This document shows positions 1 to 64,000 of a stretch of 64,000 nucleotides of DNA, piece by piece. This stretch comes from Chiridota heheva (lineage: Eukaryota > Echinodermata > Holothuroidea > Apodida > Chiridotidae), in the NCBI GenBank assembly GCA_020152595.1, contig JAIGNY010002305.1:1642001-1706000 (forward strand). Reading direction: 5' to 3'. The notes under the pieces are model-generated. The model saw nothing but the letters and a program-made list of their open reading frames with translations, was not told the origin of the DNA and searched no databases. Numbering within the stretch: position 1 is the stretch's first letter; each line of letters opens with the position of its first letter. Both the position numbers and the translations under genes were made by a program.

Positions 1-403
1 GGGTGTATGTATGTATTAAGCTTGCATGGTCTGATTCATATTTTATGAAAAACCAGAAGTACAGAAAATAACCAAATCACACCAAAAAAAAAAAAAAAAA
101 AAAAGATTGCCAAAAGATGGTAAAAATCTGTTTATTTCAATGAAAAGAGAGTTCATGCTTTGTGTCAACATATTTTTTGTAGTATCTTTTGATATATTTT
201 TGAAAATATATGATATTTATGCAGATTCAATCAATAAATACTATTGAGAATGTGGCTTATAAATGAATATCATGGAATAAATATTTTTGATATGCAAATG
301 ACATGACAGAGAAAAAAGAGAAAACCTTTTGCTTCTGGATCCTGTTTCTTCTTTTCCATTATAAGTCTCTAACCTTTTCATTTTTCACATTTATAACTTT
401 CAG
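1..403. other. HIPK intron, non-coding
   Basis: AT-rich intron with a 20-bp A run at about 84-104. The piece at about 250-310 (ATATCATGGAA, then GCAAATGACATGACAG) resembles 16365-16425, so both are fragments of one dispersed repeat. Nothing else recognised. Confidence 0.6.
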
Positions 404-578
404 CACGAAGTCTTCAGTCCGAGCAATGGAGGTTTGCAAGAGGCCATCACAGATTTACGATAATGCCAACTTGACTGCGATCCCGGCTAATTTTGCTGGC
501 GTGATGGGACCGGCAGCCGGTGCCAGCAATTTAAACATCAGTTTCAACAACCAGCTGAATGCTGCCTTACAAAATCAG
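404..578 (+). CDS. HIPK: HIPK exon: end of kinase region and start of C-terminal tail
   Basis: The acceptor is TATAACTTTCAG and the donor is CAG|GTGGGT. The first base completes a codon from the previous exon, and the exon ends in phase 0. It encodes a KSSVRAMEVCKRP stretch matching the KSCFQNMEICKRR segment of HIPK2, just after the kinase domain, then Tyr-Asp and the NLNISFNNQL motif. It is the first exon of this gene inside the window. Confidence 0.93.
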
Positions 579-3500
579 GTGGGTTCTTAGTGTACACCTT
601 GTGAGATACCATGCATCTAAACATGATAATAATCCTAAAGATTTGTAATGCACACATCTCCACTCGTCAGAGCGCTCAAAGCACAGCAGACAAATATAGT
701 ATAAACAACAAGAGACAATATATAATAACATAATTAAGGGAAATCGTCACAAGCCATAGTCATAGTTTTAAGGTCTTTTATAAATACATTTATACTGAGG
801 TAGGTTTGAGTTCATGAGGTAATTTATTCCAAATATACGCAGTTGCAACAGCAAAAGATCTTCACCCTTCCCAACCCCCATTAGCTTTAGATTCTTGCGA
901 CGAATTGCGGAAATGATGATTACGAGTTGGATGATATTTGACAAGGAGATGATTAACATAAGTAGGAACACAATTATTCAGAGATTTATAGACAAAAAGC
1001 ATAAGGAGATAATTTACATAAGTACAGTAGGAGCACAATTTATTCAGAGATTTATTGACAAAAAGCATAAGTTTAAATGTAATTATATAAATAACCGGAA
1101 GCCAGTGAAATTTCTCAAAACTTGGGACGTTGTAGCAAGACAACTTTGAAAGAGCTAAAATAATGCGAACAGCCATGTTCCGTAATTTTTGAAGTGGAAT
1201 GATACTTTTCTTGGGTATGATTTAGAAAACATACCTGTATTTCATTTTGGAAAATAGAAGCCTCAAGAAGTGAGCGACTATAAAATTACTGGTATTGAGC
1301 AAAGTTGTATACACACATGTCAAAGTTCAGCTGCATGGGTGTCTGTTCTGTCCAATCAAAATGTAGCTATAGTTATTATCTAGAACGTATTTCTCTGACA
1401 CTTGAAGTCATATTATTAAAGTGCAGAAATAACTGGTACACTTAATTAAATCTTAGAATTAAAAAGTACACAACAAATTTGAGGGCTGATAACAACCCAA
1501 ATTTTCTCTGCATGGTCAGCAAGAACACATTTTAAGTTCTAGTGTAGAATTAACAAAAAAACACTGAAATTTTGTTGCAGAATTAACAAAAATATATTTT
1601 TTATTCAAACGAAGAGCACAGCAATAATCTTTACAGAATTTAAGACTGCAAATATTTTCATTGCAGAAAGCCAAAATTGTATTTGCTTTATTAGCTAGAA
1701 TGTTTTTTTTGTTTTGTTTTTTCTCGGAAGAATTAATAAGAACACAAACGATGTTTTTATATAATTTACATGAATGCAGAAATTGTATTCCTTTGATTTA
1801 TTTACATTATCCAAACTGTGATACTGACCTTCAGGTTGAATTGTAGTTAAGCTTGAAATGTTGATTTCTTCCGATTGAAGGTCTATGGACAGGTTTAAAA
1901 GTTTTTTTTCAACCACATACTGAAAAGAGCTTTAAATTATGACAGGTCCAAAAGTTTTCTTTTCAACCACGAACCGAAAAGAGCCTTAAATTATGACGGG
2001 TTCAACAAATTTATTTTCATCCACATACCGAAAAGAGCCTTAAATTATGACAGGTTTAAAAGTTTTCTTCTTAACCACGTACTGAAAAGAGCTTTAAATT
2101 ATGACAGGTTTAAAAGACCACCTACCAAAAAGAGCTTTAAATTATGACAGGTTTAAAAGACCACCTACCAAAAAGAGCTTTAAATTATGACAGGTTTAAA
2201 AGTTTTCTTTTCAACCACGTATCGAAAAGCCTTAAATTATGACAAATTATGACAGGTTCAAAACAAATATTTTTAACCACGTACCGAAAAGAGCTTTAAA
2301 TTATGACAGGTTCGAAAGATTTCTTTTCAACCACGTACCGTAAAGAGCTTTAAATTATGACAGGTTTAAAAGACCATCTACCAAAAAAGAGCTTTAAATT
2401 ATGACAGGTTCAAAAGTTTTCTTTTCAACCACGTACCGAAAAGCCTTAAATTATGACAGTTTCAAAAAAAAAATTTTGACCACGTACCGAAAAGAGCTTT
2501 AAATTATGACAGGTTTAAAAGTTTTCTTTTCAACCACGTATCGAAAAGCCTTAAATTATGACAAATTATGACAGGTTCAAAACAAATATTTTTAACCACG
2601 TACCGAAAAGAGCTTTAAATTATGACAGGTTTAAAAGACCACCTACCAAAAAGAGCTTTAAATTATGACAGGTTTAAAAGACCACCTACCAAAAAGAGCT
2701 TTAAATTATGACAGGTTTAAAAGTTTTCTTTTCAACCACGTATCGAAAAGCCTTAAATTATGACAAATTATGACAGGTTCAAAACAAATATTTTTAACCA
2801 CGTACCGAAAAGAGCTTTAAATTATGACAGGTTCGAAAGATTTCTTTTCGACCACGTTCTGAATAGAGCTTTAAATTATGAGTTTGACAGTCTTTGAATT
2901 TTAAAAATAGCATGAGTAGTTTTCAAGTTATGAGTCATCAGAGTTTGAAATTTGTTTAATATATTGAGAAAATATGATGTAGGAACAGGAAACACCTCAA
3001 TTTGATTTTGGTCTCATTGATTGATTGATTGATGATGATATATTTATTGATTGATTGATAATCAAAATCATGTAGGTGTATTATTCTAGCAAATGCCATC
3101 TAATGCCTTAAAACAATCTATAAGGTTTTTTGGAGTATTTGCATTGTTATGACCCGTGCATTAAATCCTGTTAATGCATGGTAATGATGATATGGTGTAT
3201 TCCATTTTTTAATAAAGTGATAAATTATATATAAACTTTTCTGGTTTTTCATTCTTTCTAGTTGTTTTTATGCATTTTAAAGAATCTAACACAAAATTTT
3301 GATAAAAAGATTAATATTTTGGCATCGTGTTTGTATGCGTATTTAATGCACGGTTCAAAAGACATTGCACTCACAAATGACCTTCCTAAAGTTGTGTCAT
3401 TCTACTCGGGCAAAAGTCGCCATGCATTTAATACACATATAAACACTGCCTGAAGAATAATATTTAATTACTGTAGGGTTTGATTGATTGATTGATATAT

Positions 3501-5545
3501 TTATTTATTGATTAATCAAACTGCATTGATTTATTAATCAAACTTCAGTCCATTAGCCTTGATCACTCATCATCACTTGCATTGTTTTCATTTCATTAGG
3601 CTCCATCTCAAGCCCTCACTTCATCCGTCCGTACCCAAGGTCCCGAGTTCCCCTACCTCCAGTACCACCTTCAACCTGGCCCCTACATCCCCTACCAACC
3701 CCCACAGATAGCCCAGCGCATGTCACAGAGTGCCTCAGCACAGCAACCAACAGCAGCTCACTATCCAAGACAAGACCCCTTCCAGCAGGTAAGCATGCTA
3801 GTTAAAGGTGTACCGATCCTCAAGTAAGCATGCTAGCTAGTTAAAGGTGTACTGACCCTTAAAGAACTAGAGAGGCCTAAAAGTAAAAGTTGTTTGTTTT
3901 CCCTCCTCCGCCTATGACTCACCGAAAAATTAGGGTGGCTTTAAAAAAATATATATATATATTTTCAAAAATCTGTACTCTTTGTAAAAACCCTACAAAA
4001 TGGTGTGGCAACCACTTCTGCCTGTTGAATGTTGCTGTTACTATAGAGAAAATGAAGCCCATTGCACTTGAGCGTGAGAATACAAAGTTGTTCTGCCAGT
4101 TTGTAACAAGTGTGTCTGGCAAGGGAAAGACAATCCCAAATCCCACAAAAAGCACGAGTGAGATATAAAAACTGAGCAAAATAAAAAGAACCAACAATCT
4201 GAAAATAAGGTGAGGTGTTTTAATGCTGTTTTATAAATATTCTTGATACTTAATCCTAAGGGAGCCAAAAAAAAAAAAAAAATTTGTTTGTCCCTTTCTT
4301 ACAAGTTTCCTCTTGAAAGGTCAAGCAAACACTTTTTTGAGGCTTCATCTACATTGCTGAGAATCATGAACACAGGAACACAATTTGTTAAAGAATTTCC
4401 ATGTGTATTTATATGATAGAAGAATCCTAAAGAAACAGATAGATGAAAAAATCATGTTGGTAACTTTAATCTGTCAAGGAAATTTTGCATTTTAAAAATT
4501 TCACCAGTGTGTTGAAAATGACCAGTGCAAAATACAATGTGATGTCACAGTTGCACTTTGAAAACAATTCTTTATGTATTTGTATGAAAATAGATTTTCT
4601 CTTCTTGAGATTATTGCACCATGTTACACTCGCATCTCAATAAGTAAACAACAAAGGGATTTCATCACATGACTCTTAACTCATTTGGAAGCCATTTTGT
4701 AGGGCAAGAGTGTTGTTGCATTTCATGTGTCTTCACACAGCTCAGTCACATTACACATACCAACAAACATACTTCATGCTAACCTACCTACCAGTTCAGC
4801 AAGTTTTAGAGATTGCAGGTTTTTTGTTCGCTCCGATTTTACTTCATATTTTCCGTAAGTTTCACTGAGTATACAAATAGTAACTTTTATGTAAACGTTA
4901 CACTCAGATAAAGCCAACATACCTGATATAAAGTGCTCGCTCCAAATCCTGAACCAAAGTCCTAGTGTGAACCGATCAGGATCAGAGGTTAAAAGCCATT
5001 AAAGTCCGTACCCATTTCGAACATCGATCAGGATCAGATGGCAATAAAAAAACATCTTTTTATTCCCCGGTTGACGTCTATTAGTGCAACCAACGGCACA
5101 GCAAGATTCCCGGCATAATTATCTTACAAAAATAATCTTATATAACAACATGCAAATGTATTTAAGTCTAATTAAGTGTACAGCAGACAAGGGTATTTTT
5201 TTTTACAAAATAGTGATGTAAACAAAGTCATGTGACCTCGTGACATCAGCTGAAACACCCTTGTAGGTGTTTCTAATAGTTTAGAAAGAGGTTTCACGTT
5301 TTCAAAGAAATACATCAATGTTACGTCTTGGAAATACAGCTATGAGATCACATTGCTGCACCAGTCACTTTTCAACACTGTGGAAATCTTTGAAATGCGA
5401 TGACTTATAAATAGAATACGATATGAACATGGTTTTTGCACCAATTTATTTCTTTTGTTGTGCTCTTACCTGTAGATCTACAGTACAAGTCATGGGAACA
5501 AATGCATTTTACGGCTTTTTCCTCAGGAATATTAGGAAGTGATTA

Positions 5546-5580
<35 letters not shown>

Positions 5581-8500
5581 TTCTAGTGGGTAGGGTTGAG
5601 GTGTAGATAGATGCACATTTGATTGAAATACATGTTTTGTCATCATTTGTAAGTTTTATGTCACATTGGTCCCATTATGTGGATTTCTATCATGACAATT
5701 TTATGTTGTATCCATTGCTGTCATTTGAATATATGTTAATGGTCTCTGGATGTGTAGAGGCAACCAACAATTGCTTAAAGGACTATGGACATCTAGCTGA
5801 TTTTAAATTTGTGAAAGAGCATGGAATTCTGAGTAGAATAGTTTTTAAAATTTGTAAAAAGCTTATATAGTTTTCAAGTTCTGACTAAACAAAGCTTCAT
5901 GATTTGTTGATTTATCTGGAATTTTTGATATACTTAGAGGAACACATCTCAAAATCTGTATGTAATTCTTCAAATTCTGTTCTTCAAATTCAGCTACTTG
6001 TGAATTCCAAAATGTTTTTTCTAGATACACGATGATTTGGGGTGTGACAAAGTTCCATCAAATTTTGCCTGAAGTCCAATTCAATATTTCAGACAACATT
6101 GACAGAGGAATAAAAACTAAAGGTTTGATAAAAAAGATCCTTCCCCATTGATGTCACACATTATTGTGCAATAACAGCTAAATAAAAAATGCTGTAAATT
6201 GGTCAAGTTTTAACCAATATTAAATGCAATATTTTGCTGTTTTAATGGTTTAGATTAAAGGTTCTTATTTAAATTTTTGAAAGGCCATCATTTCACAACA
6301 GCTTCAGGCCGTGGGCCAATCATGTGGCAAAACCAGCGTTAAGTGACAAACAACCCATCAAAACAGTACCTAAATACAAACAAGTTGAGAGCGTGCACAA
6401 TTAGAATGTGCGCCAGATGTCCACGGTTCTCCTATCCACCTTCCTTTGGCAAGCAGCGAACCCAATTTATAGCAGAACTAAAGATTACATTTGATTTGAT
6501 AAGTTTTAGTGAGCTGATCTGCCTACATCCCTAAAAAACAAATAAATAAAGTAGTATTTTGCGATTTTTTCCGATCTCATTTGGACTGATCTTACATGCA
6601 ATGCACTGTATTCATTGCATTATATAATAACTATTGTTCGCGGGCCAGATTTGGCCAGCGGGCTGCCTATTAAGAATCGCCGGTTTAAATCATATTTTAA
6701 ACCAATTAAGCCCATGCTGCCTCTAAATGTCCATAGTCCTTTAAACAGGATTATTAAAAATGATAAAAGTAGCAACGTACAACTTTTTGAATTTCCATGC
6801 ATCAGTAATTAAATTTGATACTTATTGGTAGAAAGGGTTTGTCATCATTGCAGCTCGCTTTCATTTCTTGTGTGCTCATTTTAAAATTCGGAATTCTTCA
6901 CAACTTTGTCATCATTACTCGAGTAATTTTATTTTAAACTGACAAATTTTAATGGGATCAATACACACCACATTTTGGTCAAATAAAGGCAATAATAAAC
7001 TTGAAAGTGCACACTTAGCAAAAGAAGAATATAATCTCCAAATTACTTTGTAATTTTTATTTTTTAAATATTTTTTACTTACAAATTTTATTGGAATCAG
7101 AATACCCGTTTTGGCCCTTCTGGTCAAATAAATGCATAGCAGAAATGTATGTGACTGGGGTTAACAAATTTGATTAAATGTTGATCATTTTAATGGCGTT
7201 GAATATTCAGGCACTAATATGTTGATTTTTAAAAGAATATTACCATGGTTTTTTGTCAAATTTTATTTGAAATAGCCTACTTCTAGAGCCAATTTCGTAC
7301 AAAAATCAGGTTGATATCATATTCCATTCAAGAGATATAGATTTTTAAAGATTTTCCAATTGCATTTTAAAGTTTTTGTACAGTATTATGAATTTGTGTT
7401 TGATGAGGTCATAGAGGCAATTCCATTGCAAATGCTTTCTTTTTTTTTTTTGATGTTAGTTGGTTGTTTCTGTATGATAAGAAACAATTTTCCAAAAGTT
7501 ATTGAAGTAGGGTATATTTGGCAATGTATATAAATACCTAACTTTCATTAATTTATTTTTCTAGCAGTTTTTACTAATAAAAAAGGTGATAGATTTTGAT
7601 AAACTACTTAAACTTTGTGGGAGAATGTGTTGCTGTGATGTCGTATTGAGCCTTTTCCTATTCGTTAATTGACATTTTTTGTGAACCTTAAAATTTGAAT
7701 ATCTCCTTGTAGGAATAACATATTAAAATGATTTTTGTACTAAATTGTTTTTAAAAATTTTATCTTATGAAAGGTTTCGAGAAAACGTGGGAATATTTCT
7801 TAACAGTACACACAAAAAGAACATAGGAATATTCCTTTAATAGGACACACGAATAAACATGGAAATATTGCTTTAACAGGACACACAAAAAAATATGGGA
7901 ATATTTCTTTAACAGGACACACAAAAAAAACATGGGAATATTCCTTTAACAGTACACCCAAAAAAACATGGGAATATTCCTTTAACAGTACACATAAAAA
8001 AACATGGGAATATTTCTTTAACAGGACACACAAAAAAACATGGGAATATTCCTAACAGTACACATAAAAAAACATGGGAATATTCCTTTAACAGTACACC
8101 CAAAAAAACATGGGAATATTGCTTTAACAGTACACATAAAAAAACATGGGAATATTTCTTTAACAGGACACACAAAAAAATATGGGAATATTCCTTTAAC
8201 AGTACACCCAAAAAAACATGGGAATATTGCTTTAACAGTACACCCAAAAAAACATGGGAATATTCCTTTAACAGGACACACGAAAAAACTGGGAATATTG
8301 CTTTAACAGTACACACGAAAAAACTGGGAATATTGCTTTAACAGTACACCCAAAAAAACATGGGAATATTCCTTTAAAGCAAATTTCATGTCCATAAACC
8401 TTTAAAGTTCTTATTAAGGGTTTGTCATCGTTGCAGCCCACTCTCATTTCTTTTGTACTCATTTAAAAAAAGCATAGCTATGTGAATAAAACACTTCTCT

Positions 8501-11500
8501 TGCAATTATCTCTACTCCTTTTAAAACAAGAGTAAGATTTTCTTTCGTTTTGTGATATTCATGTTTTCTTAGTTTTTGGTAAAAACAAAAATTCAATTTA
8601 TACCTCCGTCATGGTCTAGTGGTCATGGGCACCATAGTCGAGCGGTCATTGGCACCATGGTCTAGTGGTTATAGGCATGAGCTCGGCAAGCTAGATGTCC
8701 GGAGTTCAATCTCCGGGTGGGTCTTCATTTCAGTGCTTCACAACTGGTTTATGAAACGGCCGTGGGCATCTCTGTTGAGAAAGGGATATATGATACTCAA
8801 TCCATCTTACTGCCAATTTATTCACGATTGGTCAGAACCAAAAAGAATGAAAGAATCCATGCGTCTCATGTTACATTTAAACCTTGTTTGCTGTATAGAT
8901 ATATATGGTTCAGAATTTACTATTTAGATTGAATCGTTTAGATAAGTATGTTTATTCATTAGATAGCATGTTTATTCAGTAGACGACATGATTATTCATT
9001 AGACTTTTCATTGGTTTCCTTCATTAACAGTCATTGCAAGTGTATCCACTACCGGTAGAAAACACCGTTACCATGGTGAATCCTCCACAGCATCAAGGCT
9101 TGCATATTCAGCCACAAGTATTCAGACAAGTTAGTATCATTCCCACTCCTTCCCTTTTCTTCCACACATCTGTCTCCCTGCCCCCTCCCCACTTTCAAAG
9201 TTCCCTTCCTTTATTTGTAATATTATCTATGCATCTGAGATCATCAGAAAGTGAATTGCACAATGTTGGGGTAGCATAATGGAAAAAACTAGATCAAAAT
9301 TTTGAGGTTCTGATTTTAGGTATGTTTAATGGGACACTAGAAGTGAAGGTGCAATTTTATCAGAGACTCGTAAATATTCAGTCAAGCTTTTGTGACCCTT
9401 GTGGAAAGATTATTTATACTAAAATAGTTATCCGGGATTCAAAGACAACATTTCGTAACTTTTGGAGACAAAATTGGTCAGTGAATATTTGAAAAAATTC
9501 ATCAAAATGATGTCCTCACATATGGGTCTGGTCAATCTTTAGATGCATTCGTGATGAAGAGCCTAAAAGTCAAAGGCATAGATGGCGGGTGGAGTGGGGG
9601 TGGGGGTGGGGGTAATACCCCTACTTTTAGGTGAGTACACACAGTGAAATTTGACAAAATTCCCCTAGTTTTGTTTGTTTCTCCCCTCTCACTTTTTTGT
9701 TTTGTATGGATCTACACCAATAGTAAGGGTCTAGTTAGGGTGTAAAGATATTGTGGATCACAAAGGTACTGGGGTGCTAGATCAAAATATTTTCTGAGGT
9801 TTGGTGGCCTCACAACCATTGGATATAAAAACAAAAGGAAAAGGAATTTATTTTGTGAAAGAAAAAAAAAGAATTTACTTGAAAATTGATTAAAATGTAC
9901 TCAGAATTAAGGAAAAATAACATATTTTGAGAACAGTTTGCTTGAATTTTGAATAAAATATAATCAGAATTGTTAAGAAATTGAGGATGTGATGTCAATT
10001 TTCTACAATAGATTTTCAATGCCAGTCATTTTATGCCAATGTGAAAATTTCAAGAATTGATGTCTCTCAAAGGTAGAAGGTATCCAAAGTAGTTTGATCA
10101 GTTTGGTCGTTTTGCCCAATATCGTAAAATACACACATGTATGACTACCAAGCTAATGTTTTACTATCCTGTTTTGTTTTGCCTTTCAGAGTGCTGCTTG
10201 TCCCAATCCCCCTATGGTGGCCCACGTGGGTCATACAGCACCCTCTGCGGCCACAGCCTCCTCCCTTCAACCCCTCACCCTGTCCATGCCCGCTGGGAGC
10301 TCAACTACTCAGCAGGGATGGGCAGCAGCAGCGGCAGCTCACGCTCACAGGAGAACGGCACAGAACCAGACTGTCTTCCTGCAGGTAAGACTCCTTGATG
10401 TAACTTAGGTTTTCTTGCTGTAACTTAAGTTTTATTGCTGTTTAAAAATCCTTGAAAGTTTCTATGAGCATTTTGTCCTTTTTTGAGTCTATTTCAAGCA
10501 CCTTGAAATCCTGGAAAGTTATGGGTTATGAGTATTTTAGTTCCAGAAGTTATGGGTTATGAGTATTTTACTTCCAGAAATTATGGGTTATGAGTATTTT
10601 AGTTCCAGAAGTTATGGGTTATGAGTATTTTACTTTCAGAAGTTATGGGTTATGAGTATTTTAGTTCCAGAAGTTATAGGTTATGAGTATTTTAGTTCAA
10701 GAAGTTATTGGTTATGAGTATTTTACTTCCAGAAGTTATGGGTTATGAGTATTTTAGTTCCAGAAGTTATGGGTTATGAGTATTTTAGTTTCAGAAGTTA
10801 TGGGTTATGGGCATTTTAGTTTCAGAAGTTATGGGTTATGAGTATTTTAGTTCCAGAAGCTATGGGTTATGAGTATTTTAGTTCCAGAAGTTATGGGTTA
10901 TGAGTATTTTAGTTCCAGAAGTTATGGGTTATGAGTATTTTAGTTCCAGAAGTTTTGGGTTATGAGTATTTTAGTTCCAGAAGCTATGGGTTATGAGTAT
11001 TTTAGTTCCAGAAGTTATGGGTTATGAGTTATGAGTATTTTAGTTCCAGAAGTTATGGGTTATGAGTATTTTAGTTCCAGAAGTTTTGGGTTATGAGTAT
11101 TTTAGTTCCAGAAGCTATGGGTTATGAGTATTTTAGTTCCAAAAGTTATGGGTTATGAGTATTTTAGTTCCAGAAGCTATGGGTTATGAGTATTTTAGTT
11201 CCAACAGTTATGGGTCATGAGTATTTTAGTTCCAGAAGTTATGGGTTATGAGTATTTTAGTTCCAGAAGTTATGGGTTATGAGTATTTTAGTTCCAACAG
11301 TTATGGGTCATGAGTATTTTAGTTCCAGAAGTTATGGGTTATGAGTATTTTAGTTCCAGAAGTTATGGGTTATGAGTATTTTAGTTCCAGAAGTTATGGG
11401 TTATGAGTATTTTACTTTCAGAAGTTATGGGTTATGAGTATTTTAATTCCAGAAGCTATGGGTTATGAGTATTTTAGTTTCTAAGTTATGGATTATGAAT

Positions 11501-14500
11501 ATTTTAATTCCAGAAGTTATTTTGGGTTATGAGTATTTAAGTTCCAGAAGTTATGGGTTATGAGTATTTTAGTTCCAGAAGTTATGGGTTATGAGTATTT
11601 TACTTTCAGAAGTTATGGGTTATGAGTATTTTAGTTCCAGAAGCTATGGGTTATGAGTATTTTAGTTTCTAAGTTATGGATTATGAATATTTTAATTCCA
11701 GAAGTTATGGGTTATGAGTATTTTAGTTCCAGAAGTTATGGGTTATGAGTATTTTAGTTCCAGAAGTTATGGGTTATGAGTATTTTAGTTCCAGAAGTTA
11801 TGGGTTATGAGTATTTAAGTTCCAGAAGTTATGGGTTATGAGTATTTTAGTTGTATTTTAGTTCCAGAAGTTATGGGTTATGAGTATTTTAGTTCCAGAA
11901 GTTATAGGTTATGAGTATTTTAGTTTCAGAAGTTATGGCTTCTGAGTATTTTAGTTGCAGAAGTTATGGGTTATGAGTATTTTAGTTCCAGAAGTTATGG
12001 GTTATGAGTATTTTATGGGTTATGAGTATTTTAGTTCAGAAGTTATGGGTTAGTTATGGGTTATGAGAATTTTATTTTTTCCAGAAGTTATGGCTTAAGT
12101 ATTTTATGGGTTTTGAGTATTTTAGTTCCAGAAGTATTTTTATGGGTTTTGAGTATATTAGTTCCATGGGTTAAGTATTTTATGGGTTATGAGTATTTTA
12201 GTTCCAGAAGTTATGGGTTATGAGTATTTTAGTTCCAGAAGTTATGGGTTTGTATTTTAGTTAGTTATGGGTTTTAGTTAGTTCCAGAAGTTAAGTATTT
12301 TATGGGTTATGAGTATTTTAGTTTCAGAAGTGATCTGTTATGAGTATTTTAGTTGCAGAAGTTATAGGTTATGAGTATTTTAGCTCCAGAAGTTATGGGT
12401 TTTGAGTATAAAAAATGGCAAAAACAAAACTATAATTAAAGATTTCTGAAATTTCTTTTCTGAGAACTGACATTAATCAATTAATTTCTTTAAAGCAAAA
12501 ATGTTCAATGTTTTGACCATTACGCTTTACCATAAAAATCATCTGTTTGGCAAGCCCATTCATTGCAGTTATAGTATAGGCAATAGAATGCAACAACATT
12601 CGTGTTATACTCAATTGATTGCTTTTGATATGTTTGCACACAATCACTTTTATTTCCATTCCAGAGTGGTCCTGTGCATTCTTGGACAACAGCTGGCGGA
12701 CAAGTATTATTGACGCCATGGCAACAGGGGGCAGTATCACACCAGCCTGTCATTCCAGAAACACAACCTCTCTCAGACACATGGAGGTAAGGCATGAGGA
12801 AAACATGAATGTTTTGTAGGAAACATGAGTTTTTGCAGTAAATATGATTGGTTTGCAGTAAACATGAAGTTTTTGCAGTAAACTTGATTGGTATGTGGGA
12901 AACATGAATGTTTTGCAATAAACATGATTTTTTTTGTGGTAAAAATAATTGGTTTACAATAAACATGATTGGTTTACAGTAAAGATGGATCTTTTTCCAG
13001 TACACTTTTTTTGGGGCAGTAAACATGGAAGTTTGTTGCACTAGACTTGATATATTTGCACTGCACATACTTTTACCAAGAACCTGATTTTTGCGGTAAA
13101 CATGAATGTCTTGCAGTAAACATGAATGTCTTGCAGTAAACATGAATGTCTTGCAGTAAACATGAATGTCTTGCAGTAAACATGAATGTCTTGTAAAATG
13201 AATGTCTTGCAGTAAACATGAATGTCTTGCAGTAAACATGAATGTCTTGCAGTAAACATGAATGTCTTGCAGTAAACATGAATGTCTTGCAGTAAACATG
13301 AATGTCTTGCAGTAAACATGAATGTCTTGCAGTAAACATGAATGTCTTGCAGTAAACATGAATGTCTTGCAGTAAACATGAATGTCTTGCAGTAAACATG
13401 AACATTGACATCAGTAGACATTAACATTGATGCGGTAAACTGCACTGTTTCTGCAGGACAAGAAATTTCTTTGCAGAGAACTTGAATGTTCTTGCAGGAC
13501 ATAAATACTTTTACAAAGAACATTATTTTTTGCAGTAAAGATGAACGTTATACAGTACTTTATGCACATTTTTGCAGTAAACATTTGTTGCAGTGTACAT
13601 GAATATTTTTACAGAGAACATTATTTTTTTTGTAGTAAAATGAACATTATAAAGTACATATGCACATTTTTGCAGTAAACATTTGTTGCAGTAAACATGA
13701 ATATTTTTACAGAGAACATTTTTTTCTTTCTCAGATATCCTCTGGTCAGATTTTACTGCCCCTCCTGAAAGACTTACAATAGTCATTTAAATAAATCATT
13801 GTTTTATAAAGAAAATTCTTAATGTCACCCTGTAATACATCACAGTACATGGGGAGGCAGGTAGCTCAGTCGGCTGACATGCTGGAGGTCCCAGATTCCA
13901 GTCCAACAGCGATTTAACCAGCGATTTGTCCACATATGCAGAACGATAAACACTGACATTATGCACAGAGGTTTGTCTTCTGCATTACACCTCCCTCACC
14001 TGACTTTTGTGAAAAGGTTCTCGGAGGGGACGTAAAGCCGTCGGTCCTGATGGTAGGAGATTCACCCCCTGCCTGGTTCTCTGAACATTCCTTGAAAAGA
14101 GCAGGGCGTTAACCCGGTGTTCATCCACTTTCCATCCTGGCAAATTCATCGTGTACACACTAAAAACAAGTCATTGTGACTTACGTGTGCTTTCCCTGGC
14201 ATGAGCCTAAAAGTGTAAACTAATACATCACAAAATTTGCATAAAGATTTGCATATCGATGCCCGAGAATTTAAAACACAGTAAAGTGGTTAATTTTTAA
14301 CCGATGTGATGAATATCTATCGTGGTTTTTATTAGGTTTTATTTAAGTGTTGTCTCAACATTTTCACATATCTTCAAAATGAATCTTTTCTTTATTTTAC
14401 ATTCACCACACTAGACGGCAGTTTGTGTCTGCGGCCCCGATGTCGTGGCGGACAGCAGACGATTCAGGTTTCATTACAGCCGAGCCCAGTCCCGCTGTTT

Positions 14501-17500
14501 TTCACATGGACGTAGGGGAGGGGACATTTCTTGATCACACAATTGAGGTGAGTTATTTCTATTACAGAGGATTTTTTTTGGATAAAACGGTGAAGAAAAG
14601 AAAAAAATATGTTGATATCTTATTCCGTAAAATTGTAGAATTGTCTGATGTTATACAGGTGATAGCAAGCAGTTTTGCTGTTATGATTAACATGTTGTTA
14701 TGATTAACATGTTGTTATGATTAACATGTTGTTATGATTAACATGTTGTTCATTGTCATGGTATGCTTGATTCAAATTAGATGATGATAGTACTCTGATT
14801 AAAGGAATATTCCCGTGAATTTTTGTGTGCAATTTTGTGATACAGGTCCTCTGAAGGAACAAATTGGTGAACAATAAAACCATATTGATATTTTATTTCC
14901 GTAAAAATCAGATAATTGTCCAGTATTTTACTGCTGATATCAAGTAGTTCTGTAGTTACGATGAAAGGGGCAGTAGACAAAAATGTAAGGGTGCAATTTT
15001 CCAGCGACTCCCAAATATTCTGCCAAGCTTTTTGACCCTCGTGTAGATCTGCAAAACTTCCCAAACTCAAATATTTATATGAAGTAGTTATTTGAGATTC
15101 ATAAACTGTAACTTTTTTGGTTCCAATGCGATAGCGTCAGGAACTTCTGTGGTCATGATGGCGTGTATGTATGTGTATGTATGTATGTATGTTTGTGACT
15201 GCAAGCTCGTAAACGTGATATCTCTAGAATGATACACTAGATTTATATCATATTTGGTACACATGTAGCCCATGGTCCGTAGATGTGCCCTATAGTTTTT
15301 GCTGCTGATGTCATGCATATTAATGAGTAGGCGGGGCTTATTGTAAAAATCATGAAATGTTCATATTTTACCAACTGCATGTCTGTTTTGTTTCATATTT
15401 GGTATAATTATGATGTTAGCTGGTGTGTACATGTTCATGATGTTAAAATATTGAATTTTATTAATATGTGCAGTGGGCGGGGCCTAATATGATTTTGCTA
15501 CATATGAGCTTGTAAACACGGTATCTCATGAGGGGTAAACTGGATTCATGTAATATGTGGTACACAGATAGCTCATGGTCCATAGATGTGCACTATTGTT
15601 TTTGATAGTGATGTCATGTATATTAATGAGTAGGCGTGGCTTGATGTAGTCTTCAGATATTAATATTTTAACAACCGCATGTATGTTTTCTTTCATATTT
15701 GGTATAATTATGATGTTAGCTGGTGTGTACATGTTCATGATGTAAAGACATTGACTTTTATGAATATGCATAGTGGGCGGGGCTTAACATGATTTTGTAA
15801 GCAAAAAGCTGGTAGACACGATATCTCAAAAACATTAAACTGGATTCATGTTATGTGTGGTACACAGATAGCTCATGATCTGCAGATGTGCCCTAATGTT
15901 TTTGATGGTGATATCATGCATATTAATAAGTGGGCAGGGCCTAAAGGGAAAATTTTGAAAAAGTGATAAATGAGCAACTGTCTGTCTGTTTTGTTCATAT
16001 TGGGCATGATAATTTTGTATGCTTGTGTTATCAACATTTGTCATTAATATGCATGGTGGGCGTGGCTTAGTTTGAAATTGTTAAATGATGTAAACACCAT
16101 ACTGTATCTCATGAACTATATATCAGACTTATGCTGTGCATAAATGAGGTACACAGATGGGTCATGGTCTGTACATGTTCTAATGTTGTGGTATTAATGT
16201 CGTGAATATTAATGAGTAGGCGGGGCTTACTGAAAAATTCTTAAAATAGGCTAAATGAGCAACCGTTTTTGTATCATACTTGCTATGATAATGCTGTTAA
16301 TTATTGTGCAAATAAATGTTATCAACAATTTTATTGATCTACATGGTGGGTGTGGCTTACAGTATGAATAAATATCATGGAACAATTATTTCTGCATGAT
16401 ATGCAATGACATGACAGTTAATACATATTTTGCAAACCAATCAGCTTACGGAAAAAAGAAGAAGAAAAAAAGCATAGGAACCACAAAACCGTTTGGTTCT
16501 GGTTATCACTTTAGAAGGCAAAAACAGGTTAATCAACATTTGAAAAAATTACCAAATAGATTAATGGGTTTTATAGTTCACCTATAAGACACTGCTTAAT
16601 GTCATGAATATTGTTTGTTCAATGCAAAGATTTCAGACGCTGTTGATATTTATGTTTATATCTTATTCCATAAAGTTGTAAAATTATTATTATTATACCG
16701 AATATCATAGTGCTCTAATTCATGAAGAAAAAAAAAACATGCTCATAAGCACTGTACATGAAATATAATATGAATTAATATAATTAGAAATTATAGTCCA
16801 TATGCTAACTTAAATAGATGTGTTTTTGATAAGGATTCAAAAAGTGTTGAAATCTGAAGAGTCTCGGACATCACTTGGAAGGTTGTTCCAGAGTGCTGAT
16901 GTTATTGTTCTAAAAGATTTGTCACCATGACTGACAGTTTTTGTGCGTGGTACCACGAGACTTGAAGTTCTACATGACCTGAGTGCACGTGCTGGAGTAT
17001 ACAGTTTAAACATATTTGTCATATAACAAGGTGATAAGCCACATAGTGCCCGGAAAGTGTGTACGATGACCTTGTGCTTAATAGGGTTACCCACTGGAAG
17101 CCAGTGGAGCTCCTTCAGCACAAGCGTAATGTGTAGAATTGCCTTTTATAATTGGTGATAGCAAGTATTGCACTTAAGATTAATACGCTGTTCTGATATT
17201 GTTTGTTCCATTCAGAGATCTCAGTTTGGCTCAGGGAGCCATAGGACGCCTGTAATACCACAGCATGCACTGCAGGCTCACACGTGGAGTACCAACAGCA
17301 GCCTGCATGGTAGGGGTGGGTCACAAAACAGACGGGTCAGAAAACAAGGTGCTCAAAGGTAAGCTGGTGTGGTAGTCTTCAGGATTTTGAAGTGATAAGC
17401 AATATAAGCCTTTTCCTGGATTGTTTTTGTGTGTAGACATCTTATATCATGTAATAATGATTTTAAAGGAATATTCCCATGTTTTTTAAGGAATATTCCC

Positions 17501-20500
17501 ATGTTTTTTTCAAGGAAATATTCAAATGTTTTTAAAGAATATTCTCATGTTTTAAAAGAAATATTTTCATGCTTTTAAAGGAATATTCACATGTTTTTAA
17601 AGGAATATTCACATGTTTTTAAAGGAATATTCACATGTTTTTAAAGGAATATTCACATGTTTTTAAAGGAATATTCACATGTTTTTAAAGGAATATTCAC
17701 ATGTTTTTAAAGGAATATTCACATGTTTTTAAAGGAATATTTACATGTTTTTTTTCATAAGAAAAATATTAGGAACAATTTAGTACAAAAATCATGTTGA
17801 TATGTTATTCCTACGAGTAGATATTCAAATTTTAAGGTTTACAAAAAATGCCAATAAACGAATAGGAAAAGGTTAAGTACGACATCACAGCAATACATTC
17901 TCCCACAAAATTGATGTATTTTGTCAAAATCTATCATCCTTATTTTTATTAGTAAAATCTGATGAAAGATAAGTTGATAAAAGTTAGGTATTTATATACA
18001 TTGCCAAATATACCCTACTTCAATAACTTTTGGAAAATTGTTTCTAATCATACAGAAACAACCAATCAACGTTCAAAGAAATACATAATTATTTGCAATG
18101 GAATTGCCTCTATGACATCTTCCAACACAAATTCATCATACTGTACAAAAACTTTAAAATGCAATTGGAAAATCTTTGAAAATTTATATCTCCTGAACTG
18201 AATATGATATCAACCTGATTTTTGTACCAAATTGGCTCTAAAAGTATGCTCTTTCAAATAGAATTTGACAAAAACCATGGGAATATTCCTTTAGAAATCC
18301 ATATCTTTTGAACTTAATATGATATCAACCTGATTTTTGTACCAAATTGGCTCTAAAAGTATGCTCTTTCAAATAGAATTTGACAAAAACCATGGGAATA
18401 TTCCTTTAGAAATCCATATCTTTTGAACTTAATATGATATCAACCTGATTTTTGTACCAAATTGGCCCTAAAAAGTATACTCTTTCAAATAAAATATTTA
18501 AAAAACCATTGGAATATTACAAAAAACCATGGGAATATTACAAAAAACCATGGGAATATTACAAAAAACAATGGGAATATTACAAAAACCCATGGGAATA
18601 TTACAAAAAAAACAATGGGAATATTACAAAAAACAATAGGAATATTACACAAAACGATAGAAATATTACAAAAAACAATAGGAATATTGCAAAAAACAAT
18701 GGGAATATTACAAAAACCCATGGGAATATTACAAAAACCCATGGGAATATTACAAAAAAACCATGGGAATATTTCTTTAAGGAAGCGTGGTAGCTCGGTG
18801 CTGGATTGTCAGACTCTCACTTCAACTCTAAGTAGCATGTTGTGTCTTTGACACTTCATTTCCTATAGCTCCGGTTGACTCGGGTGTGAAATAAAAGTAC
18901 CAGCTTGTCGGAGACTTAGTCTATGATGGACTGGTGTCCCATCCAGGAAGGTCAAGTACTCTTATCTACTTGCACCAAGAAAAAATAGGAATAAGCACCT
19001 GCTTATGTTAGCTTTCATTGTCTGGGGAGGATTTAACTAATGATAAAAGTAAAATGTTGTTTTAGTTGTTATTTACTTCAAGTTCAGCTGTTGGCAGCTC
19101 CATAACATCTTCCCGTTCCAAAATTTCAGATGCGATCAAATTTGAGGAAATACTTAGCCAAGTATTACTTCGCTCCTTCAAAATATTGTGGCAAATAAAT
19201 TCAAGCCTCTTGGGTGCACTATGTTTGACTTCTCCAACCTCTTTCCACCTCTAACATAATCTAATTTCTCAGGCACAATTGACCATCGCTCTTATGGTGC
19301 CGTTTAAAATAAACAAACAAATCGATCCTTTTTATGTCTGAATTCCAGGTCAAACGTCGCTTTCAGCAGCAGCTTATCACCCCAAAAGAGCAAGCGTGTC
19401 CGAGGCAGCTCCCCGTCCTCCAGCAACGCCGTTGAAAGCACACCACAGCCCAACAGGGTGTCCCACTCCTTGAAGAAAGAAATAGAGGAGACGGGTGAAC
19501 CATCGGGAGCATCCAAAGCAGCTTACTCATACAAGAGAGAGCCCATCATCATATCAGACACCCCCAGCCCCGTGCCGAGTGTCATAACCATCAGTGATGA
19601 TAGTGATGATGAGGGTGTCGATACCAGTACAAAAAGGTTTGTAACCAATTTTGCTGTTATTTTAGTGACTGGGTTAGTTCAGTGGTCGACACAAGTTCAT
19701 TGTATATGAAGGAGGAATGAAAGAGGAAGAAAATGGTGAAGAATTTACTTCAGTCTTGTACTCCTTTTAGTAAATATTTAAGTTTAAAACTTCTGCCTTA
19801 TTTGTGTAGTGATGCCTGTGGTGGAAATTAAAAGAAAAAAGTTCTCCTTTTTGTAGTATTTCAACAAACTAACAAAAAAGTAACATTAAAACAAGATCAT
19901 CATCAATGTTATAAAATCTAATACACACAAATCCCGTTCTAACAGAAGGTCCGGCTGGTCCTTTGATGTCAGCTCCTCACTTTCTTCTACTGTTATATAT
20001 TGTTTGGGTGCAGTATTGATAATTATATCTGTGCGTTAACACAATTGATTGTCTTGGTTATTCCGGTATTTATCCAAATTTCTTTCAAATAACAACACTG
20101 TTTACAGTCCACCACTTTTTTAGGTAGCTTATTCCAAATGTCAACAATCTGATATTTGAATGAGTTCTGTCTAATGTGAGTTCTGTCTAATCTGCAGTCT
20201 AATCTTTTCTTGTATATCTTTTTGTTGTGCCCTGGTGTTATACCAATAAAATCTATAAAATAAAACGTATCACATATCTCCGGGGTCATATTTATGTGTT
20301 ATAATCTTGTAGGCCTCTATGAGATCTCCTCGATGCCTCCTGTAGGTGAGTGATGGTGGATTTGGCAAGCCTTTCAGCATAATTCAGCTTGTCCATTCCT
20401 GGTAATAAGCGTTTGGCTCCTCTCTGGAGATTCTCTTTCATATTAATATGTTTGATCTTCTATGGACTCCAAAATGGATTACAATATTCAAGCAATGGCC

Positions 20501-23243
20501 TATCCGTACTTTTATACAATAATATAAATGTCTGGTTTTTAAGGCACTGAAAGGTTCTTTGATGGCTTCAAGTACTTTATTTGCCTTATTAAAGGATTAG
20601 TTCAGTGGTGAAGCGTGTCCATCTTATATGAAAGAGGACTTTAAAAGAAACAAAGTAGTGAAGAAAGCGTTCAAAAATCTTATTCCGTTAAGGAGATATT
20701 AAAGGATTAGTTCAGCAGTGAAGCGTGTCCATCTTATATGGAAGAGGACTTCAAAAGAAACAAAATAGTGAAGAAAGCATTCAAAAATCGTATTCCATTA
20801 AGAAGATATTTAAGTGTAAAGTTTGGTATCATTTCTGTAGAAACGACTGAAATCAGACTAGTTGTGATGTCATAACCTTAGATTCCTCAGTCTTAATGTA
20901 TTTTATAGAAAGTTTTTTTTTTTTTTTTGTATTATTTAAATTAGTTTCCCTCAAACTTTCTTCAAATGGTATATTATAAATACCCTTCCTAGATTCAGTT
21001 TTACTACTTTTTTGACATATCCTATGGTCACAAAATTGCAGGAAGAAAAAATATGATAGAATACATCAAGACTTTCAGGAATCTGAGGCTGACATCACAA
21101 CTAGTCTGAGTTCAGTCGTTTCTACTACACAAATGATACCAAACTTTAAGCTTAAATATCTCCTCAACGGACTAAGAATTTTGAATCCTCTTTCATATAA
21201 GGTAAACATGCTTGACCACTGAACTAATCCTTTAATCTTTTCAATCATGACTTTCAAAGGTAAGATTTCCATCAACAATTACACCAATGTCTTTCTCTTC
21301 AGATGATTTTTCTATGGGTTTCAAATTTTGCTTCAGTCTATATTCGACTTTAGGGACACACGAATTTGTAATTTTCATTCTTTTACATTTATCAGGATGG
21401 AATCTTAGCATCCAAGTATCCGCCCACTTTTGTATTTGTTTAATGTCTTCCTGTAATTTCTTACAGTCATTTTCAGTTTTGTCATATTGGAACACCTTAT
21501 TGTCATTCTCATATAAATAAACTTCACCGAACGCGACGCGGTGAGCGATTTTTTAGATAATCATACAGGAAACAAATATAAGATGCTTTGACTTTTTTCT
21601 TACACACGATGAAGTTTACATTAAAGTTTTTCTAATGAAACTGGAAAATTTGTTAAAAATGTGTTTTTGTTTAAATTGTGGAGAAAATCGCTTCAGTGGG
21701 GCGCGATTTTCTGTCGCGGCACAAATTTTGCTTTAATGTGCGTAGAAAGGCCCTTTCAATAATTTTTCAGTCATCTGAATAGCCATGCAATGACGATGCT
21801 AATCTGAAAACGAGGTCAAAATGTGTTTTTTCCCTTTGTTTTATTCATTTTTGTATAAACAATCGCTCACCGCGTCACATTCGGTGTGTAACGGGCTTTA
21901 AGTGACATCACTGTGAGTAAAAGCTTTGATTTTGAATTTGAATCATCTGTTATATTTAGAAGTTGTTATGTTTTTTCTTCTGCAGATGTGAGGCCTCATG
22001 TACTGCATGTAATGATAATAGTCTAACGCACTCGTGTTCCCTGAGTAGCTCAAACAGTATACTCAGCGCAAGCCCACCCCCAAGACACAACGACCGGTCT
22101 GTGCCATCATCACATTCCAGTCTTGGCATCTCGCCTTTGGAGGATGTTGGGAAGTCACCAAGGCACAATGTCATAAGTTGTGTCACCATCGCGGATAGTC
22201 CCGATGATGAGAGAGGTGATACCGCCCAGAGGGTTGCCGCCAAGTCTAAGATGGGTACTGAACAGAAAGCACAGAGGGAACAATCAAGCCGCGGAGAAGA
22301 GAGAGATAGGGTCAGATTTCAGTCAGTGTGTGAAGAGATTCAAACAGAGAGAGACAGCGAGGGACACATGGTGGTGGAGCCATTGGCGTTAAAGGTGGAA
22401 CCAGATTTGCAAGGTCAGTGCCAGAAGGAGGACAGGAAACCGTTGGCGAAAGTCGGAAAAGCATTAACGTTGACGGATTATGAATTGTCAAGAATGGGAC
22501 TGAAGAAGGAAAAGCCGCTTCACCATCGATCAGATTCAGCTATAGCTTTCATCAATATGCCGCCCTTGCAGGGGGAAGCTGAGGTGGGTACAAGTTCACA
22601 GGGTACAATGACCCAACAGGGAACTGGGGAGACGATCTTGCCATCATTGCCTGCCAGTGCACGGTCATCTTTGCTGCTGCAAACAGTAGCTCAAAGCAAT
22701 GGCGTAGATGCCAACGTCAGGAGAATCAGTCGGGTAGGCGAGGGTAACAACTCCCATATCAACCAAGTTCAGTCACAGAATCGAAAAATAGTGTATGCAT
22801 CTACGGGGGGTCAGGTTTATATCACGCCGGCCGCCCATACCGCGCAAACCATTTCTTTACTTGCTAGCCCCACCCAGAACCCCCACCCCGCACATCACAT
22901 GGTACCTAGTGCAGGAGCACAATACATAAATTACAGGTACGGGGGTACTCCCGGTTTAGCTTCCCCAGCGGGTGCCACAATACACACAATACCCACACAA
23001 CCACATATCCATTATCGCACAAACCTCGCTGCACACGCCCATGGGGCAGTCCTGCAGACCCCCTCCATGGTGCCACATGGTTACCCTACGTCATCTAGCC
23101 TCTTCACTACTCACCCGTTGTCACATTCACATTGTGGTCGACCTGTGTACGTACGCTCACCCTCTGGGAATATTTACAGCACATACCCTTTAAGTCCCAC
23201 CCGTAATCGAGCGCATGTCTTTTATCCAACTGGTGGAGAGTGA
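404..23243 (+). CDS. HIPK: Homeodomain-interacting protein kinase (HIPK), 3' part of gene, nine exons
   Basis: Nine exons (404-578, 3600-3788, 9031-9129, 10190-10384, 12665-12786, 14415-14547, 17216-17358, 19349-19636, 21986-23243) join in one frame to give 866 aa and a TGA stop; every join keeps phase and every intron starts GT and ends AG. The start codon and kinase domain lie left of the window. The order of motifs follows vertebrate HIPK2 after its kinase domain: MEVCKR, NLNISFNNQL, RQDPFQQ, ENTV/LHIQPQ, LLTPWQQ with VIPET, SPQKSKRV, IIISDTPSPVPSVITIS followed by an acidic stretch (the SUMO-interaction motif), HNVISCVTIADSP, and a C-terminal YPLSP. HIPKs are nuclear dual-specificity-type kinases that phosphorylate transcription factors and co-repressors. 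This is inference from family homology. Invertebrates usually carry one HIPK, so I do not assign a vertebrate paralogue number. Confidence 0.95.
768..1176 (-). mobile_element. Decayed LINE reverse-transcriptase tail
   Basis: Minus-strand translation gives FHWLPV, then ITFKLMLFVNKSLN, CVPTYVNHLL and PTR, the conserved post-catalytic tail of L2/CR1/Jockey-type LINE ORF2 (typically LHWLPV, FKILLLTYKAL, APxYL). A later frame has IFGINYLMNSNLPQ, like the WN-LP motif. Frames shift, and the MLFV-KSLN segment is duplicated in tandem (plus strand about 965-1070). Non-functional, 5'-truncated, inside a HIPK intron. Confidence 0.72.
1886..2880. repeat. Minisatellite with higher-order structure, AAATTATGACAGGTT core
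   Basis: About 20 copies of a unit built on TTTAAATTATGACAGGTT, of two main lengths: a short form with GACCACCTACC and a longer one with TTTTCTTTTCAACCACGTA. A block with a doubled ATTATGACAAATTATGACAGG recurs near 2240, 2560 and 2765, so groups of units have been copied together. It lies in a HIPK intron. Confidence 0.93.
3005..3065. repeat. TTGA-rich simple repeat
   Basis: Imperfect ATTGATTGATTGAT runs around a TATTTATTGATTGATTGATAATC core. A similar block occurs at 3480-3545. Confidence 0.8.
3600..3788 (+). CDS. HIPK: HIPK exon ending in the DPFQQ motif
   Basis: The exon has 189 nt, 63 codons, phase 0 on both sides, with acceptor CATTTCATTAG and donor CAG|GTAAGC. The product is rich in Pro, Gln and Tyr, begins APSQALTSS (compare APSSTSA in HIPK2) and ends RQDPFQQ (compare RPDPFQQ). 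The match at both ends supports the splice sites. Confidence 0.93.
3789..5548. other. HIPK intron, no recognised gene
   Basis: No exon-like sequence. A 20-bp TAAGCATGCTAG-type duplication sits just after the donor (3789-3850). The ORFs at 3890-4268 lack splice support and family similarity. There are fragments of dispersed repeats but no complete element that I could define. Confidence 0.6.
5549..5578. repeat. (TG)n microsatellite
   Basis: About 15 uninterrupted TG dinucleotides. Confidence 0.97.
5579..7230. other. HIPK intron, no recognised gene
   Basis: AT-rich sequence. Short ORFs (5619-5870, 6343-6534, 6615-6812) have no recognisable domain or splice context. Nothing supported. Confidence 0.6.
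7231..7800 (-). mobile_element. MITE copy A (about 530 bp, AATATTCCCATGG termini)
   Basis: Begins AAAAGAATATTACCATGG and ends GTGGGAATATTTC, an inverted terminal repeat. The whole body is the reverse complement of 17745-18290, about 85% alike by eye over some 500 bp, with landmarks GGGTATATTTGGCAATGTAT and GAATAGGAAAAGG in both. No coding capacity. Its right terminus runs straight into the tandem array at 7790-8390. Confidence 0.85.
7790..8393. repeat. Minisatellite of 33-36 bp derived from MITE terminus
   Basis: About 17 units made of CATGGGAATATTCCTTTAAC, then AGTACACATAAAAAAA or AGGACACACAAAAAAA. The CATGGGAATATTCCTTTAA part equals the end of MITE copy A. Open frames on the minus strand (up to 135 aa, FPCFFVCPVKEI-type) and plus strand are periodic artefacts. 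Confidence 0.93.
8611..8740 (+). mobile_element. tRNA-derived SINE or tRNA fossil with triplicated A box
   Basis: ATGGTCTAGTGG-type A box occurs three times with a 23-bp period (8611, 8634, 8657), followed by a B-box-like GGAGTTCAATCTCC at 8701-8714 and then GGGTGGGTC. The head resembles tRNA-Glu/Asp A-box sequence (TGGTCTAGTGGTTA). No acceptor-stem pairing was found, so it is not called as a tRNA gene. Confidence 0.65.
9031..9129 (+). CDS. HIPK: HIPK exon, 33 residues, ENTV...LHIQPQ
   Basis: The exon has 99 nt in phase 0 between TTCATTAACAG and CAA|GTTAGT. It encodes SLQVYPLPVENTVTMV and GLHIQPQVFRQ, which align with the MENAVPIV and LQIQPGLLAQ segments of HIPK2. The donor is weaker than its neighbours (no G before GT), but the frame continues perfectly into the next exon. 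Confidence 0.9.
9130..10189. other. HIPK intron with dispersed-repeat fragment
   Basis: The stretch 9322-9510 (GGGACACTAGAAGTGAAGG, then TGCAATTTTATCAGAGACTC, then AGTCAAGCTTTTGTGACCC) is a diverged copy of 14955-15115 in the same orientation. The repeat type is unknown. There is a G-rich run at 9590-9615. No exon. Confidence 0.6.
10190..10384 (+). CDS. HIPK: HIPK exon, Ala/Ser/Thr-rich linker
   Basis: The exon has 195 nt, 65 codons, phase 0, flanked by TGCCTTTCAG and CAG|GTAAGA. It encodes a low-complexity Ala/Ser/Thr/Pro stretch with a six-Ala run, ending NQTVFLQ. It is much more GC-rich than the introns on either side. All three frames are open across it, but only this frame joins its neighbours. 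Confidence 0.87.
10519..12410. repeat. 31-bp minisatellite, about 60 copies
   Basis: The unit is GTTATGGGTTATGAGTATTT, then TAGTTCCAGAA (31 bp). Copies are very uniform in the middle and broken up by small deletions after about 11990. It fills most of the intron between the exons at 10190-10384 and 12665-12786. Confidence 0.97.
12665..12786 (+). CDS. HIPK: HIPK exon with LLTPWQQ and VIPET motifs
   Basis: The exon has 122 nt, entered in phase 0 and left in phase 2. It lies between TTCCATTCCAG and GGAG|GTAAGG. It encodes QVLLTPWQQGAVSHQPVIPET, which matches the QILLPPAWQQLTG and ATVIPET segments of HIPK2, and ends LSDTW plus two bases of an Arg codon (compare LADWR). Confidence 0.92.
12795..13735. 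repeat. 20-bp minisatellite with degenerate flanks
   Basis: A core of near-identical AGTAAACATGAATGTCTTGC units runs from 13092 to 13405; more diverged related units extend on both sides. The 20-bp period keeps all three minus-strand frames open and gives the same peptide (HVYCKTFMFTARHSCLLQDI) cyclically, so the 279-, 160- and 112-aa ORFs here are not evidence of a gene. The array starts right after the donor at 12786. Confidence 0.95.
13848..14215 (+). mobile_element. tRNA-derived SINE
   Basis: TAGCTCAGTCGG at 13862-13873 matches the pol III A-box consensus exactly, and GATTCCAGTCC at 13894-13904 resembles the B box; the distance is about 12 bp shorter than in a tRNA. The body contains GGACGTAAAGCCGTCGGTCC and CCATCCTGGCAAATTCATCG, a long conserved-core style typical of invertebrate SINEs. 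Full length is likely, in a HIPK intron. Confidence 0.75.
14415..14547 (+). CDS. HIPK: HIPK exon, divergent linker
   Basis: The exon has 133 nt. Its first base completes an Arg codon (phase 2 to 0), between CACCACACTAG and GAG|GTGAGT. It encodes RQFVSAAPMSWRTADDSG and a short acidic end. Sequence similarity to vertebrate HIPK is weak here. The evidence is frame continuity on both sides, good splice sites, and base composition above that of the intron. Confidence 0.78.
14683..14750. repeat. 17-bp tandem repeat, four copies
   Basis: TTATGATTAACATGTTG repeated four times. It lies between two similar segments (14555-14680 and 14860-14960) that both contain a TTGATAT, TTATTCCGTAAAA-like stretch, so the region is a local duplication. 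Confidence 0.9.
14798..15115. mobile_element. Fragment of a dispersed MITE-like repeat
   Basis: Begins TTAAAGGAATATTCCCGTG, the same kind of terminus as the MITE at 7231/17760, and includes the segment shared with 9322-9510. No coding capacity. Boundaries are approximate. Confidence 0.5.
15120..16360. repeat. About 300-bp tandem repeat, four diverged copies, with GGGCGGGGC boxes
   Basis: Each copy carries GTACACAGATAGCTCATGGT-like sequence, then a CATATTAATGAGTAGGC, GGGGCTTA block, then CTGTTTTGTTTCATATTTGG-like sequence and GTGGGCGGGGC. The ATTAATGAGTAGGC block recurs near 15320, 15625, 15920 and 16205. Minus-strand ORFs of similar sequence (AHL, MSYLCTT) are products of the repeat. Confidence 0.85.
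16780..17160 (-). mobile_element. LINE reverse-transcriptase tail (L2/CR1-like)
   Basis: Minus-strand translation gives LVLKELHWLPVGN, then FRALCGLSPCYMTNMF, YTPARALRSC, VVPRTKTVSHGDKSFR and LWNNLPSDVR, the standard tail of L2/CR1-type ORF2. After a frameshift comes SLSKTHLFKLAYGL and the end. 5'-truncated, broken, and lying just upstream of a HIPK exon in the opposite orientation. Confidence 0.88.
17216..17358 (+). CDS. HIPK: HIPK exon, basic Ser/Gln/Arg linker
   Basis: The exon has 143 nt, phase 0 to phase 2, between TTGTTCCATTCAG and CAAAG|GTAAGC. It encodes RSQFGSGSHRTPVIPQHALQ followed by a basic stretch ending RRVRKQGAQR. A LINE tail ends less than 100 bp upstream in the opposite orientation, and the minisatellite-flanked MITE starts about 100 bp downstream. 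Confidence 0.86.
17463..17757. repeat. 22-bp minisatellite, left end of MITE copy B
   Basis: About 13 units of AAAGGAATATTCACATGTTTTT. The unit equals the MITE terminus AAAGGAATATTCCCATG plus a few bases. It joins directly to the MITE body at about 17757. Confidence 0.94.
17757..18290 (+). mobile_element. MITE copy B body
   Basis: Reverse-complement partner of 7231-7800. Landmarks are CAATTTAGTACAAAAATCATG, GAATAGGAAAAGG, GACATCACAGCAA, TTGCCAAATATACCCTACTT and CAACCTGATTTTTGTACC, ending CCATGGGAATATTCCTTTAG. No coding capacity. Confidence 0.87.
18190..18781. repeat. Right-end expansion of MITE copy B: 113-bp triplication and 21-bp array
   Basis: The last roughly 113 bp of the MITE (ATATCTTTTGAACTTAATAT to GGGAATATTCCTTTAGAAATC) occurs almost three times (18190-18480). 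It is followed by about 13 units of a 21-bp repeat, AATATTACAAAAAACCATGGG, to 18771. Plus-strand (YYKKPWE) and minus-strand (VFCNIP) ORFs are periodic artefacts. Confidence 0.93.
18782..18990 (+). mobile_element. tRNA-derived SINE, short form
   Basis: GTGGTAGCTCGGTGCTGG resembles an A box. The 3' part, GATGGACTGGTGTCCCATCC, is the tail shared with the minus-strand SINEs at 54931-55183 and 57060-57280. It follows directly after the minisatellite at 18771. Confidence 0.6.
19349..19636 (+). CDS. HIPK: HIPK exon with nuclear-localization-like segment and SUMO-interaction motif
   Basis: The exon has 288 nt, phase 2 on both sides, between TGAATTCCAG and AAAAAG|GTTTGT. It encodes SLSPQKSKRVRGSSPSSS (the SPQRSKRVKE basic segment of HIPK2, a likely nuclear-localization signal). 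It then encodes IIISDTPSPVPSVITIS followed by DDSDDE. In vertebrate HIPK2 the corresponding hydrophobic core plus acidic tail is the SUMO-interaction motif that directs it to nuclear bodies. Conservation of VITIS plus acid is visible directly; function is inferred. Confidence 0.95.
19660..19725 (+). mobile_element. Fragment of the AGGATTAGTTCAGTGG MITE family
   Basis: Contains GGGTTAGTTCAGTGGTCGAC then TATATGAAGGAGGA, the left end of the family that is intact at 20593-21231. It lies just after the HIPK donor at 19636. Confidence 0.55.
19990..21524 (-). mobile_element. Decayed CR1-like LINE, split by a MITE
   Basis: Minus-strand translation in order: LYENDNKVF (catalytic YADD region, mutated), LQEDIKQIQKWADTWMLRF then PDKCK, KDIGVIVDGNLTFESH, [MITE 20593-21231], NKANKVLEAI, LEYCNPFWSP, RGAKRLLPGMDKLNYAERL, RRHRGDLIEAYKI, and VDIWNKLPKKVV. 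These are the finger-to-tail blocks of CR1-type ORF2. Frameshifts and stops show it is dead; it is 5'-truncated next to the element at 21525. It lies antisense in the last HIPK intron. Confidence 0.9.
20593..21231. mobile_element. Foldback MITE, family AGGATTAGTTCAGTGG, with TTAA duplication
   Basis: Starts AGGATTAGTTCAGTGG and ends CCACTGAACTAATCCT, with inverted arms of roughly 190 bp. TTAA flanks both ends (20589-20592, 21232-21235). The first 107 bp or so are duplicated in tandem (20593, 20701). Removing the element with one TTAA restores the LINE reading through KINKAN. Non-coding. A TTAA duplication is typical of piggyBac-like elements; TA would also fit, so the superfamily is inference. 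Confidence 0.88.
21525..21890. mobile_element. CpG-rich TIR element (MITE)
   Basis: CACCGAACGCGACGCGGTG with AGCGATT at the left end pairs with AATCGCTCACCGCGTCACAT, TCGGTG at the right end: a 26-bp TIR with few mismatches. An inner palindrome AAAATCGC...GCGATTTT lies near 21680-21710. Its CpG content stands out in AT-rich surroundings. It ends about 100 bp upstream of the last HIPK exon. Confidence 0.78.
21986..23243 (+). CDS. HIPK: HIPK terminal coding exon
   Basis: The exon has 1258 nt, with acceptor TTTTTTCTTCTGCAG; its first base completes an Arg codon and it ends in TGA. It opens with a short Cys-containing piece (CEASCTAC), then HNVISCVTIADSPDDE, which matches the NVISCVTVHDSP block of HIPK2. 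A charged Lys/Glu-rich middle follows, then a Tyr/His/Pro/Thr-rich tail containing VYITPAAHTAQTISLL (compare AYITPTMAQAPYSF) and the near-terminal YPLSP. It is by far the longest exon here and clearly GC-richer than its surroundings. Confidence 0.96.
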
Positions 23244-23710
23244 CTCCTAACAAGGTCAAAAGGTCATGAGGCATTTGTACATAAGAGAATTGACTATGTC
23301 AAAGTCGGCCGATTACTTAATGGAGGCAATTAGGAGGAAATTTGAGCACTGTTTGCCTCTTTGAAGGAAGGAACTGAGAGGAAGTTGTGATTGTGTGGTC
23401 ATTGAGACGTCTTTAGAAATATCTTGTGATTGGCTCAGCTCTTGACCAATCAGACATATATACTTCCTGACATTTTGCATGAATGGCGTGGTGTTGTTTT
23501 CATTGTTATTATATTATTGACCAGTGTTAGCACTTTTAGTGTGGTGTAGTATTCAGTTAAAATTGATATTTTTTTTTTTTAATATTTTTTTTCTCCATTT
23601 TTTCTTGTTTTTGTCATCGAATGTTAAATCAGGTTCTTACCCCCAGCCATATCATAACACTTGGGTTTAAATATGATATGTAGTCAACATTTCAATAAAG
23701 ACTTGTTTGC
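23244..23710 (+). other. Proposed HIPK 3' UTR
   Basis: AT-rich, non-coding sequence between the stop codon and the first good polyadenylation hexamer. It includes a T-rich run at about 23570-23610. HIPK mRNAs often have long 3' UTRs, so the true end may be further right; this is only the shortest version the sequence supports. Confidence 0.5.
23694..23699 (+). promoter_or_regulatory. AATAAA polyadenylation signal candidate for HIPK
   Basis: Canonical AATAAA about 450 nt after the stop codon, followed by a T/G-rich stretch. Other AATAAA hexamers occur downstream (for example in CCAATAAAGC near 28930), so alternative longer ends are possible. Confidence 0.5.
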
Positions 23711-24580
23711 CAATTGTATCTTTTACGCATCATCCATCAATCTCATCATTTTTGAGTTCATACAATTACTTAATGAATAAATGCAGATTAGATGCAGTAA
23801 ATTTTCTATACACTGCCATGATATATTGATATACAGGCACACATGTTTTCCTTCATAATGTTTAAAAACGATTTTATATACGTTCGTATAATCTTACATT
23901 GTATATCTGATTAAAGAAACTAATTAGAATTGAGAAATATTAGGAATAGTCGAGTGTCTAAGCAGAAGGTCTAGATATAATCATTTGCATAAGTCTGTTG
24001 TATTGGGTTTCTAGGTTGTTGATTAATGAGTTTTTTAGATTTAAGGGTCAAGAAAATGTTACGTGGTAAGATATAAAAATATTCAAACTTCACTTCATTA
24101 ATCTATTTTGTCAGGCTTAGGCCTCAGTTTTTGACTACTGCACTTTCTATTTTTACAGAGTTGAATATCTGTGGCGTATTTGTCACCCTGCATTTCACTG
24201 TTAGTAGTTCAATATTCCCTCATTGGTGTATTGATTGTATGAATATTCATATTTGAATGTATGAATGATAAACAGCACTATTTTCACCAGAGCATGCATC
24301 TATTTGGTATTCTGGTGAAGGTAATTTTGTGAGTAGTAAATAGGAGCCGGGCGTTAGTCTTGTGGCCTTAGAATAACTGAATATTTCTCTTGCACGGAAG
24401 AATTCTTCTGACGGATTGTTGTGAGTAGTAAATTGGAATATTTAGGCCAAAAGTGTTGATGTATTAGTCTGGTGTCCCTCAAAAGTTGAATCTTACTTGG
24501 AATAATAGTAAAAACTATCTCTGCAGTGAATAGCACAAATGAACTTTTAGCTTTAAGAGCCATTATCTATGATTTTTGTA
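23711..24580. other. Intergenic, nothing recognised
   Basis: AT-rich sequence without exon-like or repeat structure that I can define; it may be part of a longer HIPK 3' UTR. Confidence 0.5.
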
Positions 24581-24583
24581 CCT

Positions 24584-25930
24584 CTTGGTAAGCCGAATTA
24601 AGACGTCGGTACACTTTGGCAGGTTAATGTAATCCCCTGATCAATCAAGCTAGATATTCAATCACATTTTGTGGAAATTCTTGGTAAGCTGAGTTAAGAC
24701 GTCTGCACACTTTGGCAGGTGAATGTAATCCCCTGATCAATCAAGCTAGATATTCAATCACATTTTGTGAAAATTCTTGGTAAGCTGAGTTAAGACGTCT
24801 GTACACTTTGGCAGGTGAATGTAATCCCCTGATCAATCAAGCTAGATATTCAATCACATTTTGTGAAAATTCTTGGTAAGCTGAGTTAAGACGTCTGTAC
24901 ACTTTGGCAGGTGAATGTAATCCCATGATCAATCAAGCTAGATATTCAATCACATTTTGTGAAAATTCTTGGTAAGCTGAGTTAAGACGTCTGTAAACTT
25001 TGGCAGGTGAATGTAATCCCATGATCAATCAAGCTAGATATTCAATCACATTTTGTGAAAATTCTTGGTAAGCTGAGTTAAGACGTCTGTACACTTTGGC
25101 AGGTGAATGTAATCCCATGATCAATCAAGCTAGATATTCAATCACATTTTGTGAAAATTCTTGGTAAGCTGAGTTAAGACGTCTGTACACTTTGGCAGGT
25201 GAATGTAATCCCATGATCAATCAAGCTAGATATTCAATCACATTTTGTGAAAATTCTTGGTAAGCTGAGTTAAGACGTCTGTACACTTTGGCAGGTGAAT
25301 GTAATCCCCTGATCAATCAAGCTAGATATTCAATCACATTTTGTGAAAATTCTTGGTAAGCTGAGTTAAGACGTCTGTACACTTTGGCAGGTGAATGTAA
25401 TCCCATGATCAATCAAGCTAGATATTCAATCACATTTTGTGAAAATTCTTGGTAAGCTGAGTTAAGACGCCTGTAAACTTTGGCAGGTGAATGTAATCCC
25501 ATGATCAATCAAGCTAGATATTCAATCACATTTTGTGAAAATTCTTGGTAAGCTGAGTTAAGACGTCTGTACACTTTGGCAGGTGAATGTAATCCCATGA
25601 TCAATCAAGCTAGATATTCAATCACATTTTGTGAAAATTCTTGGTAAGCTGAGTTAAGACGTCTGTAAACTTTGGCAGGTGAATGTAATCCCATGATCAA
25701 TCAAGCTAGATATTCAATCACATTTTGTGAAAATTCTTGGTAAGCTGAGTTAAGATGTCTGTACACTTTGGCAGGTGAATGTAATCCCCTGATCAATCAA
25801 GCTAGATATTCAATCACATTTTGTGAAAATTCTTGGTAAGCTGAGTTAAGACGTCTGTAAACTTTGGCAGGTGAATGTAATCCCATGATCAATCAAGCTA
25901 GATATTCAATTACATTTTGTGAAAATTTGC
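24584..25930. repeat. 96-bp tandem repeat, 14 copies
   Basis: The unit contains CTTGGTAAGCTGAGTTAAGA, CGTCTGTACACTTTGGCAGG and ATCAATCAAGCTAGATATTC. The period is exactly 96 bp over most copies. The first copies differ most; internal copies differ by single bases (CCCCTG/CCCATG, TACAC/TAAAC) that alternate along the array. This indicates recent multi-unit copying. Confidence 0.97.
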
Positions 25931-26329
25931 AAAAGTTTCTAACGCCATAAGTTTTTGATTGAGAGGTCCTTTAAAAACAGTTAACAGAACTCGTTACCTT
26001 TAGGATTTCAAAGGATCGGTCGAAGTAATTCTGGATGTAAAAATTTCTGAACTGTTTCTTTGTGTTGTTTTGAGTAAAGATTGAAGTAGTTTGTGTACAT
26101 ACTGTAACTTTATATACAAAGAAACATGAACCAAAGGCTGTGGGTTATAAACCTTCTTTGCAAGGGTTGTAAAGTAGTTGTACTTTTGATGAAAATTGAA
26201 TGAAAATGATTATTGTTCTTTTCATTGGCTGAATTATCAAATTTGAAGCCAGTTTGTAAATTTGTTTTTTGAAATTTAGAATTGCTTTCGATTTGATTTG
26301 ATTTTGAATTTTGATTGGTTTCATTACAT

Positions 26330-26925
26330 TGAATAGTAGACTAACTAGGTAGCATTTAGAGCGTGTTCAGAGAACGCATTTAGAGCGTTCAGAGAACGAC
26401 GCAATGGTAGACTAACTAGGTAGCATTTAGAGCGTGTTCAGAGAACGACGTGCACTGCTTTGTGGTTACATTACATTGAATGGTAGACTAACTAGGTAGC
26501 ATTTAGAGCGTGTTCAGAGAATGAAGTGCACTGCTTTGTGGTTACATTACATTGAATGGTAGACTAACTAGGTAGCATTTAGAGCGTGTTCAGAGAACGA
26601 CGTGCACTGCTTTGTGGTTACATTACATTGAATGGTAGACTAACTAGGTAGCATTTAGAGCGTGTTCAGAGAACGACGTGCACTGCTTTGTGGTTACATT
26701 ACATTGAATGGTAGACTAACTCAGTAGCATTTAGAGCGTGTTCAGAGAACGACGTGCACTGCTTTGTGGTTGCATTACATTGAATGGTAGACTAAATAGG
26801 TAGCATTTAGAGCGTGTTCAGAGAACGACGTGCACTGCTTTGTGGTTACATTACATTGAATGGTAGACTAACTAGGCAGCATTTAGAGCGTGTTCAGAGA
26901 ATGAAGTGCACTGCTTTGTAGGGAT
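26330..26925. repeat. 76-bp tandem repeat, about 7.5 copies
   Basis: The unit contains TAGACTAACTAGGTAGCATT, TAGAGCGTGTTCAGAGAACG, ACGTGCACTGCTTTGTGG and TTACATTACATTGAA. The first copy is internally shortened. Copies are nearly identical. Confidence 0.96.
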
Positions 26926-28070
26926 TTTGCACATGCTAATCAAATAAGTTTTCCATTTATTTTATTTTTTTAGCATTAAATGCAAATTTGCGAGAGGCAT
27001 CGGTTGATTTACATTGTTGTTTGATTTCTGTGCCAAAATTATATGAATGTAATCCAAGTTCTTGAATGAGTAAAAATTCTTTATTTTGACATTTTGTAGG
27101 TCTGGTCTAGCATATACATGAATCATTTTTACAGTCATTTTAATCACATTAACCTATTTCTACAAAACGTATTGGAAGTTGTTTGAAATACATTTTACTT
27201 TGAAATTTCTGGAGATATGGAGTTGTTTTAAATACGTGTTTGATTTGGAATTTCCGGAAATGGAATTGATGTTTTTCTTTTGTTTTCAAGTGGGTGCTAT
27301 GCTTCGTTAGCAGTTAATACTATTGTGCTACCTTCAAACTTATTAATTACACGTTGTACCAGCACATGATTTGGTCAATCTTTGATTTAGCATGATTTTA
27401 TTTTTATTTATTTGATTTTTTTGTGAAGAATTTTTAGCAAAATCATGAGGATATTTGGATGAATTTTATTTAGTTGTAGTGATGATCAGATTTTTATTCA
27501 TTTTACTTCATTTTTGAATTTTTATCCAATTACTGATTGGTAGTTTGTTTAGAATAGCTAGAAGTTGATATTTGAAAGAATGATCTATTGTTTTATTATT
27601 TGATCTATTGTTGATTTTTAATTGTATATATAAATCATTAATCATTGAAAATTAATTCAAGTAATTAGTCATTTCTACACTTTGTAGTTAGTAGAGTTTG
27701 CCTAGTTGTTATATCATAGGACTTGACCTCTTTCATTCTGGATGAAATTACGTAGTTTGCATTTACTTTTAGAAATCAATTTAGATAAAGAATTTTAAAA
27801 GATTGTATGAGATTTAGAATTGAATTTGTAGTTGATGAGTTTTCCGTAGTTTAGTTTATTACTCGCTCTTCATGGGCCAACAGAAGAAAAAAATAGCTTG
27901 ATGTTCTTTTTAGGAGGGCAAAGAATACCAGTCTGTCTGTTTTATCGGTTGTCTAGATTTATGCTCTGATAACAATGGACCCAGGGCTGAAGTTACCAGG
28001 AAAGCATGAGGCTTGTTAAAAAGGCTACTTTAGGGTAGTGTGCATTTTTTGCCCTTATGGCCTGATGTTC
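26926..28070. other. Intergenic, nothing recognised
   Basis: AT-rich, no convincing ORF. The short open frame at 26962-27147 (minus) lacks any motif. Confidence 0.5.
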
Positions 28071-28074
28071 GGAT

Positions 28075-28700
28075 CCTTTGGCCTGGTTTGTTGGCCCTAT
28101 GGCCTGGTTTGTTGGCCCTATGGCCTGGTTTGTTGGCCCTATGGCCTGGTTGTTGGGTCTATGGCCTGGTTCGTTGGCCCTATGGCCTGGTTTGTTGGCC
28201 CTATGGCCTGGTTGTTGGGTCTATGGCCTGGTTTGTTGGCCCTATGGCATGGTTGTTGGGCCTATGGCCTGGTTTGTTGGCCCTATGGCCTGGCTGTTGG
28301 GCCCCATGGCCTGGGTTCTTGGGCCCCATGGCCTGGGTTCTTGGGCCTTATGGCCTGGGTTCTTGGACCCCATGGCCTGGGTTCTTGGACCCCATGGCCT
28401 GGGTTCTTGGGCCCCATGGCCTGGGTTCTTGGGCCTTATGGCCTGGGTTCTTGGGCCCCATGGCCTGGGTTCTTGGGCCCCATGGCCTGGGTTCTTGGGC
28501 CCCATGGCCTGGGTTCTTGGGCCCCATGGCCTGGGTTCTTGGGCCTTATGGCCTGAGTTCTTGGGCCCCATGGCCTGGGTTCTTGGGGTCTATAATAAAG
28601 TTTTGGTCCCATCACATGGTTCTTAGGCCCTATGGCTTGATTCTTGAGTCCACTGGCCTGGTTCTCGAGTCCTCTGGCCTGATTTTTAAGGCCCTTTAGG
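28075..28700. repeat. 21/22-bp GC-rich minisatellite, TATGGCCTGG core
   Basis: The left half has 21-bp units (CCCTATGGCCTGGTTTGTTG) and the right half has 22-bp units (GCCCCATGGCCTGGGTTCTT). It is GC-rich in an AT-rich region. All frames are open on the plus strand (WPGLLA, GPMAWV, YGLVCW) and one on the minus, because the period is not a codon multiple or lacks stops. Not coding on this evidence. Confidence 0.96.
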
Positions 28701-30190
28701 ATGGTTCTGGAGCCCTCATTTCGGATCTGTTAGTTCTAAGGGTTGTAAATTGAACAGGAAATTCTTTTGATCTGTTAACTCCATTGTGGATCCATCTATA
28801 TTGCTGTTTCATAATTTAAACAGTTTTCTGAAATTAAAATTGAATTGTTAGGGTTTTTTTGACTATTGCTTTACATTTTTGATAAGAAGTGGTGGCATTT
28901 AGTTGATTTTCAGGATCAATTTTGAAGCCAATAAAGCAATTTACCTATCAATCAATCAGATTTTTATATAGAATTAAGAATTATATTTATTATTCATCGA
29001 AGACAAATTTTTTACTTGTTTTTAAAGTCATTCTTTAAAATGGCTATACTTCACAAATATGGTGGAGAGTGTCTAAACACTTTGCAATTTTGTTATTGCA
29101 TGATATTTCTGGCAAATTTTTCTTTCTATGTTTCATGTATGTGTGTATGTGAAAAAAAGTTGTTATATTGTGATATTTATTGTCAACATATCTTTAAAGT
29201 GACCCAGTGTTGGCCATTGTTATTTAACTAGATTGTCACTCTCTGACAGGACTTCATTGTCATTTGTGTGTGTGACATGACCCTATTGTTAGCCCTTTCT
29301 GATTGGCCCTTTGTTATCATGACCAACACAGGTCTTTTGTCTGGGGTGTATTATTAATGGCTATCCCTTTTGTGTGTGTGTGTGGTGGGTGGTTTGTCAC
29401 CCCTCTCTGTGATCCCCCCTTTTCACATTTTGAGTGAATGGTTTTTCTCTACAACGAACATGTTTTAGCTTTTGTGCCTTGAAAGGTAAATATTCTATAT
29501 TATTGCTCTTTTTAGAACTTTAAAAACCAGTATTACATCATTCCATTGTAATCCATTATTTATCTTGAAGAAACCCTGTACCAGTTTGTTTGTGTTACAT
29601 TTGAATCTTATGAGTATTTATTAGCATAAATTAGCATATTCATATTTTTAAGTATATTTATTCGCATTAATTATTTTGGTGTATTTGCTGAGTGCGTTTG
29701 CTCTGCTGCGTGTTGAGAATATTGGATTGTAGTTTTAGGTGAAAAAAGTATAAAATTTCGTGTTTTTTTGATCATGTTTGTAAAAAAGAAAATTAATTCT
29801 TTCATGTTATATAAGATATCAATTATCAAAAGCTGACAATTTTTTTCTACACTTGTAAAATTACTTGCAATTTCAAATGCTTTTTAAGTTATCTGCAATG
29901 TTACATATGTTTTACCGCTTGCTTTTTATCAGGTTTATGTTCAAAGTGTACTTTTCTTTGGTGTGCATATTTGTATAAATTAGAAGTGATGAAGTTTTGA
30001 GCGAACCAATTTTTTTCTCTCCCGATTTAAGAGTTGAATGGTGTTATATTGTAGTAAAGGAACTGAAGTGAGGTGATTACGTGAACTGTTTCAGATATTT
30101 TATTTTTGTTTGTAATTGGTTAGTACCTCTGGAGCAAGTGGACATTTTCTGCATTTTGATGAAATTCGTGAAGTTTTTGTTAACTTTAAT
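28701..30190. other. Intergenic, nothing recognised
   Basis: AT-rich. An AATAAA occurs near 28930. Short T/G-rich stretches. No gene-like pattern. Confidence 0.5.
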
Positions 30191-30194
30191 AATC

Positions 30195-31412
30195 ACATGC
30201 TGTGCTAACTGGCTCCTGCTGAGCTAACTGGTTCCTGCTGAGCTAACTGGCTCCTGCTGAGCTAACTGACTCCTGCTGAGCTAACTGGCTCCTGCTGAGC
30301 TAACTGGCTCCTGCTGAGCTAAATGGCTCCTGCTGAGCTAAATGGCTCCTGCTGAGCTAACTGGCTCCTGCTGAGCTAACTGGCTCCTGCTGAGCTAACT
30401 GGCTCCTGATGAGCTAACTGGCTCCTGCTGAGCTAACTGGCTCCTGCTGAGCTAACTGGCTCCTGCTGAGCTAAATGGCTCCTGCTGAGCTAAATGGCTC
30501 ATGCTGAGCTAACTGGCTCCTGCTGAGCTAACTGGCTTCTGCCGAGCTAACTGGCTCCTGCCGAGCTAACTGGCTCCTGCCGAGCTAATTGGCTCATGCC
30601 GTGCTAATTGGCTCATGCTGTGCTAACTTGCTCATGCTGAGCTAACTGGCTCCTGCTGAGCTAACTGGCTCATGCTGTGCTAACTGGCTCATGTTGTGCT
30701 AACTGACCCATGCTGTGCTAACTGGCTCATGCTGTGCTAACTGGCTCCTATTGAGCTAACTGGCTCCTGTTGAGCTAACTGGCTCCTGCTGAGCTAACTG
30801 GCTCATGCTGTGCTAAGTGGCTCATGCTGTGCTAAGTGGCTCCTGCTGAGCTAACTGGCTCATGCTGAGCTAACTGGCTCATGCTGAGCTAACTGGCTCA
30901 TGCTGTGCTAAGTGGTTCCTGTTGTGCTAACTGGCTCCTGCTGAGCTAACTGGCTCCTGCTGAGCTAGCTGGCGCATGCTGAGCTAACTGGGTCATGCTG
31001 AGCTAAGTGGCTCATGCTGGGCTAAGTGGCTCATGCTGTGCTAAGTGGCTCCTGTTGAGCTAACTGGCTCCTGCTGAGCTAACTGGCTCCTGCTGAACTA
31101 ACTGGCTCCTGCTGAGCTAACTGGCTCCTGCTGAACTAACTGGCTCCTGCTGAGCTATTAACTGGCTCATGCTGTGCTAAGTGGCTTCTGCTGAGCTAAC
31201 TGGCTCCTGCTGAGCTATTAACTGGCTCATGCTGTGCTAAGTGACTCCTGTTGAGCTAACTGGCTCCTGCTGAGCTAACTGGCTCATGCTGTTCTAACTA
31301 GCTCATGCTGAACTAAGTGGCTCCTGCTGAGCTAATAACCGGCTCATGCTGTGCTAAGTGGCTCCTGCTGTACTAACTGGCTCCTGCTGAGCTAGCTGGC
31401 TCATGCTGTCTC
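30195..31412. repeat. 19-bp minisatellite, about 63 copies
   Basis: The unit is GCTAACTGGCTCCTGCTGA. Variants (CATGCTGTG, AAGTGG) cluster in the right half, so the array has at least two sub-families. It is GC-richer than its surroundings. Confidence 0.97.
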
Positions 31413-33220
31413 TTTGTTAGAATGTTGTGCAGATCAATCTTAGGAAAGCATTTGCTTGTCATGAAAAATAAGAGGTTGATCTGCTGTTGTATGTATATAG
31501 GATATATTCTCTGTTACAGAAAAGGAAAAGAAACACACTAGCTATGTTCTTTTACAAAACTACAAAAAATGCACTTTTAACGGTCGATATATCAGGATCA
31601 CAATTTATTTTTGCGTTTACTATTTAGAATAATCTTTTTTATTGTAGAGGTTGTATTTGGGAAGAATGTTGAAATATTTAATTATGGAATTTATGCTTCA
31701 TAATATTGATAAATTTGTTTATTTTTCAGCCTATTCAATTCCTGCCTTTTCTTGCAATTAAAGCGGCATTTGTGTTATAGTACAATTTCTTGGGGTTTTG
31801 AAGCTTATATTACTCTGTGCTATAGAAGAAAGAGCTTAAAGTAGTATCAGATGATTTGGCTGATGTAAAACTTTATAAAAGTTACCCAGTGCACATTGCG
31901 TATAGAGTTTAAGTATTTATTCAACAAAAGTGTCATTATTACGTTTATAGTTCTTTGTAGACAGTGAATCCATCATAACATCGTTATAGAATTTCAAATT
32001 TGTAATTAATTCATTTGTAAGTTATTAAAGGCATAGCAAGGGTTTAAGCGGAAACTGCATTTTGTAGTCAATTTTGAGGATTGTAGAGGGGTATTAAACA
32101 AAAGAGATTAGATTTGATTCAGGTTTCACTCTCGATTCATGGTTGCAGTCAATTGATGTCTCTGAGTTAGGAAATAGGCCACACCCACTATAGCAACATG
32201 GTAACTAGGTGGGGCAAACAAACCTCAAAGCCACAATCGTGCATGACCAATGCATTGACATTAGGATGTTCATGTGGTCTGCTGCAAGCTGTGATCCATT
32301 TATGGCACTTCTCTGGATCTTTTTTTAGCAAAAGGAATAAACAAAATTCTGTTTGCTAGCCGTTCTGGGTGAAGGGAATCGGATTTACAAAGCCCGTAGC
32401 GGGTCCTTTATGTGCAACTTTTATTCACCATTTTGTCGTCACTCAGTCTGTGCGCAGTAATTTGTTTTGTACAGTATATTGCATTGACTGCATGAGCATG
32501 CGCTGCCAGCTAGCTGTACTGTACCAGTACCACATAGGATTTTTGCCCCACCTAGATATGCAGACTTTGTTGCTAGGCAAATCCGTGTGGTGATGGTTGA
32601 AAAAGCTGTTAATCAACTAGCTCAAGAGAGGTTAATTCAGGTTTGTACTTGATTCAGTTTTGCACCTGATTCAGGTTTGCACTTTTGATTCGGGTATACT
32701 CTCAGTTTACACCCTTGGTTGCACCATTGTACATACGTCCAGTAAGGACCTGGATTTGATAGTCAATCTAAGGTTGCACCTGAATCTTAGTTGGAGATTT
32801 GATATCCCTATAAGCCTGTCTGTATTTCCTTACCTCGTTACAAATGACCATGTACAAACCTCCTCTGCTTAAATAGTACTTGAGTCGGTTGTTATTATGC
32901 ATATGGTGTACATCGCATTATAGTTTATTTAACCATCTCAAAACCTTTCAATTGTCAAATTTTACCCGCATACAAAGTGAAATATTGTATCATTTTGTTT
33001 GCAAATTTGTATCAAGAATCGCTCTTTCATATGTGTATAGTGAATTGCTTTTACTGCTTCATGCATATTCAACAGTTGGTTTTAATGTCTGACGTAAGGT
33101 GTTTTGAGGATCGAGTATGCTTTGATTAGTGGATGGAAAATATCTCTTTTTCTCTGGCAGCTCCCATGTGTTTACATGAATAATTTAGTGTCACTGATAT
33201 TCATTTCGATTGAATTAATT
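31413..33220. other. Intergenic with a possible foldback element at about 32168-32600
   Basis: ACTAGGTGGGGCAAA near 32208 is repeated inverted as TTTTGCCCCACCTAG near 32540. Both are flanked by CCACAC and TAGCAAC motifs in mirrored order, suggesting imperfect TIRs of a roughly 430-bp element. Repeated CTGATTCAGGTTTGCAC-like phrases occur at 32115 and 32640-32700. No gene. Confidence 0.4.
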
Positions 33221-33850
33221 AGGGTGTGAATATTCATATTGTTCACAGTGAATATTCATTTGACGTTACCATATTTAACATTAAAAAATATTCATTTGGT
33301 TAACATTGAATATTCATGTAATTAATATAGAATATTCATGTCATCAATGTTGAATATTTATGTTATTAATCTTGAATATTCATGTAATTAATGTTGAATA
33401 TTCATGTAATTAATGTTGAATATTTATGTAATTAATGTTAAATATTCATGTAATTTAACATTGAATATTTATGTAATTAATGCTGAATATTCATATCATT
33501 TACATTGAATATTTATGTCATTAATGTTGAATAGTCATGTAATGTTGAATATTCATATAATTAACATTGGATATAATGTAATTATCATGGAATATTCATG
33601 TAGTTAATGTTGAATATTTATATAATTAACATTAAATATACATGTAATTATCATGGAATATTTTTGTAGTCATGTTAAATATTCATATAATTAACATTGA
33701 TACACATGTAATTATCATTGAATATTCATGTAATTAATGTTGAATATTCATGTAATTTAACATGAAATCTTTATTTAGTTTACTGAATATTCATGTATTA
33801 CCATTGAATTTTGATTTAGTTTACTGAATATTCATTTAGTTAACTATGAA
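33220..33850. repeat. Degenerate 21-23 bp AT-rich minisatellite
   Basis: About 27 diverged copies of TTGAATATTCATGTAATTAA. Length and sequence vary more than in the other arrays, so it is probably older. Confidence 0.9.
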
Positions 33851-34299
33851 TAATTCTTTTGTTTTAATAGTGCATGTTGCTCTGATAGATTTGTAGAAAA
33901 AATATGTGAGGTATTTGTGAATTATTGGCTTCCATTTGAGAATTTCAGCATTTTTACAAAGTATGAGAGTGCATGAGAAAGTTTATTTCCTTAAAATAAG
34001 CCCTCAAACAAACAAAACTAAAAATAAACTATTTTTGCAAGAGATTAAAACCTTTTCACGGTAATGTTTGCAGTTAAAAGAACGTTTTTGTATGTAATAA
34101 ATGATTTATGGAGGAAGGTCAAGTGTGCCAATGATTGTTGTTTTGGGATATTTTTGTTAGAACTGAGTTTTCCACCAAAGGAGAGAATTTCAGATATTAA
34201 AAGCTGCCCTCTAGATATAACTACTGGGATATAGGTTCATTTTGACCTGGTATGTGACATCAATATTATCCCCCAAACAGGTATATGTGTTGTAGAGTG

Positions 34300-34870
34300 T
34301 ACTACAAAATACACTTATTCTGGTCAATGTTCGGTAGGATTGCCAGGAAATTGACCAGAAAGTGGTCAAACATTTCCCAAGTTTACATGTTTTTGAGGAT
34401 GGATGCTTGCTGTAAGTTTACTTTAAGTACACTTATTCTGGTTAATATTTGGTAGGTTTGCTAGGAAATTGACCAAAAAGTGGTCAAACATTTCCCAAGT
34501 TTACATGTTTTGGGGATAACACTGAAATGATGCTTGCTGTAAGTTTACTTTAGGTACACTTATTCTGGTTAATATTTGGTAGGTTTGCGAGAAAATTGAC
34601 CAAAAAGTGGTCAAACATTTTACAAGTTTACATGTTTTTGGGGGTAACACTGAAATGATGCTTGCTGTAAGTTTACTTTAGGTACACTTATTCTGGTTAA
34701 TATTTGGTAGGTTTGCAAAGAAATTGACCAAAAAGTGGTCAAACATTTCACAAGTTTACATGTTTTTGGGGGTAACACTGAAATGATGCTTGCTGTAAGT
34801 TTACTTTAGGTACACTTATTCTGGGTAATATTTGGTAGGTTTGCGAGAAAATTGACCTGAAAGTGTTTTT
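34300..34870. repeat. 124-129 bp tandem repeat, about 4.6 copies
   Basis: The unit contains TACACTTATTCTGGTTAATA, TTGACCAAAAAGTGGTCAAA (a palindromic stretch) and GATGCTTGCTGTAAGTTTAC. Starts are near 34309, 34429, 34553, 34682 and 34811. Confidence 0.95.
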
Positions 34871-35115
34871 TGTTAAGTTGAGTGTGCATGCTTATTTATC
34901 ATACTTAATATAATACTCAGGACCATGATATGTTACCAGATGTGGTTGGCAGATTAAGAGAGATTTTAAAAGTGGGGTGTTGCGTTGGTTTGTTGCGTTG
35001 GTTTGTTCGTTTGTTTGTTGTGTCACAAGGTAGATAATGATAGATTGATGTTTGGTCCATGGTTTGAAGGTCACAAGGTAGATGATAATATTGATTGTTT
35101 CAGATGTTTGAATGT

Positions 35116-35228
35116 ACTCCATGGTTTGAGGGATACTCTACCATAGCAAGTATTATATGGTTTGAGGGATACTCTACCATAGCAAGTATTATATGGTTTG
35201 AGGGATACTCTACCATAGCACGTATTAC
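35116..35228. repeat. 36-bp tandem repeat, three copies
   Basis: ATGGTTTGAGGGATACTCTA then CCATAGCAAGTATTAT, three times. The preceding 35030-35110 has related ATGGTTTGAAGGTCACAAGG sequence. Confidence 0.93.
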
Positions 35229-36215
35229 CTGAGAGGATCATACTCGTACTTGTTATTCCATCATGATGAATAACTTGAGCTATTAATTTTCAGTCTTTTG
35301 CACATAAATTATCTGAGAATTAATAATTCACATCCTTTGCAATTCCCAATGAATACTCTGCTCGGGATTACACACATTGTCTGGCCCCGTAGAAACCCCT
35401 ATCCACAGTAACATGATGGCTCTTCAAAAGAGTTTCATTGTTTGCATGATAGGGAATGTAATAGCTGGCATGTAAACACACTGGAGTTATCTGTGATGGG
35501 TTTCTTGATTGCTTTTAGCAGTCTAAAAGCCATACCCGCAGATATAAGAGGTTGCTGCTGGTGAAAAGTCTTACAAATTGTAGCGAGATTTGGATGTGTT
35601 GATGCGTACAAGTATCCATGAGTTAATTGTATGGGATAGTTAGTTACATGAGTGGTTCATGGAATCGTGTATTTCAAACTAGGATAATATTTCAGACAGA
35701 CTCAAAGTCTGCCAAATAAATTTTTTGTTTAATAACCAGCTCCTTTGGTCTGAAGATTAATAATGTCTTAGGAATCAAAAGCTCAAACAAGACATTAAAA
35801 TGTATAAATTTGGAAAAAATTACCTCAAATTTTGTCAAAGTGGCTAAGCTCCACGCCCCGGAACATCTCTGGCATAACATACACTTTCGAGACTGGCCTT
35901 GATAGGTCAACTTTTATGGTATAAGTAATCATTGATTTACATTATGTTAGGTGACCTTTGACCTCCATTTTGGCACATGGTTTAGCATTTTGTTTCCCTG
36001 TTCATTCTTTAACTCTCCAGTGGCATTTTCGTTAGTTTACTTAGTATACTGAGCCATGGTGTATTGTTTGTTGTGCAATATCTTAGCAATAGCCAATTAG
36101 AAATTGAAAAATTATGCAAATTAACCTGTAGATGTTTTGGTGGATGATGGGAAGGCCTTTTTGTACCAACCAAGAGGGACGACAAGGGAGCTCATATTTG
36201 AACATGATGTTAGGA

Positions 36216-36454
36216 AGCAGCTTCTATTTTCAAAATGGATTTCTATTGTCAGAATGGACTGGAGTAAAACCTTCACATTACCAATATACTCCTTTTTTGG
36301 TACTTAATCAACTCTGTACCAGAACAGCAAACAAAGATTTTGCTAGCTATTCTGGTACAGAGTTTGTTAAGCACCAAAAAAAGGGTATTATGGTAATGTG
36401 AAGGCTTAAGTCCAATCCATTTTGACAATAGAAATCCATTTTGAAAATAGAAGC
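36216..36454. mobile_element. Palindromic foldback MITE with 8-bp target duplication
   Basis: The two halves are nearly perfect reverse complements. The left arm has CTTCTATTTTCAAAATGGAT, CCTTCACATTACCA and CTCTGTACCAGAA; the right arm has the same in inverted order, ending ATCCATTTTGAAAATAGAAG. The loop is only a few dozen bases. TGTTAGGA flanks both sides (36208-36215 and 36455-36462). An 8-bp duplication suggests a hAT-like mobiliser; no transposase is present. RNA across it would form a hairpin of over 100 bp. Confidence 0.9.
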
Positions 36455-36544
36455 TGTTAGGACTATCATTTTGATATAGGAAATAAAGGGGTAGACAGAC
36501 TTTTTGAATGTTATGATGTTTAACGATTTGTGGGATCAGGGATA

Positions 36545-37465
36545 TGGTAGATCACTGATCCATTTGACGAATGGTTCTGATGATCCATTTGATAAATTGT
36601 TCTGATGATCCATTTCAATATTTTTATAATCTTATTTTAATGGTTCTTATGACCCATGTGAGGAGTGGTCTGGATGATCTATGCAATGAATGGTTCTGAT
36701 GATCTATTTGATTAGTTCTGATGATCTATTTGATTGGTTCTGATGATCTATTTGATTGGTTCTGATGATCTATTTGATTAGTTCTGATGATCTATTTGGT
36801 TCAGATGATCCATTTGATTGCTTCGGATTATCTATTTGATTGGTTCGGATTATCTATTTGATTGGTTCGGATTATCTATTTGATTGGTTCTGATGATCTA
36901 TTTGATTAGTTCTGATGATCTATTTGATTGGTTCGGATTATCTAATTGATTGGTTCTGATGATATATTTGATTGGTTCTGATTTATTATTTGATTGGTTC
37001 GGATGATATATTTGATTGGTTCGAATGATCTATTTGATTGGTTCTGATGATCTATTTGATTGATTCTGATGATCTATTTGATTGGTTCAGATGATCTATT
37101 TGATTGGTTCTGATGATCTATTTGATTGGTTCTGATGATCTATTTGATTGGTTCAGATGATCTATTTGATTGGTTCTGATGATCTATTTGATTGGTTCTG
37201 ATGATCTATTTGATTGGTTCAGATGATCTTTTTGAAGGTTTTGATGATTCATTCAATGAATGGTTCTGATGATGTATATGAATTGTTCTGATGATCCATT
37301 AGATATGATCTATTTGATTGGTTCAGATGATCTTTTCATTCATTCAATGAATGGTTCTGATGATGTATTTGAATGGTTGTGGTGATCCATTAGATCTGAT
37401 TGATCTGTTCTCGATGAACGGTTCTGATGATCCATTCGATGAACGGTTCTGATGATCCATTCGAT
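36545..37465. repeat. 22-bp minisatellite, TGATCTATTTGATTGGTTC
   Basis: About 38 units of GATCTATTTGATTGGTTCTG plus AT. The right edge changes to CGATGAACGGTTCTGATGAT-type units. A/G variants are grouped in runs. Confidence 0.95.
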
Positions 37466-38439
37466 GAATGGTTCTTCTGTTGATCCATACTCTCTGGAAA
37501 GGGAGTACAGAGAATCAGAAAGACATGTGATACTGCTCAATGACACAAACCCTCTCTCTGATCCATTAAAAGTAACCATTTGTGGGAATGATAAAACACG
37601 ATGGATGGGTTGCAGTTTAGTGCAAGACTTTAGGTGGGGGTGGGGGAAATGTAGCCATACTCCTAAGCAGCTGATGCAATCTATTGCCCTAAATTTGAGG
37701 AAGTATTGTCTCATTTAACATGACTTTCTTGTAAATATCTGCCTTTTTCAAATGTAATCCCGTGACACACAATTTGTCATCTTGAAAATAGCTGAAGGAC
37801 AATATGTTCAGTGTGACATAAGGGGTTGTATCCTAGCAGACAAATTGAGAAAATGTTATTGCTAAAACAGGTAGAGTTTACATGAAATAGAAGTTTGTTT
37901 GTGAATTATATCATAAAACAACAAAACGGTAACACTTGCGCATACAAGTGTTTTCTGTGATCATTTGATTTCATTTCCCTTCCCGTCAACCATCTAACAT
38001 AATAAAACCACTTGTGTGTAATCAGAAATTGAATACTGTTTGTATATTAACTCTTTAGAAAGAAATCTGTAATGTTTCCATATTTTTCTGTATACATTGT
38101 ACATTTTTGAGCTTGAGTGAAACATTAAGAATGAAAATTTGAATTAAAAAAAAAAAGCCATAGGGGAGAAAAAAGATAGAGTAGATTTATACTTAGCAAT
38201 AGGATTGTTCCTGGGGTAGAAATTGTAGAAGTTTTGAGAGAAGATGTTGAGATTTTTGTGTAGTTTCTTGAAATGATGGCATTTTAGATATATTTCACCT
38301 GAGTTGGTACAGGGCACAATTAAGAAAATATATTCATATTTTAATGGCAAGAACTTTTGTTTTGTTATCTTTTTTGTACTTATTTTTGTCTGTTGTAACA
38401 AGTTCCTCACATGAAGCAATGGTGACTCCCCCGGGTCAT

Positions 38440-38742
38440 GATATAACAGAATGTAACAAGATGATGGGGTAAGAAAGGTTCACATACTCGTCCCGTAACC
38501 GAGCTGTTTGTTGGGCACCACTGATGACTTTCTGATAAGTTCTCACCACTTCTCACGGTTCTCCGATGCTCTCTGGAATGTGTCGAAGCTCAACCCGGGT
38601 TCACTCTCTGATGTTATCCTCCCATCTTTTCCTTTGCCCGCCTCTTTCTGATTCCTGGCAAGATACCCTGCAGGATTATCTGTCAGGCCAGTTACTCTAG
38701 AGGCATGTCCATACATCTTAACTTCTGCCTTTTTTTTTTTTT
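38440..38742 (-). mobile_element. RTE-like LINE 3' tail
   Basis: Minus-strand translation gives KMYGHASRVTGL, QKEAGKGKDGR, LSFDTFQRASENREKW and, after a stop, ELIRKSSVVPNKQLGYGTSM. This resembles the end of RTE-type ORF2 (the GH-xR, K-RGRP, A-DR-KWR and VRKSSVVP-like blocks). 5'-truncated next to a T run at 38730-38746. Confidence 0.6.
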
Positions 38743-38747
38743 TTTTA

Positions 38748-39180
38748 CAGTTCACAGATCTTCAAAGGTTAGTCACCCCATGCAAGCATACTCAGCTGCT
38801 AAGGAAGCATTCGACCCACCCTCACCTACCCCTGCCCAGACCTACCCTCCCACAACTTACATTGACATCACACAACTCTTATCCTCCCACATCCACGACC
38901 TCTAGCAAACCTGACTGGGACACAAACTCCACACTACTTACCTACTATACTTATTACCCAGACAACCCACCTTCCTGTAAAGACAAAATTAACATCACCC
39001 CCTCAGAATTGGTCACATTCCCTTCCATTAATGGTCCCCTCCACTCTGCAATAGTATCAACCTGTTCGGTTCCATCACCAAGCTCTTTAGAAAAACTCAC
39101 CCTTCCTGCATCACATCAACTACGACAATAAAATCTGCCCCCCCCCCCCTCCCCTCATACAATCTTATCCATCTCACTAC
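38748..39180. other. C-rich, A-poor segment of unknown nature
   Basis: Composition differs sharply from both sides: CA/CCT-rich on the plus strand with a C run at 39138-39150. Two overlapping plus-strand ORFs (66 and 89 aa, Thr/Ser/Pro-rich) have no recognisable motif. A T-tract plus ACAG (38730-38749) looks like a splice acceptor, but no donor or family match supports an exon. Confidence 0.45.
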
Positions 39181-39289
39181 CTACCCTTTCCTTTCTCATC
39201 CGCTGATCTAATTTAACCTTTGTTCATTGATGGACGTTCCTAACATGTAGAGGTAGATGTCTCTATTATTGGAGGGAATAAATGTCTTT

Positions 39290-40616
39290 TAATAAATACC
39301 TAAATGGAAGGGTGGGGGGACAAAGTGCATAAATGTTTTTTTTATATACCCCAATGGGGGAGTATAAATGCGGGGGTAGGGGGGGGCACTTCCATATTAA
39401 AATGGTAGGCATGTGCCGCCAAAAAAAAAAAAATTGGACTGCAGTATGAAATATTTTTTGTTAACTGCAGTATGACAGTTTATGATTTTGATACCTGCAG
39501 TATGAAAATAAGTGATTTTTGATACTTGCAGTACAAAAATAGGTGATTTTTGATACCTGCCATATGAAAATAAGTTATTTTGATAGCTGCTGTATGAAAA
39601 TAAGTGATTTTTGATACCTGCAGTATGAAAAGATGCAATTTGTTTTGAGACCAGCAGTAAGAGAGATTAGATTTTGATACCTGCACTACGAAAATTCTGA
39701 AAAAAGGGCAACTGCTTGGGCAGCACATGTATATATACCTCACATATAAAAGTCTTCCTGCCCTCCTGGGCATAAATGTCTCGTATATACCCAATGGGGC
39801 AGCATAAATGTCTCGTATATACCCAATGGGGCAGCATAAATGTCTCGTATATACCCAATGGGAAAGCATAAATGTCTCGTATATACCCAATGTGGCAGTA
39901 TAAATGTCTTGTATATACCCAATGGGGCAGCATAAATGTCTCGTATATACCCAATGGGGCAGCATAAATGTCTCATACATACCCCAATGGGGCAGCCCAA
40001 ATGTCTCGTATATACCCAATGGGGCAGCATAAATGTCTCGTGTATACCCCAATGGGGCAGCATAAATGTCTCGTGTATACCCGAATAGGGCAGCATAAAT
40101 GTCTTATATATACCCCAATGGGGCAGCATAAATGTCTCGTATATACCCAATGGGGCAGCATAATTGTCTCGTATATACCCAATGGGGCAGCATAAATGTC
40201 TCGTACATACCCTAATGGTGAAGCAAAAATGTTGCGTATATACCCCAATAGGGAAGCATAAATGTCTCGTATATACCTTAATGGGAAAGCATAAATGTCT
40301 CGTATATAACCTAATGGGAAAGCATGTCTCGTATATACCTTCATAGGAAAGCATTTCTCGTATATACCTTAATGGGGATGCATGTCTAATATATACCTTA
40401 ATGAGGAAGCATGTCAAATATATACCCAAATGGGGAAGCATGTCTGATGTATACCCCAATGGGGAAGCATGTCTCATATATACCCCAATGGGAAATCATG
40501 TCTCATTTATACCCCAATGGAGAAGCATATCTCATATATACCTTAATGGGAAAGCATGTCTCATATATGACCCAATGGGGAAGCATGTCTCATATATACC
40601 CCAATGGGGAAGCATA
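39290..40616. repeat. 32-bp minisatellite, left part (interrupted)
   Basis: Units have GTATATACCCAATGGGGCAG then CATAAATGTCTC. Related units also precede the TIR element (39330-39375), so the array starts left of it. Toward 40400 the unit shortens to 29 bp. Minus-strand (GYIRDIYAAPLGIYETF) and plus-strand ORFs are periodic artefacts. Confidence 0.95.
39382..39722 (+). mobile_element. TIR element inside the minisatellite, GGGGGCACTTCCATA family
   Basis: The left end is GGGGGCACTTCCATA then GTGCCGCC. The body has five to six copies of a roughly 33-bp TGATACCTGCAGTATGAAAA repeat. The right end is CTGCACTACGAAAATTCTGA then GGGCAGCACATG. A second copy at 51400-51745 has the same body and the matching right terminus TATGGAAGTGCCCCC, which defines the TIR. 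Confidence 0.7.
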
Positions 40617-41616
40617 ATAATAAATAAGATTTATAATGTGCACGTATCCACCCAGAAGGTGCTCAAGGCGCCGTACAATGTGAAAAACAAAGAAATAACA
40701 ATAAACAAATTAACAAAAACATACTTAGGGGCCTACACACGCACATACACCCATATATGTATACACAAAAACAGTAATAAATAAAAGCTTTGGACATGAG
40801 ATGTGTTTTTAGATTTGTTTTGAAAATAGCAAGAGGAATTGGATGATCTGACATGAAGGGGTAATTGATTCCACAACCGTGGTGCAGCTTTACCAAAAGA
40901 CCTATCACCCCATGAGTGGTTAGAATTTTGTTCACATAAAGGTAATTTGACACTGGATCGAAGAGCACGAGTAGGAATATATGATTTTAAAAGGTCAGAG
41001 ATGTAATTTGGAGCACACCCAATCAACGATTTGTAAACAATAAGCAGTATTTTATATATTATCCTATATGACACAGAGCCAATGCAAGTCTTTTAGGATT
41101 GCAAGTACATCTCTTAAAAATTGCAGATATGACTTTCCTCCTTGCTAATGAAAAACACATTTTTATACCAGCTGATTATTGTTCAGAGATTAATTGGTTC
41201 TGTAAACAATTTATCCACTCAATATTTATATTTACTGTGCATGAGTTTTAAAGGTCAATGGTGGTCAATTGTTTGTTTTACTGAACTGCCGAAATTGGCC
41301 AAAAATTTGAATAAAGGAGATGTACACAACATGGAGTAATGGACAAGACCATACAAGGCGTGCAGAGAGTTTTGTATCTGTTGAAGACGGTGAATTTGTT
41401 TTTAAAGAAGAACATACAGTAGAACATATTTGAAGTTACAAAGGAATGTATGATTTAAACAGTAGCAGTAGAGTCAAGATATTTCCTTATTTTACCAATG
41501 TTTTGAAGATGAAAAGCAGCAGTGCGGGTAATCCGTGAAATCTGAGAGTTCATACTCATGGTTGAATCAAAGATGACACCTAGGTTACGTGCTTGAGAGC
41601 AAGATTTGATATTAGC
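40617..41616 (-). mobile_element. L2-like LINE 3' fragment inserted in the minisatellite
   Basis: Minus-strand translation in order: CSQARNLGVIFDSTMSMNSQ, AAFHLQNIGKIRKYLDS, IIHSFVTSN, then (after a gap) YRIIYKILLIVYKSLIGCAP then NYISDLL, YIPTRALRSS, WGDRSFGKAAPRLWNQLPLH and KTHLM. These are post-catalytic blocks of L2/CR1-type ORF2. The 3' end is an ATT-rich tail (AATAATAAATAAG on the plus strand) at 40617. Minisatellite units abut both ends. It has stops and frameshifts. Confidence 0.92.
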
Positions 41617-43100
41617 ATGTCTTATACATATATACCCCAATGTCTATGTATACCCCAATGGGGAAGCATAAATGTCTCGTATATACCCCAATGAGGAAGC
41701 ATAAATGTCTCATATATACCCCAATGGGGAAGCATAAATGTCTCGTATATACCCCAATGGGGAAGCAAAATTGTCTCGTATATACCTTAATGTGGATGCA
41801 TGTCTCGTATATACCCTAATGGGGAAGCATGTCTCATATATACCCCAATGGGGAAGCATGTCTCATATATACCCCAATGGGGAAGCATGTCTCATATATA
41901 CCCCAATGGGGAAGCATGTCTCATATATACCCCAATGAGGAAGCACGTCTCATATATACCCCAATGGGGAAGCATGTCTCATATATACCCCAATGGGAAA
42001 GAATGTCTCATATATACCCCAATGGGGAAGCATGTCTCATATATACCCCAATGGGGAAGTACGTCTCAAATATACCCCAATGGGGAAGTACATCTCATAT
42101 ATACCCCAATGGGGAAGTACGTCTCATATATACCCCAATGGGGAAGTACGTCTCATATATACCCCAATGGGGAAGTACGTCTCATATATACCCCAATGGG
42201 GAAGTACGTCTCATATATACCCCAATGAGAAAGCATGTCTCATATATACCCCAATGGGAAAGCACGTCTCATATATACCCCAATGAAGAAGCTCGTCTCA
42301 TATATACCCCAATGGGGAAGCACGTCTCATATATACCCCAATGGGGAAGCACGTCTCATATATACCCCAATGGGGAAGCACGTCTTATATATACCCCAGT
42401 GAGGGGCATGTCTTATATATACCCCAATGGGAAAGCACGTCTCATATATATCCCAATGGGGAAGCTCGTCTCATATATACCCCAATGGGGAAGCACGTCT
42501 CATATATGCCCCAATGGGGAAGCTTGTCTCATATATACCCCAATGGGGAAGCACGTCTTATATATACCCCAATGGGGTAGCTTGTCTCATATATACCCCA
42601 ATGGGAAAGCATGTCTCATATATACCCCAATGGAAAGCATGTCTCATATATAACCCAATGGGGAAGCATGTCTTATATATACCCCAATGGGGAGGCATGT
42701 CTCATATATACCCCAATGGGGAAGCATATCTCATATATACCCCAAAGGGGAAGCACGTCTCATTTTTTACCCAATGGGGAAGCACGTCTCATATATACCC
42801 CAATGGGGAAGCATGTCTCATATATACCCCAATAGAGAAGTATTAATGTTTCATATACCCCAATGGGAAAGCATTAATGTCTTATATATACCCCAATGGG
42901 GGAAGCATAACTGTCTCATATATACCCTAATGGGGGAAGCATTAACATCTCTTATATACCCCAATGGGAGAAACATTGTCTTATATATACCCCAACAGGG
43001 AAATGGGGAAAAATAAATGTATCTTTTATATACCTCAATGGAGAAGCATAAATGTATATCCAAATGGGTGACACATAAATGTCTCTTATATATACCTCAA
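41616..43100. repeat. 29-bp minisatellite, right part (continuation of 39290-40616)
   Basis: About 45 units of CATGTCTCATATATACCCCA then ATGGGGAAG (29 bp), becoming diverged after 42840. Since 29 is not divisible by three and the unit lacks plus-strand stops, all three frames are open (up to 274 aa) and give the same cyclic peptide (YPNGEACLIYTPMGKHVSYI). Confidence 0.96.
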
Positions 43101-43695
43101 TGGAGGATGCATCAATGTCACATTCAGGGGAGGGGCTGTAGGGGATTACATGAAGAATGTCTTTGAAGGTATGTCCTATATCAAAAGAAATATCTCTAAG
43201 AGGGCTGAGGATATGTATTCCTGTTAGATACCCCTGCCAATGGGGGAATAAATATCACATACAGCTCACCCATCTATAAAGGAAGTAGAAGGATGTTCAG
43301 AATGGGTGTCACTGTAGAGGGGTGATGATACGTCCTTGATATATAATCTAATGGGTTGAATGCATAGATATCGCATACAGGGTATGGGTTGTAACTCGCG
43401 TATCTAAAAGGGGGTAAAGAATGTGATCAAAAGAGGGTAATTGGTTAATATGATTGCAAATGGATAATTTTTCGGTATTCAGATCAGCAAAGTTATGACA
43501 GAATATTACTGAAGGCCTTATACTTTTCAGACCTTCATGAGGCAAAAAATTAATTTGTGAGATGAGCATATTCTTTCTTACTACAACTAGTGGAGAATCA
43601 TGTCTCCTGCATATGGAATAGGGGGGGAGGGGGCAACGTTACCCTTTCCAAATCATGGATACCATTGAATCCTAAAAAGATAAGATGCATGTTCT
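43101..43695. other. Intergenic, degenerate edge of the minisatellite
   Basis: Faint unit remnants (CTTGATATATAATCTAATGG near 43335) continue to about 43400. Otherwise nothing recognised; G run at 43620-43632. Confidence 0.5.
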
Positions 43696-43699
43696 ATTC

Positions 43700-44215
43700 A
43701 AGGATTAGTTCAGTGGTCAAGCGCAAGTCTATCCATGGAGCTTACAGGATTAGTTCAGTGGTCAAGCATAAGTTTATCCATGAAGCTTTTAGAATTAGTT
43801 CAGTGGTTAAGCACGAGTTTATCCATGGAGCTTACAGGATTAGTTCAGTGGTCAAGCGCGAGTTTATCCATGGAGCGTACAGGATTAGTTCAATGGTCAA
43901 GCACGAGTTTATTCATGGAGCTTACAGGATTAGTTCAGTGGTCAAGCGCGAGTTTACCCATGGAGCCTACAGTGTTAGTTTAGTGGTCAAGCGCGAGTTT
44001 ATCCATGGAGCGTACAGGATTAGTTCAGTGGTCAAGCGTGAGTTTATCCATGGAGCTTAAAGGATTAGTTTAGGGGTCAAGCGAGAGTTTATCCATGGAA
44101 CGTACAGGACTAGTTCAGTGGTCAAGCGCCAGTTTATTTATGGAGCGTACAGGATTAGTTCAGTGGTCAAGTGCGAATTTATCCATGGAGCTTAAAGAAT
44201 TAGGGGTCAAGCAAG
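43700..44215. repeat. 45-bp array built from MITE terminus
   Basis: Eleven units, each beginning AGGATTAGTTCAGTGGTCAA then GCGCGAGTTTATCCATGGAG. AGGATTAGTTCAGTGG is the terminus of the MITE at 20593-21231. The array replaces the left end of the MITE copy that continues to 44720. Confidence 0.95.
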
Positions 44216-44720
44216 TCCATCCTATATGAAAGATTTTAAAAGAAACAAAATAATGAAGAAAGCATTCAAAAATCTTATTCCGTTAAGAAGATATTCTAGT
44301 TAAAAGTTTTGAGCAGTACAGGAGATTCCTGTCTTCACAAGAAAAATTATTTTCCCCCAAAAAAGGGGAAAACCTATGTAAATTCCAAATTTCCATTTAC
44401 AAGTGCTTTGACCTACGGTTTCTAATTAGCATATATTAAAAGAAATATCATGATAAAACTGCAAATGTGCAGGAGGATGCTTACTTCCAGAGGTTTTCTT
44501 CCTAACACAGGGATGGACAATTTAGTACATAAAGACTTTGAGGAATCTGAGGCTATGACAACAACTAGTCTGATTTCAGTCATTTCTACACAAATGACAC
44601 CAAACTTGAATATCTCCTTCACTGGATAAGATTTTTAAATGCTTTCTTCACCATTTTGTTTCTTTTCAGGTCTTCCTTCACATGAGATGGACTTGCTTTA
44701 CCCCTGAACTAATCCTTTAA
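44216..44720. mobile_element. AGGATTAGTTCAGTGG-family MITE body and right end
   Basis: Contains AAGTCCATCCTATATGAAAG, AAAATCTTATTCCGTTAAGA and, inverted, TCCTTCACTGGATAAG, then ends CCCCTGAACTAATCCTTTAA. Same order as 20593-21231. Confidence 0.82.
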
Positions 44721-46394
44721 ACACATACATACAAGATTATCAGGGCAACCTGATATTCTTTTAGAAGATTACTTCGATAATCCTAGCGAAAACAGGCCAG
44801 AATTTGTACGTTTGTCATTAAATATCTCTTTAACGGCATGGTCAATGTCCATTTGGGAACTGGATAATTGTAGATTAATAGGTATAGATTTTAAAATGCA
44901 AAAATGAAATTGAAATACTTGGTTATAAAATTTCTAGAACCCATACAAGTTTTGTGCCATGGCATAAAGCTGTTTCATTAGTGGCATTATGGGTAATCTT
45001 CAAAATGGCATCTGAGAGGTCCCCCTCTTCAGGGGACAATAATTTTCTCCTGAAGAAAAGAATCTCCTAAACTGCATGTGCCGGGACCTGTAGAAATGCT
45101 CCTCAGTCAATCAACAAACATTGGCACAAGTTAACGCAGCATGGGAATCACCTCTTTTTCAAAAATTAATTTCAACAAGCAATGATGAACAAACAAACAA
45201 AATTCAAAAGAAATTCCAAACGAAAGGGAATTTGAATTTGTGATTGACATCTTCTTCACAAACAAACAAAAAACACACCTGATGATAAACAATTAATTGC
45301 TCTCTTCCATTATTTTAATGTATATCAACACATAACACTATACAGAACTTGTGTATAAAAAAACCCAGCCCCAATCAAATTGATGATTATTTATTTTTAG
45401 GTGGTTATAAATATTCAATACGGTATGTCGATATGATGTCATTGAACTATTCTTGAACTTTGGGGAACATTTATTTCAAAACCTATTTCATTAATATCTT
45501 GCTTCTCTATATCTTTGTACCTCTCCATGTTCTTAAAGAACTTTCTATTTGGAAACATCATTGAATTTAATTCCTTAGATGAAAAAAACAAAACAAACAA
45601 CAACAAGAAAAAAGAAGTTACTAAAACAAAGAAGGACTAATGGGAATAAACACATATACACAACCTTACAGAGGACATTAAAGCAAATTAAAAAGCCAAT
45701 CATCTTTAATAGGTAGTTTACACTCTTTACAATTATTGGAATATTTCTAAAACAAAATATGGAAAAAGTGAATGTGTTGGAATTCAAAGAAATATCATGA
45801 TAAAACAGCAAATGTGCAGGAGGATGCTTACTTCCCGATACCCCAAGTTTTCTTCCGAACACAGGGATGGACAATTCAGTACATAAAGACTGAGGAATTT
45901 GAGGCTACAACAACTAGTCTGATTTCAGCCGTTTCTACACAAATGACATCAAACTTGAATATCTCCTTCATTGGATAAGATTTTTCAATGTTTTCTTCAC
46001 CATTTTGTTTCTTTCAGGTCTTCCTTTACATGAGATGTGACTTGCTTGACCCCTGAACTAATCCTTTAAACACATACACACAAGATTCTCAGGGCAACCT
46101 GGTATTCTTTCTAGACAATGATTAGTGCAGAGTTAAATGAACAAGCTACCTCCAGGTTGATTTGTCGAGCCCTCTCCTGACAAAGTTCCTACTCGTTTAT
46201 CCGAAGCAAACAAACCCCTTGAATAATTTCCTCAAGAACAGTCACCTCCCTCCCACCCTTCTCATATTCAGGTATAAAAAGAAGAAATTCTTCAGGTCTA
46301 TGTTTATTGATACATATCATTTTTTTTATTGGCTAAAAGAAGTCAAAAATCTAAGCAGATCACTTTTTGAATATTTTTTCGTTTTTTGAGATAG
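44721..46394. other. Intergenic with second copy of the MITE right half
   Basis: Positions 45775-46110 repeat 44435-44790 in the same orientation, including the sequence beyond the MITE end (CACATACA, AGGGCAACCTG). The rest is AT-rich with nothing recognised; the minus-strand ORF at 45575-45874 is hydrophobic but has no motif. Confidence 0.65.
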
Positions 46395-46845
46395 AGTTTG
46401 ATCCATGGTTGGTCAAAGTTTGATCCATGGTTGGTCAAAGTTTGATCCATGGCTGGTCAAAGTTTAATCCATGGCTGGTCAAAGTTTAATCCATGGTTGG
46501 TGAAAGTTTGATCCATGGCTGGTCAAAGTTTAATCCATGGCTGGTCAAAGTTTAATCCATGGCTGGTCAAAGTTTAATCCATGGCTGGTCAAAGTTTAAT
46601 CCATGGTTGGTCAAAGTTTAATCCATTGGTGTTTAATCCATGGCTGGTCAAAGTTTAATCCATGGCTGGTCAAAGTTTAATCCATGGCTGGTCAAAGTTT
46701 AATCCATGGCTGGTCAAAGTTTAATCCATGGCTGGTCAAAGTTTAATCCATGGCTGGTCAAAGTTTAATCCATGGCTGGTCAAAGTTTGATCCATGGCTG
46801 GTCAAATTTTGATCCATGGCTGGTTACACTTTGATCCATGTTTAC
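46395..46845. repeat. 22-bp minisatellite, GGTCAAAGTTTAATCCATGGCT
   Basis: About 20 near-identical units with one 17-bp disruption near 46626. It sits about 570 bp beyond the proposed end of the SR gene. Confidence 0.96.
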
Positions 46846-47415
46846 TTCAAGCCAAATTTGTGACGCATGAAAATTTGAAGCTGAAAGTTCAAGCTGTTTG
46901 ATATATGGTAAGGTTGTGATGCCCGACTCCCTTGACAGCTCAAAAGCTGTATATTCTTTTCTGTTTTGAAAAAAGTCTATTCCTACTAGACTTATATTGA
47001 GGGCATGGTTTACACTAAAAAACTTTTGATAACAATTTGCTGCAACATTTCAAAGGCCATACATCAGGAATTAGCCAAGAAGGTGAAGCTGAAATGTCAG
47101 AAGCTATAATATGGTCAATTTCTAACCACTTTTGATGGAAATATTTTTGTAATCTTCACAAATTTTAAGGAATTTGCTGCCTCTACACACCCATAGATCA
47201 TATCTTCACCTATACTTCCCAACTGCAAATCAGAAAAGTTGCAACTAGAATAAGAAATGTTTTGGGTCATCTTAAAGCAGACCTCAAACAACTTTGAAGC
47301 ATGAAGGACATGAGGTAAAATGAAGAAATATTTTCATTATATTGGATTAGAAGATACAAACTGTTCTTACATACATTAAAATCCAATGATTGGTAATTTC
47401 AAATGGGTATTTTTT
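46846..47415. other. Intergenic, nothing recognised
   Basis: AT-rich spacer between the 22-bp array and the SR gene 3' end. Confidence 0.5.
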
Positions 47416-47572
47416 TTTATTTTGTAGACCTGTGGTATATCGATCGAATGTTTTCAATCACGACGTTGTTTTCCGAAACCTTGAAATGCAACGTGGAGGA
47501 CGTCCTTGGGACAAGTTACAGAAGCTGTAAAGGGAACAGGATTTACTTGTAAACTTGTTCATTTTTATCAAT
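47416..47572 (-). other. Proposed 3' UTR and polyadenylation signal of the SR factor gene
   Basis: On the minus strand an AATAAA lies at 47416-47421, about 155 nt after the stop codon. That would give a short 3' UTR. Only sequence position supports it. Confidence 0.45.
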
Positions 47573-48032
47573 CTAATGATCCTGCGTATCTCTGATGTCG
47601 CTGTCCTCGGTATGATTCGTGACATTTGAATCTTCCTTGTCTGCCCCATCGTCTCTCTGCTCCCGTTCTGGGGCTTCGTCATCTCTTCTCTCCGGGCTGT
47701 GATCTCTCTCTGCGCTGCGTCTTCTCTGCGGGCTGCGATCTCTGTCAGCGCTACCTTCTCTCTCCGTGCTGCGATCCCTATCCGGGCTGCGATCTTTGTT
47801 TCCATTTTCATGGACTGGACTGCCTCCCTTGCTGCGAGATCTGCTCTTGGATCTGCTCCTTTTGTCACCGCTGCGCGAACGGCTCTTCCTGTCGCGACTA
47901 CCCGACCGACTTTTCCTTTCCGGACTCCTAGAACGACTTTTCTTACCGCGACTTCCTGATCGGCTTTTACGAGCTTTGTCTGCGCTTCGAGAACGGCTCT
48001 TGCGATCCCTATCACGGCTTCTAGAGCGAGAC
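47573..48032 (-). CDS. SR factor terminal exon: main RS domain and acidic tail
   Basis: The coding part is 460 nt, starting after TTTATTCCAG and ending in TAG. It encodes SRSRSRDRDRKSRSRS and further Ser-Arg dipeptides, then SP/DR/ER mixed-charge repeats (DRSPDRDRSTERE), then an acidic tail with DDEAPERE and DSDIRDTQDH. The SR and SP serines are candidate SRPK/CLK sites. A second minus-strand frame is also open (47458-48051), a by-product of the AGR/CGN-rich codons. Confidence 0.94.
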
Positions 48033-51000
48033 CTGGAATAAAAAACAACATTACGTGTTACCAATTGAGCTTATCTTTAGCTTTATATAAATACACACAT
48101 GACAAGTCGTTTAAATGATTGGCGAGGGACTTTTTTGTTGTTGTATTTTTCCAACTCTGTCATACGGTGGATTTTATCACCAATTATGTTATACTCACAT
48201 GGGATGTAGAACTGAATGGATAAATATATGCCATTTTAGTAAGAGCATTTTTGATATCATGGAAAATGCATTATGAATTATTAAAGGTGAAAGTACACAA
48301 ATTTGTTGACATAATACTGGATTTTAACTGGATGCGATGCGGGGCGTCTAAATATCTCGTTGACATAGATTAGTGGCTAATTCAAAGAGAGGGTTGTACT
48401 GAATGCGATGAGGGGCTTTTAAATATCTCGTTGACATAGATTAGTGGCTAATTCAAAGAGAGGGTTGTACTGGATGCGATAAGAAGCTTTTAAATATTAT
48501 AGATTAGTGGCTAATTCAAAGAGAGGGTTGTTACTGGATGCAATGAGGGGATTCTAAATATCTCGTTGACATAGATTAGTGACTAATTCAAAGAGAGGGT
48601 TGTACTGGATGCGATGAGGGGCTTTTAAGTATCTCGTTGACATAGATTAGTGCCTAATTCAAAGAGAGGGTTGTAACTGAATGTGATGAGGGGCTTCTAA
48701 ATATCTCGTTGACATAGATTAGTGGGTAATTTAAAGAGAGGGTTGTACTGGATGCGATGAGGGGCTTTTAAGTATCTCGTTGACATAGATTAGTGCCTAA
48801 TTCAAAGAGAGGGTTGTACTGGATGCAATGAGGGGATTCTAAATATCATAGATTAGTGCCTAATTTAAAGAGAGGATTGTACTGGATGCAATGAGGGGAT
48901 TCTAAATATCTCATTGACATAGATTAGTGACTTATTCAAAAAGAGGGGCAGGGAGTAAATTTTTGGCAGAATCTCGCATTTAGATTCTTCGAAAAAGAAT
49001 ATGATGGCCTTAAGTGTCCACATCAGACTGAATTATAAACAATCTTCAATTTTGGAGCAAAATGTACAATTTTTGCTTTTTTAAAAAACAATTTTCAACC
49101 AACTTCAGCAAATAGCACTGGTTTAACGGAGCACTGGACTGAAATGTGAGGGCGCTTGTTTTTACGAATTTCACAAATATATTATCCACAACAGATCGAT
49201 AAACTTCATGCTTTAATAACCTACAGCCGATGCAAGGGCAAAGGTTACGTGAATATTCATATCAACCAGAAAATTGCTCTACCTTTGTGTGCTAGATAGC
49301 ATTTGATTTTTTGGGGGGAGCCCCCTAAAAATAAGCCCCACTTTTCAGTCTAGTGCTCCTTTAATAGATTTTGGGAAATTATTAGGGAGCAAAGTGCAGC
49401 TATTGATGTTGCCGTAAACCTCTACTCACCTGCGGTCTTTGCTCCTACTGCGCTGACGATCCCTACTTCTGCTCCTGCTTCGTTTTTTTGGACTTCTACT
49501 GTACCTTTTTAAAAAAGAACAAATCTTATTAATGTTCATCTGGAGGGTGGTAGGTCACAGGGGGTCGCGAGTCATCCTGGTTAGCGGTTCTTCACCTTTG
49601 GTGCAAACCGCAAAATTTTAATATAAATGTCGGCTCAGCCACAGTCCAAGAGGGGCAGGACCATCCATCTTGATGAATTTGCAAACACAACCAGGGGCTC
49701 CACACATGTTGTCTCAACAGGGATCCAGCAATTGCTATCTCAACCAGGGCTCACACCTGCTGTCTTAACAGGGACCCTGCAATTGCTGTCTGAACAGAGG
49801 ACCCACACCTGCTGTCTCAACGGGGACCCGGCAATTGCGGTCTAAACAGAGGCCCCACACCTGCTGTCTCAATGGACACCCGGCAATTGCTGTCTGAACC
49901 GGACCACACCTGCTGTCTCAATAGGGACCCAGCATTTGCTGTCTGAACCAGGGCCCACACCTGCTGTCTCAATGGGGACCCGGGCAATTGCTGTCTGAAC
50001 AGAGGCCCCACACCTGCTGTCTCAATGGGGACCCAGCATTTGCTGTCTGAACCAGGGCCCACACCTGCTGTCTCGATGGGGACCCGGGCAATTGCTGTCT
50101 TAACAGAGGCCCCATACCTGTTGTCTAAATGGGGACCCGACAATTGCTGTCTGAACAGAGGCCCACACCTGCTGTCTCAACTGTGACCCAACGATTGCTG
50201 TCTCAACAGAGGCCCCACACCTGCTGTCTCAATGGGGACCCGGCAATTGCTGTCTCAACCGGGGCCCCACACCTGCTGGGGACCCGGCAATTGCTGTCTC
50301 AACCGGGGCCCCACACCTGCTGGGGACCCGGCAATTGCTGTCTCAACCGGGGCCCCACACCTGCTGGGGATGCAATTGCTGTTACAACCAACAGCAATTG
50401 CTGTCTTAACTGGAGCCCCACACCTGCTGTCTCAACCAGGCCCACACACTTGCTGTCTTAACAGGGACCCAGCAATTGCTGTCTTAACCGGGGCACACAC
50501 CTGCTGTCTCACCATCACAGGTTTCTACATACCTATATGTTTATAATTAGCATTACTACACAATTACTCCAGGGGAGGGTTCGGATCCCCCTTTCCAATA
50601 GAAAGTTTGTAATAGTTGGACCCCTCCTCCCACACTTCAAAAGGTTCAAGTTAATATTTCCTGGGGCCCCTTGTTCCCAGAGCCTCTCCACCCTTTACTT
50701 AAGCATCCCTGGGCCCTCTCCAGCTATTTGATGGCACCAAAGCTAAGTCATAGCATCTCAGTCCAGCTCTGTACTAAATCATGCTTTGGCACACTTCAAC
50801 AAATGTCACATTAGGAAAGCTCAAACTGCAGGATTAGAAAAGTAACACATTTGGTATGGATTAGTGCTGGTAATGATTAACTGCTAATTGCTTGCAACTC
50901 TTCAAAAACATTAAGTTAAACTTTAAAACAATTCCTCGTGAACATGCTATGTGGGTGGCCTTGTGTACAAGCAGAACGATGAATTCAACAAATTGTTGGT

Positions 51001-54000
51001 GCACTTCAAAAACTAAACTGGGCTAACGGTCTGTAAATAAATTACCAGCTCCGTCATATATCATATACAAGGTAAGTGACACTTCAGCAGTGTGAGTAAG
51101 GTTCCAATATTGGCAACATCTTCAGCTGATATTTTATTTTTACTAAACAAAATCCAGGATCTTCATTTCAAACTAGTTTTATCTTCCTAACAGGTAAATT
51201 TAAGACATACTTTCATTTTGGTGAGATTCTTGGCCTATTTGTTTCCAAAAAATACATGGTCTATTTGTGTGGGAGCTGTACCAATTCCACAGAAATTTCA
51301 CTAGTTTTCTTTGAACACTTTTGAGGTTTGTTGCGATTAATTGCTAAACGCTCGCACTTCATAATTAAAGTGGTAGGGTGTGCAGCCCACCAATCGAAAA
51401 ACACACCGGCAGTATGACAAGATTTATTGGTAACTGTAGTATGAAATTATACAATTTTGATACCCGCAGTATGAAAGAAGTCAATTTTGATATCTGCAGT
51501 ATGAGTATTCAACGAAATTATAGTAAAAATAGACCAGCAGTACAAAATCAACACAGGAAAACCTCATTTTTTGGGACCAGCACTACCAATATGATCCCCC
51601 CCAAAAAGACAAAACAAAAAAAACTAAAACAAATAAGTATAATTTTTTTTTTTGGTGGAAAAAAAGACACCTGCACTACGAAAATGGTGCAAAAAAAGCA
51701 CCTGCTCAGGTGGCACGTATGGAAGTGCCCCCTCCTTTCTCACCTCACTAGCCCAACTGAACTTTCCACAAGTCCTTCTCTTCATGTCTGATATAAACAT
51801 ATGGAATCATTCTGATTTTGACTAACCCGATGGGCTTGAATGATTGAAATTGTGCTAGCCCATAATTAAAATCAACCAGCCCCAGTATAGCGGGGGTGTG
51901 CTAATTTCCAGCCCTAATGCACGATAATGACATGATATATATGTAGTGACATAATGGGATTATGAGTTGGGAGGGTTTATAAATATTATACTAAGTTACA
52001 CACTAAATATCTTGCGAATGCAAAGCAGTGTTAACATACTTCCAACTACCTGAAGTGAATAAACTTCACAAATTTATAAACAAGTCGCAAAAACGTTGCG
52101 GATGAGGACGAGACAATCTCATTCAAAATGAAACAGATTAGGAGCATGCTTAAGAGAGTACACAAACACTGAACAAATGAAAGTCCATGAGAATATTCCG
52201 TTAATGGCTTGCTAACCTGGCGAGTGCCATTTGACAGTCGGCAATAGTCATTTTTGATTCCTCAAATGGCAAGCTAGGACTATTTCACAAGGCCTCAGAA
52301 GACCAAGACTACGTAACATGCACTACTGCAAACTGTTTTCATATTCTACAATTGTTCCAAAAAGTACACTGCACAGATTATAAATCACTTATCATTAACC
52401 ATTACATATTATCTGAGGAAGAAAGATAGGCTTTGGAGAAAGATTAATGATCAAATAACCATTTATACCCAAAAAATATTATATGAAAATATTTGCAGGA
52501 TTATCAGATTGAAAGGAGGAAAAGTAATAGGGCAGTATTCTGAAGAATAACCAGTTACTTCTCTTGCCTGCATCGGTGCTGGAAATCTTAGAAGAGACGA
52601 GAAAGTGGGCAGTCAAGGAGGGTGTGTTTGACAATGAATTGTTTGTTGCGGAGTCATATGGAGAAACCGTCAAGCGGAGCTGGAAAAAAACTACGGTTCC
52701 AGTGGTTATAGCCACAGGGAAAAAAACATAAATTAGCAGGAAGGAAAAAATATATACTTATTTTTGTTAATTTGTTAATTTATTAAGCCTTGTGATGTGA
52801 GCAAGATAAGATTATTTAAGAAACCTCTAAATAACACGCCCTCAAATTTTCCAACCAGTCCATCTTTAATAGAAGAAGCACTTACTATTGTCATAGTAAT
52901 GTCAATTTCTGTAAAACAGTACTACAAGTCAGTAAAATATTGTTAATGTTTTTCAAACCAGAGAGTTGGCTTAACTTACCCACAACACTTCAACTACAGT
53001 AGTTTCTTGATTGGATTAGTTTGACCACACAAAAAAACTCAAGTGCATCTTTTAAATAATTCTGTAGAGAATGAGTTCATTGGTTGTGTATGGTCATCTT
53101 AGAAGAGAGTGGTCAATTAAAGAAACAACAGGTGAAGAAAGTGTTCATTCCGTTCAGGTAAGTTACAAGATTAAATCTGATTAAAATGACTTAAATTACT
53201 CACATTTGATTAAAATATTTTTTTTGAGACTAAAACATGGTCCAGGAAGTTAAGAAAAAACAGGGTTTAGGAAAGTTAAGAAAAAACAGGGGTCTAGGAA
53301 AGTTTAAAAAAACATGGGTCTTGGAAAGTAAAGAAAAAACAGGGGTCTTGGAAAGTAAAGAAAAAACATGATCTAGGAAAGTTAAGAAAAAAACAGGGTC
53401 TTGGAAAGTAAAGAAAAAACATGATCTAGGAAAGTTAAGAAAAAAACAGGGTCTCGGGAAGTAAACAAAAAACAGGGTCTAGGAAAACTAAGAAAAAACA
53501 GGGGTCTTGAAAGTAAAGAAATAACATGGTCTAGGAAAGTTAAGAAAAAAAACAGGGTCTAGGAAAGTTAAGAAAAAACAGGGTCTTGGAAAGTAAAGAA
53601 AAAACAAGGGTCTAGGAAGTTAAGAAAAAACAGGGTCTAGGAAAGTTAAGAAAAAACAGAGGTCTTGAAAGTAAAGAAATAACATGGTCTAGGAATGTTA
53701 GGGAAAAACAGGGTCTAGGTAAGATAAAATAAGAACATTGTCTTGGAAAGATAAAAAAAACATTGTCTAGGAAGTTAAGAAAAAGCAGGGTTTAGGAACG
53801 TCAAGAAAAAAACATGGTCTAGGAAGTTCAAGAAAAAAAAATGGGTCTAGGAACATCAAGAAAAAACATGGTCTACGAAAGTTAGAAAAAACATGGGTCA
53901 AGGAGAGTTAAGGGGAAAAAATGGTCTAGGAACGTTAAGAAAAAAAAAACATGGTCCAGGAACGTTAAGAAAAAAAAAACATGGTCCAGGAACATGAAGA

Positions 54001-57000
54001 AAAGTCATGGTCTAGGAAAGATAAGAAAAATCATGGTCTAAGAAAGTTAAGAAAAGTCATGGTCTAGGAAAGATAAGAAAAATCATGGTCTAGGAACGTT
54101 AAGAAAAATCATGGTCTAGGAAAGTTAAGAAAAAACATGGTCTAGGAACGTTAAGAAAAATCATGGTCTAGGAACGTTAAGAAAAATCATGGTCTAGGAA
54201 AGTTAAGAAAAAACATGGTCTAGAAAAGTTAAGAAAAAACATGGTCTAGAAAAGTTAAGAAAAAACATGGTCTAGGAACGTTAAGAAAAAACATGGTCTA
54301 GGAACGTTAAGAAAAATCATGGTCTAGGAAAGTTAAGAAAAAACATGGTCTAGGAAAGTTAAGAAAAAACATGGTCTAGGAAAGTTAAGAAAAAACATGG
54401 TCTAGGAACGTTAAGAAAAATCATGGTCTAGGAAAGTTAAAAAACATGGTCTAGGAAAGCTAAGAAAAAACATGGTCTAGAAAAGTTCAGAACATGAAAG
54501 TGTATCTTCACTCTTGTGCAGTATCTTTTTGAAATTTTTGAAAAGAATTTTAGGAAATCCATATATCTGCAGATATCATATAAGATGGACTTGCTTGATT
54601 ACTAAACTTCCAAGAATTAGTTAAGGTCAGACAGGGGTGGACTGGCCCGCCAATCCTGGATGGGTGGGCCACCAAAGGGGGCTCAGGCCGACAGTAGGCC
54701 ATTAAAACGGGCGCAGCAAATAATGTGGGCGGGTCTTCACTTAACAATTGGAGGCCAGTCATGCAATTGGATTGGTGAAATGATTTTGGCCAGTCCATGC
54801 CTGGGGTCAGGCATGTCTATCTTATATGATAGAAGGAAAAAAGACAAAGATAAGTTAAAGATACCTTTTTTTAATTTGCATAATAAGATATGAATATTCA
54901 TAAGCTAGCTAAACTAAATCCTTACTCATACCATGAAGGCCCATGTAGCTTCCTTGGTGTAAGCAGATGAGAGCACATGACTCCGCCTGGACGGGACACC
55001 AGTCCATCGCAGGCAACTCCCCAGCAGTGCTGGTACTCATTTTACAGATGAGTGAAGTGAAGCAAGTATAGAGTTAATTTTCTTACTTAAGGACACAATG
55101 CAGCGCTCGCAACAGGAGTGGAACTTAGTAATTTTTGCATACGAGCAAGACTCCTTAACCATTGAGTCACTGTACCTCTATTCAAAAACTATGTTCGAGT
55201 TTGGACCAAATCTGCACATCAATTTTCTTAAGTTTTTATTGTTTTTAATATATTCTAATTTTAACTTGTGCTGAATTACCTATCGATAAAGCTTTGGGGA
55301 ACTGTCTGCAACATTAATATCTCTTTTAAAATGACCATACTTGACCACTGACTTATTCTTCAAGAGAAATACACTTCAAGAGAAATACACAATAAGAGGG
55401 GAGGACACACAGAAACAAACAAACAAAAAACACAGACGACGTTTACCTTTTCCTGCCCCGATCCCTGGAACGTGACCTGCCAATTTGAAGGAAAATAATA
55501 TTCGTGATAGGGGAGTGTCTACCTGCAGCGGCTAGCACAAGGCGCAATCCAAATCAGTTTTAGGTCAATAGAGTATGTACACATGACGTCATACACAGTG
55601 CACTCCTCAGGGACCAACAAATCACCCGTCCAGCTGCTTGGGGCAATCAAATATCAGATCAGGGCAACTATAATATTTACAGTCTGCCTGTGGAACGAGA
55701 ATTTTTTTGGTAATTTGCTAAGGCCAGGTCGGGTAGCCCAGGTACCTGCCCGAATGTTCGGGCACCAGTATGAAAATATCGGGTACAATACCCTAATTTT
55801 TAGCTCTACAATTTTCACGGAATTGGTGAGTTGTACTTTCACTAAAAGTAGTCATTTCACTAACTTGGGACCAAAAATAAACTAAAGAGTGGGTCATTCC
55901 AAGTCAATTCAACACGCCATGTAACCCACCATCTCAGATTTGCTTGACATTTGGCATATAGGCTGGAAATAATGCATACAAAAACACCCCTAAAATTTTA
56001 GCCCTATTACTCAAATCATTTTTGTGATATGGACGTGTAAATTTTGGCTATATTTGCCCAAATTTCCTGCCACCGGCAGCCATTTTGAATGTCCGACTAA
56101 CACAAATTCCCTTATAATTTCTTTACCCCACATCTTTTAAAAAATTGGCACTAAGCTTGTTTGGAAGGTGGGGAATCCACCAATGGCACTTCCAATGCTC
56201 CCAGGGTAAACTTTCATTCGGAATTTTTCAAAAACAAACAAATTGTTAAAACTTTTGTGAAAAAGTTTTCAAACTTTTTGCAAAGGGTCCTTGCAAAAAG
56301 GCCAAAAATATTAACGGTTGAAACTTTGCATATTAATAGTATATCAGTTTATCAATCTTTGAGCCATAAATGGCAATGCTTTTTTCTTTTGTTTTCATTT
56401 TAGAGCATTTTCAATCTCACAGTCAAATTGTTAAAAATGACAATTGTTCGAGATTTTAAGATAAAGGATGTAGCTTCTTAACCATGTGCAATACCACTAA
56501 TAAGTTACAACCTAAGACTATGGTACATAGAGTAACAATATCCTACATTTGGGAGCTCTAGATTGAATAGTTAATTTTTGATAGCATTTTTAAAATGTAT
56601 TTTGTGATGCAAAGTAGTGACTTTGGGTGGATTTTGAGGTTAAATTTTCCCTTTATTGGTGTTGATTGACATGGAATGACTGGCTCGAATGTCCCTTAAA
56701 ATTGTAGAGCTAAAAAATTATTTTTTTTAAATCTAATTTTCTTCTTCTTCGGGTACCTGGAACAGAACCGGGTAACAGTAATGGTTACCAGTCCCAATTT
56801 TTTGCTACCCGAAACAGGTCTAAAGTTTGATTTCAAACAAATGCACATCAATTTTTCAAGGCAACCTGATTTTCTATCTGGACATGGACAACAAGAATTG
56901 CAGAGTTCAATGCCTGTCAGCATTGGATTTTAAGCTGCCTTTAGGGTGATTTGTCAAACCATGGCACTTCTGGTTGTATCATGGTTTTGTAGTATATTAA

Positions 57001-60000
57001 TAGTGCAAAAACTATGAGTAACTTAATGAAACAACTTCAACAATAATATTTTTTTAAAGCAAACCAGAAAATCAAAGGTTTTAAGGTCCTTCCCCTGGTT
57101 TCTTTGATGTAAGCGAATAAAAACTAAAAACACATGGCTCACCGCTTACCCTGGACAGGACGCCAGTCCATCACAGTTTAACTCCCCAGCAGTGTTCGTA
57201 CTCCTATTTAACAGTGGAGTGGACTGAAGCATTCAGTAAAGTGTCTTGCTCAAGGACAGATTAATATGTCAGAAACTGAAGTTTTTTTTTTTTTATAATT
57301 GTTTACATGCCCATTAGAAAGATAATCATTTACTTCACTGCAGTCTTTTAATTCAAAATGTGGACCACTAAACCTTTCAAGTATTACTGAACCTCCACTT
57401 TGAACAAAATTGCTCAAAGTAGAACCTAGGTATTTTCCTGAGTAAATTCTTTGTTTTTCAAACGTTTACCATAATTCTGTGGAGTCTGTACCACACCCCT
57501 GCAATCAAATTCTAGCAGGATTAGACTTTCTCATTATTATCAGTGACTTTGATTCAAGAAAGACATTTTAGATTTTGAATTATCCACCCAGTCATACATC
57601 ACTAACTTTGATCAGCCAAAATTTAAAAAAATGCAAGAGCTATTAGTAAAATTCATAACCCAATCTCCTTGGATTTTAATACCTGTCTAAACAAGAAGTT
57701 GCAACATGTCCATCAACCTGTAGGGGTTTCAAATCACTGCAAGGGCTATTTCTATGTTTGTTTAATGATAGCTTTACAGGACCACGACAACAAAGGTCAA
57801 ATTGTGCCTGAGAGGTTAGATCATTCCAGAGGTAAAAAGGAAACAGGGAGATTGAGAGAAACACAGGAACTAAAAACCAAAAAGCTGGGATCGAGAGAGG
57901 AAGTGCATGGGTGAAAAAAGGGGAAAAAGTAAAGGTTGAGGGGTGGGAGAGGAGGACTAAATATGGTTGTAGAGTGCAGCATGATGAAGGAAGAGGATCA
58001 TTTTATCCGGAGGATTTTTCTGGAAGAGCTCGGCTATTGAGTTATTGGGAGCGAGGGAAGCTCTGGGAAGGTTGTGCAGGGGGCAAGCAAGGGAGGACGT
58101 GGTGGACTGTGAGGGTGCAATGGCAATTGTTACAGAGGGGTGGGGGAGGTGGCTATTTTAAAAATTCATAACCTAATCTCCTCGGATTTCATGTCCATCG
58201 ACCTGTAAAGGTTCTTCTTCTCCAGGAGTAAAATCAACAATGAAATCCTCTTAAAACATTCGACATTCTTAAATAACAAATGAACATTTAAACCACAATA
58301 GGATTAGTACAGTGGTCAAGCAAGTTCACCTTTATACGAAAGAGGTGAAAAAATGGGGCAGGAACTATTTTATCTTGTAACTATTGTCAACCACCTAAAG
58401 ACATTTTGGGAAACCTTTATTTTCTTTCAAATGCCGGTACATTGACAATTGTTGGGAAAGTGAGAATAAGGGCGCTAACTTTCTACAACAGATTTTCAAG
58501 TCTAGTCATTTCTTCAAAAATGAGACACAATTGAACAGAAAATAGATTCAGTTCTTGCTTTGCCATTGTTTCTTTCAAAGTCCTCTTTTATATAAGATGA
58601 ACTAGCTTCACCACCGAAACAATTATAATTTTTTTAATGAAATCCTTGATAAATTTTGAAAGGAAAGGTAACCGGTGAAAAAACTTCCTCAATCGAATTC
58701 AAAACTCAAATGTTGAATTGGACGAAAAGAAATCAGACACCAACCTTCTCCTGTCACTTCTTGATCGAGAACGAGATCTCGACCATGACCTGGGGTCATG
58801 TGAGAAAAAGAGAGAGAGAGAGCAAAAAAAAATTAATAAGGTTGTGAGCAGCAAGAAGATCAAACAGCGGAGAGATGAAAACTAGCTTTTGTTAAAGACA
58901 AGAAAATGCAAATTATTAAAAAATATGCGCATACCAAGAATTCTTAATTTAATTTAAATAGAAACTTTTTGTCGTTTAGTATACTGTTTATAATTCAAAG
59001 TTGCTTTGAATTCTTTCGGGAAGTAATGTCTTATATACATTCCACATTAATGTATTCATATATTACACCAACTTCTTGATAGAGGCAACGGAGAATAGAG
59101 TGATGATTGATGGCTTGTTACAAAAATGTCACATCACAAAATTTCAAATATGCCACATAAATGTCGCATAATTTTTGCCACCTTTAGCAATGAATGTCAC
59201 ATCTGTTTTGCCTTTGCCACATTAGATTGGCATAGATTCACACATCATGACCAGTTGACCAGTGATACTCATAGAAAGGATAACTTGGTTATGTCTGTTT
59301 CATGAAAAAAGGAATCCATCACAAAAATGCAACATCAAATTACAGTAAAAGAATACTGCATGGTCATAAAAGACATGGCCTAGTGAGTGTGAGTGAAGGA
59401 GTAAAACATGTCATAAAATGTCACACAAATTCTAATACATCTGTTTATGTTTATTTTGTCACATCTTGTCACAAAATTTTCAAAATGTCACAGATTTTTA
59501 AAACATTTTGTCCCAAAATGTCACCACGTCACGGACACTCCATTCTCTGAGGTAACAAACAGCGTCGATTCAAAACAAAAGGATGAGATGCAAGTGAATG
59601 TGCAGATGAAAAATATGTGTGTACCAATGTGAGAAAAAAACATTTGGGCTAAAAACAAGTGCAAAAGCTGCAATGCTTAATTTAAGCTGTTTCAATCATC
59701 ATGGGTTTACAAAATAGACTGATGATGTAGATAAAAACAGCTAGATTGATCTATGACCTTGCGCTTATCAATAATCCATCTGGCAGCACGCTTGATTAAC
59801 AAGTGCTGGCTACCGCCCACCAATCAATCCAAATTATTTACAGAGGAAATTACCAGACCATCAATTGTGTCAAATTCACCCTGCAATTTACAGTAGTAGA
59901 CTGCTTAAGGGTTATTGAAGGAAAAAAAAAGCTGGAATGGGCTTTAAGTTGTAAAAATGTGATGATGCTGGTTTTGACCAATTCATAACAAATTTGAAAT

Positions 60001-62908
60001 CATAGAAGTCATTTGATTGGTCCGTTCTTGTCGAGCACTTGAGGGATTGAAAAATGGGTTTTGTAATTACTGCCTGGGTGAGAGAAAGTTTTGAATAAAG
60101 ATGGGAAAACGACCTCTAAGGTGGATGGTGTGAAGTTTGCGGGTAATGCCGTATTTCCAAGTAGCGTGAAAAGCTTTCTTGAGGTCGAAAAAGATGGTAA
60201 TGAGGTGTTCTCTTTTTGCAAAGGATTCCTGGATAGCAGTGTCGAGCATAATTAATTGGTCCAGGGTATTGCGACGTTTCCGGAAGCCGCTTTGGGGAGG
60301 GGAAAGGATTCTGTTACTGAAGTTTGACATGGGATCCTCACCCTCAAAGAGATGGGGGGAGAGGTGGGAAAGGGGCCAGCCGGCCTTCTTGAAGTTCCAA
60401 TTGGGGGTGTGATCTGTGGGGGTTTGAAGGTTGGGTAAATAAGAAGAGGGTAATGGCACTACCAAAGAGATCAGCAGTAACCTTCCAGCTAAAATCAAGG
60501 AGGTTGGGGGAACAGATAGACAGGTCAATACAGGTAAGGGAGCCTGTGGAAGGGTGAAGGTAGGTCGGGGAGGTATATATTTTATGAATTACATAGTAAT
60601 AATATGGGCTGTATATTTCTGCAGAGTGCTCCTTTTTTAAGTTAAGATTATTTCCGTGGCAACGATGGTTACCATGGCATTTCTTCTTCACACTTAAGTT
60701 ACCTTTTTTCCGTCAGAAAATTATAACATTGAAAAGTTGTTCTTACCTTCCGCGTCTGAAGCTTCCACCTCCTGAATAACCTCCTCCACCTTCAGATTTA
60801 AACAAGAAAGAAAAATGAAAACATTTCTAAAATATGACATACAATGTCTCGCTCCCCTCTTTTTGAAGAATGAAAAAATGGCATGTATATGATTAACTAT
60901 AAAATTTTCAAGAAATACTACAAACATGTCACCCATAAAAAAATCCCAACACCCCATTCCTCCTTGGGGAAAAGATCCTTTCTATAATGATCTAGGATAG
61001 CCAGGGTAGTTGTGGGGGCAGGCCCCTAGTAAGGCTTTTTCAGAGGGGTGCTCCACCCTGCCCCTATTTTCTTCCACCCTGCTCATATTTTCCTCAACCA
61101 TGCCCCTTTTCACAAATCATGAACATTTTTTACTAAATTTCCAAAACAAAAAGATGCAGATACACAACTTATTATCTTTCTTATTCCTCTCTAATTTAAG
61201 TTTTAAGTGCCCCAAAATCCAAGCTGCACATTAGTAAAGGCACTGCTTAAAAATTTGGCCTGCAATTTTGAAGCAACAAATTAACCACATCATTTCACAA
61301 GATTAACTTTGCATCATAACATTGAGGTATAAATAGTTCTACGCTCATAGTTCATTTTACCTTTCCCCAGCAGCAAAAACAAACAATGCCAGCATTGATT
61401 ACAGTTACTACTTGTATTACAAAGGATTGCCATTATATTCAGATGTGTGTCACTAAAAATACCATGTAACACCAGTAGGAGTAGTTGTTATCTTGAAGGA
61501 GCCTTGGAAAGGTGAAACTGTATACAGTTTTGTGGTTTGGAAAACAAAAGAAATATATAACTTTTACTCCGACCGGCCCTGCTCCATTTGAGGGCCGATT
61601 AAGATGTTTCTGGTTTTAAGCAAAGCCATTTCTAATGCATGCCCCTTGCTACCTTGTAAATTCACCCTTTTGTCCTTGCCACCCTGCCCCTTTTTGATTC
61701 AGGCTAAGGGTTTGTAGGGGAGGATTTCTTGATAAACCTTTTCATCAATGAAAAATTTCAGCTGATCTAGCCCCAGTCAATTTCATATACTGGGGTAGAA
61801 AATTGCTAGTGAACTATGGGTCCATGGTGGTGTATAAAATGTTGCTCTCGAGTAAATTATTTAGAGTGACACTTGCCTATTTGTCTCCCCTCCCAACCAA
61901 TTGCGTTAAAAAATTTTGTCTGGCATATTTGGTTTTGACAAGCCCTTGATTTTCGGCATATTTTGTCAATTTGCTGTCGTATGTACAAGTCACTACATAA
62001 TGTACAAGGCACTGCACGCTAGCGAAGCTTGCAAGTATTATTAATACACACACACTTGTGTAGGCCTGCCTTGCTAAAGTAAATGAAAGTAGAATCCTAG
62101 CTAATGATATCGTTGGCAAAAATACTGACTATATATACTAGCCCATATGTGTTTATGTAAAGTACTTGTACAGACATGTTGAATCATTCGGCTGTTAGTC
62201 TCGTAGTTGTGTCATTTTTCTTTTATTTTTGAGTGATTCAAAATCAATTTTGTATGAAACAAAACTTTCAATCGCAGAGGTAAGATTTTCATATAAGTTA
62301 ATGAAAAACTCTGGCGTAAAATTTCACGTGTTATATCTAAATTTTACGACAGGTACATGTGTCGAAAGAAATTTCAGCCATAGGGTAATATAAGACAAAT
62401 TTGTCATTAACGCCAACCCTGCTCCGCACCCCGATTACCACCAATGATACGGACTCTTACACAATTTAGCATCGTCTAAATCTAAAATCATTACAGCCAA
62501 TGGAATAATTTTTATGAATACTTTTGTCGCCTCAAGACAGTCAGCGAAAATTAATGGTACTCATATATGTTGGAAACTATTATCTAAATACACAACATTT
62601 GTGAAGAAAAATCAATTCTGTCCAGTATTTGTTGAAAAATAACATAATATCGGTTTTTCTCCCATTGACTGCAATGATAACTGACTGTTTGTTTTCCCCC
62701 CCTTTGACTGAAGTTTGAGATCGTCAAAAAGCATTGTTACGTCGCCATGCACCACAACATTCCCGGATGTCCGACCTCCAGAATGTTGTATCGAGATGTG
62801 AAAAAGCTTGTGGCACTTACGTCTTCCCCCTCCTCTATCAGAGAATGAGTCTCGGCAATCTCTGGCAAAATGGCCATACTTGCCACATTTGAAGCACTCG
62901 TCATCAGC
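47573..62908 (-). CDS. SR-family splicing factor with CCHC zinc knuckle, 3' part of gene, six exons
   Basis: Six minus-strand exons (62821-62908, 60747-60789, 58745-58789, 55447-55476, 49430-49498, 47573-48032) join in one frame to 244 aa plus stop; all introns are GT-AG on the minus strand. Order: zinc knuckle CFKCGKYGHFARDC (C-X2-C-X4-H-X4-C), Gly-rich linker (GGGYSGGGSFRRGR), then a long RS domain that turns into DR/ER-SP mixed-charge repeats and an acidic tail. A zinc knuckle plus RS domain is the layout of SRSF7/RSZ-type splicing factors. The N-terminal RRM expected for that family is not in the window and would be right of 64000 or in unrecognised exons. Likely role: nuclear pre-mRNA splicing and mRNA export. 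The exact orthologue is uncertain, so no symbol is given. Confidence 0.92.
48330..48950. repeat. 71-bp tandem repeat, about 9 copies
   Basis: The unit contains GGATGCGATGAGGGGCTTTT, AAATATCTCGTTGACATAGA and TTCAAAGAGAGGGTTGTACT. Some copies lack the TCTCGTTGACA segment. It lies in the last intron of the SR gene. Confidence 0.93.
48951..49429. other. SR gene intron, nothing recognised
   Basis: GGGGGGAGCCCCCT near 49315 is a short palindrome. No exon or defined repeat. Confidence 0.5.
49430..49498 (-). CDS. SR factor exon: RS repeat block 3
   Basis: The exon has 69 nt between AAAAGGTACAG and CGCAG|GTGAGT. It encodes SRSPKKRSRSRSRDRQRSRS then KDRR. Phase 2 on both sides. The acceptor is purine-rich just upstream of the CAG, so it may be a weak, regulated site. 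Confidence 0.88.
49690..50525. repeat. 52-bp minisatellite, ATTGCTGTCT/CACACCTGCTGTCT
   Basis: Two alternating half-units, GGGACCCGGCAATTGCTGTC and GGCCCCACACCTGCTGTCTC, repeat about 17 times. Three copies near 50270-50370 are shortened. GC-rich. Periodic ORFs on both strands (QLLSQPGPHTCWGPG) are not taken as genes. Confidence 0.95.
50526..53235. other. SR gene intron with one TIR element copy
   Basis: Apart from the element at 51400-51745 and a MITE-end fragment at 53010-53160 (GGATTAGTTTGACCAC, then GTGAAGAAAGTGTTCATTCC), nothing was recognised. The minus-strand ORF at 52479-52715 lacks motifs. Confidence 0.5.
51400..51745 (+). mobile_element. Second copy of the GGGGGCACTTCCATA TIR element
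   Basis: Starts near GGCAGTATGACAAGATTTAT. The body has TGATACCCGCAGTATGAAAG and similar units, GGGACCAGCACTACC and CACCTGCACTACGAAAATGG, and ends TATGGAAGTGCCCCC. Same orientation and order as 39382-39722. The left terminus is missing or diverged. Confidence 0.7.
53236..54495. repeat. 26-bp minisatellite, about 48 copies
   Basis: The unit is AGGAAAGTTAAGAAAAAACA then TGGTCT. The left third has CAGGGGTCTTGG variants, the right third CATGGTCTAGGAACG. On the minus (transcribed) strand it is very pyrimidine-rich. It lies in the intron between the 30-nt and 69-nt RS exons. Confidence 0.96.
54520..54610. mobile_element. MITE-end fragment
   Basis: TATAAGATGGACTTGCTTGA then TTACTAAACTTCC resembles the right end of the AGGATTAGTTCAGTGG MITE family, just after the 26-bp array. 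Confidence 0.45.
54931..55183 (-). mobile_element. tRNA-derived SINE, full length
   Basis: On the minus strand: GTGACTCAATGGTTAAGGAG (A box), AAGTTCCACTCCTG (B box), then a body with GTGTCCTTAAGTAAG and CAGCACTGCTGGGGAG, ending CTGGTGTCCCGTCCAGG. The tail is shared with 57060-57280 and 18940-18965. It lies in an SR gene intron, sense to the gene. Confidence 0.8.
55447..55476 (-). CDS. SR factor micro-exon: RS repeat block 2
   Basis: A 30-nt exon between ATTGGCAG and AAAAG|GTAAAC. It encodes SRSRDRGRKR, with phase 2 on both sides. Small, but splice sites, phase and composition all agree with its neighbours. Confidence 0.85.
55725..56820. mobile_element. Outer foldback element, split by an inner TIR element
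   Basis: The left arm (55729-55815) has CGGGTAGCCCAGGTACCTG then AATTTTTAGCTCTACAATTT. The right arm (56693-56815) has AAAATTGTAGAGCTAAAAAA, CGGGTACCTGG and TGCTACCCG in mirrored order. The inner element at 55893-56680 lies between the arms. Confidence 0.65.
55893..56680. mobile_element. Inner TIR element, GTCATTCCAAGTCAATTCAA termini
   Basis: The left end is GTCATTCCAAGTCAATTCAA then CAC; the right end is GTGTTGATTGACATGGAATG then AC, an inverted match over about 22 bp with two or three differences. TGG flanks both sides and may be a 3-bp target duplication. 788 bp, no transposase ORF; superfamily not assigned. Confidence 0.72.
57060..57280 (-). mobile_element. SINE, 5'-truncated
   Basis: On the minus strand: GTCCTTGAGCAAGACACTTT, TCCACTCCACTGTTAAATAG, AACACTGCTGGGGAG and GGACTGGCGTCCTGTCCAGG. 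Same family as 54931-55183 but without the tRNA head. Confidence 0.75.
57281..58744. other. SR gene intron with dispersed repeats
   Basis: Segment 57775-57915 (CCACGACAACAAAGGTCAAA, GAGAGGTTAGATCATTCCAG) is repeated at 63490-63645 in the same orientation. Segment 58295-58640 has AGGATTAGTACAGTGGTCAA at its left and TTCACCACCGAAAC at its right, a further diverged MITE copy. Purine-rich at 57830-58160. No gene. Confidence 0.6.
58295..58640. mobile_element. Diverged AGGATTAGTTCAGTGG-family MITE
   Basis: The left end is AGGATTAGTACAGTGGTCAA then TATACGAAAGAGG. The right part is TCCTCTTTTATATAAGATGA then AGCTTCACCACCGAAAC. These are inverted ends about 345 bp apart, consistent with a shorter copy. 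Confidence 0.65.
58745..58789 (-). CDS. SR factor exon: RS repeat block 1
   Basis: The exon has 45 nt between ACCCCAG and GAAG|GTTGGT. It encodes SWSRSRSRSRSDRRR. It is entered and left in phase 2 and is divisible by three, so skipping it would keep the frame. Confidence 0.88.
58790..60060. other. SR gene intron, nothing firmly recognised
   Basis: (GA)n-like run at 58807-58822. A degenerate TGTCACAAAATTTCAAA-type repeat lies at about 59115-59540. No exon. Confidence 0.5.
60067..60528 (-). mobile_element. LINE reverse-transcriptase fragment
   Basis: Minus-strand open frame with NRILSPPQSGFRKRRNTLDQ, then LIMLDTAIQESFAKREHLIT, IFFDLKKAFHATWKYGI and LRGRFPIFIQNFL. This is the N-terminal palm and fingers region of a Jockey/I-type non-LTR reverse transcriptase (usual FDLEKAYDTTWRYGIL). 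It ends before the YADD box. It lies sense in an SR gene intron; truncated on both sides. Confidence 0.88.
60747..60789 (-). CDS. SR factor exon: Gly-rich linker
   Basis: The exon has 43 nt; two bases complete Arg, then GGGYSGGGSFRRG, leaving two bases of the next codon. The donor is GAAG|GTAAGA; the acceptor is TCTGAAG, which has a weak pyrimidine tract. The phase fits both neighbours and the Gly/Ser/Arg content fits a linker between knuckle and RS domain. Confidence 0.85.
60790..62820. other. SR gene intron, nothing recognised
   Basis: CCACCCTGCCCC phrases occur at 61060-61110 and 61675-61695. No exon with family support; short ORFs lack motifs. Confidence 0.5.
62821..62908 (-). CDS. SR factor exon: CCHC zinc knuckle
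   Basis: The exon has 88 nt, starts in phase 0 and ends one base into a codon, donor GAC|GTAAGT. It encodes ADDECFKCGKYGHFARDC and then RDSFSDRGGGR. Cys and His spacing is C-X2-C-X4-H-X4-C, an RNA-binding zinc knuckle. The acceptor is a tandem CAGCAG: use of the first AG would move the start to 62911 and add one Gln. Confidence 0.92.
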
Positions 62909-62999
62909 CTGCTGAGCAAAACAAAGGACAACAGAGACAATGTAACTTGCTGGTAAGAAAACATTTCAACTCAATTTCACTTTAATTAATTGTAAGGGC

Positions 63000-63345
63000 T
63001 ATAAGGGTTAATTGTAAGGGTTAAAAGGGTTAATTATTACCCATCTTGAATCTGGATCAGAAAGGGGACCTGCACTTTGCTCAATTTCACTCCGACAAGG
63101 CTTAATTGTGACTATTCTCGGACCTGAAACCAGCACTTCACTCAATTTTAGTCCGAAAAGGATAAAAAGAAACCATTCATAGACTGAGACCGGGAAAGGG
63201 ACCTGCGCTTTACTCAATTTCAGTCTGACAAAGGTTACAAGAAATCTTCATCGGACAGGAACAGTTAAGGGGACCGGCACTTCAGTCCAACAAGAGTTAA
63301 AAGAAACCCTTTTTAGGCAGGGAACAGAAAGGGGACCAGTTTTTC
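63000..63345. repeat. Degenerate 75-85 bp tandem repeat, about 4-5 copies
   Basis: Repeated AAAGGGGACCTGCACTTTGC, TCAATTTCACTCCGACAAGG-like units with growing divergence. It begins with a short GTTAATTGTAAGGG-type duplication at 62990-63030. It lies upstream of the zinc-knuckle exon, in an intron. Confidence 0.8.
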
Positions 63346-64000
63346 AATCAATGTATTCGGACAAGGGTCAAACACAAAATACTAAGTCCAAAATTTAAGA
63401 AAACTAAGAAACCTAGGGAAATGCGTTAAAGGATTACATTATTCGTTAGCAGTGTCCATCCTGTACGATACATGTTTTTTTTTTTGATGAGGGCTTAACA
63501 GCACCACGACAACAAGGGTCAAATTGTGCCCGAGAGGTTAGATCATTCCAGAGGTAGGAAGGAGAGTAAATAGGAGGAGTTTGAGAGAAGTACGAGCGCT
63601 ACGAGCCAGAAAGCTGGAATTGAAAGAGAAAGTGCAGGGGTGTAAAAAAAAAAAAGGGTAAAAAAAAAAACCTGATAGAAAGACAAACATAACTTTGAAA
63701 CTACTTAGAATTCTTGATAGAAGAATTAGAAAGATGTGACACTGGTCAATGCCTGGGGCAGAAAGTCTACTTTGAGGTAGTGCTGTCAATCACTCACTTT
63801 ACAATTGTCAAAAGTTACTGAATATTCATTCAGAGTTAATGAATAATCCTCTGATTGAAAGTATTTTTTTTGCATATTCCTTTGGATAAAATGGTCATCA
63901 CAAAAACTTTAAATATAAAAATAATCGACGATTCGACCTTTTCAAATAATTTCTCTGCCTTGCGTTCTGCGGTAGAGCTTTTCCACCTTGCAGCAGAGAT
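63346..64000. other. SR gene intron to window edge, dispersed repeats
   Basis: Contains the second copy of the CCACGACAACAAGGGTCAAA repeat (63490-63645), A-rich runs at 63640-63670, and an AAAGGATTACATTATTCG fragment that may be a MITE end. No exon of the expected RRM could be recognised on the minus strand up to the edge. Confidence 0.5.

Follow-up and report, generated by a model that had tools for sequence, protein, structure and literature searches.

Elements and arrays in the window

The 64,000-nucleotide stretch of Chiridota heheva DNA analysed here (the window) holds two inverted copies of one MITE, E1 and E2, and two elements of a related family, E3 and E4. It also holds a further element, E6, and two solo ends (Table 1). 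E1 was delimited by a de novo scan for TTAA-bounded inverted ends and by body alignment. The initial annotation described the bodies of E1 and E2 as reverse complements of one element, and they are. When BLASTN is run against the window, positions 7231-7790 match 18292-17753 on the opposite strand at 88.6% over 545 columns, and a global alignment gives 500 matches in 575 columns with 21 gap columns (bodies 87-89% identical). The boundaries first proposed were close, but are replaced by those in Table 1 when each element is read from TTAA to TTAA. The right end of E1 and the left end of E2 read TTAA-AGGAATATTCC. The E1 left end is TTAA-AAGAATATT and the E2 right end TTAA-AGAAATATT.

Table 1. 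Elements, end arrays and solo ends, with positions in the window.
Feature	Positions	Strand	Description
E1 (copy A), MITE	7229..8377	.	TTAA-AAGAATATTACC ... GGAATATTCCT-TTAA
E1 right-end array	7782..8377	-	TRF period 36, 16.6 copies; unit 34-37 bp, about TTAAAGGAATATTCCCATGTTTTTTTGTGTGTACTG
E2 (copy B), inverted relative to E1	17463..18780	.	TTAA-AGGAATATTCCC; other strand TTAA-AGAAATATTCCC
E2 left-end array	17457..17752	+	TRF period 22, 13.4 copies; unit TTAAAGGAATATTCACATGTTT
E2 right-end segment of about 115 bp, three copies (body copy and two)	18186..18518	-	TRF period 115, 2.9 copies
E2 right subterminal array	18493..18773	-	TRF period 21, 13.3 copies; unit AATATTCCCATGGTTTTTTGT, 13 units
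E3, related element	20589..21235	.	TTAA-AGGATTAGTTCAGT at both ends; perfect 14-bp inverted ends with TTAA; inner block common with E1/E2
E3 left-end duplication, 110 bp, two copies	20587..20814	+	101/110 identical; seam GATATTAAAGG
E4, family of E3	43693..44720 (about)	.	right end intact TTAAAGG; left outer terminus TTCAAGG
E4 left-end array, 45 bp, 11 copies	43701..44203	+	
E5	45782..46115	.	second copy of E4 right half and flank, 90.3% over 340 columns
E6, negative case	5775..6744	.	TTAA-AGGACTATGGACAT at both ends
Solo end TTAAAGGAATATTCCCGTGAATTTTTGTGTGC	14799..14830	+	
Solo end TTAACGGAATATTCTCATG	52186..52204	-	end scan, TRF
Two-mismatch TTAA pairs	20810-21155, 27618-28977, 36304-36370, 49123-49364		pair scan

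The 36-bp array of E1 and the 22-bp and 21-bp arrays of E2, all reported earlier, were recovered by TRF. A triplication of 113 bp had also been described at the E2 right end. Three copies are indeed present, but the period found by TRF is 115, and the first copy is the body's own terminal segment. Copies 1 and 2 of this repeat agree at 109 of 115 positions; over the first 100 positions, compared without gaps, copy 3 agrees with copy 2 at 77. The E1 36-bp and E2 22-bp arrays occupy the homologous element end and have a core of about 22 bp in common. E2 is the only element with arrays at both ends.

The array units of E1 and E2 contain the element's own terminal sequence: all 20 occurrences of AATATTCCCATG in the window lie within 7200-8400 or 17440-18800. 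No array of the E1/E2 unit was seen in the window without the MITE.

E5 is excluded as an independent element, being a duplicate of the E4 right half and flank. TRF finds no array inside E6. Of the 32 positions in the solo end at 14799, 28 are identical to the E1 unit; this end has no array, and no partner end was found up to 17400. The solo end at 52186 likewise lacks an array.

When inverted 14-mers bounded by TTAA are sought within 3 kb, with up to two mismatches allowed, 24 pairs emerge, 14 within E1/E2 and 10 outside. Perfect pairs outside include those of E6 (5775-6744) and E3 (20589-21235). One-mismatch pairs end at 44720 (E4) and 46069 (E5), both paired with the E4 array unit at 44057. 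Two of the other six re-use E6 or E3 ends, and four have two mismatches. With control 4-mers, the same scan gives four pairs for AATT (all in E1/E2), one each for TATA and CATG, and none for TGCA. ATAT gives 29 pairs; the 12 that were listed all lie in E1/E2, where ATAT is found inside AATATT.

The ends of E1-E4 align with one another and share an inner block, situated about 105-125 bp in from the terminus near GAGATATTnAAnnTTAAAGnTTT. Not every end keeps the TTAAAG part of this block: some have a changed version, such as TTTTAAGG in E1 right and E2 left, and E4 right has lost it. A BLASTN search of the window with the E1 body as query also finds the inner block in E3, E4 and E5. The same search places it once outside the recognised elements, at 5384-5447.

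Classification

TTAA is read, at occupied sites, on both ends of E1, E2, E3 and E6; E4 has it at the right end only, and TTCA at the left. In E1 right and E2 left, TTAA is followed by AGGAA, in agreement with the AGGRR of T2-MITE/Kolobok ends. The other ends miss AGGRR by one base: AAGAA in E1 left, AGAAA in E2 right, AGGAT in E3 and E4, and AGGAC in E6. In the portions of PMC6004289 drawn on here, Xenopus T2-MITEs have a TTAA target and terminal AGGRR and are presumed members of the Kolobok superfamily, and some XKol ends begin with AGGAC (Table 5 of that paper). Judged by sequence, E1 and E2, with TTAA followed by AGGAA at one end and by one-base variants at the other, are probable Kolobok-type T2-MITEs.

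Two other affiliations were considered. A piggyBac-type origin is rejected: the ends begin with AGG or a one-base variant, as opposed to the CC(C/T)T given in excerpts of PMC2872659. A Tetris-like foldback target duplication of 8-10 bp does not agree with the ends either, as far as the scan for TTAA-bounded ends goes, which places TTAA there.

In each element the two ends were aligned over their inner 200 bp, and the result was compared with the maximum of 200 shuffles. The alignment exceeds this maximum in E2 (0.58 against 0.57), E3 (0.62 against 0.56) and E4 (0.64 against 0.55), and stays below it in E1 (0.55 against 0.57) and E6 (0.53 against 0.56). The presumed mobiliser would be a Kolobok transposase (DDE, THAP, H2CH); a Pfam scan recognised no transposase family among 14 ORFs. 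Searching the window with Rfam (gathering threshold) and for tRNAs returned nothing, and an exact scan of viral contigs for TTAAAGGAATATTCCCATG gave 0 matches.

Arrays and element termini

After TRF rows were merged by hand, 26 arrays of at least 150 bp were counted, covering 28.8% of window bases. Twenty of them are not at recognised element ends. One explanation of the end arrays would be coincidence, in which the region makes minisatellites everywhere and some of them fall on element ends. Their abundance away from ends is what this explanation predicts, but their placement at ends is not. Five of the ten ends of E1, E2, E3, E4 and E6 carry a duplication or array (E1 right, E2 left, E2 right, E3 left and E4 left). 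The arrayless ends are E1 left, E3 right, E4 right and both ends of E6. Within the window, 5/10 paired-element ends and both solo ends are thus arrayless.

The placement of arrays was compared with chance by placing one unit per array at random, uniformly, with respect to the ten termini. By chance 0.33 arrays would be expected to cover a terminus; among the 26, five do so. The five counted are E1 right, E2 left, the 115-bp repeat of E2 right, E3 left and E4 left; the 21-bp array, which starts 3 bp inside, was omitted. None of the 20,000 placements drawn at random reached five. If twelve ends are used, 0.40 arrays are expected and P(>=5) is 5e-5. Counting E1 right and E2 left once leaves four arrays, for which P is 0.00025 to 0.0004 (0.00025 with ten ends); all these values are optimistic, as the test is exploratory, the region was chosen for its arrays, and E1, E2 and E4 were partly noticed through theirs. 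The units of all six end arrays begin at or within 3 bp of the terminus, and exact TTAAAGG is present in four arrays out of 26, each of which lies at one of these termini. Coincidence is therefore very improbable. The earlier proposal that the terminus is a recurrent seed of tandem repeats holds up within the window, where E3 and E4 also have terminal duplications.

How many separate expansions took place is a related question. The initial annotation argued that the unit lengths differ, so that the expansions were independent. This argument is weak for the 36-bp and 22-bp arrays. Because they lie on the homologous end and have the 22-bp core in common, their difference in length is no proof of separate births. 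The extra part of the E1 right unit may be old terminal sequence rather than flank, since it resembles the solo end at 14799 (the 28/32 match being over the whole 32-mer). Better evidence comes from units that carry the sequence of their own end or family, namely those of 21, 115, 110 and 45 bp. The 21-bp unit of E2 right includes CATGGTTTTTTGT, a sequence belonging to that end (cf. E1 left); the units of E3 and E4 consist of family-2 sequence. For this reason, in our reading, E2 right, E3 left and E4 left would represent separate events, with at least one more event of the right type.

Seams and the origin of the arrays

The model preferred here for the evolution of these arrays is duplication followed by slippage. 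In this model, E1-E4 are non-autonomous MITEs of the Kolobok/T2 kind whose ends duplicate, most likely in a microhomology-primed manner, and slippage then grows the arrays. We consider this model probable, with some reservation. The element ends would be prone to short tandem duplication, in which the outer TTAAAGG boundary is joined to A/T-rich TTAAAG-like inner sequence. The join would most likely be made by template switching or end joining that is primed by microhomology, while the element end is being replicated or repaired. From two copies onward, the array would be lengthened and homogenised by unequal exchange and by the slippage that is ordinary for minisatellites.

The first step can be read at base level at one seam only, that of E3. 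This seam, GAGATATTAAAGG, consists of interior GAGATATT plus flank and terminus TATTAAAGG, with TATT as the overlap. In a longer view, the interior GAAGATATTTAAG and the outer flank with terminus CTTATTAAAGG yield the seam GGAGATATTAAAGG. It is exactly reproduced by a 4-bp microhomology join through TATT.

A second duplication points to the same region. At the E2 repeat of about 115 bp, the interior as it stands in E1 (GATATAGATTTTTAAAGATT) and the seam (GATATGGATTTCTAAAGGAATATT) have TAAAG in common; E2's own interior at the breakpoint now reads GATATAAATTTTCAAAGATT. The inner breakpoints of this duplication and of the 110-bp duplication of E3 both fall within the inner block, at a distance judged by eye to be about 7 bp, and the block resembles the terminus. 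No interior donor site was seen for the E1 right or E2 left arrays. Microhomology joining explains the common breakpoint region, as could a transposase that mistakes the inner TTAAAG for an element end or uses it as a target.

The later growth of the arrays is attributed to slippage and unequal exchange because seven inner units of the E2 left array are identical and 20 arrays lie away from recognised ends. As the region is so rich in minisatellites, ordinary slippage probably did the growing.

Another model is birth by the transposase itself. Here an end would be cut at TTAA, or would insert into a TTAA inside a sister element; after collapse or repair, a further copy of the terminus would remain head to tail, with TTAA marking the seam. 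Such a seam, with TTAA directly before the terminus, is found at 15/16 positions in the E1 right array, 11/12 in the E2 left array and at the single seam of E3 left, counting with units split at the AG of the terminus (phase presumed) and bearing in mind that the counts are not independent, since an array's seams are copied from one another. Tandem junctions of target-site-duplication size are also known from P elements, according to the excerpted review PMC9659126. The remaining arrays fit poorly. TTAA is found at 0/12 seams of the E2 21-bp array, whose unit begins 3 bp inside the AGG-type terminus without TTAA; it is found at 0/2 seams of the 115-bp repeat, both of which read CTAAAGG (CTAA at 2/2), and at 2/11 seams in E4, where most have TTAC or GTAC. 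In E3, insertion at the inner GATATTTAAG would predict GATATTTAAAGG, but the actual seam is one T shorter. Birth by the transposase is thus a possible account, if an unlikely one. The abortive cut and repair suggested earlier meets the same evidence: the TTAA seams of E1 right, E2 left and E3 left fit it, but the E3 seam is equally what the microhomology join yields, and the seams of the 21-bp array lack TTAA. It is conjectural and second in likelihood.

Secondary structure was rejected as a common driver, since four of six stretches folded as DNA did no better than shuffles. The z scores are -2.9 for the E2 left 22-bp array and -1.7 (weak) for the 21-bp array, and otherwise -0.6 (E1), 1.0 (E4), -0.5 (E3) and -0.6 (E2 115 bp).

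The arrays might instead be functional. By analogy with foldback elements and Galileo, they would supply extra sites for a THAP-domain transposase, be maintained by selection for transposition, and be carried from site to site. The arrays at the two ends of E2 are mutually inverted, which is foldback anatomy. In Galileo, binding sites for the THAP domain lie in the tandem repeats of the TIRs (PMC3688188), and this domain is usual in Kolobok transposases (PMC6004289). Against this, unit length and side vary between copies, half of the ends listed above are arrayless, and no transposase was recognised in the ORFs scanned. A functional role is accordingly quite improbable.

A bolder version of the duplication model would make Kolobok-type ends into minisatellite nurseries. 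A conserved TTAAAG-like decoy of the true terminus, about 110 bp inside each end, would be the place where breaks or stalled replication restart time and again, stacking whole termini head to tail. This version is doubtful. If it were true, each copy would get its own array and its own number of predicted transposase sites.

Comparison with known systems

The TU elements of sea urchins are foldback elements. In Drosophila, Tetris and other foldback elements have inverted ends with tandem repeats, for which an origin by partial duplication of the outer TIR has been proposed (PMC4079207). Tetris differs in its target duplications of 8-10 bp and in its 220-bp repeats inside an outer flanking domain, whereas the present elements have TTAA and repeats at the very end. 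Galileo has long-TIR tandem repeats carrying extra transposase sites (PMC3688188). It belongs to another superfamily (P, with a THAP transposase), and the repeats described here would be putative sites.

A close likeness, as with Tetris and Galileo, is that with Xmix and Xstir of Xenopus, a T2-MITE with a TTAA target, AGGRR ends and a tandem-repeat family riding on it (excerpts of PMC6004289 and PMC12628747). There Xstir is described as an amplified internal segment, though the table of the review PMC9659126 gives the TIR as its source. In the present elements the repeated unit is the terminus itself, TTAA stands at most seams of two arrays, and the units differ by end. In Xenopus tropicalis, miDNA4 is a MITE with tandem repeats for which microhomology has been proposed to explain array change (PMC12628747, in part). 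It differs as a Tc1/mariner MITE with an internal satellite. The coral CMITEs are TTAA MITEs with a common inner sequence and with tandem arrays attributed to replication slippage, according to the portions used of PMC2872659. Their ends begin with CC(C/T)T, of piggyBac type, and whole elements, not termini, are in tandem.

No paper was found that combines MITE, TTAAAGG and tandem repeat. Kolobok-type copies that, as a set, have a different unit at each terminus were not met in the literature searched, whose scope excluded the original Xstir papers and most subscription papers; no claim of priority is made.

Significance

The founding of tandem repeats by transposon ends is a route already known. 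The table of the review PMC9659126 derives the Xstir satellite from the Xmix MITE TIR and satellite arrays from the Tetris TIR, and its text names TIRs and LTRs as prevalent sources. Within the window, the idea that these ends act as seeds is supported. Such founding is usually seen late, when the array is already long and the first join has been erased. Here several stages stand side by side in two related families (E1/E2 and E3/E4) and their neighbour: no array in E6, one duplication in E3, three copies at one end of E2, and 11 to 17 units in E4, E1 and E2.

Tandem arrays and local duplications

Altogether, 26 tandem arrays, each 150 bp or longer and built of 19–300 bp units, account for 28.8% of the window. 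Twelve of them have no BLASTN relative elsewhere within the window (E 1e-3). A perfect array of unit TGTTATGATTAACATGT, found about 50 bp from a solo MITE end, is probably very young.

E1, one of the two inverted MITE copies, is flanked on both sides by a 54 bp direct repeat (87% identity), the left copy of which lies immediately right of the array-free element E6. E1 may be located between portions of an older duplication. The right half of the family-2 element E4, together with its flank, recurs 1.3 kb downstream with 90% identity.

Features of the window
Feature	Position	Details
54 bp direct repeat	6833-6886; 8416-8469	
CATGGTCTAGTGGTCATAGGCAC tandem unit	8610-8677	23 bp, x3; outside MITEs
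TGTTATGATTAACATGT tandem array	14679-14750	17 bp, 4.2 copies
AGGATTAGTTCAGTGGTCAAGC terminus	43701-44203; 20589-20615	E4; E3
E4 right half and flank	44435-44765	
Second copy	45782-46115	
HIPK-like exons	291-23240	+ strand; exons presumed
SR-rich-like exons	47576-62965	- strand; exons presumed
Reverse transcriptase fragment	60070-60588	
Pfam zf-CCHC match	within 62618-62965	

Coding fragments and tRNA-like sequences

Two groups of putative exons were noted by eye. One resembles the C-terminal region of a HIPK-type kinase. The other is reminiscent of a splicing factor that is SR-rich and carries a CCHC knuckle, where Pfam gives the zf-CCHC match listed above.

The terminus AGGATTAGTTCAGTGGTCAAGC of the family-2 elements (E3 and E4) is similar to the 5' part of a tRNA gene (A box), as judged against the A-box consensus. 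Window scans with ARAGORN and Rfam found no tRNA.

By eye, the CATGGTCTAGTGGTCATAGGCAC triplet looks like a tRNA-derived SINE head in triplicate. Lying outside the MITEs, it is perhaps another element end in tandem.
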